Origin: Helianthus annuus
Lineage: Eukaryota > Streptophyta > Magnoliopsida > Asterales > Asteraceae
Reading direction: 5' to 3'
Assembly (NCBI RefSeq): GCF_002127325.2
Contig: NC_035441.2
Span: 50,658,663-50,722,662 of the forward strand
DNA: 64,000 nucleotides
Shown here in pieces: positions 1-64,000 of this stretch. A program made the position numbers and the translations under genes. Positions within the stretch are counted from its first letter, which is position 1, and each line of letters begins with the position of its first letter. The notes below the pieces were generated by a model. It was not told the origin of the DNA and searched no databases. It saw only the letters and a program-made list of their open reading frames with translations.

Positions 1-14
1 CTGGAGCTGATAAG

Positions 15-1223
15 ATGTACCAGGATTTGAAATCAAACTACTGGTGGATTGGTTTGAAAAAGTCCGTGGCCGAGTATGTGGCCAAGTGTTTGACTTGTGC
101 GCAAGTCAAGGCTGAGCATCAGAAGCCGTCAGGTTTGCTTCAACAACCTGAAATTCCCAAATGGAAATGGGAAATGGTGACAATGGATTTTATCACCAAG
201 TTGCCGAAGACGAAAAAGGGAAACGATACCATATGGGTCATATTTGACAGACTGACTAAGTCAGCTCATTTTCTACCCATCAAGGAGACGTATAGCTCAG
301 ATATGTTAGCACAATTATACGTCGATAAGATAGTAGCGCTACATGGTATACCTATATCTATTATCTCCGATAGAGATACTAGATATACGTCGCATTTTTG
401 GAAGAGTTTCCAACAGTCGTTGGGCACTCGTTTGAATTTTAGTACGGCTTACCATCCTCAGACTGATGGTCAGAGTGAGCGTACTATTCAAACCTTGGAA
501 GACATGCTTCGTGCATGTGCGATCGACTTAGGTGGTAGTTGGGATAAGCACCTACCACTGATTGAATTCTCCTACAACAATAGCTACCATTCCAGCATAA
601 AGGCTGCGCCTTTTGAGGCCCTATACGGTAGAAAGTGTAGATCGCCCATTTGTTGGGCAGAAGTTGGAGATGTCCAGTTGTCTGGACCAGATATCGTCTT
701 TGAGACGACAGACAAGATCGTTCAGATCCGTGATCGTTTGAAAGCTGCCAGGGATAGGCAGAAAAGTTATGCGGATCCTAAGCGCAAAGATTTTCACTTC
801 GATGTAGGTGAAAAAGTGTTGCTTAAAGTATCACCTTGGAAAGGTGTGATGAGATTTGGAAAGAAAGGCAAGCTAAGCCCGAGATATATAGGACCTTTCG
901 AGATAATCGAACGTGTCGGGGCAGTCGCTTACAAGTTAAACTTGCCTGAAGAGCTTAGTGCCATTCATAATGTGTTTCACATCTGTAATTTGAAGAAGTG
1001 TTTCGCTGACGATTCACTGGTTATACCGCATACAGATATACACATAGACGAAAGTCTAAAGTTTGTTGAAAAACCTTTGTCGATTGAGGATTGACAGGTA
1101 AAGAAGCTTCGAAGGAAGCATGTGCCTATTGTAAAGGTCAAATGGGATGCCCGTAGAGGTCCCGAATACACGTGGGAAGTGGAATCCACGATGCAAGAAA
1201 AATATCCCCATTTGTTTGAATAA
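15..1223 (+). pseudogene. Tekay-1 integrase with chromodomain-type tail, one premature stop
   Basis: This is the C-terminal part of a gypsy polyprotein. It holds the Cys pair of the zinc-binding domain (KCLTC), the catalytic core with MDFI, the DRDTRYTS region and TDGQSERT, and the GPFEI region followed by [11 protein letters not shown]. The frame stops with TGA at 1092-1094 and stays open afterwards to TAA at 1221-1223. That last part contains the tail motif GPEYTW, so the stop is a point mutation, most simply CGA to TGA. The first residues are outside the window, so the start given is only the first Met. The gene is inactive as it stands. Confidence 0.9.
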
Positions 1224-1240
1224 ATCTCGGGGTCGAGATT

Positions 1241-1259
1241 TCTTTTAAGGGGGTGAGGA
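1241..1259 (+). other. Polypurine tract before the Tekay-1 3' LTR
   Basis: A run of T then purines (tcttttaagggggtgagga) lies directly upstream of the LTR start TGTAACACC. The position, 20 bases after the polyprotein stop, fits the plus-strand primer site of a gypsy element. Confidence 0.65.
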
Positions 1260-4200
1260 TGTAACACCTCGAAAAATTCCGTCCAATAATGTCTTGACAC
1301 GTGTCATAAGGTTCCGTTATGTGAAAACATACTTTAGAGGGACTAAAAGTGACAAACGGTGAAAACTATGGAACGTAAGGGTCCAAAGTGTCAACAATGG
1401 ATAAATAGGCCCTATGATAACCCTACATAATGTTTATAACCTTTAACGGATGGTTCATGGATCATACGACGCGGAAATTGCACAAAAGTGAAGTATTGTA
1501 AACTATAGGGGCCAAAAGTGTCAACATGTTCAATTTATACCTCTGAGTGAACTTTTGGCAGACCCGAAGCTTTGTATAGCTAAAATATACTCACTAGAAT
1601 ATGTGGTTAAAATTTCATGAAGTTTCGTCAACGTATGAGAAAGTTATGGCCAAAACCGTACTTAAGGGACTAAAAGCGTCAACGTCGAATTTCAGGGCTT
1701 TTCGGTTGAGCGCAAAGTTATCCGAGGGCATTACCATGTTGGTAAAAGTCCTAAGGTTCTTAGAAACCAAGTTTGGGGGTTTACGGGTCGAGAAAAATAG
1801 CCGAAACATCGCATACAAGCTCAGGGACCATTTCTGCCAAGTTTGAAAGTTGTTTTGCTGAACCAGGGTCAGGCGACCCGCCTGGGAAAGCCCAAGCGGG
1901 CCGCGTGGGTTGCCCAGCGACCAGAAATTCGTATTTGGGTCATTTTGAGTCCGATTTTGGGTTGGATACAGCTCATTTGCACCTCCAATTGCACCAATTA
2001 AGAGCCATGCATGGCTACTACTACAGGAACCTCGAATTTGTACCTTTAAATCAGATTATTGATCATTTTCTTGGACATTTGCAATTGATCAAGAACACAT
2101 TCTCACAAGAGCTCTCAAGAACTCTCAAGGCAAGCTTCCTGGAGACAATCTGAGCAACAAGGCCGACTTCTAGTGTTCATTGAACATCTATAGGACCTTT
2201 GTAAGCCTTCAATTCGTTCTTTAATCCGTTCTTGTGGTGTTTATTGATAAAAGTCAAACTGGGTGTTCATAACCTTTGACTTTCTGATTAAACGGATTTC
2301 TTGCAGTCATTTCTCGAATTGAAACTTGTTATAGATTGGTATTTATGTGGGAAACAAACCCTCAAAAGGGCACTAACTGATTCCCACTACATGCATGCTT
2401 AATGTCGAGTCAAACCTATTTCTAAAAAGTCAACAGAAGCAATTTTTGTGAAAAATGACATGATTAATGATATAGATGACATGCAACCTGATTGATCATT
2501 AAAAATGACTTGTAATACATATAAGAATGTGTTCTAATCATCATCAACTCGACAATCTATAGTATAGCCACGAATCGGAACCGAAAGTCTTGTAAAACGA
2601 TTATTTCGTAGACTATCGATTCGGATTCGTACATGCATGTTCGAGATCTGTATTGGAAAGTATTTTTGACTATTTTTATTTTAGTTAAACTTTCTGGAAT
2701 TTTCTTTGATTGAGTCTATGCTTAGCCTATTCGAATGCATGTTTCCGGTTTATGCATAAAGTTGACTATTTTGCCCTTTTTGATTTAAAACGGGATTTTT
2801 GGAAAAGTGAAAGGATAGAAATCTGTATTTTTAATATATGAACTTGCACCGAAAATTTCGGATCAGTTGGTGGTCCAGATTGTGAGTTATGGCCATTAGC
2901 GTAAAACTATATTATAAATTTACATAAACGGTCCTTTTTGCGTAGAACCCGTTTCTGGCCACGTTTTGGTACAAAACTTTTTACCAACTGATGTATTATA
3001 ATATTCTGGGACTTTTGATGGTTTTTAATTAATTTTTGGCTGAACGGATCCTAGATCACCTAGTCATTTCGGCTTATGTCGGTTTTGACCGTTTTAGCCA
3101 TAAAATGAGTTTTACACATCCTTTTGACCCGAAACCTTTTTCTACTGATTTTATATGATGAATAAATTATTTTAAGTATTCTGGAAATATAAAAATCTCA
3201 GATTTATTGTGAAAACCCGAAAACGCCCTTAAATCGTATTTTTAGCGTTTTAACGCATAGTAAAGCGTTATACTTGTTTTAAACATATAGGACCTATACC
3301 TACTGATGTGTTTAGCTTATTTTCATATAAAAACAGTAAGTATAAGTATATGAACTCAGATTTCCAGTTTTGGCATTTTTAGCCCTTGTGAAATTACTAA
3401 ATTGCCCCTACGGTGCATAGTTTGGTTTTAAATGATAAATTTGATATATGGGTCATACCCTACTGATATAATATGTTATATTAAGTATATTTACTGTATG
3501 AACTAGACCCGAAACTCAGATTGCTAATTTTACCCTTTTATTATCCTTTAAATGACCAAAATGCCCTTCTAAGGCATAAATTGAGTTTAAAATTATCCCG
3601 GGCAATATAGAACATAACTTACTGATATAATATCATATTTTAAGCATATTAATCCAGGGAACTTGCATTTGAATCTTTTGGCTACCCGTATCGCCCTTTT
3701 CGCGTTCGGTTCGGTTTACGTAACTAGTTTGCGTAAATTGACCGAAACGGGTCAAACGATATCATTTTTATTTCAAAATCCAGAATGTATTTAGTATACC
3801 CATATTATACAAGTATTCAAACTTGTCGGGTCTAAATCACATTCTATCCGGTCTTTCGCTTAATCGTGCGTAAACCGTATCATTCCTAAAACTAACCGGT
3901 CAAAGCTTAAGCTTAAATAAAAGGCCGTTAGGAATCTAATAGGTTAATTATAAACCTTTGTTCCAGATTAGGGAGCCCAGTAAAAGCTACCGCTCTTAGC
4001 ATTTGTGACTTATACTTACTCAAGTAAATACATTTTGACTTATTTTCCCTATACGGGCTTGGGGTACGGTATTTAAAATACCGCTTGATCGGGCGCACAA
4101 GTCCTGCGCCCTATGGGTGTACAGTCTTGAATAGCTTGTGTGATTTCGTTTAAACAGTCTTGTCTTACTTAAAGGCTTTGGGGGGTTATTGACCATGTCC

Positions 4201-5067
4201 CGGATATCCTTGGCATTATCTTACGAGATGGCCACGACCAGAGCACGGGGTGTAGGCGTACACTCGTCGTGTATAACTCTTTAACGTGGTGTGTCAATTA
4301 AATCTCTAGCCCGGACAGTAGATCCCGGGCCACCAGAGATATAAGTGCATGTAAATCGTTCACAAGATTATAATATATAATTATCCCAAGTTAATAAAAT
4401 ATTTATGCCTTGTGCATTTAAATAAATTTTCAATCATTTTCAAAATGAGTCAGTCGATTTGTATTTACCAGTGTAAACTGACGTATTTTTCCCAAAAGAT
4501 TAAGTGCAGGTACTATACGGAAATAGGCTGGCTGTTTCCTAGAGAGCGTCCACAATAGTCTCGCAAACTCGGACGACAATTATCTGTTGAACTATTTATT
4601 TCTATTTTTATTTTGATCCGCCTGTGGATCCATTTCAACTACTGTGATATTCATTATTACACTTTATTTAAAAGTTGAAATGTTTCTATTCTGCTTCCGC
4701 TGTGCATTATTATATTGTGTTGATTGTCTATGACGATGCCAACTACGTCACTGTACCCCACACCGGGCCCACCGGTGACACGTGGAAATCGGGGTGTGAC
4801 AGGTACTGAGCATTCGGCTCATTCCGTAAAACTTTTTGTATATAACAGGTCCACAGGTTACTTTGGGAGGGGAAAAGAGAGAAGAATAAAGCCTAGGAAT
4901 AAATCTGAAGATGTTAGTTAATTAAGACGAATATCTCCGCTTGTATATTAATCTTAATTTTAATAGTCGTGTGGTTGTATCCTTATCAAATAAATAAATG
5001 GAATTATGACTTTTGTTTATGTTACCGTTATTGTGACACGTCAGCCCTTCCGGGTTGGGGTGTTACA
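1260..5067 (+). repeat. Tekay-1 3' LTR (about 3.8 kb)
   Basis: It begins TGTAACACC at 1260 and ends GGTGTTACA at 5059-5067, a perfect 9-bp terminal inverted repeat with TG...CA ends. It follows the polypurine tract. No convincing protein is encoded; the short ORFs in it have no recognisable domain. The middle third has an internal repeat with a period near 158 bp (separate entry). Confidence 0.75.
2830..3860. repeat. Degenerate ~158-bp tandem repeat inside the LTR
   Basis: The word ACTGAT, followed by an AT-rich block and then a stretch like AAGTATTCTGG and AACTTG, recurs at 2987, 3144, 3302, 3462 and 3621, at intervals of 157, 158, 160 and 159 bp. Weaker copies appear near 2830 and 3780. 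Units are strongly diverged, so the repeat is older than the insertion. Confidence 0.7.
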
Positions 5068-5453
5068 ATACAAGTGTGAGTAGCCCTATTTTAGGTAAAT
5101 AGACTAACTATCAGCTCATTACCCCTTTAGGAATAAAAGTAAATCTAGCCTAAATTATCGCCCTTAAATCATGCTGAGTTTCCATATCCTCTACAACGTT
5201 CATCTCTGATTAAGCATATGCCAAAGTTGTAAAGACGAGTCCCTTGATTACGTTGCTAAGAGCGGATCCTGCTAGACATTCCTGCAAGATAACATTAAAT
5301 CCAATGAAAACAACTGTTAGCATGAGGATCCCTATGATGGTCCGTGATCCTGATCCTGGAACTCTTCTGAGGATCACTATCTGCCAAAGAAATAAGGATC
5401 ACTGATTAGGATCACATGTAAGGATCATATGTCATAAAAATCCAGCCCTAACA
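5068..5453 (-). repeat. Tat-F LTR remnant (5' LTR edge, minus strand)
   Basis: The sequence aligns with the right half of the Tat-C LTR (for example gaggatcactatctg and the end gccctaaca). It is cut on the left by the Tekay-1 LTR. At 5453 it ends with TAACA and is followed directly by gag-protease sequence, with no polypurine tract between. It is therefore an outer edge, that is, the 5' LTR of another minus-strand Tat element lying mostly outside the window. Confidence 0.75.
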
Positions 5454-7488
5454 GTTTCCTTAGCATGTCTTTTGGCTGCTGAAAAGGAAGTACCACAAAT
5501 GTCTGATCCTCCGGATATAGAGTTTATGACTTGTGCATCTGTTGGGGGAGCAGGAGCTTTTTCCGGGATCCTTTCAGGATCCTAGGTTCTTGACTTCTTT
5601 CGTCCCAAAAGTTCCTTTAAGTGCCCCTTGCTCAACAAGTAACCAATTTTATTCCTTAGTGCAATGCACTCTTCGGTGAGAAGCTCAAAATCCTCGTGAT
5701 ATACACACCATTTTGATTTGTCTTTCGTAGCAGCTGGTTTATCATTTTTTCTTGGCCACCTAGCTTTCTCACCTAAATTCTGCATTGCATGAATCAGTTC
5801 ATTGTTATCAACAGAAAAACAGTATTCAGAGATTGGAGGATAATCCTCATCATCCTCTTCTTGTTCTACTGCATGCACATTCAGAGATTGGAGGATCCTT
5901 GCTTTTCCTGTTTCGAGGATCCTGCTAGCCTCTCCTGGATCCTTTTGTCATCCTATAATCAGATGAACCTAAGGGCCCTGGTTCTTACTTCATCAAGATT
6001 CCTGCATGGTGTCATAACAAGATCATCATAGAATAATGAATCCCTAAGTAAACCCATTTTAAAGGCCTCTACAGCCGTAGCTATATCCAGGTTAGGGATA
6101 TCTAAGGATTCTTTACTAAACTTAGTGATGTAATCTCTAAGTGATTCATTTTGACCTTGTGTTACCCTATATAAATCACTAGTTAAGCGTTCAAATTTTT
6201 TACTACAAGAAAATTGATTATTAAACAGGTTAACTAGATTAGAAAATGAAGTAATAGAATAAGGGGGAAGACTTAGCAGCCATTTAAGAGCTGATCCTGT
6301 AAGTGTGGATCTGAAACCCTTGCATAAGCATGCTTCTTTTAACCTCTCAGGGATGGGGTTGATCTCCATCCTTTCTCTGTATTGAGCCACGTGTTCTTCA
6401 GGATCTGTTGAGCCATCATATAACTTCATGGTTGGTATCTGGAACCTTTTGGGTATCTCAGCATCCCAAATAGGTGATGCAAAACAAGATATCTTATGGC
6501 TCCCATCTGCAATTTCAGGAATGGGCTTAACCACCCCTGGAACACTGGATATCATATCCTTAAGCTTTTGTAACTCCCTAGCCATAGCTTGGTTGATACT
6601 TGTATCCTGTATAAGGCCATGGTTAGTGGTATAAGAATTATTGAAAGTTTTACCTCCCGGTGGATTCAAGTTCGGAATCCCAGATGTGAATCTGTATTGT
6701 CGAGATTCTGGTATAATTGAAGGACAAGGAGAAGCAATGGTTTGCATTGGGATGAAGTCTCCTTGATGGACATCTGAACCTCCAAGCTGCAAGCTTCTTA
6801 AGGATCCTTGATCCTGAGAAACATTGGATCCTTGATGCACTGTGAATGGGGGTATTGGAGGATAATCCATGGATCCAAAAACCTGGGAGGATCCTTGAGT
6901 TTGAAAGGAGGATCCTTGAACCTGAGAGGATCCTTGAACCTGAGAGGATCCTTAAACCTGAGAGGATCCTTGAACCTGCTGCGTCCCCATGTATCCTCCT
7001 GAGCTAGCGAAGGATCCTTGATGCTGAGAGAAGGATCCTGCTGGTTGAAAATTGGATCCTAGGGCCTGAGACGTTGCTGAGGATCCGTATTGCATTCCTC
7101 TTGTTCCACCCAAGTATTGGACATCTGGAGCAGCAGAATGCTGGGAGGTTATGACCGGAGTGTCGAAATTCAAAGATCTAGGCATCAATGGGGAATGATC
7201 CTCTGCTGATCTCTTCTGTTTCTTGATATCTCCAATTTCTCTGAGAATCTTTTCATTAGTCTTATCCTGCTGCTGTATGTGATCCTTCATCTTCAAAATT
7301 AAAGTAAAGAGGTCACTAGTAGTAGGAGTATAAGATGCAGAAGAAGTTGGAGGTTTTGAGAAAATAGGAGTCGGTCTCTTTTCAGCATTCTTCTGGGATC
7401 CAGAAGGTGGTGTAGACAAAGGTGGAACGCCCTGGGATGAATCGATTGCTGGCATTGCACTTGAAGTGGCTTTTCCTTGAGAAGCCAT
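5454..7488 (-). pseudogene. Tat-A gag and start of protease region, broken
   Basis: The ATG is at 7488. The N-terminal part is Ser/Gln/Pro-rich with short QVQGSS repeats and stops at 6952. The same frame reopens (6870-5959) with the capsid-like gag domain typical of Tat elements (KLYDGSTDPEEH, KWLLSLPP, NLFNNQFSCSKKFERL). Two more in-frame stops follow RFI near 5950 (TGA and TAG). Then come the nucleocapsid (5878-5582), where the CHHC-type knuckle reads CVYHEDFELLTEEC and has lost its second His, and the linker GGSDICGT near 5500. Three stops make it non-functional. Confidence 0.85.
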
Positions 7489-7553
7489 GCGGTTGAAGGT
7501 GATGAACTGAAATGAATGAAACGAGCAAAATTTTCAGAATTGAAGCACCAATT

Positions 7554-7571
7554 GCCCCACGGTGGGCACCA
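7554..7571 (-). other. Tat-A primer binding site (tRNA-Lys type)
   Basis: On the minus strand this reads TGGTGCCCACCGTGGGGC, three bases inside the LTR. From memory the 3' end of plant tRNA-Lys(CUU) is CCCCACGGTGGGCGCCA, which pairs with all but one position. The Tat-C copy (39540-39557) has a different single mismatch, so the family consensus is a perfect match. Confidence 0.75.
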
Positions 7572-7574
7572 AAT

Positions 7575-8266
7575 TGTTTTGGTCAAAAATCAAGCTAAGA
7601 TAATGCAACCAAATCTTTAGATGTGAGGTGTGATGCTTGAATCAATGAACAATGCTAAGGATAACAATCAAATATACGAGGAAAAAGCCCTTGATCAAGA
7701 GTTGATCTCCGGCATAAAAAACCTCGGGTGATGGAAACTACCGATCACCAACTCAGATTATACAGAAAATGTATTACAACTTTGGATGATAGTGAGCTTG
7801 TTACAAGGATCACTAGAGTGAAATGTGCAAAAAAGTGTGCAATCACCGAGCAAACAGTCGAGAGCTGATGAGAGCAGTTACGAGTGTGTGTGTTTAGCCA
7901 AAATTAGCCAAGTGTTCTAATCTAGCTCGCTATCCCCTTATAAATTTGGAAAATATCTAAGCTAACTAACTATCTGCATTTCATGCAAGTCTTCCACGAC
8001 CTCCATAACGTCCATATTAGTCAAGCACGTGTGGAATAAATAGGGAATATGCTTCAGGAATATCGCCAAGACCAAGTCCAAGCACGTACTCCTGCAAAAC
8101 AACTTCATATTTAAAGCAGATAATCGTTAGTGTAAGGATCACTATGATGATCCTGGATCCTGATCCTACAATACTCTTTGAGGATCACTAATTCAAACAG
8201 AATTGAGGATCCCTAAGCCCGACAGTAATTGAGGATCACTGATCTTTGGAGAATCCTCCCCTAAAA
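7575..8266 (-). repeat. Tat-A 5' LTR (about 692 bp)
   Basis: It aligns along its length with the 717-bp Tat-C LTRs. On the plus strand it starts TGTTTTGG and ends cctcccctaaaa, where Tat-C ends cctcccctaaca, so the terminal dinucleotide has mutated. A TATA-like box (minus strand TTTATAAGG, 7936-7944) is a likely core promoter. The primer site is on the left and Tat-D antisense-gene sequence on the right. Confidence 0.8.
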
Positions 8267-9699
8267 TCTCGTCATTGCCCTGACTTGTGTATTGAAGACC
8301 TTCCCATAGCATATAGATTGAGATCTCATGGCAATAGCCGTTTTCTCTTGTTCTCCACTTCCAAAAATCCTCTAATCCTTAAAGCCACCAAGAACGAAGA
8401 TCAGTGGCAATGAAAGTTCTTTTTCGTAAAAAGAGACTCCATCGACGGGGGTTTTGATCTGCCAGTTAGATGGCTAACCAAGGGTAGGATTTAGGGTTTT
8501 AGGAATATCCCCAAATATATCCTTAACTGTATTCTGATTGATATCCTAATATTTGTGCAGCGAATTTCAAAGACCTAGCATCCCCAAGTGCAGAATCACA
8601 ACCGAGGATCAAAGAGATTTACCGACTTCCTGGCGCTGAAAGAACTTTCTCCCTGTCTCTCACAAACTTAAGTCAGAAATCTAGTTCAGAAATGTCTAGT
8701 AAGTATACGTGAGTAAATTGACTATAGAATATAAATGAGATGAATTAAACACTTCTCCCTTGACACAGTGCCGGTCATCAACCTTGAAGGCTTCCAACTC
8801 GATGAGTTGGATAGTTATTACAGCCTTGCACCCATCAAACAAGAGATCAATCCAAAGCCAGCTGATACTCCAAAGCCCAGCAGCTCAAAGACTACTACCG
8901 CTCCCAAAGCTCCTCCAAGATTCAGGACCCGGCCTCCAGCTCCCGAAAGAGGAAGGAAGCAGATCATCCTACTACTCCCTATGTATTCCCATTTGAAAAT
9001 CATGGGTTCACGGATTCCAACAAATTCATGACAGGTTTCCTTAACCAGATTAGTATCCTGACCTATATCCTTCACCATATGCTAATTACAAATGTTAATT
9101 TAGGTTGATACCTGTTTCCTTACCTTGCAGGGCCTTGAACGCCTGGTATTCCTCTATGAGGACGCATGTGGCTTGAACGTCATGTTAGAGAGAAAACTGA
9201 AGAAGGCTGAGGCTACCATCGCAGATCAAGCAGCAATCGCCACCGCCAAATCGGAACACTATGAAGCCAAGTACAAGGCCATGACTCAAGACCACCAGTC
9301 TACCATCCAGAAGATCACCCAAGAGGCTCAAGCTAAGTCCGACACAGCCCAGGTTCAACATGAGCAAGATATGGCTTCGTACCGGGAGAGCCTTAAGAAT
9401 TCAGTTATTATCTCCCTCCTCCAGGCCAGACTGAAAATGTTTTACGAGGCTAGGGCTTTGGGCGTTGAATGCCCTTCATGGAATATCAAAGCCTGGGAGA
9501 TGAAATTGAAGGATCTTGGTGGCAACCCTGTGGAGCCCCCCTCAAAACCTGCTGTAGAGGAACCTGCTAAGGTGACCGAGAAGGTAGATGATGTGGTGCT
9601 ATAAAGGATGCTGGTGGTGATGCTTCTGATGAGGCTGGGATGAATGCTGGAGAGGATGCTCCTGGAGAGGACACGATGGAAGAGGGAGCTGCCCCCTAA
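8267..9699 (+). pseudogene. Tat-D antisense gene (plant gypsy-type 'transposon protein' family), 5'-truncated
   Basis: This runs opposite to gag-pol. The first 200 bp encode the end of the conserved domain (AYRLRSHGNSRFL, then FFFVKRDS and WLTKGR), interrupted by one stop. Two introns are clear: GTAGGATTTAG...GTGCAG (8484-8560) and GTAAGTATAC...ACACAG (8699-8768). A Pro/Ser/Lys-rich exon (8769-9000) follows, then after an acceptor at 9130 a coiled-coil exon rich in Ala, Glu and Lys (9131-9604). The acidic C-terminus (to TAA 9697-9699) is in a shifted frame. I recall the domain as Pfam PF04195; its function is unknown. The N-terminal half is missing because Tat-A inserted here. Confidence 0.75.
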
Positions 9700-9835
9700 G
9701 CGCAGCAATGTGGGGGATGATGGATGTATGTGCCAAGGCCGGAGCCCACTTTTTTAGAATTGGTTGTTGTGGTTCGTTTAAACAATTTACATTTCCTGTC
9801 TTTGAACAATTTATATTTCCTGCATTAGAACAATA

Positions 9836-9889
9836 TGATGACCAAAGGTGGATGGGTCCTGGGTTTCAGGATGAAGCCCTTGGTCATCA
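9836..9889 (+). other. Tat-D hairpin H1 (constant-loop family)
   Basis: Perfect 10-bp arms, TGATGACCAA (9836-9845) and TTGGTCATCA (9880-9889), enclose the shared loop text GGTGGATGGG...GATGAAGCC. An inner stem TCCTG/CAGGA closes a small GTTT-containing loop. It lies about 140 bp after the coding end of the antisense gene. Confidence 0.8.
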
Positions 9890-9914
9890 GTTAGTATAAT
9901 TTGTTTTGAATGAT

Positions 9915-9968
9915 GCAACGGTTGGAGGCGGATGGGTCTTGTTTTGAGATGAAACCTTTAACCGTTGC
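9915..9968 (+). other. Tat-D hairpin H2 (constant-loop family)
   Basis: The arms GCAACGGTTGGAGG (9915-9928) and CCTTTAACCGTTGC (9955-9968) form 14 pairs, two of them G-U on the plus strand. The loop again reads GGATGGG...GATGAAA, with an inner stem TCTT/GAGA. The arm sequence is unrelated to H1 and H3. Confidence 0.8.
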
Positions 9969-9989
9969 GTAAATATGGTAAAAACTAAC

Positions 9990-10037
9990 TGTGCTTTTGG
10001 TGGATGGGCCTCAGTTTGAGGTGAAACCAAAAGCACA
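9990..10037 (+). other. Tat-D hairpin H3 (constant-loop family)
   Basis: Perfect 12-bp arms, TGTGCTTTTGGT (9990-10001) and ACCAAAAGCACA (10026-10037), surround GGATGGG...GGTGAA, with an inner stem CCTCA/TGAGG. Confidence 0.8.
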
Positions 10038-11335
10038 ACTTTTGTTATGTTAATAATATCACCGTGTTTAGACTTATTTGTTGTCTCCTTTTAAATTTTT
10101 ACCATGCATTACTTAGTTTAGATTTTAGCTTTGTAAAATTGGTGTAATCATTTCTGTGAAGATATCTTGATCAATATACTCAGTGATATCCTACGCAGAC
10201 TTTTGTAAAATAGGACTTCTCAATATCTAAACAATTCAGACAAAGTTTCTCAAAATAGTTTATTTTTCTAAATCTCAACTAATTTAAATAAAGTTTTCAA
10301 AGTAAAAAGTTAATTTACTTAGAATTTATAAACAAATCTAATTCTGATTTTTAAATCCAAGTATCGTATCCCAAATGTTCCAACCAAATATCCTGAATCA
10401 TATCTCGAGAATTTATTTTGAGAATTTATCCTAAAGATATATCCTGATCAGGATACTTAAACTTTAAACATGGTTTCAAATGTTCAAACAAGTCATGTAA
10501 GATTCGCAAAGGAAAGATCATACCAGGAATATGGTGTAACCCTAGTACCGAACTTCAATCCTTCTTGCAACTCCTTCCACTAAGATGTCCCCAGTCTTAG
10601 TATACTAGGTTCAAATTTGATTCTTTGAGCCTTACATAGTCGTCTTAGGAGGAATGTCCCCTGTACATGAACACTTAGAAAATTTTTGAATATCAGTTCC
10701 AACTGTTTAGACAATTCTTGTGTTACAGGGATAAGACCCAAAAATATACTAGAGATAAATCCTTAGTATCTTGGGGAAAATCCCATAGGTATCCTGGGGA
10801 AAATCCCAAATTTTCATGCGCTACAAGCGGGGGTGTATAAACTCCAAGACTTAGAAAGGTGATAACCTTTAAACCTTAGAAAGTGTGAAAATACCCTTTC
10901 GTGAGAGAGGGTGATCAATCCTCATATACCTTTAGGATTCAGGATATAGCCAACAGTAACGAAATTGTCAGCCACTTTTACATGAACTGGTCCCACTACC
11001 TTGAACTATTCCCAAATAACTTGCGTTCCAGGCGGGGTGTTTAAACCCAACTCGGAAGAAAGGTGAATACCTTTAAATCTGTGAAGGGATCAGGATCCCT
11101 TAAACGTGAGAGAGGAGGCCAATCCTCTAATCTTTCGAAGTATCCTGAATGTATATCCCGGAGCTATATCCCGAAGCATATATTGCAAAACATCAGTAAA
11201 CTAAGGTGGGTGTTAGCCTGGCTAACACCCCTCCGATGCTTAAGTTAGTAATGGGTTCAAAACAATAAATAATATCAAAATTTAATAAAAGAGATAGAAT
11301 CCATACCATCCTGACTTAGAATTTAAATTCCGTAC
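10038..11335 (-). other. Tat-D noncoding spacer between integrase and antisense gene
   Basis: No credible ORF. It matches the Tat-B spacer at 40418-41350. It contains two copies, about 200 bp apart, of a module holding a gcg(c/t)tacaagcgggg-like core (near 10816 and 11021) next to text like aaccttt and gtgagagaggg. Tat-B carries the same pair near 40710 and 40915, and Tat-C one copy near 33372, so it is an old duplication. Words AGGATA and ATCCTG are frequent. Confidence 0.6.
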
Positions 11336-14300
11336 TCACTTGAAATAGAGTTTTAGATGTATAGCATTCCAGGCTCTTGGTAACATATCCCCCTCCATAT
11401 TCTTGAGTCGGTATGCTCCTTTTCCTGATTCTGATTCAACCTCGTAGGGTCCTTCCCATTTTGGAGCCAACTTTCCATCAGCAAGATTAGTAGTATTCTG
11501 AAAAGCCTTTCTCAATACCCAATCTCCAACTTGAAATCTTCTAGTCCTTATATTCTTGTTATATGCTTTAGATATTCTCTGTTGATATGCTGCCATCCTT
11601 AGCCTTGCCGCGTCTCTTGTTCATCAATAGTATCCAGTTCCTGGCATAGGATTCTAGGATTCTACTCAGGATCCCGGAGGTTGGATCTCGCTGTAGGTAT
11701 CACCATTTCTGTCGGGATCACCGCTTCTGCTCCAAACACCAAGGAAAACGGGGTTTGGCCAGTTGCACCTTTTACTGTCGTCCTGTCAGCCCACAAAACA
11801 AAGGGTAATTCTTCTGCCCATCTTCCTTTTTTAGCTCCCAATCTTTTTTTCAGGTTGTTGACAATTATCTTGTTTGGGGATTCTGCTTGTCCATTCGCTT
11901 GAGGATGTACTGGTGTGGATCATTTTGATTCCCCAACTCTTGCAGAAATCAGTAGTCCTCTTACTTATGAATTGAGATCCATTGTCACAAATTATTTTAG
12001 CTGGCACACCAAATCTAGTCAGTATATTCCTCTTTATGAAGGATACTACTTCCTGGTCTCTGACTTGAACAAATGCTTCAGCTTCAACCCACTTAGAGAA
12101 ATAATCAGTCATTGCTAGCATGAAGACTTTTCCTCCTGGAGCTTTTGGCAATTTTCCTACTATATCCATCCCCCATTTCATGAACGGACAAGGGGATACA
12201 ATAGGATATAATGGCTCTGCAGGCTGATGTAGTATGTTGCTGTGTCTTTGGCACGCATCACATTTTCGAGCATATTCTGCAACATCTTTTCTCATGGTAG
12301 GCCAATAATATCATGTTCTTAATACTTTTGAAAATAATGACCTGCCCCAGTGTGGTTACCACAATCCCCTTCGTGGATATCCTGAAGCACTTTTTTGGTC
12401 TCGGGATCCTCCAAGCACCTCAGATATGGACCTGCAAGAGATTTCTTGTATAAAATGTTATTTATAATAGTAAATCGTGATACCTTCATCCTAAAGGCCT
12501 TAGGATTCTCATCTTTGGGGATGTGCCCTTCCTTGAGATATCTTGTGATTGGAGTCGTCCAGGATCTAGGACCTTCTTAGGATACTCACCACCAGGATCC
12601 TGGACACTTACTACCTCCTTACCCTGAGGATCCGTCACAGGATACAGGATATATAATATTGGTATTTGGGTCCCTTCTGGTATCCTGACTGATGTCCTAG
12701 ATTTGCCAAGGCATCAGCTTCAGCATTGTCCTCTCTTGGTACCTGTTCAAGTGTAAAAACATCGAAATATCCTGCTAATTTTTTAACAATTTCAAGGTAC
12801 TCGATTAACTTCTCACCTTTAACTGTATAGGATCCATTAAAATGATTAGTGATTAACAAGCAGTCAACATATATTGGCAAATTCTTAATACTCATATTCT
12901 TAGCCAATTCTAATCCTGCAATTAAAGCTTCATATTCTACTTCATTATTAGTGGCAGGTAACTCACATCTGATAGCCTGGGGTAATATGTCCCCCTGTGA
13001 CGATTTTAGTAGTATACCTAAACCTACACCTCTTACATTAGATGCACCATCAGTATATAAAGTCCAGGATTCTAAGTTTTCTCCTAGCTGCTGTACTTCT
13101 AGGTCTACTTCATTTTGAATATCACTACTGAAATCAGCCACAAAGTCTGCTAGAGCCTGAGACTTAATAGCATTTCTAGGTTCATATACTAGATCAAAGG
13201 CACTTAATTTTACTGACCATTTAGCCATCCTACCTGACATTTCGGGTTTCCTAAGCACATTTTTAACAGGATAATTAGTTTTAAGATAAATCTTATGTGT
13301 TTCAAAATAATGTCTAAGTTTCGTCGATGCCATAACTAGGGCTAATATTAACTTTTCTAGGTGAGAATACCTAGTTTCAGCATCTAATAAACTTTTACTA
13401 ACATAATAAACAGGATACCGCTGACCTTCATGATCCTTTACCATGACAGCACTTACTGCATTCCCTGATACTGCAAGATATAGGGATAATGGTTTGCCAT
13501 CCTCAGGCTTCAGCAATAAGGGTGCGGTTGAAAGATACTGCTTCAAATCCTGCAATTCGAACTTCTTATTCTTCTTGAGGATATCATAAAATTCCTTGCA
13601 CTTTTCCGAGGATCTTGAAATAAATCTGTTCAATGGTGCTACTCGCCCCGTTAGTCGTTGAACATCCTTCATGTTTGAAGGTGACTTGATATCTAAGATG
13701 GCTTTGATCTGTTTTGGGCTTGCTTCAATCCCTCTTTTAGTCACCATATATCCTAGAAACTTTCCTACCCCAACTCCGAAATGGCACTTAGCAGGATTTA
13801 GCTTCATGTTATACTGATCCAGGATATCAAATGCCCCTTTAATATCCGGGAGATGATCCTCCGCCTTCTTGGATTTGACTACCATATCGTCAATGTACAC
13901 CTCCATGGTGTCCACCAGTTTGTCTTTAAACATCATGTTCACCAATCTCTGGTACGTCGCACCTGCATTTTCAAATCAAAAGGCATAGCAGTATAACAGT
14001 AAATAGTTGTTGGTGTCATGAAAGCAGTATCCTCCTGGTCTGAAGGTTCCATTTGGATCTGTCGAAATCCTAAGGATGCATCCATGAAGATTAACATCTC
14101 ATGACCGGCAGTGGCATCCACCATTAAGTCAATATGAGGCAGAGGGAATGGGTCTTTAGGACATGCTTTGTTCACGTCTGTGTAATCTACATAAACTCTC
14201 CATTTCCCATTCTTCTTTTGAACCACAACCACATTTGCTAGCCACTTGGGAAATTTGACTTCAAAGGATCATCTTGGACTTCAATAGTCTTTCAACCTCT

Positions 14301-14512
14301 TCCTGAATAATTATGTTTCGTTCTGGGGCAAACTTCCTTCTTTTCTGTTGGACAGGCTTGAATGACCTGTCAATACCAAGCTTATGTGTTATAATATCCT
14401 TGGAAATACCTGCCATATCCTCATGTTTCCACACGAATGTCAACATCCTGCATTTCAAAAAGTTAGTTAATTGGTTTTCAATACCCTGAGGGATATTGGT
14501 TCCTACGAGCAC
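11336..14512 (-). pseudogene. Tat-D pol: RT, RNase H, second RNase H, integrase; several frameshifts
   Basis: In order on the minus strand: RT start (14512-14261), RT palm (14232-13939) ending in a frameshift near 13940, then a long frame (13945-12635). That frame carries the RT catalytic motif YIDD, a complete first RNase H (region LSLYLAVS...YYVSKSL...LRHYFE) and a second, archaeal-type RNase H (WTLYTDGASN...NNEVEYEALIAGLELAKN...YVDCLLITNHFNGSY) typical of the Tat lineage. Integrase follows in pieces: zinc domain and core (12295-11831, CDACQRH, ICDNGSQF), then after a frameshift the C-terminal domain (11596-11336, ending LKLYFK). At least four breaks separate the pieces. Confidence 0.85.
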
Positions 14513-14599
14513 CGAGATATCTGGATTATCTTGATCCAGGATAATTTTCTTTACATCCTGCTAAGCCTCCACGATATCCTGGGCCCGCATCTTTAATTG

Positions 14600-15281
14600 C
14601 TATGCTGCATTAGGCTTAGTCGAGGATTTCATTGAGGATGAGTAACATTCCTTCGCCTCCTGCTGATCACTATCAACCTTGACAACCCCCCAAGGGGTAT
14701 GGATCTTGATGCACTGATGATAAGTTGATGGCACAGCCTTCATATCATGGATCCATGGCCTGCCTAGTATGATGTTATAGCAGGATAGGGAGTCCATCAC
14801 ACAGAAACGTTGTATTGAATTGACCCCTTCAACATATACTGGCAACTTTATCTCTCACACTGTGTTCCTGGCTTCCCTACTGAAACCAACAAGTACAGTG
14901 GACTTTGAGGTGATATCAATCGGAGATACATTCATCCTTTTCAATTTCTCTAGTTGGATTATGTTAACGGAGCAGCCATTATCCACCAGTATCCTGCGTA
15001 CAAAATGGTTAGCGACATATAAAGTAATTACTAGAGCATCATGGTGAGGATCCTGAACAGTATCCCTGTCATCACTATCAAAAGTGATCAGTTTGTCAGT
15101 TGTGATTGTCGTCATCCTGGTCAGCTTTTCTCCTCTTTCGGCCTTGGCCTCCCTTGCATGTCTCTTGGCAGCATAATATGAAGTCCCACAAATGTCGGAT
15201 CCTCCTGAAATAAAGTTAATTATCTTGGCATCCGCAGGAGGTGATGCTGCTCGTTCAGGATCCTTCTTGGTATCCTGACCC
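14600..15281 (-). pseudogene. Tat-D protease region, broken
   Basis: Two pieces: 15115-14855 with ANHFVRRILVDNGCSVNII, and 14845-14600 with VEGVNSIQRFCVMDSL and GRPWIHDMKAVPSTYHQ. Tat-C reads VDGGSSVNII at the catalytic Asp motif. Here the residue after the Asp is Asn, so the aspartic protease motif is damaged as well as the frame. Confidence 0.75.
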
Positions 15282-16874
15282 TTATTCTTCTTTTTTTCCC
15301 AGAAGATCCTTCAGATATCCTTTGCTTAAGAGATAACTTATTTCTTTCCTCAGGGCAATGCAATCCTTAGTAACATGTCCGAAATCCTCATGGAAGGCAC
15401 ACCATTTGGACTTATCCTTCCAATCAGCTTTTTGTTGATTCTTCCGAGGCCACCTGGCTTTGTCTCCTAAACCCTGCATAGCATACATCAGTTCAGGTAT
15501 ATTAACAGAAAAACAGTATTCGGATAATTCAGGATACTCCTCAGGACCCTCATCTTCAACAGCATTCACTTTCTTGTTGTAATTTCGGCCATATGGCTTT
15601 GAGCGATATGGTTTATACGAGGATTCTGATTTCCTGTTGGTTGACTCGTAGGTTGTGGACGAATTCATTCTCTCTTGAATCTTTTTGTCATCCTCCAGCC
15701 GAATGTATCTCAATGCCCTGTTACAAGCTTCATCCAGATTCCTGCTGGGATTCATTACAAGATCCTGGTAAAATTGGGAATCCTTCTGCAATCCCATCTT
15801 GGAATCCTGCACAACTGTTGCAACATCGAGGTGCGGGATATCTAAGGATTCCCAGCTAAACTTATTCACATAATCCCTCAAGTATTCCTGAGGTCCTTGA
15901 GTTATCCTGTAAAGGTCACTGGTTAGTTTCTCAAAACTCCGGCTGCAAGAAAACTGACTATTAAATAAATTAACCAAATGAGCAAACGATGTAATTGAGT
16001 GAGGAGGAACATTTAACAGCCATTTTAAGGCTGATCTTGTCAAGGTAGAACTAAAACCCTTGCACAAGCATGCTTCCTTGAGATCTAGAGGGATAGGATT
16101 AATTTCCATCCTTTCCCTATATTGGGCGATATGCTCCTCAGGATCCGTAGTTCCGTCATAAAGTTTCATATTAGGGGTTTGAAATCTTTTTGGGATTTCA
16201 GCATCATAAATGGGATATGCAAACCGCGATATCCAGTACAGCATACAATCATTAGGACATGCATCAATTTTATCATAACTAAGTCCTAATTCTCCTATTA
16301 TCTTCCTTAGGTCATACAATGACTTCGGTATGGAAGCATATGGGAAGGCTTCCCTCAATGTATCAAGCATCATGCTGAAACCCTTGTCATTACATTTCCC
16401 AATACACTTACTATGAAATAGTCTAATGATAAAAGAAAGAACCGAGAACTTCTTACACCCAGGATATAGTTCTTTCTTTGCATCTTCTAACGCTTTATAA
16501 AACTTTTTTACATTTGTGTTTGGTATACTTTGACTTTCATTTTGTGTCCCTATTTCATTTTCATGTATGTTCTCACCAAACCCGTTGAATGCATCATGCA
16601 CCAACCCTTGCATGTCATCTTCAGCATCCAACATAGGGGTTTCACATGATTCGGAAATAAAAGGTGCAATTCTGTAGCCTTTAATAAACCCGACACATTG
16701 GAGATGCGTTCTAGCCTCCTCCCGATTAACCCATATTTGATTACTGCAATCAATGCATGGACATGATATTTGACCATTTTTACCCTCGGTAGAAAAGATA
16801 AAATCAAGAAATTTGTCAAGACCGTTTTCATATTCAGTAGTAGCTCTTGGTAAAGACATCCAACTCGTATCCAT
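15282..16874 (-). CDS. Chimeric 530-codon ORF: CACTA transposase N-terminus fused to Tat gag
   Basis: One uninterrupted frame joins two unrelated parts. Residues 1 to about 213 are the start of a CACTA TNPD-type transposase: MDTSWMSLPR, the CPCIDCSN motif of the transposase-associated domain, then FHSKCIGKCNDKGFS and ACPNDCMLYW of the transposase proper. From about residue 214 (ISRFAYPIYDAEIPKRFQ) it is Tat-D gag, with the capsid-like domain (KLYDGTTDPEEH) and the CHHC knuckle CAFHEDFGHVTKDC near the C-terminus. The breakpoint is near 16235 and no LTR is present there. It may be an accidental fusion; expression is unknown. The Tat gag N-terminal third and the CACTA catalytic part are both missing. 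Confidence 0.8.
   Translation of the reverse strand: MDTSWMSLPRATTEYENGLDKFLDFIFSTEGKNGQISCPCIDCSNQIWVNREEARTHLQCVGFIKGYRIAPFISESCETPMLDAEDDMQGLVHDAFNGFGENIHENEIGTQNESQSIPNTNVKKFYKALEDAKKELYPGCKKFSVLSFIIRLFHSKCIGKCNDKGFSMMLDTLREAFPYASIPKSLYDLRKIIGELGLSYDKIDACPNDCMLYWISRFAYPIYDAEIPKRFQTPNMKLYDGTTDPEEHIAQYRERMEINPIPLDLKEACLCKGFSSTLTRSALKWLLNVPPHSITSFAHLVNLFNSQFSCSRSFEKLTSDLYRITQGPQEYLRDYVNKFSWESLDIPHLDVATVVQDSKMGLQKDSQFYQDLVMNPSRNLDEACNRALRYIRLEDDKKIQERMNSSTTYESTNRKSESSYKPYRSKPYGRNYNKKVNAVEDEGPEEYPELSEYCFSVNIPELMYAMQGLGDKARWPRKNQQKADWKDKSKWCAFHEDFGHVTKDCIALRKEISYLLSKGYLKDLLGKKEE
16236..16874 (-). mobile_element. CACTA TNPD transposase fragment
   Basis: Only the first ~640 coding bases of the transposase remain, up to CMLYW, where the Tat-D gag joins. 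No terminus belonging to it is recognised in the following 2 kb. It reads away from the TNPA-like gene at 24159-26969 and probably belongs to a different element. Confidence 0.75.
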
Positions 16875-18066
16875 CTTAAAACTGGATTAAACAAACATTT
16901 AGTAATTTCATAAGTCATATACATGCACCCAATTCATAAGTAATTAAAGAATGTATTTGGTGGCCTCAAGTATACTAAAAATTTGTTTAACACAACTATC
17001 TATAATATATTAAAAAGGAGAAGTGATGTACAAGATGGTAATTTTGCCACGCGTATTAATTTTAAAGCATCATGTACAAGAAAGTAAAAGCTATTTTAGA
17101 GGGGTAAGACTTTCTTCACTGGACCTTTTGTTTCATGTTGATATATTAATAACTATATTGTTTTAAATGGAGAAGATGAGATTGACTAAAATACTGATGT
17201 ATTAGCAGTTCTGTAATGACAAAAAAACATGAGTAAAGGATTGATCCTCATATGCAATGGATATCTTATGTGATCCAATGTCGCGACCAAAATCCACCAG
17301 GTAGGTAAAGGTGATTACTTATATATATATGATGATTTGAAGTATAAAAGCCAGGTTAATGAGAGTAGAATATTGATTTGAAAGTATGGTTGAAATCACA
17401 TCAGAGATTGGTTTTTCAAAGTACATCCTATGCTTAGTACTCAGGAAGATCAATATACTTTCACTATTGTGAGATTGATTTATTGAAAATTTTCTACTAG
17501 TTAATATTCCACATATATGCAATTTAGTGACACAAGAAACTTGTTAAATGATACAGTTTTCAGCTTTGAGGACCATAAGTAGGAAATAGGCGTACCTGGT
17601 AACGATTACTATCTTGGTTTTAAAAAGCGCGCCTAAGGCGTGCTTAAGTGCGAGGCACAACAAGGCGCACACCCTGGGGATTTGTCGCTCAGCGCCTAGA
17701 GTAATTACAAGAAGCGCTAAAAAGGCGCACTTTTTTGGCATGAGGCTCGCGCCTCTCGTACCCGAGGCGTTTTTATTCATCTAACTGCAGTACCTTGGGT
17801 TTTTTGGCCTGTACATGCAGCTAAAATCATATAAAAATCTTACTTATAGCTATAATTTGGGTAGGGAAAGCTAAAAACCTATAGGATACATCAATAATAT
17901 ATATGCTTAGCTAGCGCCTCGGGTACAAAAAGCCCGCCGCTTTTGCTAAAAAGTTGGGTATCATCTACGAACCAAACAGAAACTTGCTTCTGTTGTTCGT
18001 TTATTTCACTTAAGTTTTATTTGTTTGTTTGACTTCAGTTCAAGCCACCAACTCCAAATCTAAAGC
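16875..18066. other. Noncoding stretch upstream of the CACTA fragment
   Basis: AT-rich sequence without a convincing gene. It could include the promoter side of the CACTA transposase. A short (TA)n tract lies near 17320, and a GC-rich block at 17610-17775 is listed separately. Otherwise I see nothing identifiable. Confidence 0.5.
17610..17775. repeat. GC-rich block with repeated GCGCC/GGCGC words
   Basis: Within AT-rich surroundings this stretch repeats aaggcg, gcgcc and gaggc on both strands (gcgcctaaggcg, agcgcctag, aaaggcgcac, ctcgcgcctc, cgaggcg). Such blocks recur in many plant genomes as short dispersed repeats. A related piece (gcgcctcgggtac) lies at about 17915. The class is not determined. 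Confidence 0.45.
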
Positions 18067-18285
18067 CTAAAGAGCGTCTATATTTAGCGTCTTAGAGATC
18101 TGGACATCAAATGAGCACATCTGATCATTAATTTCAGACAAAAATCGTCTTTTTCGGTCGATTGTCTCCAAACTTTGAGCCAGCTTCTGCAACGTATTAT
18201 CCAAGGTACACAAAAGATCTTTTTGGTGTTTTACAGCAAGCTTTAAACGCTCTGTTAACACTTGCGCTGCTGATTCATTATCTTG
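18067..18285 (-). pseudogene. Possible captured gene fragment, coiled-coil
   Basis: An open minus-strand stretch of about 72 codons ends in a stop at 18067. It is hydrophilic with heptad-like spacing (LTERLKLAVKHQKDLL, LDNTLQKLAQSLETID) and ends NIDAL. An in-frame stop lies just upstream, next to the GGTACC repeat, so at most it is a last exon. I do not recognise the protein. It could be a host exon carried by a transposon or chance. Confidence 0.3.
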
Positions 18286-18288
18286 TTA

Positions 18289-18356
18289 TCGGTACGGTTC
18301 GGTACCGGTACGGTTTGGTCCTGGTACGGTACCGGTTCGGTACCGGTACCCGGTAC
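18289..18356. repeat. GGTACC/GGTACGG low-complexity palindromic repeat
   Basis: Overlapping copies of ggtaccggtac and ggtacggt(t/a)cgg form a short self-complementary array. No coding function is likely. Confidence 0.7.
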
Positions 18357-18397
18357 CAAATGAAGTTCATCGTGACGTACAATCCTCAAAAAGCACT

Positions 18398-18890
18398 GAA
18401 CCTTTTTTTTTATTTTGTTTTTAATTTTTTAAATTTTCATTAATTTTTTATTTTTTTTTAATTTTTAAAATTTTTTTTTATTTTTTTAATTTCTTTTGAT
18501 TTTTTCATTTTATTTATTTATTTATTTTTATTTTTAGCCTATCATGCCCAAATACATCTTCACAAAAACCCATCTTTACCTAAATGCATCGTAACCCATT
18601 TATTAATAAACCCATTCTAACCCAAACCCATCCTAACCCATACCCATCCTAACCCATTACCTAAACCTGCCCAACCCACCCATTTTGTTTCATTCCTAGC
18701 TTTCCAAATTTGCCAACACGTAATAAGGACGATACCATGATACGCTAACTTCTTCTTTCCATTCAAGTGAATTGACAAAAAATGCCCTCATGTGCAAGGC
18801 ACATGACCAGATTTAACTAAAACATCTATCGGGTTGGGTTCTAAAATGGTTTAACCGATTGAACCGGGTTTTATCGGGCGGTTGAACCGG
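18398..18890. other. Low-complexity noncoding stretch
   Basis: 18398-18540 is T-rich, made of runs of T5-T9 separated by A, and 18590-18665 is a degenerate aacccat/cctaaccc array that only resembles telomere repeats. The rest, up to the CACTA end, holds nothing I recognise. Confidence 0.55.
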
Positions 18891-19332
18891 CACTACGTGA
18901 AAAAAGGGGCTACGGCCACACTTTTGGCAAAATCGCCCTGCCACACGTTTATAAAAATGTGTGGCTAAAGGTTATTCATAGATATGTTAATGAACCATAT
19001 TGGGCCTTAATGGATCATAATGGACAATAGTAGATCACACATGTCTTAATGGACCATACTGAGCCTAAATGAAGCACAATGGACAATAGTGGATCGTATA
19101 TGTCTTAATGGACCTTATTGAGATTTGATATGTCACATTGGCCAATAATGAATCATATATGTCTTAATGAACCCTATTGGGCCTTAATGGATCACAAGGT
19201 CAATAGTAGATCAAAATTTCTTAATGGACTATATTGGGCCTTATGGACCTCCATGGCCAATACTAGATCATAAATGTATTAATGGGCTATATTGGGCCTT
19301 AACGGATCACAATAGACAATAATAGATCTGAA
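18891..19332 (+). mobile_element. CACTA-type terminus with ~60-bp subterminal repeats
   Basis: The end reads CACTACGTGAAAA, the CACTA class terminus, followed by gccacac/gtgtggc inverted words. From about 18975 about six units of ~60 bp follow, each with cttaatgg(a)cc, tattgggcc and (g)gatcac. Subterminal repeats of this kind bind CACTA transposase accessory proteins. The opposite end was not found: the terminus at 28041 has different following bases and different flanks. Confidence 0.6.
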
Positions 19333-19427
19333 CCGCAATGTAATAATAATAAACTGACCATATTCCATTTTTTATTTAACTTAGATCGTAGGATAGAGAT
19401 AAACGAGATAGTCTTAATGGTACCTTA

Positions 19428-19716
19428 GGGGAGTGGGTGGGAGCCTGATAGAATTCTATCACTCGTTTTTTTGGAACACCGCCGCCACCACTCCCATCAC
19501 TCGTGGAAAAAAGAACGTGTTGTAAAAAATTGATTGTATGTGTATGACTTGTACGTTGTGTATTAATACTTGTACGTTAGAATTCCATCACTAGTGATGA
19601 CCACCGCCACTAAAAAATGCTTGTGAGTGATAGAATAGTGGTTGCTGACATGGCGGAACATGATTGGATGTTTGTTAGTGATGGAATTCCATCACTTGTA
19701 ACCACCCCCACTCCCC
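19428..19716. mobile_element. Tourist-like MITE (289 bp) with TTA target duplication
   Basis: It starts GGGGAGTGGGTGG and ends CCACCCCCACTCCCC, an imperfect terminal inverted repeat, and is flanked on both sides by TTA (19425-19427 and 19717-19719). A TTA duplication and short inverted ends are the signature of PIF/Harbinger-derived Tourist MITEs. There is no coding capacity. Second-level palindromes near both ends contain GAATTC(C/T)ATCAC. Confidence 0.8.
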
Positions 19717-19719
19717 TTA

Positions 19720-19940
19720 ATCAAATAGTATGCATCTTTGTTTGTAAATTATGCTTAAATGTTTGTACCTTAATCAAATAATTTGTATGCATGTTTGGTT
19801 GTAAATTATGCTTAAGTGGTTGTACCTTAATCAAATAGTGGTTTCATTAGCTTACCATGTTAACCTGTTTTGTATGAATTGATGGTTGTAAATTGTGTTT
19901 AAGTGGTTGTGTCCTAATCAAATAATGGTTTCATTATCTT
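19720..19940. repeat. Short diverged tandem repeat, three units
   Basis: Three units of roughly 60-100 bp share ggttgtaaattatgctta, agtggttgtaccttaatc and aaata(g/a)tgg. No gene is seen. Confidence 0.5.
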
Positions 19941-20146
19941 ACCATGTTCAATCAGTTTGATCCATTCAAATTTATGTTGTTTTATTTGTAAATTATTATT
20001 ATTTATAATAATCTAATTAATTTAGCCAAAATCTTATTTAAATATAATTTGCAACATATTGATGTAACGGTTGTTGTAATATATGCATTATGATTTGTAT
20101 TGTGGTAATGATATATAATATATATAGATATACAATATATATAGAT

Positions 20147-20193
20147 TACGATGAACCTGTCAAACGGGAAAAAATAGACGCGGGTTCATCGTA
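20147..20193. other. Hairpin with 11-bp arms
   Basis: Arms TACGATGAACC and GGTTCATCGTA enclose about 25 bases, followed by a GC-rich aacgcgcg. It resembles the subterminal hairpin of a Helitron 3' end, but no CTRR-T end follows cleanly (CTAGA instead). Confidence 0.5.
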
Positions 20194-20312
20194 ACGCGCG
20201 AGTCCTAGATCAACTTAGTTATTTTATTCTATGTTTTACGTTTCGGTTTAATTTCTTTTCATTAACACGCCCTAACTTCAGTGTCGGAGGTCGCTGGCAC
20301 TAGTGTGACATT

Positions 20313-20355
20313 AGTGCTCGCCCCCGTCGTAACGCGAGGGGTGCTTAATACTAGT
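20313..20355 (+). mobile_element. Helitron-like 3' terminus
   Basis: A short hairpin CCCC...GGGG containing TCGTAACGCGA is followed 10 bases later by the end CTAGT and then T. Helitrons end in a GC-rich hairpin plus CTRR and insert before T. No Rep/helicase ORF is found upstream and no 5' TC end was located, so it is at best a non-autonomous copy. Confidence 0.5.
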
Positions 20356-22406
20356 TTGAGTAAAATGTCATCCATACCCCTATGAAAGTACAACTTTCAA
20401 AACACATTGTACAAGTCACTATAGCAAAAAAATTAAAATAAAAAGTACACCTTGTATATGAGGAAACAAAGAATTATAGGAACGACATCAAAGAATTATA
20501 GGTACAACTCACAAATACCATTTTACATCAGCCTTAAGTCACCCCCACTAGTTTTTTTCAAAATACGATATCCGATCCATTTAAAACGACATCAAAGGAT
20601 CTTGTATATGAGGAAACAAAGAATTATAGGAAAGATATAGGTGACTGAATATATATATATATATATATATAAAATTAAAACGCATAATTTTCAATCTAAA
20701 GTCAAACGAACCAAATCAAGCTTTGAATTTCGTTCATCATTCTGAATCAATCCGTAAATCCCCCACTCTGCCATGTTCTCACAAAAACCCTCACACACAG
20801 TTCCCTCTCACCTTCCCCTCACTCTTCGTTAACCTTCTTGTTCGCTGCGAAGAAGTCTGGTGGCACGACGCCTGATTATAGACGGCAGTACGCTTTGAAC
20901 TCTCACCGATTTCCACTTGAGGTAACTCACTGATTGTTGTTTTCGTTATTATCTCATTCGGTTGCTATTGATATTGAATTTCAATGCTGGTAATGGGTAA
21001 GAATTTAGATTAAAAATCATCTAATCCAATTAAAATCACTACCATATTCCAATCAAAATTACCTTCTAGCCGATACACTGGTTCATAAAATCTCGCCATT
21101 GTTATCTTGTTCATCCACTTTTTTATAAAACTTTTCAACTTACATAAAAGGAGTCATACTGCGAGTGTTGTTCTTTGAGCAAGTAATGTTGACGACTGGT
21201 GTAGAGGGTGTAAAACTTCTGGAATGCTTAGCAGTGCATGATATGGTTTGTAACGAAGTTAGATATTAATATAACAAAACAAAACACAAGCACTATTGGT
21301 GGGTTAAAAAGTTAAATTTCTTTATCAATTATCATACCTTTAAGTCAGCAACTCAGCATGTTCAACTATGTAAATGCTAATCAATCCTTTCCCACGCCCC
21401 TGTCATATTTGTCTTTCCCGCAATTTTGCACTATTAATCAAAACATCGAGTAATTAAATAACAATTGTAATTGCATAAGAATCATAGATAAAACACCATC
21501 AAATAGGTAAATGTATAGGGTGCTTTGCAAAATTAAAGTGGGGCAATGTTCTATATCTACGGGTATATATAAAACCGCCTACCTCCATCGTCCCTTGCCG
21601 ACCCGACCCGTAACCCGTAGCGTTCCAAACCGACCCGACACACACCCTAGCTTTACATAAAGTCCTTTGATGTTCCCCATCTCAAAAGTTGCTGACCCAC
21701 CACCATTAAAATTAAGAAACATCAGCCAACACACATTTGAGATTTACCAAATCGTTAATCTTGTGTAAACATGTTACATGTACTAATGTTAAACACTGAA
21801 ACCATACCCATCTGCTCTTGAAATAACGCCAAGATTTGCTCGAAGCTGTCTCATCTGAGATGAAATCAAAACCAACACAACAAATTCAAATTAGGAATCA
21901 AATCCTAGACAATCCAAAGCAAGTATAAAACAACAAGTATGTACTGAAAATTGAAGTTATTTTAGGTTGTAATCGGATTACAGGAATGAACAAAACTTGG
22001 AGATAGAGAGATATAAAAAAAACAAGTATGTACTGAAAATTGAAGTTAATGCTTCTACTTTTATATCTTGCAATGTGATTTTCATATTTATATAGATTTA
22101 ATTGAACAATTTTATGTTTTAGCATGTGTTAGATTGATATTTGACCTGTTTCGAATTTCCTTTTAAAAAGATGTATATTCTTAGATGGATGATGATTATG
22201 GATTGAATAGGATATATTGTGCACTGGAAATTTAAATAAGAATTGATTAACGAAATTAAATTGGGCCATCAAGTTGGAATACATGTTAAATTGAATACTG
22301 TTGGGCCGTTAGTTAGTTACGAACTTCATCTGGGTTGCAATTAATTACATTCATTTGAAAGTTTAATTGAGATTGGGGTGTATCTTTAAGAAAGCATATT
22401 AGACTG
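20356..22406. other. Noncoding stretch with small duplications
   Basis: No recognisable gene. It holds a duplicated block (ttgtatatgaggaaacaaag at about 20451 and 20602), a (TA)n tract at 20649-20670, a C/T-rich 5'UTR-like stretch near 20760-20840 with a possible donor GTAACTC near 20920, and a repeated aacaagtatgtactgaaaat (about 21932 and 22021). A captured exon is possible near 20800 but unsupported. Confidence 0.4.
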
Positions 22407-22975
22407 CTTTTTTTTTTTTTTTTTGGAATAACGGCTGTTTTATCCACATAGAAAAAATAGAACAAGGGGCAGAAAGAGACTGAAAATCCCAAAAACAGAA
22501 ATAAATTATATTATAGTATCGTGAATACTAAAAGCACGTCATCTCTCCCATTCGACCTCAATGAAAGGGGTTCGATCACACAAAGGATTCTCTTTAATTT
22601 CTTCCACGATTTTTGTGACTGTAAAGGGCACTTCTTCAAAAACCAATCCATTTCGAGCCTTCCAAATTCTCCATACGGCTACAGCAAAGATAAATCCATA
22701 ACTTTTTTCCATGTAGGCGAACCCTTAATGCTATGCAAATCATCCATCAAAGCCCAAAACAACATGGCTCAGGTATTTACAAGAATTTTCGTCCAAACAC
22801 AAAGATTCCACCACACTGCTCTAACCATGACGCACGAGACGACAATGCGGTCAAGGTCTCTTCCCCATACCCGCAAATACTGCATCGCGTATCCATTCAC
22901 GAAACCCCACGAGACGTCAAAGCGGCCTTTGTCGCTATAAAACCCAAAACCAGCTTCCACATAAAATAACCCACT
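22407..22975 (-). mobile_element. LINE (L1-type) 3' end, 5'-truncated
   Basis: On the minus strand the sequence encodes, with frameshifts, the zinc-binding C-terminal end of a plant LINE RT protein (RAVWWNLCVW, then AVWRIWKARNGLVFEE and TKIVEEIKE). It ends in a poly(A) tail seen as a T run on the plus strand at about 22407-22426. Truncation at the 5' end and a poly(A) tail are typical of L1 retroposition. The cysteines of the zinc motif are mostly lost. Confidence 0.7.
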
Positions 22976-24158
22976 TTATGTGGAACTCATTTATTCCATC
23001 AATTTCTACGAGACTGCTGTTATTTTCTTCACATGGTCGTTTCTTTTTATTAGCCTAACTTTATTTGGGTATATTCTAACTAACAGTTTAAACCAATTGG
23101 TTTCAAGTTAGCAACTGAGAAATTACAAATTACAAGGTATTTGCAACTTATGCACCTTAGTTGCTGATTAGATTTTTTATTTACCGATTTGTTTGTTAGT
23201 TATTTACTCAAATTTGTTTTTATTTTCAACATTATAATTAACATCCGGCCGCAACGTGCGGGCAAACGTCAGCTCGTTTAATACAAAATGTAGAAATAAA
23301 TCTTCAAATTTTTATCAAAACAAGACCATCATAAGGCATACCTCTAATCATCTGATCAGTTAATCAACTTAACATCTAATTCTAACATAATTTATAGCAA
23401 TTACAGTGCCAAAACTCTAGAGCGCAGCACATGGAAGTCAACATACTCGTATAACACATTACACACCAGAAGCCCTAAATTTATACACAATAACAATAAC
23501 CACTGACTCAGATATCCATCACTAAATCAAAATTAAACCCTAGATATCATAAGCCAAACTGACAATACCTCAATTAACAATCTAATTGATGAATGTAATA
23601 GTAGCAATCACGAAAACGATAGAAGTTGGATCACATATACGAACCTGTATCTATGGCAATATGAGAGATTGCTGATCAGGTGTACTTCTTTCAAAACCTC
23701 TAAAAATCGAAATCAGATGTGCTTGCTTGCTTTTCCTTCTTCAAACCCCAAACTTCAGGTTTGAGATAGATGAACTATACACCAATCGAAGGATAACGAA
23801 ATCAAGTGTCAACTAAAAGTTATACAATCGATTTGTGAAGTTTTGATGTGATAATTGAGATGAACAAATAAGGAATTTCAGAGAGATCGAATCTACATAG
23901 ATTGATTCAATGATTGAATCTGCACAGAAATAACTGGAAGAAGAAATGCTTGAAAAATAAGGTTAAGATGTTTCCTGAGTGAGAGCAGAGCAGTGTTTAG
24001 AAAAGACATGCACAAATGAAATACTTGATAAAATTTGCCCTAAAATTCACCAGCTAAGTTTGATTTTCTTTTTATAAATATTTATTTCTTATTTTTCTTA
24101 TTTATTTGGGCCATCTATGAATGATTTAATAAGATTTTTCTTTTTTTATACATCAATA
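22976..24158. other. Noncoding stretch, upstream of the CACTA gene
   Basis: AT-rich with no recognisable gene. At 23243-23268 a GC-rich hairpin-like motif (ccggccgcaacgtgcggg) resembles a Helitron 3' end but is not followed by CTRR. The last part may be the promoter region of the TNPA-like gene. No matching left CACTA terminus was found. Confidence 0.4.
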
Positions 24159-26969
24159 ATGGAAGATAAAAGTATGCAAGGACAAAGCTCCAAAAAACGT
24201 ATGAATGCTTATGAAAAGAGTAGAATGTCAAGGATTCAAGAGAACCAAAAAAATTACAAGCTTTGGGATTGAAAAATATTGCTAAATCTTTGACAAGTCT
24301 AGCAGAGAGTGACAAAACAAAGAAAAAGAAAAACAAATCAATGGATACCAGCAAGAAAGATATAGATGTAGAGTATATGCCTGGTTCTGATATTGATGTT
24401 GAGCAAGATTATCAAGAAGCTGCTACAAAAATCTCTAAAAAGGTACTAATATCAAATACGGATAATATAATTTCTTTCGGTTTCTTATCTAACAATTCGA
24501 CTTACTGAAACAACGTCCAATATACATTGCTCTGCAGTCCCTGAAAAGATATACTAATTTAGCACAGAAACGATTCATTGCTCCGACTGTCTCCTGTGTG
24601 CTAACATCTTCAGAATCTCATATGAAAAAGGGACAAGTAATTGATACAAGTGGGAGATCAACTCTAGCTAAGAGAAAGTTATCTGCAGTTGACAACGATG
24701 ATGACCACGGGGAGCGTGACATGAGATTTCATGGTACCTATGTTTGTTTTTCAAATATTTTATGTATGATATTTAATTAATATTAAGTCTAGATTCAATT
24801 AACTGTTTTTTATGCTTACCTTTTTTGTAACTATAGATATCAATGAAGAACAAGATGATGTTGAATTTGATGATATTGAAGATATAGATATGAATGAAGC
24901 TTATGAAGAACAAGATAGTTTTAAAGATGATGGACGTAAAGACATGGAACATTTAGAACAAGTGAATGATTTAGAAAATCAGAACGATGAACTGGTTGAA
25001 AAAGAATGTGGAGTTCCAGAAAATGAAGAAGAGCATGAAGGTTCACAACAAGAAAATGAAGCAGGTTTAATCTATCTACTTGATTGCTTCATTTTTTTTT
25101 GTTAAATCATATATTTAGTATTTTTAATGTATATATGTACAGCATGTTCACTTTTTGTAGTTTAGAATTACGTAAAAGAGTGAGAGGACCAACGCGTATG
25201 CCAAAGGTTTGGGCCCAAGAAAAAGGGGATAGAATTCCTATTTTAGTTAATGAACACGGACAACCTATTAATGACAAAAATAGTCAACTGACCCATTTCA
25301 TGGGAACCCTTTCAAGGAGTGGAAAGTATTGTCCGATTTATAAACCATGGAATAAAGTTAAGGCCGCCAAAAAAGAAGCGTTGCTTGCGCTCTTAAAGGT
25401 ACATAATTAAAAATATGTATGTTAATGACTTAAGTATTTGTTTTCTCATGTAACCTGTTTCATTTTTAGACAAAATTTGATATTCCTGAAGTTGCTAAAG
25501 GCTGGATATTGCAATCATTTGGGCGGAAGGTGAGGAACTGGAGGGAAAGAGTTAAGGAACTATACCATGATCCATCTTTGTCACTGAAGGAACAAATAAG
25601 TTCTAGGCCAAAACAAGTGCAAAAAAAAAAAACAATGGAAGAAACTTGTGAAGTATTGGAATAAAGAAAAGTCTAAGGTATGAAATAGCCTACAAATTTA
25701 AATAACATTAGTTTATTTCCCAATCTGAAATTTCACTTGTCTACAGAAGCTCGTAAGTGAAAAAAACAAGGCGAATCGGGCAAAGAAGAAGATGGTTCAA
25801 GTAACAGGTAAAAAAAGTTATGCTCGAGTCCGCGAAGAGCTAAAGGTGATTGTATGAGATAGTGCAATTGTTAATGTAGCATGTCGATATCCATTGTTAA
25901 TACTTATTTTCTTTTTATTCAAACATGCATCTAAAGGACAAGATCCAAGTCGATTGGAAATGTTTCGTGCATGTTTCTCCAAAGATGGAACTACCAAAAA
26001 TTTGGAAGCTTCAAATGCAATTGTAAGTAATATGCTTATATATTCATACACATATTTTTTCTATGTGTTCTTCATGCTGTTAAAAATACATACCTTATTT
26101 TTGTTACTATGTCTAATATAGGCACAGATGCAACAACTTAGTTCTAATCTTCCCGAGGGATCGATCGATAAGCCTAAGCCTGGACCAGATGATGTTTTTT
26201 CTAAAGTAATGGGTATTGACCGAAATGGTGATGCGGTTATGTATGGTCTGGGTGTTCGTGCTGCTGATGTTTGGGGTGTAATACCAAGTCGTTCAGCATG
26301 TCATAGAGAAAACAACCAATTGAAGTCTCAATGTAAAGAACTTACTAGTACTGTGGTCCAGTTACGAGCCCAAGTATCAGAGATGGAAGGGTCGAGGGGT
26401 GGTTCCAATGTTCAACCTCTTGCATCACAACATTTCCCCAATGTAACCAATGGACATCAACGTTTACGGGTATTTTTCTATAAAAATCTTTAAAAACCAA
26501 TTTTCCTTAATTTTTCTATAAAAATGTTAGCCTGCTAGTGTAAAACTTTATTAATTTTTTTGTAAAATGATTTTTTACACTATTATGACTAGAGTTTAAT
26601 AAATATTTGTTGAAAACTAAAATTTAGGTCGGAGATGAAGTTTTCCTCAAAAGCATTCTAAACTCTACCGAGATTGTAGCAAGAGGAAGGGTCCAGAGCT
26701 TGGACCCAAATGATCTAATTGGTGGTACAGAGATTGGACTAGAATGGTGTGAGGTAAACGTTCAAGTACCAATAAAAAAAGATGAAAACTTGGTAAGACC
26801 ATATGGTTTATTTTCTACAATTCAAGATTGTATTGGTGCATCCATTGCATGGCCCTATCCATTCATCTCAGTATGTATTTGTAAAATTTGTGATACAAAT
26901 AATTTTAATATCATAGAACTTAATGCTTATACATGGATGGTTTATTTGTAGGTAGTCCATGACGATTGA
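24159..26969 (+). pseudogene. CACTA TNPA-like gene (Ptta/En/Spm plant transposase family), ten exons, two frameshifts
   Basis: The exon model from GT-AG junctions is 24159-24442, 24538-24733, 24837-25066, 25161-25398, 25470-25677, 25747-25848, 25937-26022, 26122-26469, 26629-26870, 26952-26969. Conserved blocks are RKRVRGPTRMPKVWA (exon 4), FDIPEVAKGWILQSFG (exon 5), SRLEMFRACFSKDGTTKN (exon 7) and the C-terminal segment VARGRVQSLDPND to ending VVHDD and a stop. Exon 8 has a coiled-coil (NNQLKSQCKELTSTVVQLRA). Acidic exons 2-3 are low-complexity. Two frameshifts lie in A-runs (24247-24253 and about 25620-25632). This product class binds subterminal repeats of CACTA elements. I recall the domain as PF03004. 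Confidence 0.75.
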
Positions 26970-27187
26970 GGACGCATGATGACTCAAGATTTTATTCTTC
27001 TTATTTCTTTAATTGTTTTTAATTTCTTTGTTAAATGTTAAGACTTTATGTTAGATAATGTTATAACTTATTTATGGTTAGTGTTTTTGTTATGAACATG
27101 TTTTTTTTGAAATATTATGAAGTTTTATTTCTTTCATTAGTTGATTTTATACAATAACTATTAGGATGTTATATGTTGATGATCTGT

Positions 27188-27975
27188 TTATAAAATTGGT
27201 TTTATAATCTTATTTGGGATATTAGGACCATTTTCTTGATATTAAAGTAGCTATAACGTTACATCATAAGGGTCCTATAAATTAATTTTTAAGGACGCTT
27301 GTATGTGTATCAAAAGATTAATAGTAGGTAATCACATATTAGAACATTGTAAAAGTGTCCTAATAGGTTCTTTTTAGGACACTATTTAAGTTGTCTATAG
27401 ACACATTATGCGACCATAAAATTGGTTTCATAATCGTATTTGGTATATTAGGACCCTTTTCTTGGTACTAAATTAGTTATAATGTTACATCGTAACGGTC
27501 CTATCAATTAATTTCTAAGGACGTTTGTAAGTGTATCAAAAGATTAAAAGTAGGTAATCACATATTAGAACATTGTAAAAGTGTCCTAATATGTTCTTTT
27601 TAGGACGCTATTTAAGTTGTCTATACACATATTATGCAACCATAAAATTGGTTTCATAATCTTATTTGGTATATTAGGACCCTTTTCTTGGTACTAAATT
27701 AGCTATAATGTTACATCGTAAGGGTCCTATCAATTAATTTTTAAGAACGCTTGTAAGTGTATCAAAAGATTAAAAGTATGTAAGCATATGTTAGAACATC
27801 GTAAAATTGTCCTAATATGTTTTTATTAGGACACTATTTTGGTTGTTCAAGACATATTACGCGACCATAAAATTGGTTTCATAATCTTATTTGAGATGTT
27901 AGGACGCCTTTTTAGTTCCGAGACTTATTACGACCCCTTTACATGAAACGCTTTTACCGTTGGTCCTATTAAATG
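27188..27975. repeat. CACTA subterminal repeats, ~225-bp units
   Basis: Four units begin with (c/t)ataaaattggttt at about 27189, 27416, 27642 and 27867. Each contains several copies of TAGGAC and its inverse GTCCTA (for example ttaggacc, gggtcctat, tttaggacac). The repeat ends about 65 bp before the terminus. It probably holds TNPA-type binding sites. Confidence 0.75.
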
Positions 27976-28028
27976 AAAGGTCCTATAAAATAACATTTTA
28001 GGACGCTTTTGCATGTACTAAAAACCGA

Positions 28029-28041
28029 GTTTTCTTGTAGT
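28029..28041 (-). repeat. CACTA terminal inverted repeat (right end)
   Basis: Read on the minus strand it is CACTACAAGAAAA, followed inward by ctcggtttttagtac. No partner with the same inner bases is seen to the left. Confidence 0.7.
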
Positions 28042-28042
28042 G

Positions 28043-29695
28043 AGACCTAGAAGTACAACAACTAGGAGAAACCTCAGGATCTTGGACATTATATAATGAT
28101 GGTGCGTCCAATGTAAGAGGTGTAGGATTAGGTATACTACTAAAATCGCCATAGGGAGACATATTACCCCATGCCATTAGATGTGAATTTCCTGCTACTA
28201 ATAATGATGTAGAATACGAAGCTCTGATTGCAGGATTAGAACTGGCTAGGAATATGAATATTAAGAGTTTGCAAGTATATGTTGATTCTTTGTTAATCAC
28301 TAACCATTTTAATGGATCCTATGCAGTCAAAGGTGAAAGGTGAATTGAATATCTTGAAATCGTCAAAAAATTAGCAGGATATTTCGAAGTTTTTACACTT
28401 GAACAGGTACCAAGAGAGGATAATGCTGAGGCAGATGCTCTGGCTAATTTAGGATCTACAGTCAGAATACCGGAAGGAACTCAAATACCAATACTACATA
28501 TCTTGTATCCTGCGATGGAGCTCTTCAAGTCTCAGGATAAGGAGGTAGCAAGTATCCAGGATCCTGGAGATGAGTATCCTGAGGAGGATCCTAAATCCTG
28601 GATGGCCCCGATCATGAAATATCTCAAAGAAGGGCACATCCCAGAGGATGAAAATCCTAAGGCTTTCAGAATGAAGGTATCTCGTTTCACTATTATAAAT
28701 AATGTTTTGTATAAGAAGTCTCTTGCAGGACCATACCTAAGATGCTTGGAGGATCCTGAAACCAAGGAGGTACTTCAGGATATACATGAAGGAGACTGTG
28801 GCAACCATACTTGGGCCAGATCATTGTTTTCGAAGGTACTAAGAAGAGGGTACTATTGGCCGACTATGAGGAAAGATGCTGCAGAATATGCTCGAAGATG
28901 TGATACGTGTCAAAGGCACAGTAATATACTACATCAGCCTGCTGAGCCACTATATCCTATTGTTTCCCCTTGGCCATTCATGAAATGGGGTATGGATATA
29001 GTGGGAAAATTGCCAAAAGCTCCAGGAGGAAAAGTTTTTATGCTGGCAATGACAGACTATTTCTCCAAATAGGTTGAATCTGAAGCCTTTGTTCAAGTCA
29101 GAGATCAAGAAGTAGTATTTTTCATTAAAAAAAATATCCTGGCTAGGTTTGGGGACCAGCTGCGATAATTTGTGATAATGGCTCTCAGTTTATCAGCAAG
29201 AGAACTACTGATTTTTGCAAAAGTTGGGGGATCAAGATGATTACATCAACTCTAGTACATCCTTAAGCGAATGGACAGGCAGAATCCTCAAACAAGATAA
29301 TTGTCAACAATTTGAAGAAAAGACTATATGCTAAAAAAGGAAGATGGGCAGAGGAGCTACCATTTTTCCTATGGGCTGATAGGACGACAGTGAAGAGTGC
29401 AACTGGTCAGACCCCGTTTTCTTTAGTGTTTGGGGCAGAAGTCGTGATCCCAATGGAAATGGTGATAGCTACAGCTAGATCAAGCCTCAGGAAACCTAAG
29501 TCAAATCCTAAAGCCTTGTGTCAAGAGTTGGATATTGTTGATGAGACAAAAGATGCAGCAAAGCTAAGGATGATAGCATATCAACAGAAGATATCTAGAG
29601 CATATAACAACAATCTAAGGACTAGAAGGTTTCAAGTTGGAGATTGGGTGTTAAGGAAGGCTTTTCAGAATACTACTAATCCTGCTGATGGGAAG
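28043..29695 (+). pseudogene. Tat-B second RNase H and integrase, 5' part
   Basis: The frame enters at DLEVQQLG, at the start of the archaeal-type RNase H, and continues through NHFNGSY. Integrase begins near 28503 with the zinc domain (CDTCQRH at about residue 133 of that frame) and core ([15 protein letters not shown]). TAG at 29070-29072 replaces the Trp codon after FSK. The sequence continues with frameshifts to 29312-29695 ([38 protein letters not shown]), where Tat-C is inserted. Confidence 0.85.
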
Positions 29696-30412
29696 TGTTT
29701 TGGTAAAAAATCACACAAGGATAATGCAACCAAACTCCTAGTTACGGGGAATGATGCTTGCAATGAAGAACAATAATAAGGATCACTTCGATGTAAATTG
29801 CACAAATGACACAAGGATTTATACGAGGAAAAAGCCCTTGATCAATGAATGATCTCCGGCATAAAAAACCTCGGGTGATGGAAACTACCGATCACCAAGT
29901 TCAAATAAATCAATAAAAGTTTACAACTTCGGATAGTGACGAGCTAAGTACAAGGATCACTATGGTTAATCGTGTAAAAGTGTGAGAATTGTTAAGTGTC
30001 TGTTGAGAGCTTTGAGACTGCAATTGCACGAGAGTGTGTGTGTAACCGAAAATGGCTAAGTGTTCTAAATTTAGCTCGTCACCCCTTTAAAAATGAAAGC
30101 TAACTAAGCTAACTAACTGTCCGACTTTTGTGCCATGCTCCCACGTTCTCCACAACGTCCATTTCTATTCAAATGTGTGCGAAATACCCGTGGAATATTC
30201 CATAATAACGTTTCCAAGACCAAGTCAAGCTCAATACTCCTTCAAAACAATACGAAACACAAACAGCCAATCGTTAGTATGAGGATCCTTAGGGTGATCC
30301 ATGATCCTGATCCTGAAGCTCTTCTGAGGATCACTATCTGTCACAGAAGTAAGGATCACTTATTAGGATAGCAAATAAGGATCACTAATTGTTAGAAAAT
30401 CCTCCCCTAACA
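29696..30412 (-). repeat. Tat-C 3' LTR
   Basis: 717 bp, TGTTTTGG...CCCTAACA on the plus strand. A purine tract (minus strand TTTTGGGGGCAAT) lies just outside the right edge, marking it as the 3' LTR of a minus-strand element. Confidence 0.92.
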
Positions 30413-30529
30413 ATTGCCCCCAAAATATAAGGAGTAAAATGTAAAATTAACGAGTTATGTTTTCTTGATCTTATCTGCAACAAACTCAACGGATATATAG
30501 CCATTGATATCGAACTATCCGTTGCATTA

Positions 30530-30574
30530 TGACGTCACAGAAGTGACACCCCTGCAGAATCATCATTATAAATA
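30530..30574 (+). promoter_or_regulatory. Predicted promoter of the Tat-C antisense gene
   Basis: A palindromic TGACGTCA (30530-30537), a classic bZIP-binding site, is followed 30 bp later by TATAAATA (30567-30574). The ATG is 135 bp further on, after a pyrimidine-rich leader. Tat-B has the same arrangement in its own antisense orientation (TGACGTGA, then CTATAAAC). Promoter activity is inferred. Confidence 0.6.
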
Positions 30575-30708
30575 GGAGATATGGATATGATCGTATGCAT
30601 TTAAATTCCAGAGTTACTCCCTTTATAACTGCATTCCGAAGATAAACAGGTATTCATCTTCTTCCTTTCTTTGCTCTGTTTTCCTCCCCTTTCAATTATT
30701 CTACCAAA

Positions 30709-32306
30709 ATGTTGCTCCGAAACTCCCCTTCCAAGGATCACACGAAGAACAGCCCGCTAAAAAGCCAAGGAATCATTGAAGATTCCATAAAAGAACGATG
30801 TTGCTTCTCCGATCCACAAATCGATAGGATCCGCTACTGCTTCCCGGCAAACACGGTGTTCAAATCCTTTGATCCCAACGCCCTCAGCGATCACATTTCT
30901 GATAACTGGGTTGGGTTTCCTGTTACCCCGTTCACCATAGGTTACACATATCCCTTTCCAGCTTTCACCCAATCCTTCTTTTCCCTGACCGGCATATCTT
31001 ACATCCAAGCCATGCCGATGATCTGGAGGGTTTTATATACCCTTGAAAGGATCATCGAGCAGGAGGGGATAGATTTAGGCATGGCTGAGTTGGGAGAACT
31101 GTATGATCTTACCACCTTTGGTTCCCATCGTTATCTGTTCAAACGAAAACCTGGGGAGGAGCATCCGATCTTCAAGGCTACCAAAAACGATACCAACTGG
31201 AAGCGGCGCTTCTTTTTTGTCATGAGAGATTCTATCCCTGATGGGAAGGATCTATCCAAGAAGTGGGCTACCCATGGTAGGATGGAGGATCCTGAGAAGG
31301 ATCACCAGAGAACTTTATAATATGAGGATCACTGATATTGTTTTGTTTTCTTGTTGTGCAGCTATCTCTGTTTCACATCTCAGATTGACTCCTGCTGCTA
31401 AAGAGAGACTCTCTGCCTTCAAGAGACTTGACCCTGAAACAAGAACTTTCAAGACTACCACCCAAGATTCTCAGGAAGTATCCTCTGGTTCTGTCACGAT
31501 GTCAAGTAAGTATCCTTGCTTAATAATTCAAATAAATAATGAAATATAAGTGAAATTAAGATACTTATCTTGTTTTGGTTGTGTAGGTGCTGGAAAATCC
31601 ACCAAGTCTGCTTCAAAGTTCAGCGTCACCAATCTCACCACCGTTAGATCCTCCAAGAGAAAAGCTCCTACCAGCCCGTCAACTTCGATCCCCAAGGTAC
31701 CCCTCAAAGGAAAGGGAGGCAAGAAGAGAAAGGCCTCCGAAGCTGAGGATCTGCAAGGTCTCCCCTTGATCCGCCAACAATTCCTCGATTACTTCAATGA
31801 GGTAAGGATCACCATCCCTGCTCCTATATCCTGCTGATATGAGGATCATTTGGTTCTAACCTTATCCTTTGTCCTTTTTGGAGAAATTTGCTGAAATTGA
31901 GACCTATGTTGGCCACGTTGAGGATCAGGATAGCAAGATTGCTGATCTTCAACAGGTTGCAGTGCTGAAGGACCTCAAAATAGCTGATCTTCAAAAGGAT
32001 CTCCAGAACGCCAGAAACGAAACGGCCAAGGTGTTGATCAACTTTGACTATGAGAGGCACAAGATCACCGAAGATGCCAAGGTCTCCGCCGCCATAGCAA
32101 TGTACAAGACCAAGCTGCCAATGGCCCTAGAAGCTTAGGATCCTGCTTTTGACAAGAGCACCTGGGATGTGGAGGGCTGGAAGGCAAGGCTGGCTGAACT
32201 GGAGGATGAAGAAGAGGCTGAAGAGATCCTGACCATTGAGGCTGGAGGCAAGGGTGAAGGTGGTGAAGCAAGTGGAGCCGGAGGTGGTGATGCAGCGAAG
32301 GTCTAG
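30709..32306 (+). CDS. Tat-C antisense gene, four exons, about 449 codons, one premature stop
   Basis: The exon model is 30709-31276, 31362-31505, 31587-31801, 31884-32306. All junctions are GT-AG and the frame is kept across each. Residues 20-190 form the conserved domain of plant gypsy-type 'transposon proteins' (RIRYCFPANTVFKSF, FFSLTGISYIQAMPMIWRVL, RFFFVMRDSIPDGKDL). The middle is Ser/Lys-rich with a basic run KGKGGKKRKA. Exon 4 is a coiled-coil (KIADLQKDLQNA) ending in a Gly/Glu-rich tail and TAG at 32304. A single in-frame TAG at 32136-32138 would shorten the product by about 56 residues. The gene lies opposite to gag-pol. Its biochemical role is unknown. Confidence 0.7.
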
Positions 32307-32466
32307 GCTGCAGGATTGGGCAATGATGGAAATTTCGAGACTTAGCCGGAGCCCAATTTTTTAAATTTGGTAGTGTTTTTTTTTATGGTTGGTTTGTTAA
32401 ACAATGATGGTCTGTACTCTTGAATAATAGCTTTACGTTTAAGGATCAAGGATCCTTCAGACAATA

Positions 32467-32528
32467 GGCAGGATTGCAAATGGTGGAGGGATCCTCTGTT
32501 TGGGGGATGAAACCATTGTGATCCTGCC
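32467..32528 (+). other. Tat-C hairpin Ha (constant-loop family)
   Basis: Arms GGCAGGAT...AATGGT (32467-32484) and ACCATT...ATCCTGCC (32512-32528) pair at 14 positions around a small internal loop. The loop text GGTGGAGGG...GATGAAACC and inner stem ATCCTC/GGGGGAT (one U-G pair on the plus strand) match the Tat-D hairpins. Confidence 0.7.
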
Positions 32529-32575
32529 GCCTTTATGTTCCTGCACAACTTCAAACCTATTATCATGGACACCCT

Positions 32576-32630
32576 TTACCTACCCCAGCGGACGGGCCAC
32601 GTATTGCTAGTAGATGCTTGGGGTAGGTAA
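32576..32630 (+). other. Tat-C hairpin Hb
   Basis: Perfect 12-bp arms TTACCTACCCCA (32576-32587) and TGGGGTAGGTAA (32619-32630). The loop starts GCGGACGGGCC, like the GTGGATGGGTC of the family, but its remainder is diverged and no clear inner stem is seen. Confidence 0.6.
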
Positions 32631-33669
32631 TTTTGACAACCTTTAAGGGTTAGTCTTTTTGTTAATAAATAAAATCCTAATCTTTTGTCGCTTATCTTGT
32701 GTTGTTATCCTTTTAGTTCCTTTGATTCTCAATTGTTTCGGTATACACTTATTAAATCAGCAGTTTTAAGTAAGTCAGATTGAAAACATTTAGGATATGA
32801 TCCTTGATCAAATATCCTATAGTTGAAAAATCCCAAAAAGTAGTATACATTTTAGGATTACAAGATTAGTTGTCAAATTTCAAGGGTTACTCAAAGAAAA
32901 AATGAATAGAATTAAAAACAATTAAGGATCATACCTGAGGATCCATGTTAGGATCCTAACCCTTAGTACTATAATCAGGATAATTACGAGATAAACCTTA
33001 GAGATAAATAAGGATCAAGGGTCCTTAGTTGTTTAACTCCAAGGACCTGAAATAGAGCACAACTTGGGACTAAGCCAATATAAGATAAGAATTAGCAACT
33101 GGGGACAAGCCCAAGGATAACTGGGGACAAGCCCAAGGATAACTGGGGACAAGCCCAAGGGTCGTGTGTAAACTGGAGTATGGCCCTAACTGGCGACTAT
33201 CCAAACTTAGTGACATGAAAATGCCAAAACCTTAGCTAACGTGAAAACGTTAGAAACCTTAGGAACGGATGTATGGTACGTCTACCATTATACGTAGGAT
33301 CCTAGGTATAGCCAGTACAATGGAATTATCAGCCCCTAAAGCGAGTACTGGTCCCAATGCCTTGAACTATACCAGGATCATCATGCGCTACAGGCGGAAC
33401 TGGGGTCAAGCCCAAATAACTGGGTTAAACCCAAGGATCTGGATTGCTTCTGTAGATAATCAACATTATGCTAAGAATACCTGAACTTTCAAAACTCAGA
33501 ATCATGTGAGAGATGGATAAAGGACACATGATCCTTATCCTTATATGAGAAAATAAGGAAATGAAATAGTTCAAGATTAGGACATTACCAGAGTAAGGAT
33601 CATTAATGCTTTAAGGATCCTTCAAGGATACCCCTAATGTAAGGATCATATGTGCCAGGAGGATCCTGC
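32631..33669. other. Tat-C noncoding spacer
   Basis: No gene. It includes three tandem 22-bp copies at 33097-33162 (core CTGGGGACAAGCCCAAGG) and further single copies of related words (aactggggtcaagccc at about 33400), plus one copy of the catgcgctacaggcgg module found twice in Tat-B and Tat-D. Confidence 0.6.
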
Positions 33670-36600
33670 TCACATGAAATATTTCTTCAAATGGACAGCA
33701 TTCCAAGCTCTTGGTAACAAATCACCTTCCATGGTCAGCAATCTATATGCCCCCTTTCCTACTTCAGCTTCAATCAAATAAGGGTCTTCCCATTTTGGCG
33801 CCAATTTTCCATCAGCAGGATTGGTGGTATTCTGAAATGCTTTCCTTAATACCATATCACCAATCTGAAATTTCCTGATCCTAACATTTTTGTTGTAAGC
33901 ACCAGCCATTCTTTGTTGATAACTAGCCATCCTTATCCTAGCCAGATCCCTGATTTCCTCAATAGTATCCAGGTCTTGAGCCAGGTTCTCATCATTTTCC
34001 TCAGGATCACGGGTACTCGTTCTAGCAGTTGGAACTACCATTTCTGTTGGGATCACTGATTCTGCCCCAAATACCAAAGAAAATGGTGTTTGACCAGTAG
34101 CATTCTTAGGGGTTGTCCTATCAGCCCAAAGCACATAAGGTAATTCTTCTGCCCATTTCCCTTTCGTGGATCCAAGCTTCTTCTTCAAATTGTTGATAAT
34201 GATCTTGTTGGATGATTCTGCTTGACCATTAGCTTGTGGGTGGACTGGTGTTGATGTTATCATCTTAATCCCCCAGTTGTCACAAAAGTTAGTGGTTCTG
34301 CCCCCCAATAAATTGGGAACCATTATCACATATAATTTCAGAAGGAATACCAAATCTAGTTATAATATTTCTTTTAATGAAGGATATAACTTCCTTTTCT
34401 CCGACTTGGGCAAAAGCTTTAGCCTCTATCCACTTAGAGAAGTAATCAGTCATAGCAAGCATGAACACTTTCCCACCAGGTGCCTTAGGGAGCTTACCAA
34501 CTATATCCATCCCCCATCTCATAAATGGCCAAGAGGAGGATATAGGATGTAGAAATTCAGCCGGATGATGAAGGATATTGCTGTGTCTCTGACAAGGATC
34601 ACACTTTTTAGCATACTCCACAGCATCCCTTTTCTTAGTTGGCCAGTAGCATCCTGTTTTTAGGATCCTTGAGAACAATGCCCTGCCCCCAGTGTGGTTT
34701 CCAAAATCTCCTTCATGGAAGTCTTTTAAAACTTCTTGGATTTCAGGATCCTCAATGCATCTTAAATATGGTCCTGCAAGAGATCGCTTATACAACATAT
34801 TATTTAAGATTGTGAATTGAGATACCTTAATTTTGAAAGCCCTAGGATTTTCTCCCATAGGAATCTCTCCGTGTTGTAAGTATCTCATGATTGGTGAGAT
34901 CCATGATCCTGATCCTGGATGAGATTGAGTATCCTCACTAGGGATAATTGCAGAATCCTCCCCTATTTCCATGGCTACATGATCCTTGATGGCAGGAGCC
35001 AAGACATGGATAATGGGGATACTTATATCCTCCGGGATCTTCAAAGATGATCCTAAGTTAGCCAATGCATCAGCTTCTGTATTTTCTTCCCTTGGTACGT
35101 GTGTCAAACTAAAGGAAACAAAAGAGAGTGCCAATTCTTTGACTATCTCTAAATATTTGGTTAGCTTTTCACCTTTAACAATATAGGATCCATTAAAATG
35201 ATTTGTAATTAATAATGAATCTACATGTACCTCAACGTACCTGATCCCCATATGCTTAGCAATTTGTAAACCACCAATCAAGGCTTCATATTCAGCCTCA
35301 TTGTTAGTGGTTTGGAACTCACAAGCTATGGAGTGGGGTATTATGTCCCCCTGTGGCGATTTTAGTAGTATACCAAGCCCTGTGCCTTTGACGTTTGAGG
35401 ATCCATCAGTATAGAGTATCCAAGGATCCTTGGTCTCTTCTAGCTGCTGGACTTCTAACTCAGTTTCTTTTTGTAAATCACTACTGAAATCAGCAACAAA
35501 GTCGGCCAATGCTTGGGATTTGATGGCTGTCCTGGGCTCATATCTTATATCATAGGCACTAAGCTTCACTGCCCACTTAGCCATCCTTCCTGACATCTCT
35601 GGTTTCCTGAGGACATTTGCTTTTGAGGATACTGCAAGATATAAGGATAACACATCTCCTTTCTCTGGTTTCATCAAGGCTGGGGCTGAGGATAGGTAAT
35701 CTTTGAGAGCTCGTAAAGCACTCTCATGCTTCTCAGTCCACTCAAATTTCTTGTTCTTCCTTAGGATATCATAGAATTCTTTGCACTTTTCGGAGGATTT
35801 AGATATAAATCTGTTCAAAGCTGCTATCCTGCCTGTTAGTCTTTGGACATCCTTAGCATTGGCAGGAGATTTGATATTCACTAAGGCTTTGATTTGTTCC
35901 GGGCTAGCTTCAATGCCTCTCTTGGTCACCATGTATCCTAAGAACTTACCTACTTTAACACCAAAGTGACATTTTGAAGGATTAAGTTTCATGTTATATC
36001 TGTTAAGGATATCAAATGCTTCCTCCAAGTCCCTTAGGTGATCCTCAGCTTTTATGGATTTTACCACCATATCGTCTATGTAAACCTCCATTGTTTGTCC
36101 AATCTGATCCTTGAACATCATATTCACCAGCCTTTGATATGTGGCACCTGCATTCCTTAATCCAAACGGCATAGAAATATAACAATATATACCGGTTGGA
36201 GTCATAAAAGCCGTATCCTCTTGATCAGATGGTTCCATCTGAATTTGTTGAAATCCAGATGAAGCATCCATAAAAGTCAACAATTCATGACCCGCCGTTG
36301 CATCCACCATGGAGTCAATGTGGGGTAATGGGAAAGGATCCTTGGGACATGCCTTATTTAAATCTGTAAAATCGACACATACCCTCCACTTTCCATTTTT
36401 CTTTTGAACAACAACCACATTGGCCAACCATCTTGGATATTTGACCTCTCTAATCATACCTGTCCGGAGCAATTTCTCTACCTCTTCCTGGATAATGGCA
36501 TTTCTTTCCGGTGCAAACTTCCTCCTTTTTTGATGGATCGGTTTGAATGACCTGTCAATGCCAAGTTTATGAGTTATAATATCCTTAGATATACCTGTCA

Positions 36601-36760
36601 TATCCTCATGCTTCCATGCAAAAGTAGTCATTCTTCTTTTGAGGAAGGATACAAGATCTTCTTTCATTTTGCCAAGGATCCCTGATCCGATATAGATTTT
36701 GGATTCAGGATCATCAGGATCCATGAGGATTTCTACCACATCCTGCTCTCTTGCCTCCAA
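33670..36760 (-). pseudogene. Tat-C pol: RT, deleted RNase H, second RNase H, integrase; one frameshift
   Basis: The long frame 36760-34289 (823 codons) carries RT (FRLR-type finger KWRVCVDFTDLNKACPKD, FMDASSGFQQIQ, catalytic YIDDMVV). It passes directly from LYLAVSS to NVLRKPEMSGRMAKW, so about 70 residues of the first RNase H present in Tat-D are missing in frame (near 35620). The second RNase H is whole (WILYTDGSSN, NNEAEYEALIGGLQ, VDSLLITNHFNGSY). Integrase zinc and core motifs follow (CDPCQRH, CDNGSQF). A frameshift near 34300 leads into 34353-33670, holding the catalytic Glu region ([12 protein letters not shown]) and the C-terminus ending LKKYFM. Confidence 0.88.
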
Positions 36761-36816
36761 GACATCCCTTGGAGGATACTTTGATTGCTATTACTCCCTT
36801 GATTTTAAGGCTAGTT

Positions 36817-37539
36817 TCATTGATGAAGTGTAGCAATCCTTAGCCTCCTGCTGATCATATCAATCTTGACTATCCCCCAAGGACTAGGGAGCTTCACACA
36901 TTGATGGTAGGTAGATGGGACTGCCTTCATATCGTGTATCCAGGGCCTGCCAAGGATAACATTACAACAAGATAAACAGTCAATAACACAAAATTTTTGA
37001 TAATTATGTAATCCTTCAACATAAATTGGGAGTTTAATGTCCCCCAGGGTGTTCTTGGTTTCGCCACTAAATCCCACGAGCACGGAGGATCTTGGTATGA
37101 TATCTGATTCAGGGATACCCATTTTCTTCAGAACATCTAGCTGGATAATGTTCACTGAGCTTCCTCCGTCAACAAGGATCCTACGGACAAAATGGTTAGA
37201 AATAAAAAGAGTAATAACTAAACCATCGTGATGAGGATCCTGGATGTCAACACAATTGTCCTCATCAAAGGTTATGACTTTTCCTTCAGAGAAACTTGAT
37301 GTTCGAACAGGTCTTTCTCCATTATCCATTTTAGCTTCCTTTGCATGCCTTTTAGCTGCTGAGAAGGATGTACCACAGATGTCTGATCCTCCAGAAATAA
37401 AGTTTATCACTTGTGCATCTGCTGGAGGGGCCGGAGCTTTTTCAGGGATCCTTTCAGGATCCTGAGTCCTTGACTTTTTTCTACCCAGCAATTCTTTTAG
37501 ATGCCCCTTGCTCAACAAGTATCCAATTTCTTTTCTCAA
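36817..37539 (-). pseudogene. Tat-C end of gag and protease
   Basis: The frame contains the end of the nucleocapsid (ALRKEIGYLLSKGHLKELLG-like), a linker with FISGGSDICGTS, and the aspartic protease region (NHFVRRILVDGGSSVNII, VGFSGETKNTLGDI, GRPWIHDMKAVPSTYHQ). It leaves frame near 36830, just before RT. The D-G-G-S-S motif is intact in this copy. Confidence 0.8.
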
Positions 37540-39473
37540 TGCAATGCACTCTTCTGTGAGATGCCCAAAATCTTCATGGTATGCACACCACTTTGATTAT
37601 CTTTAGCTGCAGCCGGTCTGTCATTTTTTCTAGGCCATCTGGCTTTATCTCCTAGATTCTGCATCGCAAGGATTAGTTCATTGTTATCAACAGAAAAACA
37701 ATATTCGGAAATTGGAGGATAATCCTCATCATCCTCTTCTTGATCAACTGCATGCACGTTCTGGTTATCAGATCTGTTATAGGATTTGAATTTGTTGTTC
37801 TTGAACGAGGATCCTTCCTTCTCTTGTTTTGAGGATCCTGCTAATCTCTCCTGGATCCTTTTGTCATCCTCTAGCCAGATGAACCTGAGTGCCCGGGTTC
37901 TTACCTCATCTAGGTTCCTACACGGTGTCATAACAAGATCATCATAGAACAATGAATCCCTAAGCAATCCCATTTTGAAGGCCTCAACAGCCGTGGCTAT
38001 ATCCAAGTTGGGGATGTCTAAGGATTCTTTACTAAACTTGGTAATGTAATCCCCTAATGATTCATTATGACCCTGGGTTACCCTATATAGATCACTAGTT
38101 AATCGCTCAAATTTTCTACTACAAGTAAACTGATTATTGAATAAGTTAACTAGATTAGCAAATGAGGTAATAGAGTAAGGGGGAAGACTTAGCAGCCATT
38201 TGAGGGCTGATCCAGTAAGAGTGGATCCGAATCCTTTGCACAGTCACACTTTCTTTAACCTTTCTTGGATTGGATTGATCTCCATCCTCTCCCTGTATTG
38301 TGCTATGTGTTCCTCAGGATCCGTCGAACCATCATACAGCTTCATAGTTGGAACATGGAACCTTTTGGGTATCTCAGCATCACAGATTGGTGGTGCAAAA
38401 CGAGATATCCTGTGGCTTCCATCTTCAATCTCCGGAATAGGTTTGACCACTCCTGGAACACTTTATATCATATCCTTTAGTTTTTGCAACTCTCTAGCCA
38501 AAGCATGGTTGATATCTGTATCCTGCATGAATCCATGGTTAGCGGTAAGAGAATTATTAAAAGTGTTACCTCCCATCGGGTTCAAATTAGGAACACCGGA
38601 TGTGAATCCATATTGCTGGGACTCTGGAATGATGGAGGGACCAGTGGAAGCAATGGTCTGCATCGGAATAAAATCTCCTTGATGGACATCTGAACTTCCT
38701 GTTTGCAAACTCCTCAAGGATCCTGGCATCTGGAAGGGAGGATCCTGGGATGATCCTGGAACAAAGGAGGATCCTTGAACCTGGGATGATCCTGGAACAA
38801 AGGAGGATCCTTGAACCTGGGATGATCCTGGAACAAAGGAGGATCCTTGAACCTGGGTTGATCCTGGAATAAAGGAGGATCCTTGAACCTGGGATGATCC
38901 TGGAACAAAGGAGGATCCTTGAACCTGGGATGATCCTGGAACAGAGGAAAATCCTTGAATCTGCTGCGCTCCTGAGTAGGCTCCTGAATTCATGAAGGAT
39001 CCCATATGCTGAGGATAGGATCCTGCTGGCTAAAAATATGAACATGATGCCTGAGTCACTATTGCTGAACCGTAGTGCACTCCTTTTGGTCCACCCACAT
39101 ATTGAACATCTGGAACCACTGATGGCTGAGAAGTAATCACCGGAGTGTCAAAATTCAAAGATCTGGGCACCAGTGGGGAATGATCCTCTGCCGCTTTCTT
39201 TTGTTTCTTGAGATCTCCGATTTCTTTGAGGATCCTGTCATTGGTCTTATCCTGTTGCTGTATATGTTCCTTCATCTGCAAAATCAAAGTAAACATGTCA
39301 CTAGTAGTGGGAGTGTAAGGAGTAGAAGAAGTTAGAGGTTTAGAGAAAATGGGAGTTGGTTTCTTCTCAGCATTTTTCTGAGATCCAGCAGGAGGTGGAG
39401 GCAAAGGTGGAATGCCCTGAGACGAATTGACTGCAGACATTGCAGTAAAGGTATTCTTCAATGATGAAGCCAT
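37536..39473 (-). pseudogene. Tat-C gag, broken
   Basis: The ATG is at 39473. The N-terminal part is followed by a TAA at 39030. The frame then continues through a 12-residue repeat block, a stop at 38463-38465, and the capsid-like domain (DAEIPKRFHVPTMKLYDG) with frameshifts near 38245 and near 37610 in the CHHC knuckle. The final gag frame (38006-37536) has the acidic stretch DQEEDDEDYPP. It has at least two stops and two frameshifts. Confidence 0.85.
38740..38955 (-). repeat. 36-bp tandem repeat in Tat-C gag (12-residue units)
   Basis: Five to six near-identical 36-bp units encode SSFVPGSSQVQG, with small variants (FIPGSTQVQG). Tat-A has an 18-bp version at 6890-6975. Length is a multiple of three throughout, so the reading frame is kept. 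Confidence 0.85.
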
Positions 39474-39539
39474 ATATTCATATGCAATGAACCGGAATGA
39501 TCACCAACAGAAAACTTTCTTAGAAATGAAGCACCAATT

Positions 39540-39557
39540 GCCCCATGGTGGGCGCCA
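39540..39557 (-). other. Tat-C primer binding site (tRNA-Lys type)
   Basis: The minus strand reads TGGCGCCCACCATGGGGC, three bases inside the 5' LTR. It matches the remembered plant tRNA-Lys(CUU) 3' end except for one G-to-A at a CpG. Confidence 0.78.
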
Positions 39558-39560
39558 AAC

Positions 39561-40277
39561 TGTTTTGGTAAAAAATCACACAAGGATAATGCAACCAAAC
39601 TCCTAGTTGCGGGGAATGATGATTGCAATGAAGAATAATAATAGGGATCACTTCGATGTAAATTGCACAAATGACACAAGGATTTATACGAGGAAAAAGC
39701 CCTTGATCAATGAATGATCTCCGGCATAAAAAACCTCGGGTGATGGAAACTACCGATCACCAAGTTCAAAGAAATCAATAAAAGTTTACAACTTCGGATA
39801 GTGACGAGCTAAGTACAAGGATCACTATGGTTAATCGTGTAAAAGTGTGACAATTGTTAAGTGTCTGTTGAGAGCTTTGAGACTGCAATTGCACGAGAGT
39901 GTGTGTGTAACCGAAAATGGCTAAGTGTTCTAAATTTAGCTCATCACCCCTTTAGAAATGAAAGCTAACTAAGCTAACTAACTGTCCGACTTTTGTGCCA
40001 TGCTCCCACGTTCTCCACAACGTCCATTTCTATTCAAATGTGTGCGAAATACCCGTGGAATATTCCATAGTAACGTTGCCAAGACCAAGTCAAGCTCAAT
40101 ACTCCTGCAAAATAATACGAAACACAAACAGCCAATCGTTAGTATGAGGATCCTTAGGGTGATCCATGATCCTGATCCTGAAGCTCTTCTTAGGATCACT
40201 ATCTGTCACAAAAGTAAGGATCACTTATTAGGATAGCAAATAAGGATCACTAATTGTTAGAAAATCCTCCCCTAACA
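39561..40277 (-). repeat. Tat-C 5' LTR
   Basis: 717 bp, the same length as the partner at 29696-30412, with the primer site on the left and the GGAAG duplication on the right. Confidence 0.92.
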
Positions 40278-40417
40278 GGAAGCTTGCCCCAAAATGGGAA
40301 GGACCTTACGAAGTTGAATCAGAATCTGGAAAAGGAGCATACCGACTCAAGAATATGGAAGGGGATATGTTACCAAGATCCTGGAATGCCATACACCTTA
40401 AGCTCTATTTCAAGTGA
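40278..40417 (+). pseudogene. Tat-B integrase C-terminus, resumed after Tat-C
   Basis: After the duplicated GGAAG the frame continues LAPKWEGPYEVE, GKGAYRLKNMEGDM and ends LKLYFK with TGA at 40415-40417. Tat-D carries the same C-terminus at 11596-11336. Confidence 0.88.
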
Positions 40418-41350
40418 GTTTAGAATTTAATTTCTAACTCAGGATGGTATGAATTCTATCTCTTTTAAATATGTTCGATTTTATTCTTTTAAACCCAATA
40501 CTGACTTAAGCATCGGAGGGGTATTAGCCAAGCTACCACCCACCTTAGTTTAAAGGTGTTTTGCAGGATACGCTTCAGGATGTTACTCCAGGATATGTAC
40601 TCAAGATGAATTAAATGATTAGAGGATTGGCCCCCTCTCTCATGTTTAAGGGATCCTTATCCCTTCAAAGGTTTAAAGGTATTCACCTTCCTCTCGAATT
40701 GGGTTAAAACACCCCGCCTGAAGCGCAAGTTATCCAGGGATAGTTTAAGACAGCGGGACCAGTTCATGTAATAGTGGCTGACAATTTCGTTATTATTGGC
40801 TATATCCTGGATCCTTAAGGTATATGAGGATTGATCACCCTCTCTCACGAAAGGGTATTTTTATACTCTCTAAGGTTTAAAGGTTTTCACCTTTCTAAGT
40901 CATGGAGTTTATACACTCCCGCCTGTAACGCATGAAACTAAGGGTTTATCCCCAGGATACTAAGGGTTTATCCCCGGAAAAACTAAAGTTTATGGACAGG
41001 TTCCAAAGAAAGTCTGATTGTGTTTACACACATTCTCTTATGGCTAAAATATTACAAAGATTAGACTAAAGGAGTATTGAAATGTGTCATGTACTAATGT
41101 AATATCCTGCATAGACAAGGGACATCCATGTTGGGAACATTGCAAAACATTCAAAGCTTGAAGTTGGAAATTATTTCCTAAGTGTTTATGGTATGGTTTT
41201 TTATTTCCCTAAGTTCAAAAGCCTTATCTAAATAGGTTAAGCCTTTATCATCTCATATTTGAATAAAATTTTGTCTAACACTTTTGAGTAAGAATAACAA
41301 GAATTTTGAGCATGATACAAGTATCCTGACCAGGATATTTAATCAGGATA
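40418..41350 (+). other. Tat-B noncoding spacer, left part
   Basis: Collinear with the Tat-D spacer read on its minus strand. It contains the duplicated gcgtta/cgcctg module near 40710 and 40915. No gene is seen. It ends at the Tekay-2 insertion and resumes at 51148. Confidence 0.7.
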
Positions 41351-41515
41351 TGTGACACTTTGGGTTTTCCCGAGCAACCTTCTTGTATTAGCAATGTGTA
41401 CGTATGAATTATTAAATGAAAGATGTGAATTATCTGTATATGCTATGTGTTGCTGATAACGTGTATGTAATAAATATATATATAAGTGTATAAATACTAG
41501 TGGGCCGAGACCATT

Positions 41516-41624
41516 ACTCGAGACCACTCGGTCTCGAGTGAACCGTAAATAGTTGGGCCGGTTGGGCCACAAACTTCCTTAGCCCACTCGAAGACCCACT
41601 TGGGGTGCACCACCTAGTATATAA
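41516..41624 (+). promoter_or_regulatory. Tekay-2 LTR core promoter with upstream palindrome
   Basis: TATATAA at 41618-41624 is followed by a CT-rich initial transcript region. About 80 bp upstream, ACTCGAGACC (41516-41525) and GGTCTCGAGT (41530-41539) form a palindrome with a 4-bp centre. The 3' LTR repeats both (48877-48900 and 48980-48986). Confidence 0.6.
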
Positions 41625-42377
41625 GCCTAAAACCCTCACACACTCTCCTATACCCTCTCTCTCTCTCTCTCACCTCATCTTCTCTCTAAAAACCTTAAAC
41701 CCTAGCAACACCACCCTCTCCTCTTGTCTCGGATCAAGTGTAGCAAAGATCAAGCTCTTGTCCTAGCTTGAAGATCCTCATTTCGGCCGATTCCATACTA
41801 TTCTCACACCAAACACCATTCGGTTAGCATTTCACACTTTTAGAATTTGTGATGTTTGATTGATAAATGATATGCATGCCTTGTTTAAATGTTTTCCACG
41901 AATAATTTGTATGAGTAAATAATGTAGATGATCAGTTAAAGATGTCGAGTGATTATATGTTCTTGGTTGGAAATGATCTACATGTTGGTTATGCGTTAAA
42001 TTGAATAAGAATGTTGTTAAAAATGGTGTGCAAGATTCTTATGACAAATGCATAAATACACTTGAATCTAAGGATGAACTGGTGGCTATGTGCTAGATAT
42101 AGGACAAATGATGATGATTGAATTGTGACCCGGTTTGGGGTTATGTTGGAATGAATGAACATAGATTTATAGGATGAACATGTTTGAGTTAAAATGATGA
42201 ACTGTTTGAAGGTATTATGAACATGATATGAAGATTTAAATTGTGTGTTTTGATCTGTTTTGAATAAAGTTTAGACAAGAAAACATGTTTGTGAACCCTC
42301 ATTGGATAGTACACAATATCATGAAATCAGAATTCCATTGGTTAGTACAAGTCGTGGCAGGTCTTTCAGAAACTTCA

Positions 42378-42697
42378 GACAAACGAGTCGAGACCCTCGG
42401 TTGCGACTCGAGACCGTCCAAGTGATGACTCGAGACCACATGGTGACAACTCGAGACCGCAGTGATTGCGACTTGAGACCTAGACCAAGCAACTCAAAAC
42501 AGACTTCAGGGACTCGAGACCATCAAGGTCTCAACTCGGGATCACATTGTCTCGACTCAAGACGGGACTCGAGACCTCCGGGGGTTGCGAGTCATGCCTG
42601 CACCACTCGAGACCAACCACTACAACTCGAGACCTCCTGGTTACGACTTGAGACCGCATGTTCTCGAGTCGAGACCACCTTATCTCGACTAGGCTGC
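42378..42697 (+). repeat. CTCGAGACC word array in the LTR (5' copy)
   Basis: About 13 exact or near-exact copies of (g/a)ACTCGAGACC occur at irregular 17-35 bp spacing, with otherwise unrelated text between. The 3' LTR copy spans 49738-50046. Irregular spacing argues against a simple tandem repeat. Confidence 0.75.
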
Positions 42698-43792
42698 TTA
42701 CTTAGGTATTGGGCCACAATGTGTTTTGGTTTGGGCTGCCTGTTGACTGAACTATGTGTTAACTGTTACTGTTTGACTGTGCAATTGCTAGAGCCGGCCC
42801 AATAACTCAACATGTAACTGTATGCATGCTATGTGTTAGCTATGTGTAGAATACGTGACATCTCTGTACCCAAACCTGACCTATACCGGTAACCATGCTA
42901 GGACGTGGTGACCAGCGTGCTTGACCAAGTAACCCAATCTGCCGAGCAACCCGAGGTGAGTTCACACACTAAAAGCATGCGTCCAAGGGAGGGACACGGA
43001 TAAACTGCCAACTTTGGGGAAAAATACTTTTGAACTATTATTTCCGGGGGAAATCCGAATGGGTACTTACTATCTCCGGGGGAGATACGTTTGGATATTT
43101 TTTATAAATCACAACTAGCCAAGCTAAACGAAACTCTATCACCTTAAGTCCCTGCTTACAGTACCGATTAATCGCCGGGGCGAACGGGTTATTAGTTGAT
43201 AGCGCTATTAGGTTTGACAACCTCACACCATGACCGGGGGGATTGGGCGTGAACTAGTAGACCTTGCATCTTGGTCAATGACGATAGACATTGACTCGGG
43301 GCACAACAACTTTCCGTCAACAGTTTCGGTATCTACAGTTTAGTGAGCTTACAGATGGGGTAGCTCCCCACAATGTGATTATAAATGCTTTATCGAAATG
43401 ACTTACGTTTTTCAAAAACTAAAATTTGACACCTCGTGGACTCGCCAACATTATGTTGATACCCTACTACATGCTTTGCAGGTACCCAGTGACTCAGGAG
43501 CTTGCAGATTTGGATGTGTAGTGGTCGTCTAACCAGTGTGTTGGGTTCTAAACAAACTTGAACTACGAACTTTGTTTTTAAACTATTTTGTCTATGCTTC
43601 CGCTACTTATCTGAACTACTACATGAACTTAAAACTTTTGAACTTTGACTATGATATTTTCTAACCTTGTGGTTGGTGAGTATTACATATGTTATTAATT
43701 AAAATTGCTCAGTATAATTAGTGGCTGGATCCTGGTCAGTCATGCCTCCAAGCGGTGGTACTCCGCATGTGGATTTTGGGGGTGTGACAGAT

Positions 43793-43805
43793 TGGTATCA
43801 GAGCC
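43793..43805 (+). other. Tekay-2 primer binding site (initiator tRNA-Met)
   Basis: TGGTATCAGAGCC lies three bases after the 5' LTR. It is the standard initiator-Met primer site of plant chromoviruses. Confidence 0.92.
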
Positions 43806-44067
43806 ATTGGTTATATGAACTTGGTTTTAAAAAGGGGAAATCTTTTTGAGAAAAACCAGACTATAACCCGTGACTCGTGACGACACTACACTCCAAGTGC
43901 AAGACTCAACACATTAGACCTTATAGCTCGGACTAGTGTTTACTTGCTTGCTTTATGTTTTCTGTTTTGCTATACGTACTAGCGTGCCTAGTTAGATAGA
44001 TACGCCTCCCTCTTCTATCTCATTCTCGCTACATTACGACATCACACTCATACTATGTTTTCTGATT

Positions 44068-45239
44068 ATGAAGACAATGAGTGGACGTGGAAGAGGAAAC
44101 ATTAACACGACTCAGGCTCAATTCACTAACCTGCCTAACACGGTGGCTGCGACTTTCGCAGCTCACCCTGGAGGCCAGCATGCACCTGCGCAACCACATG
44201 TGTGTACTTTCAAAACCTTCATGGATTGCAAACCACTCCCTTTCAATGGCACAGAGGGTGCCATAGGTCTTCTACTCCGGATTGAGAAAGTCGAAGCTGT
44301 CTTTGCTGTCTGTGAGTGCCCCCCTGCGAATTGGGTGAAGTTTGCTACTGGTACACTCGAAGGAAACGCACTTTCCTGGTGGAAGGCGCAAATTCGGATG
44401 TTTGGTTTGGAAACTGCGAATGCTACTGTGTGGGAAGATTTCAAGGACATGATTAAGGAAGAGTATTGTCACAGGGATGACATCCACAAGCTCGAAAACG
44501 AGTACTTTGAGCTCAAGTGGTTGGATCAGAGATCGAGGCATACACCAAACAGTCCAACGACTATGCTGCTCTTTGCCCAAACATGTCTTGACCTATGTAT
44601 CGAAGAATCGAATTGTACATCAAGGGTTTGGCCCCGGAAATCCGAAGCCATGTGACTGCAGCTAACCTCAATACCATTCAACCGGTCGTTCGTCTTGCTC
44701 ACAAACTCACTGATCAGGCTGTGGAACAGGGCAAGCTGCCCAAAAGGATCAGTGCTACTGCTGGAACTCCTAGTGACAACAAGCATAAGTGGGAAGGAAA
44801 TCAAAGCAAGGATGCTAACCCCACTCAGGCCCCAACCCAGCAAAGGAAAACTGACAACAGCAGGGGCCCTCAACAATAGGGTGGCTATCGCGGGAACCAC
44901 CCCAAGTGCAACAAGTGCAACCGACACCACAGCGGGCCTTGTGGGAAAAGTCTGTGTCAGCGATGTAACAAGATGGGGCATGAGGCCAAGGACTGTAGGA
45001 GTCCCCGTCCTGCAGGGCAGAACCAGCAGCAGCAGCAACATCATGGGAACGTCAAGGGTTGTTTCCAGTGTGGAGTTGAGGGGCACATTAAGAAGAATTG
45101 CCCAGAACTGAACCAGAACCGCAACAACAATCAAGGGGCTGGAAACAACGATCAAAACAACAACAATGCTGGGAATGGTGCAAGAGGAAGAGCTTTTGTG
45201 ATTGGAGCTGGAGAAGCGAGGAATGACCCCAACGTCGTT
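44068..45239 (+). pseudogene. Tekay-2 gag
   Basis: The ATG is at 44068. The capsid region reads FKTFMDCKPLPFNGTEGAIG, then ALSWWKAQI. A one-base frameshift near 44520 moves the sequence into the frame used by the rest of the polyprotein. TGA at 44589-44591 and TAG at 44877-44879 interrupt it. Nucleocapsid knuckles follow: a degenerate CNKCNRHHSGPC, then CQRCNKMGHEAKDC and CFQCGVEGHIKKNC (both CX2CX4HX4C). Confidence 0.88.
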
Positions 45240-45512
45240 GTGGGTAAGTTCCTACTCGATGATCGTTATGTTTCTGTATTATTTGATTCTGGAGCCGATG
45301 CTAGTTATGTATCCCTACGTATTAGTAAGAAGCTTAAGCACCCGCCTACGTTGCTAAGTTCTAAGCATATCGTCGAGTTAGCTAATGGTAGAAACATCGA
45401 GGCCTCACATGTTATCAACGATTGCAAACTAGTATTGTCTGGTCAGACATTTAGCGTCGATCTTTTCCCTATCGTTCTCGGGAGCTTCGACGTCGTCATT
45501 GGTATGGATTAG
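45240..45512 (+). pseudogene. Tekay-2 protease
   Basis: The aspartic protease motif LFDSGADASYVS is intact. The domain ends VVIGMD followed by TAG at 45510-45512, where related elements have Trp (GMDWL). The frame is otherwise continuous with RT. Confidence 0.88.
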
Positions 45513-47204
45513 TTATCCAAACATCGCGCTGAAATCCTCTGTCTAGAGAAAATGGTTCGCATCCCCCGCCGTTCTGGCAAACCCCTCATCGTACAAGGTG
45601 ACAAAGGCGGAGAAGTCACAGGCATCATCTCGTTCTTAAAGGCCCAGAAGTGTTTACGAAAGAGGCACACCGCTATCTTAGCACTCATCACCGACACACA
45701 GGAAAAGGAAAAGAGGATTGAAGATTTTCCAGTGGTACGCGACTACCCCGAGGTATTCCCTGAAGAACTACCTGGACTCCCTCCCCACTGTCAGGTCGAA
45801 TTCCAAATCGAGCTAGCTCCCGGAGCAGCACCTATAGCTCGTGCGCCTTATCGACTAGCCCCCGCAGAACTAAAGGAACTTTCTACGCAACTACAAGAAC
45901 TATTGGATAAAGGATTTATCCGTCCTAGTTCGTCACCATGGGGAGCACCAGTGCTCTTTGTTAAGAAGAAGGATGGCACATTCCGAATGTGCATCGACTA
46001 TCGTGAGCTGAACAAGGTTACCATCAAGAATCACTACCCCCTCCCACGTACCGACGATCTATTCGATCAGTTGCAGGGATCGAGCTACTACTCTAAGATT
46101 GACCTACGATCAGGCTATCATCAGCTAAGAGTCCGTAACGAAGACATTTCTAAAACTGCATTCAGAACTCGTTATGGTCATTACGAATTCCTTGCCATGC
46201 CCTTTGGAATGACCAACGCGCCTGCGGTATTCATGGACCTCATGAACCGAGTGTGCAAGCCTTACCTCGACAAATTCATAATTGTGTTTATCGACGACAT
46301 CCTGATCTACTCGAAAAGTCAAGAGGAGCATGAACAACATTTGCGTCTTATTCTCGAACTCCTTCGCAATGAGCAACTGTACGCCAAGTTCTCGAAATGT
46401 GACTTCTGGCTTCGAGAAGTCCATTTTCTTGGACACGTGGTCAATAAGGACGGAATTCACGTCGACCCAGCTAAGATCGACTCTGTAAAGAACTGGCCTA
46501 CACCTAAGACTCCGACTGAAGTCCGCCAATTCTTGGGATTGGCAGGATACTATCGTAGATTTATCAAGGGATTTTTGAAGATTGCTCAGCCACTCACGAC
46601 TCTCACTCAGAAGGGTATTGCTTACAAATGGAATGAAGCTCAGGAATCCGCATTTCAGAAGCTAAAGGATAACTTCTATAGTGCTCCTATTCTCTCGTTA
46701 CCTGAAGGTACCGACGACTTTATGGTTTACTGCGATGCGTCTATTCATGGGCTCGGTTGCGAGTTAATGCAATGCGAGAAAGTTATTGCCTACGCCTCTC
46801 GACAACTTAAGACTCATGAAAGGAACTACACTACGCACGACTTGGAACTAGGAGTAGTGGTTTTTGGTCTTAAGATATGGAGACATTACCTGTACGGTAC
46901 CAAGTGCACCATTTACACCGATCACAGGAGTCTCGAGCATATCTTCAAGCAAAAGGAGTTAAACATGCGACAACGTCGATGGGTCAAACTCTTGAATGAT
47001 TACGAATGCGCAATCAAGTACCATCCGCGCAAGGCCAATGTCATGGCAGACGCCCTCAGCCGAAAAGACACTACGCCCAAGCGCGTGCGAGCGCTACAAC
47101 TTACCATCCAGTCTAACCTCCCTACTCAGGTTCGAAATGCTCAGGTTGGAGCATTGAAACCAGAGAACATTAGGGCTGAGTCCCTGCGAGGATCGAGGCA
47201 GTGA
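45513..47204 (+). pseudogene. Tekay-2 reverse transcriptase and RNase H
   Basis: The frame is open from 45513 to TGA at 47202-47204. RT motifs: [41 protein letters not shown]-like [12 protein letters not shown], catalytic FIDDILIYS. RNase [45 protein letters not shown], and [13 protein letters not shown] at the end. RT and RNase H motifs look complete, so this segment is the best preserved in the element. Confidence 0.9.
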
Positions 47205-48599
47205 TTAGAACAGAAAGAAGATGGCGCTTATTATGTGACAGGGCGCATTTGGGTTCCACTCTATGGAGATCTACGTGAACTTGTGATGGACGAAGCCAAT
47301 AAGTCCCGTTACTCAGTACATCCTGGTTCGGATAAGATGTACCACGACTTAAGGACCACGTATTGGTGGCCTGGCATGAAAGCCCACATAGCAACATATG
47401 TCAGCAAATATTTGACTTGCGCGAGAGTCAAAACTGAGTATCAGAAACCAGCGGGCCTACTCCAACAACCAGAAATCCCGAAATGGAAATGGGAGCAAAT
47501 TTCCATGGATTTCGTCACTGGCCTACCTAGATCCCAACGCGGAAATGACACTATTTGGCTGATAGTAGATCGATTGACCAAGTCTGCACACTTTTTGGCT
47601 ATTAAGGAAACAGACAAGTTTTCTACCTTGGCAGAGGTTTACTTAAAGGAAGTAGTTTCGAGGCACCGGGTGCCAACTTCCATTATTTCCGATCGAGACG
47701 CATGATTTACTTCCGAGTTGTGGCAAGCTATGCATAAATCCTTTGGCTCACGTTTGGACATGAGCACCGCTTATCACCCACAAACGGATGGGCAGTCTGA
47801 ACGCACCATCCAAACCCTGGAAGACATGCTTAAAGCATGTGTGATCGATTTTGGCAAGAATTGGGAGAAGCATCTACCGCTAGTGAAATTCTCCTACAAT
47901 AACAGCTACCACACCAGCATTCAGGCAGCACCCTTCGAGGCATTGTACGGTCGTAAATGCCGGTCACCTCTTTGCTGGGCGGAAGTTGGTGATAGCCAGA
48001 TCACATGCCCAGAACTGGTGGGGGACACAACGGAGAAGATTGCCAAGATCAGACAACGCATGGCGGCAGCTCGTGACTGTCAGAAAAGCTACGCTGATAA
48101 GCGTAGGAAACCGCTAGAATTCCAGGTCGAGGACCGGGTTCTACTTAAAGTCTCACTCTGGAAGGGTGTGGTTCGTTTTGGTAAACGGGGCAAGCTTAAT
48201 CCGCGATATGTTGGACCATTCGAAATTGCTGAGAGGATCGGTAAGGTTGCGTATAGATTGAATCTGCCTGAAGAGCTGAGTGCGGTGCACAATGTTTTTC
48301 ACGTGTCTAATCTGAAGAAGTGCCTGTCAAATGAAACACTCATAATCCCCTTCAAGGAACTCACTATTGACGAACAGCTACACTTTACTGAGGAACCGAT
48401 TGAGATCACGGATCGAGAGATCAAAACCCTCAAACGTAGCCAGATACCTCTCGTGCGAGTTCGTTGGAACTCGCGACATGGCCCAGAGTTTACCTGGGAG
48501 CGGGAAGACCAGATGAAGTGCAAGTATCCCCAATTGTTCCCAAATGAAACCCCCAACACTGAAGCTACAGCTGAATTTCGGGACGAAATTCCAAACTAA
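47205..48599 (+). pseudogene. Tekay-2 integrase with chromodomain-type tail
   Basis: The same frame continues after TGA 47202. In the zinc domain the first Cys of the CX2C pair is Tyr (KYLTC, where Tekay-1 has KCLTC). The core has MDFVTGLP and DRDA, then TGA at 47703-47705 (CGA to TGA), then [14 protein letters not shown] and [14 protein letters not shown]. The C-terminus holds [23 protein letters not shown] and the tail [10 protein letters not shown], ending TAA at 48597-48599. Confidence 0.9.
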
Positions 48600-48710
48600 T
48601 GGGGGGATGATGTGACACCCCGTTGAAACGTTCGCACTCATACTAGCTTGACAGTGGCTGCCTTAACTTTCGGGATGAAAGTTCTTAAAACTTGGGGATA
48701 ATGTGACACT
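48575..48710 (+). other. Duplicated coding-end / polypurine / LTR-start junction
   Basis: Two copies, about 95 bp apart, of the series CGGGA(C/T)GAAA...GGGGGAT...ATGTGACAC. The first (tggggggatgatgtgacaccc, 48600-48620) looks like a normal polypurine tract plus LTR start. The true LTR begins at the second (cttggggataa, LTR at 48702). Confidence 0.7.
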
Positions 48711-51147
48711 TTGGGTTTTCCCGAGCAACCTTCTTGTATTAGCAATGTGTACGTAGGAATTATTAAATGAAAGATGTGAATTATCTGTATATGCTATGTG
48801 TTGCTGATAACGTGTATGTAATAAATATATATATATATATATATAAGTGTATAAATACTAGTGGGCTGAGACCATGACTCGAGACCACTCGGTCTCGAGT
48901 GAACCGTAAATAGTTGGGGCCGGTTGGGCCACAAACTCCCTTAGCCTACTCGGAGACCCACTTGGGGTGCACCACCTAGTATATAAGCCTAAAACCCTCA
49001 CACACTCTCCTCTACCCTCTCTCTCTCACCTCATCTTCTCTCTAAAAACCTTAAACCCTAGCAACACCACCCTCTCCTCTTGTCTCGGATCAAGTGTAGC
49101 AAAGATTAAGCTCTTGTCCTAGCTCGAAGATCCTCCTTTCGGCTGATTCCATACTATTCTCACACCAAACACCATTCGGTTAGCATTTCACACTTTTAGA
49201 ATTTATGATGCTTGATTGATAAATGATATGCATGCCTTTTTTAAATGTTTTCCATGAATAATTTGTATGAGTAAATAATGTAGATGATCGGTTAAAGATG
49301 TCGAATGATTATATGTTCTTGGTTGGAAATGATCTACATGTTGGTTATGCGTTAAATTGAATAAGAATGTTGTTAAAAATGGTGTGCAAGATTCTTATGA
49401 CAAATGCATAAATACACTTGAATCTAAGGATGAACCGGTGGCTATGTGCTAGATATAGGACAAATGATGATGATTGAATTGTGACCCGGTTTGGGGTTAT
49501 GTTGGAATGAATGAACATAGATTTATAGGATGAACATGTTTGAGTTAAAATGATGAACTGTTTGAAGGTATTATGAACATGATATGAAGATTTAAATTGT
49601 GTGTTTTGATCTGTTTTGAATAAAGTTTAGACAAGAAAACATGTTTGTGAACCCTCATTGGATAGTACACAACATCATGAAATCAGAATTCCATTGGTTA
49701 GTACAAGTCGTGGCAGGTCTTTCAGAAACTTCAGAGAAACGAGTCGAGACCCTCGGTTGCGACTCGAGACCGTCCAAGTGATGACTCGAGACCACATGGT
49801 GACAACTCCAGACCGCAGTGATTGCGACTCGAGACCTAGACCAAGCAACTCAAAACAGACTTCAGGGACTCGAGACCATCAAGGTCTCGACTCGGGATCA
49901 CATTGTCTCGACTCAAGACGGGACTCGAGACCTCCGGGGGTTGTGAGTCATGCCTGCACCACTCGAGACCAACCACTACAACTCGAGACCTCCTGGTTAC
50001 GACTCGAGACCGCATGTTCTCGAGTCGAGACCACCTTATCTCGACTGGGCTGCTTACCTTAGGTATTTGGCCACAATGTGTTTTGGTTTGGGCTGCCTGT
50101 TGACTGAACTATGTGTTAACTGTTACTGTTTGACTGTGCAATTGCTAGAGCCGGCCCAATAACTCAACATGTAACTGTATGCATGCTATGTGTTAGCTAT
50201 GTGTAGAATACGTGACATCTCTGTACCCAAACCTGACCTATACCGGTAACCATGCTAGGACATGGTGACCAGCGTGCTTGACCAAGTAACCCAATTTGCC
50301 GAGCAACCCAAGGTGAGTTCACACACTAAAAGCATGCATCCCAGGGAGGGATACGGACAAACTGCCAACTTTGGGGAAAAATACTTTTGAACTATTATTT
50401 CCAGGGGAAATCCGAATGGGTACTTACTATCTCCGGGGGAGATACATTTGGATATTATTTATAAATCACAACTAGCCAAGCTAAACGAAACTCTATCACC
50501 TTAAGTCCCTGCTTACAGTACCGATTAATCGCCGGGGGCAAACGGGTTATTAGTTGATAGCGCTATTAGGTTTGACAACCTCACATCGTGACCGGGGGGA
50601 TCGGGCGTGAACTAGTAGACCTTGCATCTTGGTCAATGACGATAGACATTGACTCGGGGCACAACAACTTTCCGTCAACAGTTTCGGTATCTACAGTTTA
50701 GTGAGCTTACAGATGGGGTAGCTCCCCACAATGTGATTATAAATGCTTTATCTAAACAACTTACGTTTTTCAAGAACTAAAACTTGACACCTCGTGGACT
50801 CGCCAACATTATGTTGATACCCTACTGCATGCTTTGCAGGTACCCAGTGACTCAGGAGCTTGCAGATTTGGATGTGTAGTGTTCGTCTAACCCATGTGTT
50901 GGGTTCTAAACAAACTTGAACTACGAACTTTGTTTTTAAACTATTTTGTCTATGCTTCCGCTACTTATCTGAACTACTACATGAACTTAAAACTTTTGAA
51001 CTTTGACTATGATATTTGCTAACCTTGTGGTTGGTGAGTATTACATATGTTATTATTTAAAATTGCTCAGTATAATTGGTGGCTGGATCCTGGTCAGTCA
51101 CGCCTCCAAGCGGTGGTACTCCGCATGTGGATTTTGGGGGTGTGACA
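48702..51147 (+). repeat. Tekay-2 3' LTR (2446 bp)
   Basis: Nearly identical to the 5' LTR. The main length difference is a longer (TA)n tract near 48825-48845. It ends TGTGACA, and Tat-B spacer sequence resumes at 51148. Confidence 0.92.
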
Positions 51148-51224
51148 AGATATACAGAAGATAAAAGAAAGATATAACAAAAACGGATAAGGCTAAAAGG
51201 TTAGATATTATTAACGGTTCAAAA

Positions 51225-51278
51225 GATTGTACTTTTGGCTTTATCTCAAAACGAGACCCATCCACCAAAAGTACAATC
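51225..51278 (-). other. Tat-B hairpin (equivalent of Tat-D H3)
   Basis: Perfect 14-bp arms: GATTGTACTTTTGG (51225-51238) and CCAAAAGTACAATC (51265-51278). In antisense-gene sense (minus strand) the loop is GTGGATGGGTCTCG...GATAAAGCC, with inner stem TCTC/GAGA. Compared with H3, one G-C pair is A-T. Confidence 0.8.
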
Positions 51279-51300
51279 AATTCAAAAGCATATTTACATT

Positions 51301-51353
51301 AACAGTTGAAGGCTTCGTCCTGAAAACACAGGATCCCTCCACCTTCAACTGTT
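51301..51353 (-). other. Tat-B hairpin (equivalent of Tat-D H2)
   Basis: Perfect 12-bp arms AACAGTTGAAGG and CCTTCAACTGTT. The loop on the minus strand reads GTGGAGGGATCCTG...CAGGACGAAGCC, with inner stem TCCTG/CAGGA. Confidence 0.8.
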
Positions 51354-51378
51354 GATTGTTCAAAAGCATAGTAAAGTT

Positions 51379-51430
51379 GATGACCAAGGGCTTCGTCCTG
51401 AAACTCAGGATCCCTCCACCTTTGGCCATC
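51379..51430 (-). other. Tat-B hairpin (equivalent of Tat-D H1)
   Basis: Twelve-base arms. In the minus-strand sense one changed pair is G-U and one position is A-C. Loop and inner stem are as in the other members. Confidence 0.75.
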
Positions 51431-51559
51431 ATATTGTATCTAAGTGCAGGAAAAGTAAATGCAGGAAAAGTAAATTGTTTGGAGCTACAGACTATTCGAA
51501 TTTAAAAAAGTGGGCTCCGACCTAAGCAATAATATCCATCATTGCCCACTTGAATGCCC

Positions 51560-53161
51560 TCACACAGCGGCATCATCACCATCCTTCTTCTCACCATCCG
51601 TATCTTGAGCAGCATCCTCACCAGTATCGCCACCAGCATCCTTCTTTTCTCCAGCCTCGTCCACCACCTCGGCTGTCTTTGAAGTCTCTCCTGCCCCAGC
51701 TTTAGCAGGATACGGCACAGGATTGCCTCCAAGCTCCTTTAGTTTTGCCACCCAGGAGTCGATCGCCCAAGCTGGACTCGAGGCCTGTCTCCTTAGCTTC
51801 GTAAGCCATCTTGAGCCGAGCCTGTAGGAGGGAGACAACGGCAGAATTCTTGATCCCCTCTCGGAAGGACATCATGGCATGTTCATGCTCGACATGGGCG
51901 GCTGCCAGCTTCACTTCGGCATCTTGAGTAACCTTCTTCAGCTTATCCTCGTAGTGTCGGGTCTTGGCTTCAGCGATTGTACCTTGGTCAGCTACAGTGG
52001 TCTCAAGTTGCTTTATCCTGACCTCTTGAAGCTTCAATGTCCCGCGGGCATCAGTGTAGAGGTGTAGTAGATGCTGGAGACCCTGCAGAGCAAAATAGAG
52101 GTACGAATTAATGTTTACTAACCAGGATACTCAATCAGTATATGTGCACAGGATCTAGAACCAGGATATTACCTTGTTGAGGAATGAGGTCATGGGCTCT
52201 AAGGACTCGATGAAACTGAGCTCCTCATAGGAGAACCCTTCAGAAGCTGGAGTGGTGGTATCTGAACCCTTTCTTTTCTTGGGCGTGGAAGCATGAGTTC
52301 TTCGGTTAGGCTTAGGGACTGCAACTGGTTTGGAGCTGGCAGCAGCAGGGGTCTGCTTCTTGACGTTGGTAGGAGTAGGATAGCTGTCATGTTCATCGAG
52401 ATCCAGGAGGATTGGAACTTTGCTGGCATCTGCATACAGGGAGTGATTTTAAAACCATACTATATTACAACGTTAAATAACAAAATGTGTGTAGGATATT
52501 AAGCAGGATCCTTACCAGACATGTTTGAACTAGAGTGTTGGCTTGAGGATGCTGGGTACGGAATGAAGCTTCTTTTGATCTCAAGAAGAAGTCTGATGGC
52601 TTGGATTCTTTTTTTTGAGTCAGCAAGAGGAGGTGCTAGTATCCTGAAGTCAGCTGCATAAAACAAAAAGACTGATTAGTTCAGGATACAACATTGGATA
52701 TGACAGAGGATCATCCTAAAACCATAAACCCTACCCTTCCTCAACCACTTCACTGGATAATCCGCTCCACCAGGAATCAAATTTCTTTTCACAAAAAAGA
52801 AGTTGGACTTCCATTCCTCTTCGTTTCTGGTGGCTCGGAGTATCAAAGGGTCATTAGAAGTAGAGTAGAACAAAAATCTGCAAGACCCATGGGATCTTAG
52901 CCGATATGCTAATGGAAGGTCATGAACAAAGAGTTCGGGAATGTGAGCATTCTTGATTCGATCAAGAACGAGCAACACTCGCCAAAGCATCGGCATGGTC
53001 TGGCTGAAATTGAGTTTGGTAATACAAAAAAAATTCAGTGACGAAATTGGGGGAAGTGAGTCACAAAAAGCCATAATCGGTATCCCCAGCTTTATGAGGG
53101 TCAACAAAAGAGAAGTCAAAACGAGATATATTAAGATATCAATCAAAATAGATTGATAGTT
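51560..53161 (-). pseudogene. Tat-B antisense gene, main part
   Basis: This runs opposite to Tat-B pol. The conserved domain (QTMPMLWRVLLVLDRI, AYRLRSHGSCRFLFYS, SNFFFVKRNLIPGG, WLRKGR) ends at 52735. An intron GTAGGG...TGCAG (52734-52654) separates the exon starting ADFRILAPPL and ending NMSG before GTAAGGATCC near 52520. Then come a basic Pro/Lys exon (about 52430-52200) and a coiled-coil exon from about 52083 (KLQEVRIKQLETTVADQ), with a frameshift near 51775. An acidic tail follows (EKKDAGGDTGED, stop at 51560). The N-terminus is displaced to 57905-58133 by mitochondrial-like DNA. Confidence 0.72.
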
Positions 53162-53194
53162 TCTTACCGAGATCGGATTTCCTTTTCGTGCCAT
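53162..53194 (-). pseudogene. rps3: Mitochondrial rps3, first 11 codons
   Basis: ATG at 53194 begins MARKGNPISVR, which I recognise as the N-terminus of plant mitochondrial ribosomal protein S3. It breaks off at 53162 and continues in frame into the Tat-B antisense gene, so the 172-codon ORF starting here is a chimera of two genomes. Confidence 0.75.
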
Positions 53195-55577
53195 ATGCGC
53201 TTAGACTTTACTTTTTTCCCCTTTTAGATTCCCGGTCCAATATTAGTTCTCGAGGATGCATCTCCATCTCCTCGTTCAAAGCAGCGTGGTAGATCAACAC
53301 AGTTTAAGCAGGATAACCCCCTCTCTATTCTTCTCTTCATGTATGTGGGCTGCCTGCCCCATCCCGAATAGACGAAAAGGAACAAGCTGAAGAAGCGAGA
53401 GAGATTTAAGATTCCGTAAGTAACTCAGTGCTCCATACGTGAAAATTTCCCCTCATCCGGCTCAAGTAGGTACACTAAATAAAGAAAGGTCGAGAAAACT
53501 CCCAAACAACAAAAGGGTCTACTCCTTACTCAAGTTCCTAGTATAGATAAACATTCATTCCGTCTTTTTTCTTAACAATATTCAATTTCAATTTCAATGA
53601 CGAAGTGTAAAATTCTTGAGTAGTCTACTTCCCTTCTAATGATGAAGACCTGAATTTTTAGTAATGAAATGAAGGGACTACCTTCACACTCATAAGAGAT
53701 TGACTTGTCTATGTACTGTTCCATTCGATCTTTTAGGTCTCGACTTCAACTCGATGGTTATGCCGCGCACGATGTCCCTGCAGTCTATATGCGATGAATA
53801 GACTCCTGCAACCATGACATATTTACTTCCTTGAACATACTTTCTTTCCAAAAGAAAGTGATAAAAAAATGCTTTGAAAATAGATTTCAATCTCAGTTTA
53901 GGAAGGTACCTTCATGGCTTCGATCAAACTATCAACTGACCGACAGGCTGGACCACTGGACATACCTACATAGGACTGCAGACAAACAGATACGAATTCT
54001 ACCCTCCGGCTATTACACATGACCAGAGGAAGGAAAGGCTAACCTATACCTATATGACTCCTACTCTTATTGATGAATGTGGGTGTTGATACCTCTTCCA
54101 GTCTTCTTTTTCATGCCCACCAGGCCAAGAAAAGTCAAATGAGCGAGGAAGGTTATAGCAAAGCACGAAATAGAATCTATATGAGCGGGCATTCATTCTT
54201 TCAGCGGGGGTTGCTAATGCTAATACCAGAGGAGAGTAGTTCCCCAGCGACGATAGGTGATATCTGTGACCAGCCCCGGCCCCGGATCACATCCTTCACC
54301 CGCTCCTAACCTTGAAAGTAAGAGACTTTCTCCTTATCCAATTCCCTTGGGCGCTACAAAGTATCCTACTCCAACACTTGGGAATGGAAGCAAGACTCCT
54401 TCGGAATGATTGGCTTTAGCCCTTTCCCCTGGGAGCACATCCAAGACTCAAAATACGAACTTCGAATAAAACCTAAAATTTCGGTCTTGCAGCAGCAGCA
54501 GAAGAGTTCACGGATCACCTATTTATTTAATATAATAAAATTCAAATAACTTCCCGCTGCTGAAAGATCCCCATCAAATGCTACATCCGAAGCAACTATA
54601 AGTCGATCTGCCAAACAAAACTCCCCTTTATAGGAGGGTTTCACCCCAAGCTCCTTTAGAGCAAGGCTTTTCCGGCTTTACTGACTTAGCTGAATAATCC
54701 GCTCTAGCAACTCTTGGTCAAGCTGTTTTCATCTACTTATACTTAGCTTCGGTATTGTACCCAAGAGAATCTGAATCAGAAAAAGTACCTAGACCTGGAT
54801 CCAAGATCACGATATCCGGAATCAGTGTTGGAGGTCGATTCGGATACCCCACCCTTATTATAGAGGAGAGTTTGGCACTTAGTAGCCTGGTTAGGAGGTT
54901 TACCCTCATAACATAAGGCCTTTCACTCGAAAAAAGAGGTTTTACCTATCCGACTATGTCCTTTGTTTAATACCCATTTCCAGGAAGCTCAGAGCAGGTC
55001 AGGACAGAAGAAGTCTACAAAGAAGGCAGTCCAATTTGGCGCTTTCCTTGCCTTAAGTAATACCTTTTGTTTAAGTGCCTTGCGGAACTTCGTTTCACTT
55101 CGTTCGTTCCATTAGAGACACGAAGTTCGTACCATCTCCCCTGCCAAGGGTTAAAAGGCGGAGAACCATTAGGAATTTCATTCCCCTCCGACGCCTAGAA
55201 GACAAAGAACGGGGAAAGTCAAGCCTTACTTCGGATTCCTTCCCAGAAGAGGACGCTGTGAACAAAATGGGATTGATAGCATAGAAGGAGCTGCAATTGA
55301 ATCAAATAGGTTCTTTGCAAGTGAAGAAGAAAGAATAAGTTGTGATAGAATCGTTACAGAATAGGCAGCTATAGAATCAGCTCGGTCCTTTCTTCCTAGA
55401 TGCTTTTCATAGCTATCCGATGATCCTGTAACTACCGCTGCCGATGCCGAAGTGCTTCCTTCATCGTCTCGAGTAGGGGATTAGGCCCTCGAAGACACTA
55501 GAAATCTCCAGAGTCTGTCTTCGAATCAGGAAGTACCAGCAGATAATGAAGTAGCTCTGGTCACTCGAGCAGAATTT

Positions 55578-55802
55578 ATGGCCATGACACATCGAGAGGT
55601 TGATAGAGTTCTCTTAAATAGAAACCAGTCCTTGTCAGCTACAGTGGCACCGATGGCCAAACAAGTGGCCAGAGAAGTCATAGTCACCCTTGAGCCCATA
55701 GTTGCTAAGCACAATGATACTAACCAAGCCTTGGTTGGCGAGATCCAAAGAGTAGCCTCGAATGCAGGCCAGAGATCTAGAAAGGAATCGAATGACCCTT
55801 AG
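55578..55802 (+). other. Unidentified 74-codon ORF in the mitochondrial-like insert
   Basis: Hydrophilic and helical-looking (VDRVLLNRNQSLSATVAPMA, LVGEIQRVASNAGQRSRK). It resembles no family I can name. It may be a scrap of a retroelement gag. Confidence 0.25.
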
Positions 55803-56170
55803 CACTAGGGCACCCCCACAGGACCCTAGGTACCTCTAGCTAATAAATTCCCAAGCCTTAGGGAGAACCCTTTGTTTGAACAAGGGGGGCAGGGAGCGGA
55901 ATATCATTCCTAACCTAACGGGGGATCTTTTCTTTTTTCGTTTCGCATTTCTCATCAAATAAATAGCGGAATTCTCATTACTGCAACTAGTACCGGGAGA
56001 GAGACACATGTGGATTAGTACAATTATTGGCATATTCATGATTCCAAGAGAGACTGGGTCTGCCGATTGCGCTCGTTAACGACCACAAAGGCATACATAG
56101 AAGGCAGATGAGAGAAAGCGCTCGATGAACGATGATTGAAGATTGCAGCATCTTTTTGATAAAGACAGCA

Positions 56171-56365
56171 TTAGACCTGTACATTTTTGAAGCAGAATTC
56201 GGTCAGCGCGTCGACCTGGTACAAAAGGGCCATCTTACTGAATCCGAAAGGTCGACTACGACAAAAACGTAGTGATTCCCCCCTTGAATTTAAGAGATAG
56301 GGCAATCGTCCTACGAAATCTATGGTTATGCTTTTCCCATGGCCAGGAAGGTATTGGGCTGACAA
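56171..56365 (-). pseudogene. Decayed gypsy integrase piece in the mitochondrial-like insert
   Basis: Short matches to an integrase core: ITIDFVGRLP, then SRPFGFSKMALLY, which resembles the VVVDRFSKMALL segment. The catalytic residues cannot all be placed. Confidence 0.4.
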
Positions 56366-56892
56366 AGCCCCAACTTACTGTTGGACGGCTTCCACGTGCT
56401 GCATAGAGCACACACAACCCATCACCGTTGGACATCTGCTTCTATCCTGGGCAAAATGAAAAATTGAAATGAAAAAGGACTTTCCAGGTGAGCCAGAGTT
56501 TGATCAAGTCCAAAGTATAATCCAACTCTGGTGTCATGAAGGACCGCGAGACGCCTTTCTTTGCCCGACATACTCTGCCGTCGATGAAGACGGGGGCTTT
56601 GCTGGCTTGCTGGCTAGCGAGTTAGTATGCCTGTTGGCTTAAAGCTCTTAGCCTATTTCGAATGCTAGATCGGGTTGGTGTTCGGTTAGCAAAGGGAGAG
56701 CGGCTAAGCACCTTGCTCTTAGGACCCTTCAGTCAAGCTTCTCCAGTGAGACCTTTCTTTTAGGCAGGCGATAGCCTGATTCAAAGATTGGTTCAGAATC
56801 TTTCTTTATGTAGCTAATTAGGAGTTACCGAAGGTTGTTAAACTAACTCATTAGCTAAGGAATAGAATCAGGCCTCTACCGAGGAGGTTTTG

Positions 56893-57349
56893 GATATTTT
56901 TTTAGATCTCCCCAAAAAGCTAGTCCTCTGAGACAGAGGGGAGATTTCGGAGATTTTAGATCTCTCATAAAAGCTAGTCGACTGAGACAGAGGATCAAAA
57001 CGGAGATCTTTCAGACAGTTGAAAAACGGTCTCTGAGGCCAAGTTGACTAAGCAAAAACGAAAGTTGATGCCCCAGAAATAAGTCGGCCCTGGCATTTCT
57101 TAGTAGTTGCTGTTGCCTATATGAATTTCTATAGTAAGCAGCTACAACCGTCGCTAGGAGTAAGCCTTAGGAGGGAGACTAAAACCCCGATATAGGACAA
57201 GTAGTGCTTTAGAGCGGGTGTTTACTTGACTTTACTTTAGAAGGCTTCTACCCGTTCCACTTTCACTCTTAGGAGAATCACTTCGCTACACTCCTTATGG
57301 CCCTTCTCTTTAATCAATGGTTGTAGCAGCTTACTATAGAAATGAACAT
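56893..57349. repeat. Direct and inverted repeats in the mitochondrial-like insert
   Basis: A ~50-bp tandem duplication (agatct...agctagtc...ctgagacagagg, about 56893-57000). There is also an inverted pair with about 30-base arms: tttctatagtaagcagctac near 57125 and its inverse near 57320-57349. Confidence 0.6.
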
Positions 57350-57904
57350 AGGCTTTAAAGGACTAACAGCAACTACCTAACTCAAAAGAGCAAGTGCCGA
57401 CTCATCCTACTGGTTAAAGCTCTTAAGGTTAGTGTTCGAGGTTTGATGGCCTTGACTTTCCAGTTGAAAATTGTAAGCGGAAAGAGGCTAATCCTAATTA
57501 GGATAGGCTGAGCTTGACTAAAAGTACGATGAAGGGTCAGAGCTGCGGGAAAGAACTCGACTAAAAGAACTCACTTTCAAGGACTAAAAGGCTGTCCCTA
57601 AAGTGGAGAGCAGTCCTACTCTAAATCTTTGCCCTTTATTGGACTCCCTCCTATAGCTAAACGGTTATAGCAGTCCGACTCAAAAGTGGAAAAGCAACCA
57701 CCTACGTCGATAGAGCGAGAGATAGGTCTCATACTGCCTCTTAAGGTTAGTTCTATGCCTCACAACAACTACCTCATAGGTGATTATCAATCCGTCTTTA
57801 GATCAGAAGTAGACGCCTCTTTCAGGGCTTTTTTTAGGCCTTTCTCGTATAAGCAAAAGGAAGTTGAGAAGCTTGTTGACTAGGCCGCAATTCTTCTTTA
57901 AATC

Positions 57905-58133
57905 GTCTTGGCGTTAAAACAGAGCCACACATTGGAGGCCGTGTCTAATCGGATTTCCCGGTCATATGGCCGGAACACCGTCCCTTCCGGAAAGATAACG
58001 GAAGTCTTGAGGGCCGACAGGTGGGCGTTGTCAAAGGAGCATATTTCCTTTTCCGGGTCTTGAAGGATATTTTGAGGAAAAAATGTGGGAGTTGAATCAC
58101 CTGAGCTGGACCTTGTCTGTCTCGCCATATCAT
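57905..58133 (-). pseudogene. Tat-B antisense gene, N-terminal exon part
   Basis: From ATG at 58128 (MARQTRSSSGD) the frame aligns with the Tat-C antisense protein: CSFDNAHLSALKTS with CCFSDPQIDRIRYC, and FPEGTVFRPYD with FPANTVFKSFD. It breaks after NVW near 57905, where the mitochondrial-like DNA begins. Confidence 0.75.
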
Positions 58134-58245
58134 CGCCGGAATAAGAAGGAGAAAATGAATGAGGAAAGAGAGAAATGTTTTACCTTGTGATTTCTTGATG
58201 AAGATAAATGGCGATAAAGATGAGAAGATATATGGGGTGATGGTG

Positions 58246-58279
58246 TTTATAGCCTGGGCGGTTACAAGCTATCACGTCA
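58246..58279 (-). promoter_or_regulatory. Predicted promoter of the Tat-B antisense gene
   Basis: On the minus strand TGACGTGA (58279-58272) precedes CTATAAAC (TATA at 58251-58246). The order and spacing are close to the TGACGTCA-TATAAATA pair in Tat-C. Confidence 0.5.
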
Positions 58280-58367
58280 AAGTCTTATCTCATAATTACC
58301 TTGGAACTCATAAAAATGTAACCGTTGGGACTCAAGATCCTCAAACGGTAACATTTTTTGGGACAAT

Positions 58368-59112
58368 TGTTACGGGTGAAATTCCGAGCCCATATCCTGG
58401 AATATATTTTGGATTATATCTTGATTACATAATACCTATCTACTACCGGGATACTGGACCAGGATCTTAGTAACATCCTGATGCTATATCCTGGTGCTTG
58501 CTAACATTCTGCTTGCAGGTCACGAGTGCAGGGTAGCAACGTTCATGAAGACTTGTTCTCCTGAAGACTCGGTCTAAATAGTTAGAGGAAAGACGTTGAA
58601 GCCGTAATATCTGGTCAATAACATTCACAAAGGTATATTCCAAGGCATCCCACCATTTTATGAGAATTTGTTTTCTTTGTAGCTATAAATATGTGATAAC
58701 CAGATCGATAGGTCACATCAATCACACTCACTTCTCTCGAATTCTTACACTTTCTCTCGCAATCACACACTTCTAGTAAGCATTGTAACACTTAGCAACG
58801 ATCTAGCCATTATCCTGCACTGTATCTTGAGTTTTGAAGTAATAAGAAGAACAAGGCAGCTGCGATTGTCAGCTCCCGAGGTTTTATGCCAGAGATCTAG
58901 ATTGATCAAGGGCTTTCCTCGTACATCTTGTGTCAACTTTTACTTTTTTGCTCATTGTTTGATTCTTAATATAGCTCGATATCCTGTGCTATATCCTGAA
59001 GACTATTTTTGCAAACAACTGAATCAGCATATTTTCTACAAACACAACTAGCACATTACCTTACAAAACTAATTTGATCACTTAATTGCTTCGGTAATTT
59101 TTTACCAAAACA
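58368..59112 (+). repeat. Tat-B 3' LTR (745 bp)
   Basis: It starts TGTTACGGG after a T/G-rich polypurine-like tract (acattttttgggacaat) and ends TTTTTTACCAAAACA, the same ends as the Tat-C LTR read on its own strand. TATAAATA at 58684-58691 is the likely core promoter. Chromo-E follows at 59113. Confidence 0.85.
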
Positions 59113-60168
59113 TTACTCTTCTTGGTTTTTCATGATACTTTCACTATAAGCATCAGCTACTACGTTAGCCTTTCCTGCATGGTACTGGATATTGCAATCA
59201 TAATCACTAAGGATTTCCATCCAGCGTCTCTGTCTCATGTTTAACTCCTTTTGCCCGAAAACATATCTTGGACTCTAATGATCGGTGAAAATGGTAAACT
59301 TGCTACCGTAAAGATAGTGTCTCCAAATTTTAAGGGCAAAAATTATGGCTCCTAATTCTAAATCATGGGTTGTATAATTCTCTTCACGATTCTTAAGTTG
59401 TCTGGAGGCATAGGCTATAACCTTTTGACGTTGCATCAATACACATCCATAACCTAACTTAGAAGCGTCACAATAGACTGTAAAGTCTTTAGTTCCTTCT
59501 GGTAACGCGAGTATGGGTGCGTTGGTTAACTTTTGCTTTAGAATTCTAAAGGCTTCTTCCTGTTTTGGTCCCCATTCAAATTTAACTGATTTGCAAGTCA
59601 GTTTCGTTAAGGGAATGGCAATTCTAGAGAAATCTCGAATAAAACGTCTATAATAACCTGCTAGTCCAAGAAAACTTCTCACCTCCGTTGGTGATTCAGG
59701 AATGGCTATTCTAGAGAAGTGTATGCAGATGCGCTGCATGTTCCTCATGTCCATAAATGCAATTATGAATTTATCCCGATATGGTTTACATATTCGGATC
59801 ATCATGTCCATAAATGCGGCTAGGGCATTGGTTAAACCAAATGGCATGATGGTAAATTCATAATGACCATACCTTGTTTTGAAAGCGGTTTTAGGAATGT
59901 CCTCTTCCTGTACTTTCAATTAATGATATCCGAAGCGTAAATCAATCTTAGAAAAGAATCGAGCTCCTTGTAGTTGATCAAACAGATCATCGATTCACGG
60001 TAGCGGGTACCGATTTTTAATCGTGACCTTGTTCAGTTCTCGATAATCAATGTACGTACGCATTGATCCATCTTTCTTCTTGACAAACAAAATTGGTGCT
60101 CCCCATGGCGATGAACTAGGTTGTATGAAACCTTTCTCCAGAAGTTTTTCCAACTGTTTCTTCAATTC
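59113..60168 (-). pseudogene. Chromo-E RT and RNase H with catalytic motif lost
   Basis: Motifs seen: [16 protein letters not shown] (before the stop near 59999), [29 protein letters not shown]. After RDKFIIAFMD the sequence jumps to [19 protein letters not shown], so about 80 residues including the FIDD catalytic motif are missing. RNase H ([35 protein letters not shown]) continues to TDH and, past a stop, into the connection [12 protein letters not shown] 57-bp spaced direct repeat (catgtccataaatgc) lies at the deletion. Confidence 0.82.
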
Positions 60169-60855
60169 TTATATCTCCGCTGGTGCTAAACGGTATGGTG
60201 CCTTGGCAATAGGTGTTGTCCCTGGCAGTAAGTGAATTCTGGATTCAACTTCTCTGTCTAGTGGTAGTCCAGGTAGCTCTTCTGGGAAAACATCAGAGAA
60301 TTGAGATACTACAGGAATATCTTTTAATTTTTTTGCTTTAGTGTTAATGATTATGGAAATCATATACACTAGTGATCCTTTCCTTGCGTAGCTTGCTGTT
60401 TTCGTCACAGAGATGAATTTCGTGGACCTGGTTGGCTTATCTCCCTTAATTGTGATCTTATCATTCTTTGGTGAATTTACTTGTATTGACTTTTGATCAC
60501 ATAGAATACTGGTATAGTTGGCTACTAACCAATCCATTCCTAATACGATATCAAATCCAGCCAGATTCATTAGGTAAAGGATAGCAATAAAATTGTGGTT
60601 TAAAATTTCGATTCTTGAGCCCTGCAAGATTTCAGTGATCTTAATGGATTCTCCGTTTGCCGTTTCCACCCGACATTCTTGTTGAAGTTTAGTTAATGGT
60701 TGATTGAGAAGTTTGCATAATGAAGTATTAATAAAACTTTTGTTTGCGAAAATATCATTAACTAAAAACGTACCGGCAATCACATCCGGAATTATCTTGG
60801 CTTCTTCAACTGTCAAAACAAATACTCTAACATTCTTAGTAGTCTTGCTGTTCAT
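60169..60855 (-). pseudogene. Chromo-E protease with active-site deletion
   Basis: The frame reads VNDIFANKSFINTSLCKLL, where related elements have an LFDSGA segment between FAN and the SFI stretch. About seven residues with the catalytic Asp are absent, in frame. Downstream FDIVLGMDWLVANY and the RT lead-in [15 protein letters not shown] are present. Confidence 0.8.
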
Positions 60856-61917
60856 GGCTGGAGCTAGTTTCGGACAGTTCGGTTTGATATGCCCCTTTTC
60901 TCCACAATTGAAGCATATCCCATTACTGGGTTTCTTCCTACAGTCTTCTTCCTTGTGTCCAGACCATTTGTAGAAGTTGAAGGAGATGGAACATCTTCCT
61001 GAATGCTTATTCTTGCAAAACTTACAGTAAGGTGCGGAAGTAGAACCTGTACCTTCCCCATGGTTGGAATTACCGTAGCGAAATTCCTGGGTAAGATTTT
61101 GGGCTAGGTTTTTTCTTTGATTCTCTTCTTGTGTACGTACTAATTCATCAGTGAAGGTACTGGCTAGTTCTACAGCTTCTTCTATGGTTTGTGGTCTAGC
61201 TGCTTGACTACGTGTCTTATTTCACTAATTAATCCCCAAATGTAACGAGAGATTAATACTGGCTCTGGTGAGGCTAGGGTTGGCACTATTCTAGCATATT
61301 CAAAGAATACGGTAGTGTAACCTTTGAAGTCTATTCCAGTCATTCTAAGGTTTAAGAACTTATTAGCGATTTGTTCTTTTTCATTGGGAGGACATAATTT
61401 TCTTTCAACAATTTCCTTAAACTTGATCCATTCCATATTATAAACTCTGACACTTCCCCTAGACTGGAGAATAGTATTCCACCACTCTAGAGCTGCATTC
61501 TTAAAAAAGATTGGAAGCGAACATAATCTTATCTTCTTCCTCACATTTGCTTATTTTTAAGACTGGTTCTGTCTTTCCTATCCAACGTAAGGCTGCAATG
61601 GCTCCTTCATTGCTAGAGAATTCTATTGGTTTGCAAGACAAGAATTCTTTGTAAGAACAACCATATGACATGGTTTTTCTTCTTTTTGGAATAGGTAATT
61701 GAAGTAGCAGTCCATTATTCACGCTGTGACTAGGTTCAGTAGGTGGTTGTTTACTTCCACTGTTAGTTTTATTATTTTCGGCTTCTTTAACAGTCTTGAT
61801 AATATATGGCATGGTGTCTATGATTCCTTGTGCTACTATGTGTTGGATGGCACTGTTATCTATTTAGTTTCCATTATTATCATTATTCTGGTTTTCCTGA
61901 TTCACTTCGTTGTCCAT
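60856..61917 (-). pseudogene. Chromo-E gag, main part
   Basis: An ATG at 61917 opens MDNEVNQENQ, with a stop after about 16 codons. The frame then resumes with the capsid segment (FLSCKPIEFSSNEGAIAALRWI, NAALEWWNTILQ, KFKEIVERKLCPPNEKEQIA) across a frameshift near 61540. Two knuckle-like segments near 60880-60990 (a CX2C one reads CFNCGEKGHIKPNC) lie in another frame. Confidence 0.78.
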
Positions 61918-62015
61918 CTGGATTATAAACATTTATATGGTATTAATAAGATTTAATGTAAATAATCACACGAACAATTTGATCAAAATCGTCGAGCATT
62001 GCGACATTTACTCTT

Positions 62016-62019
<4 letters not shown>

Positions 62020-62056
<37 letters not shown>
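62020..62056. repeat. (TA)n microsatellite
   Basis: TA dinucleotide run immediately left of the first MITE. Further TA runs at 62455-62509, 62547-62630, 62986-62998 and 63035-63112 separate the MITE copies. ORFs of Tyr-Ile repeats in them are meaningless. Confidence 0.9.
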
Positions 62057-62058
<2 letters not shown>

Positions 62059-62451
62059 AGAAGGATAAATCGAAAACCCACTTGAGTTGAGAAAACTCAG
62101 AAACCCTTTGTAAAAAATCCCTGTAAATTCAAGAAACATTTCTAAAAAAAATAGGAAATGTAATATACATATATTTGAACATTTTTAAAAAAGAAACACA
62201 AAAAAACACCAAGTAGTTTTTTTTTTTAAATGTTACAAATTTCAGGTTACATAATATACATGTCAAAAAAAATGTAACATACAAATTTTCAACATTTAAA
62301 AAAAAAATTAGTAAGCGTTTTGTACATTTTTTTCATAAATAGGTCCGTGTACACTTATATTACATTCCCTATTTTTTTAGAAAAAAATAAAAATGTTACA
62401 TAGAGTTTATTTGGGTTTTCTCAACTCACATGGGTTTTCGATTTATCTTTC

Positions 62452-62454
<3 letters not shown>
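62057..62454. mobile_element. MITE copy 1 (398 bp), TA-flanked
   Basis: Imperfect ~39-bp terminal inverted repeats: left GGAGAAGGATAAATCGAAAA, right TTTTCGATTTATCTTTCCCC. No ORF. TA flanks fit a Stowaway/mariner-type MITE but could be the microsatellite itself. Confidence 0.7.
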
Positions 62455-62509
<55 letters not shown>

Positions 62510-62513
<4 letters not shown>

Positions 62514-62541
62514 CTACACACACGCACACACACAGACACAC

Positions 62542-62546
<5 letters not shown>
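62510..62546. repeat. CA-rich spacer, repeated exactly at 62999-63034
   Basis: The segment ttaaactacacacacgcac and following acacacacagacacacac is found twice, each time between (TA)n runs, a direct repeat about 489 bp apart. Confidence 0.8.
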
Positions 62547-62630
<84 letters not shown>

Positions 62631-62633
<3 letters not shown>

Positions 62634-62985
62634 GAAAGATAAATCGAAAACCCATGTGAGTTGAGAAAACCCAAATAAACTGTAAGTAACATTTTTATTT
62701 TTTTCTAAAAAAATAGGGAATGTAATATAAGTGTACACGGACCTATTTATGAAAAAAATGTACAAAACGCTTACTAATTTTTTTTTTAAATGTTGAAAAT
62801 TTGTATGTTACATTTTTTTTGGACATGTATATTATGTAACCTGAAATTTGTAACATTTAAAAAAAAAACTACTTGGTGTTTTTTTGTGTTTCTTTTTTAA
62901 AAATGTTCAAATATATGTATATTAGATTTCCTATTTTTTTTAGAAATGTTTCTTGAATTTACAGGGGTTTTTTACAAAGGGTTTC
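62631..62985. mobile_element. MITE copy 2, inverted relative to copy 1, truncated
   Basis: This is the reverse complement of copy 1 with few differences. It begins GGGGAAAGATAAATCGAAAA and stops at ACAAAGGGTTTC, lacking the last ~43 bp including one terminus. With copy 1 it forms a large palindrome centred near 62540. Confidence 0.8.
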
Positions 62986-63030
62986 TATATATATATATTA
63001 AACTACACACACGCACACACACAGACACAC

Positions 63031-63113
<83 letters not shown>

Positions 63114-63116
<3 letters not shown>

Positions 63117-63695
63117 ATAAGATCATGCGAGAACTACCTCTTATTGTGAGAACCGCGAGAACCAATGTGAACACACCAAAAATGCCTAAAAATAGCTAAA
63201 AATCACACAAAAATTTTTTTTTGAATTTTTTAATATTTTTTATAAAAAAATCGCTACTTTTCGAAGCCAAAAAAAAATTTTTAATTTTTTTTTAAAAAAA
63301 AAATTTTTTTTTGGCTTCTAAAAGTAGCGATTTTAACATGAAAAATATTAAAAAATTCAAAAAAAAATTTTAGATTTTTTTTGATTTTTTTAGATTTTTT
63401 TAGATTTTTTTAGGTTTTTTTTTTGGGGTTTAGTTTTTAGCATTTTAGCTTGGGGTGGGGGGTGGGGGGGGGGGGTTAGTTTTTTTTTAGGTTTTTTTTT
63501 AGCAGTTAGCTTGGGGGGGGGGGGGGGGTTAGGTTTTTTTTGGGGGTGGGGGGGTTTAGGTTTTTTTTTTGGGGGGGGGGGTGGGGGTTTGGTTTTTTTA
63601 GGTTTTTTTTAGGTTTTTTTTAGCTATTTTAGGTTGTGTTCACGTTGGTTCTCAAGGTTCTCACAATAAGGGTGGTTCTCGCATGAGCCCCTCCC
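63114..63695. mobile_element. MITE copy 3, different family, with G-runs
   Basis: Terminal inverted repeats of about 55 bp: left GGGATAAGATCATGCGAGAA, right TTCTCGCATGAGCCCCTCCC. An internal hairpin (63250-63331) has arms ATCGCTACTTTT and AAAAGTAGCGAT. The centre-right is runs of T and G (63452-63590). Flanked by TA on both sides. Superfamily not settled. Confidence 0.7.
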
Positions 63696-63718
63696 TATAT
63701 ATATTACTAAGGGTTGTT

Positions 63719-63982
63719 CTAGAAATGCATTTCTCTCTCGTCATATTTCCACATGAGCTTTTCTCCTATCTGTTTTATTCTCTCTCCTTCTTCTACTAAT
63801 TCCTCACTAAATGTGCGAAGTTCCTTCACATTCACTTCACTCATGGATGGTAGTGGGGTTGGTACTGGGTCAGGGTACTGAGGTATAGGTTCTCCATATG
63901 GGTATGGGTTGTCTAGTATATCCTGAACATACTTGTCAGCATTCCAATATGGATCTAAAAGGGTTAAGGTTGGTGTATTGTG
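63719..63982 (-). pseudogene. Chromo-E gag N-terminal extension
   Basis: An open stretch of 87 codons ends at TAG 63719-63721: LDPYWNADKYVQDILDNPYP, then MSEVNVKELRTFSEELVEEG and KLMWKYDEREMHF. The text resembles the N-terminal gag region of plant chromoviruses. It is separated from the rest of gag by the MITE cluster. Confidence 0.6.
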
Positions 63983-64000
63983 CTATGGGATTTGGTATTA

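Follow-up and report, generated by a model that had tools for sequence, protein, structure and literature searches.

The 3' UTR of transferrin receptor mRNA contains a row of hairpins, the iron-responsive elements (IREs), whose loop letters are constant and whose stems vary; a protein reads the constant part. Each IRE has a CAGUGN loop and a bulged C. Among retroelement RNAs, the CTE and RRE have repeated or purine-rich internal loops. The CTE of MPMV and the RRE of HIV are structured cis-acting RNAs that act in genomic RNA (PMC4829213, PMC4488727). LINEs, which are non-LTR elements, also carry a conserved 3' UTR stem-loop, and it is recognized by their own reverse transcriptase (PMC5135761). 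The plant element Evade carries ENE stem-loops close to its poly(A) end, in the spacer that separates its coding region from the 3' LTR. Their U-rich internal loop, which G-C pairs flank, pairs with the poly(A) tail and so protects the RNA (PMC12501189). Retand elements are characterized by antisense genes, whose function is not known, and a survey of Retand/Tat elements reports antisense open reading frames (ORFs) and tandem arrays in the region between POL and the 3' LTR (PMC11963269); the locus described here lies in that region of an element of that kind.

We analysed a 64,000-nucleotide window of the Helianthus annuus genome (contig NC_035441.2, positions 50,658,663 to 50,722,662, forward strand). 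An initial annotation of this window had proposed three consecutive hairpins at positions 9836 to 10037, with unrelated stems and a shared loop. Sequence reading and RNA folding established that the three hairpins exist and fold as claimed, within a retrotransposon that we call E1:

9836 to 9889, plus strand: hairpin E1H1, with a 10-bp outer stem, an A.C mismatch, GGU/GCC and the loop GGAUGG/GAA
9913 to 9970, plus strand: hairpin E1H2, with a 16-pair outer stem that includes 3 G.U pairs
9990 to 10037, plus strand: hairpin E1H3, with a 12-bp outer stem and the internal loop GGAUGG/GAA

E1H1 has an inner stem of 6 pairs and the apical loop GGUUU. E1H2 has the internal loop (C)GGAUGG/GAA(A), an inner stem and the apical loop GUUUU, and E1H3 has an inner stem and an (A)GUUU apical loop. 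The initial annotation had thus counted the first and third stems correctly (10 and 12 bp), but had given 14 bp for a middle stem that has 16 pairs with wobbles. The loop text that it took to be common to all three is exact for GGATGGG...TGAA, but hairpin 2 reads GCGGATGGG and hairpin 3 reads GGTGAA. The inner stem that it described is there, and the apical loops, which it had given as GTTT, are actually GGUUU, GUUUU or AGUUU. Its main contrast, between unrelated stems and conserved loops, was sound: over 11 variable outer pairs the E1 paralogues are 20% identical (13 of 66 letter comparisons), against 100% in the internal loop (18/18 and 9/9).

Folded singly, E1H1, E1H2 and E1H3 gave z-scores of −3.8, −5.7 and −5.3, and the 216 nt from 9830 to 10045 (plus strand) folded at −82.8 kcal/mol (z = −6.9, 200 shuffles). 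In 2,000 dinucleotide shuffles of 9501 to 10300, one perfect 10-bp inverted repeat was found in 23, two in 1 and three in 0, counting Watson-Crick-only arms with the same spacing and at least 3 G or C per arm. The real sequence has two inverted repeats under this rule, the middle hairpin depending on wobbles.

The hairpins belong to retrotransposons. Pfam searches and self-comparison of the window identified LTR retrotransposons whose gag and pol are of the Ty3 type: the pol ORF of the element E2 contains RVT_1, RVT_3, Integrase_H2C2 and rve, and E1 has RT/RNase H and Retrotrans_gag. Among the best 120 of 6789 pol relatives, the named organisms were all flowering plants but one labelled Escherichia coli. 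The host elements are Tat/Retand-like LTR retrotransposons; the lineage name itself is one that we presume from structure. Three of them carry the hairpins:

Minus strand: element E1, with gag at 15282 to 16874, pol at about 11335 to 13945 and the antisense ORF and hairpins at about 8740 to 10057
29696 to 40277, minus strand: element E2, with LTRs 97.9% identical and a 5-bp direct repeat, GGAAG, at its ends
28043 to 29696 and 40280 to 40975, plus strand: pol pieces of element E3, 84 to 86% identical to E1

Given its nearly identical LTRs and the GGAAG repeat, E2 is a young insertion in the older pol region of E3. E2 and another LTR element, at 41346 to 51147, break up E3, which is thus older than either. 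That the E3 pieces form one element is our reading of their order, strand and identity. The element at 41346 to 51147 has 2.45-kb LTRs that are 97% identical, a reverse transcriptase and a Tf2-1-like SH3 domain, and it interrupts E3 some 80 bases away from the hairpins.

An inverted-repeat search and sequence reading confirmed the count of eight hairpins that had been given for the window: three in E1, two in E2 and three in E3. The five outside E1 are as follows:

32467 to 32528, plus strand: hairpin E2H1, with a 13-pair outer stem (2 G.U), a bulge, then 4 pairs, and the loop GGAGGG/GAA
32576 to 32630, plus strand: hairpin E2H2, with an intact 13-pair outer stem and GGACGG present
51378 to 51431, minus strand: hairpin E3H1, orthologue of E1H1
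51301 to 51353, minus strand: hairpin E3H2, orthologous to E1H2; an outer-stem G-C pair is exchanged for A-U
51225 to 51278, minus strand: hairpin E3H3, orthologous to E1H3; an outer-stem G-C pair is exchanged for A-U

The mid-stem A.C mismatch of E1H1 (9846/9879) is also kept in E3H1 (alignment pair 15-49). Most of the inner stem and the apical loop of E2H2 are gone. The common design of the unit is an outer stem, GGY/RCC, an internal loop with GGANGG on its 5' side and GAA on its 3' side, then a G.U, A.C or A-U pair, 4 to 5 further inner pairs and a GUUU-type apical loop. GGANGG is present in all eight hairpins and GAA in six; in seven, the letters of the inner stem covary and the apical loop is of the GUUU type. 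Each hairpin folded alone gave a z-score between −3.5 and −7.0, and seven of the eight are nearly equal in energy (−24.7 to −26.3 kcal/mol). Between paralogues within an element, the 11 variable outer pairs are 18 to 20% identical and the internal loop 78 to 100%.

To find the hairpins by model we built two covariance models. The model from all eight (R1) recovers its eight at E values of 4e-11 or lower, and its next match (E = 0.028) is the opposite strand of one of the same places. Since R1 recovers its own eight by construction, the fair test is the model built from the three hairpins of E1 alone (R2). R2 found four of the five E2 and E3 hairpins, at E values of 1e-12 to 8e-6, and missed only the damaged E2H2 (E = 0.33). 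On background loci (150 of 190 loci, 1.33 Mb, with L081 to L120 left out) the best R1 score was 19.3 bits, against 48 to 68 bits for the eight hairpins. Two core-pattern scans of viral contigs gave at least 120 and 52 matches, none of them with a stem paired like those of E1 and E3. Measured as standard pairs among 14 outer positions in a fixed register, these chance matches reached at most 11, one in each scan, against 12 to 14 for the six E1 and E3 hairpins. The E2 hairpins score just 9 (E2H1) and 8 (E2H2) on this count because a bulge or shift breaks the fixed register; both have a 13-pair stem once a register shift is permitted. We rejected a count of unbroken pairing outward from the core as an unfair measure: the chance matches have runs of up to 8, and E1H1, E1H2 and E3H1 themselves have 3, 0 and 3, cut short by the A.C mismatch in E1H1 and E3H1 and by a C.A at the core in E1H2. 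Integrase and pol protein searches of the viral contigs gave no match, and neither did a search of the translated hairpin stretch against proteins. A search with a 22-row pol alignment found 18 loci in prokaryote genome contigs, at 27 to 36% identity, on which the hairpin model had one match only (in L190, E = 6.5). One of the loci, a 4.7-kb contig named Streptomyces clavifer (BMWJ01000029.1, our L173), encodes a pol of retrotransposon type that shares 36% identity with the query; this is probably contamination.

The initial annotation had read the pattern of constant loops and diverged but paired stems as a selected RNA fold. The strongest evidence on this point comes from the E1 and E3 orthologues, which differ by 24 stem substitutions, all transitions, and in which 56 of 60 pairs are still standard. 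When the 24 substitutions were placed at random among like stem letters, 49.3 of 60 pairs were expected to remain, and 0 and 1 of 20,000 simulations (two runs) did as well as the real sequences. In the reverse direction 14 of 20,000 did so. The outer stems alone gave 36 and 149 of 20,000, the inner stems alone were weak (1199 and 929), and leaving out the two outermost pairs gave 6. Taken hairpin by hairpin, the counts were 9914 for H1, 94 for H2 and 549 for H3; H1 alone is uninformative because it has only 3 substitutions, and the signal is carried only by H2 and H3. Seven pairs changed on both sides between E1 and E3, as four Watson-Crick exchanges and three G.U/A.C exchanges of like geometry. 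Four Watson-Crick exchanges are unremarkable by themselves, being reached in 1925 of 20,000 simulations. The spacers between the hairpins are 57% identical between E1 and E3 (21/37), and the hairpins 71 to 91%.

Counts over all eight hairpins pointed the same way in a sample of eight hairpins, three elements and one genome. Standard pairs filled 85.6% of the 160 cells of the eight-row alignment; shuffles gave 63.6%, none of 500 reaching the real value, and sliding the partner gave 31 to 49%. Both sides had changed in 16 of 20 pairs (3 of 500 shuffles as high), and there were 33 further pair types (16 of 500 as high). We give the orthologue test more weight than this count because unrelated stems partly just restate that each is a hairpin. 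Tandem duplication, which had been argued to be insufficient by itself, was dropped as the full explanation: alone it would not keep the cores, lose the stem letters and leave the pairs. Because R2 finds the hairpins of other elements and the orthologues keep their pairs, the fold was most likely selected, as judged from the sequence comparisons, rather than left as a tandem-repeat relic; the energies on the strand of the antisense gene, given below, favour the same reading.

Paired stems could also arise without selection. Retroelements undergo template-switching copying, and if such switching during reverse transcription or replication copied one arm onto the other, stems would drift yet stay palindromic, yielding perfect stems unrelated to each other. 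We think this very unlikely. Such copying makes perfect DNA palindromes, yet 14 G.U and 8 A.C cells persist in the six E1 and E3 hairpins, the A.C mismatch of H1 is common to both elements, and the conserved, non-complementary internal loop would be left unexplained. A role in small-RNA silencing, with the hairpins serving as Dicer substrates that feed it or as decoys that block it, seems to us highly improbable. Plant elements with inverted repeats can be diced, but these stems have only 10 to 17 pairs, with an internal loop interrupting them, which is short for a Dicer substrate. Small-RNA sources also tend to conserve their stem letters; here the stems differ while the loop stays, and no Rfam microRNA family reaches threshold.

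All eight hairpins are more stable as RNA of the antisense-gene strand than of the gag-pol strand, by between 0.3 (E3H2) and 12 (E2H1) kcal/mol. Of ten one-sided changes, seven stay paired through G.U on the antisense-gene strand, and the other three all lie within the two outermost pairs. R1 scored 48 to 68 bits on this strand against 9 to 17 bits for the seven opposite-strand places that reach an E value of 10, a gap that favours the antisense-gene strand by construction because the model was built on it. When pairs are judged by the rule of the gag-pol strand, the orthologues pass as well (54 and 52 of 60 standard, with 1 and 10 of 20,000 simulations as good), so the strand call rests on the energies. 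The hairpins likely act as RNA of the antisense-gene strand.

The array might instead act near the 3' end of the genomic, gag-pol-strand RNA as a packaging, export or dimer signal. The opposite strand does fold (z = −8.3), its pairing rule survives the orthologue test, and retroviral RNA export elements exist (PMC4829213). Still, the stability of all eight hairpins, if by just 0.3 kcal/mol in E3H2, and the seven one-sided changes that keep G.U both point to the antisense-gene strand, with only the outermost two pairs behaving otherwise, and we hold a genomic role to be distinctly unlikely. DNA cruciforms bound by integrase or host proteins are a reading that we find barely credible: the stems are possible on both DNA strands and A.C cells are not rare (8 beside 14 G.U), but the RNA energies are biased to one strand in all eight hairpins.

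On the antisense-gene strand, the array lies between an ORF and a poly(A)-signal-like block:

9104 to 9699, plus strand: 3' part of the E1 antisense ORF; the frame matching E3 stops at 9697 to 9699
10052 to 10057, plus strand: AATAAT, poly(A)-signal-like, 14 nt past E1H3
30709 to 32306, plus strand: E2 antisense gene region, first ORF 30709 to 31317, stop of the last ORF 32304 to 32306
32664 to 32673, plus strand: two overlapping AATAAA, 33 nt past E2H2
51560 to 52130, minus strand: 3' part of the E3 antisense ORF, in more than one frame; stop 51560 to 51562, 128 nt before E3H1
51207 to 51212, minus strand: AATAAT, 12 nt past E3H3

In E1 the open frame of 9104 to 9601 stops earlier, at 9602 to 9604, 231 nt ahead of the array. 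The stop at 9697 to 9699, 136 nt upstream of E1H1, is in a frame different from that of the open ORF. Antisense ORFs are present in E1, E2 and E3, and that of E2 was shown to lie between pol and the 3' LTR; the E1 ORF likely has the same position, and for E3 no 3' LTR was located. The first antisense ORF of E2 is 94% identical (over 91%) to an annotated Helianthus annuus protein, and among its 113 listed relatives those named by organism are all from Helianthus, one from Tagetes excepted. The Pfam domain Transposase_28 (PF04195) had no match in four antisense ORF pieces or in 33 alignment rows (the E2 ORF and 32 relatives). Two sunflower Retand clusters are likewise without Transposase_28 (PMC11963269). 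The label of Tat antisense gene in the initial annotation is thus backed by position and by the relation to annotated sunflower proteins, but not by a Pfam match to Transposase_28. The AlphaFold model of the antisense protein was too poor for a fold search (mean pLDDT, 58.9).

In all three elements the array starts 128 to 160 nt past an antisense stop (in E1, the stop of the second frame) and ends 12 to 33 nt ahead of AATAAT or AATAAA, within a stretch that is alignable across the three. A stop upstream and these motifs downstream in every case uphold the proposed placement, and by position the array would lie in the 3' UTR of the antisense gene. A further AATAAT stands upstream of the E2 hairpins, at 32423. 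We also saw an extra conserved stem just past the antisense stop, at 9710 to 9749 (plus strand), 32315 to 32357 (plus strand) and 51510 to 51549 (minus strand). It reads GTGGG(C)...(G)CCCAC, with a two-sided change to TTGGGC...GCCCAA in E2, and TTTTTT follows. Tested alone against shuffles, 4 of 200 were as good as this stem in E3 and 191 of 200 in E1; in E2 the fold was computed with the 5' arm cut off.

Placed here, the array could act through structure per se: as a compact module at the 3' end it would keep two convergent genes apart or influence poly(A)-site use and RNA decay, with no dedicated binder. It stands directly ahead of AATAAT or AATAAA in all three elements, the energies of seven hairpins are nearly equal, and structured 3' UTRs change mRNA accumulation in plants, lowering mRNA levels (PMC10885604). 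This account leaves unexplained, however, why an internal loop is kept almost letter for letter amid differing stems and why GGANGG is present in all eight hairpins, and we judge it unlikely.

A free outer stem, a drifting but paired inner stem and a near-fixed GGANGG/GAA loop are what is expected at a protein-read site. We give an even chance to the proposal that the antisense mRNA carries the array in its 3' UTR as a cis-acting, multivalent set of protein-binding hairpins, which sets the fate of the transcript. The fold is well supported, and from it we infer the binder and the effect. A putative protein would bind each core, with the stems as a scaffold: the outer stem may merely keep the core rigid, and the part being read would be the purine-rich internal loop together with the apical loop. 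That the cores come in twos or threes points to cooperative binding. Once bound, the array would determine how the 3' end of the antisense mRNA is formed, how stable this mRNA is or whether it is exported; since the array adjoins the poly(A)-signal-like block, 3'-end choice, stability or export would be its natural outputs. It would operate in the manner of IRE arrays or retroviral transport elements, without being one of them. Candidate binders are the antisense protein itself, Gag or a host protein. A bolder form of the proposal, which we regard as distinctly doubtful, is that the hairpins form a new family of plant retrotransposon RNA whose GGANGG/GAA cores are jointly read by an element-encoded regulator, as a counterpart of Rev/RRE-type control. 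The antisense protein, with its lysine-rich and coiled-coil-like parts, would then bind its own mRNA, and the GG runs of the core might join neighbouring hairpins directly.

The array resembles several of the known systems, and the GGANGG/GAA loop fits none of the ENE, the export elements or the IRE arrays. Like the ENE of Evade, the hairpins are stem-loops with an internal loop, in the spacer between coding region and 3' LTR and near a poly(A) end (PMC12501189). They differ in that the internal loop is GGANGG/GAA and not U-rich, and in that they come as two or three, probably on the antisense-gene strand. The array is, like the CTE and RRE, a structured cis-acting retroelement RNA, but those act in genomic RNA, and the sunflower fold favours the antisense strand (PMC4829213, PMC4488727). 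It shares with the LINEs a conserved stem-loop in the 3' UTR of a retroelement (PMC5135761), in this case an LTR element. With the IRE array it shares the row of 3' UTR hairpins with constant loop letters and variable stems; by eye, the apical loop is GUUU-type instead, and the IRE bulge is absent. Among other motifs, a kink-turn has tandem sheared G.A pairs, with GA on both strands after a 3-nt bulge, and SECIS has AUGA; by eye, GGANGG opposite GAA has no GA after a 3-nt bulge and no AUGA. The hammerhead ribozyme has a three-way core (CUGANGA...GAAA...UH), whereas each unit here has two helices, with no Rfam match.

Rfam 15 gave 0 matches at curated scores in the whole window, and over 9780 to 10100 there were four weak matches, the lowest at E = 0.67 and 15 bits. 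The literature searched, a partial coverage with most subscription journals outside it, held no description of such an element, in agreement with the initial annotation, whose author knew of none. The main text of the Retand survey contains none of the terms stem-loop, secondary structure, inverted repeat and RNA structure (PMC11963269). The accessible text of a survey of plant structured RNAs has no word starting with "transpos" (PMC12218528), and that of a paper on active sunflower retrotransposons has no hairpin, stem-loop or antisense (PMC11728184). This comparison suggests a cis-acting structured retroelement RNA with its own core, a docking site so far undescribed.

Three other motifs were considered and rejected. 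Four short-spaced GG runs, as in a G-quadruplex, occur at two of three E1 hairpins and one of three E3 hairpins; since they are absent from several hairpins, and since the E2 matches lie upstream of the hairpins, a G-quadruplex is not a shared feature. A PUF site, UGUANAUA, was found in E3 only. A pseudoknot between the loop and the 3' strand (GUUU with GAAAC) was dropped by eye because no linker remains to cross the inner stem.

A selected RNA array on the antisense gene would mean that its transcript is made and is controlled post-transcriptionally, and it would be an addition to the structured RNAs of plant LTR retrotransposons, of which few are known. The array offers a marker for strand-specific RNA-seq and a short RNA bait for finding the putative binding protein.

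Three further features of the window concern the retrotransposons and their surroundings. The gag ORF of E1 (15282 to 16874, minus strand) starts with a Transpos_assoc domain (PF13963, E = 3.9e-17), followed by Retrotrans_gag; we know of no such pairing in one gag. A gag and LTR of a further Tat-like element lie at 5453 to 8264, with 76% identity to the gag-LTR part of E2; this element adjoins E1, and the LTR is apparently common to both. The stretch from 62020 to 63700 is dense in large inverted and direct repeats, of up to 890 bases at 94% identity.
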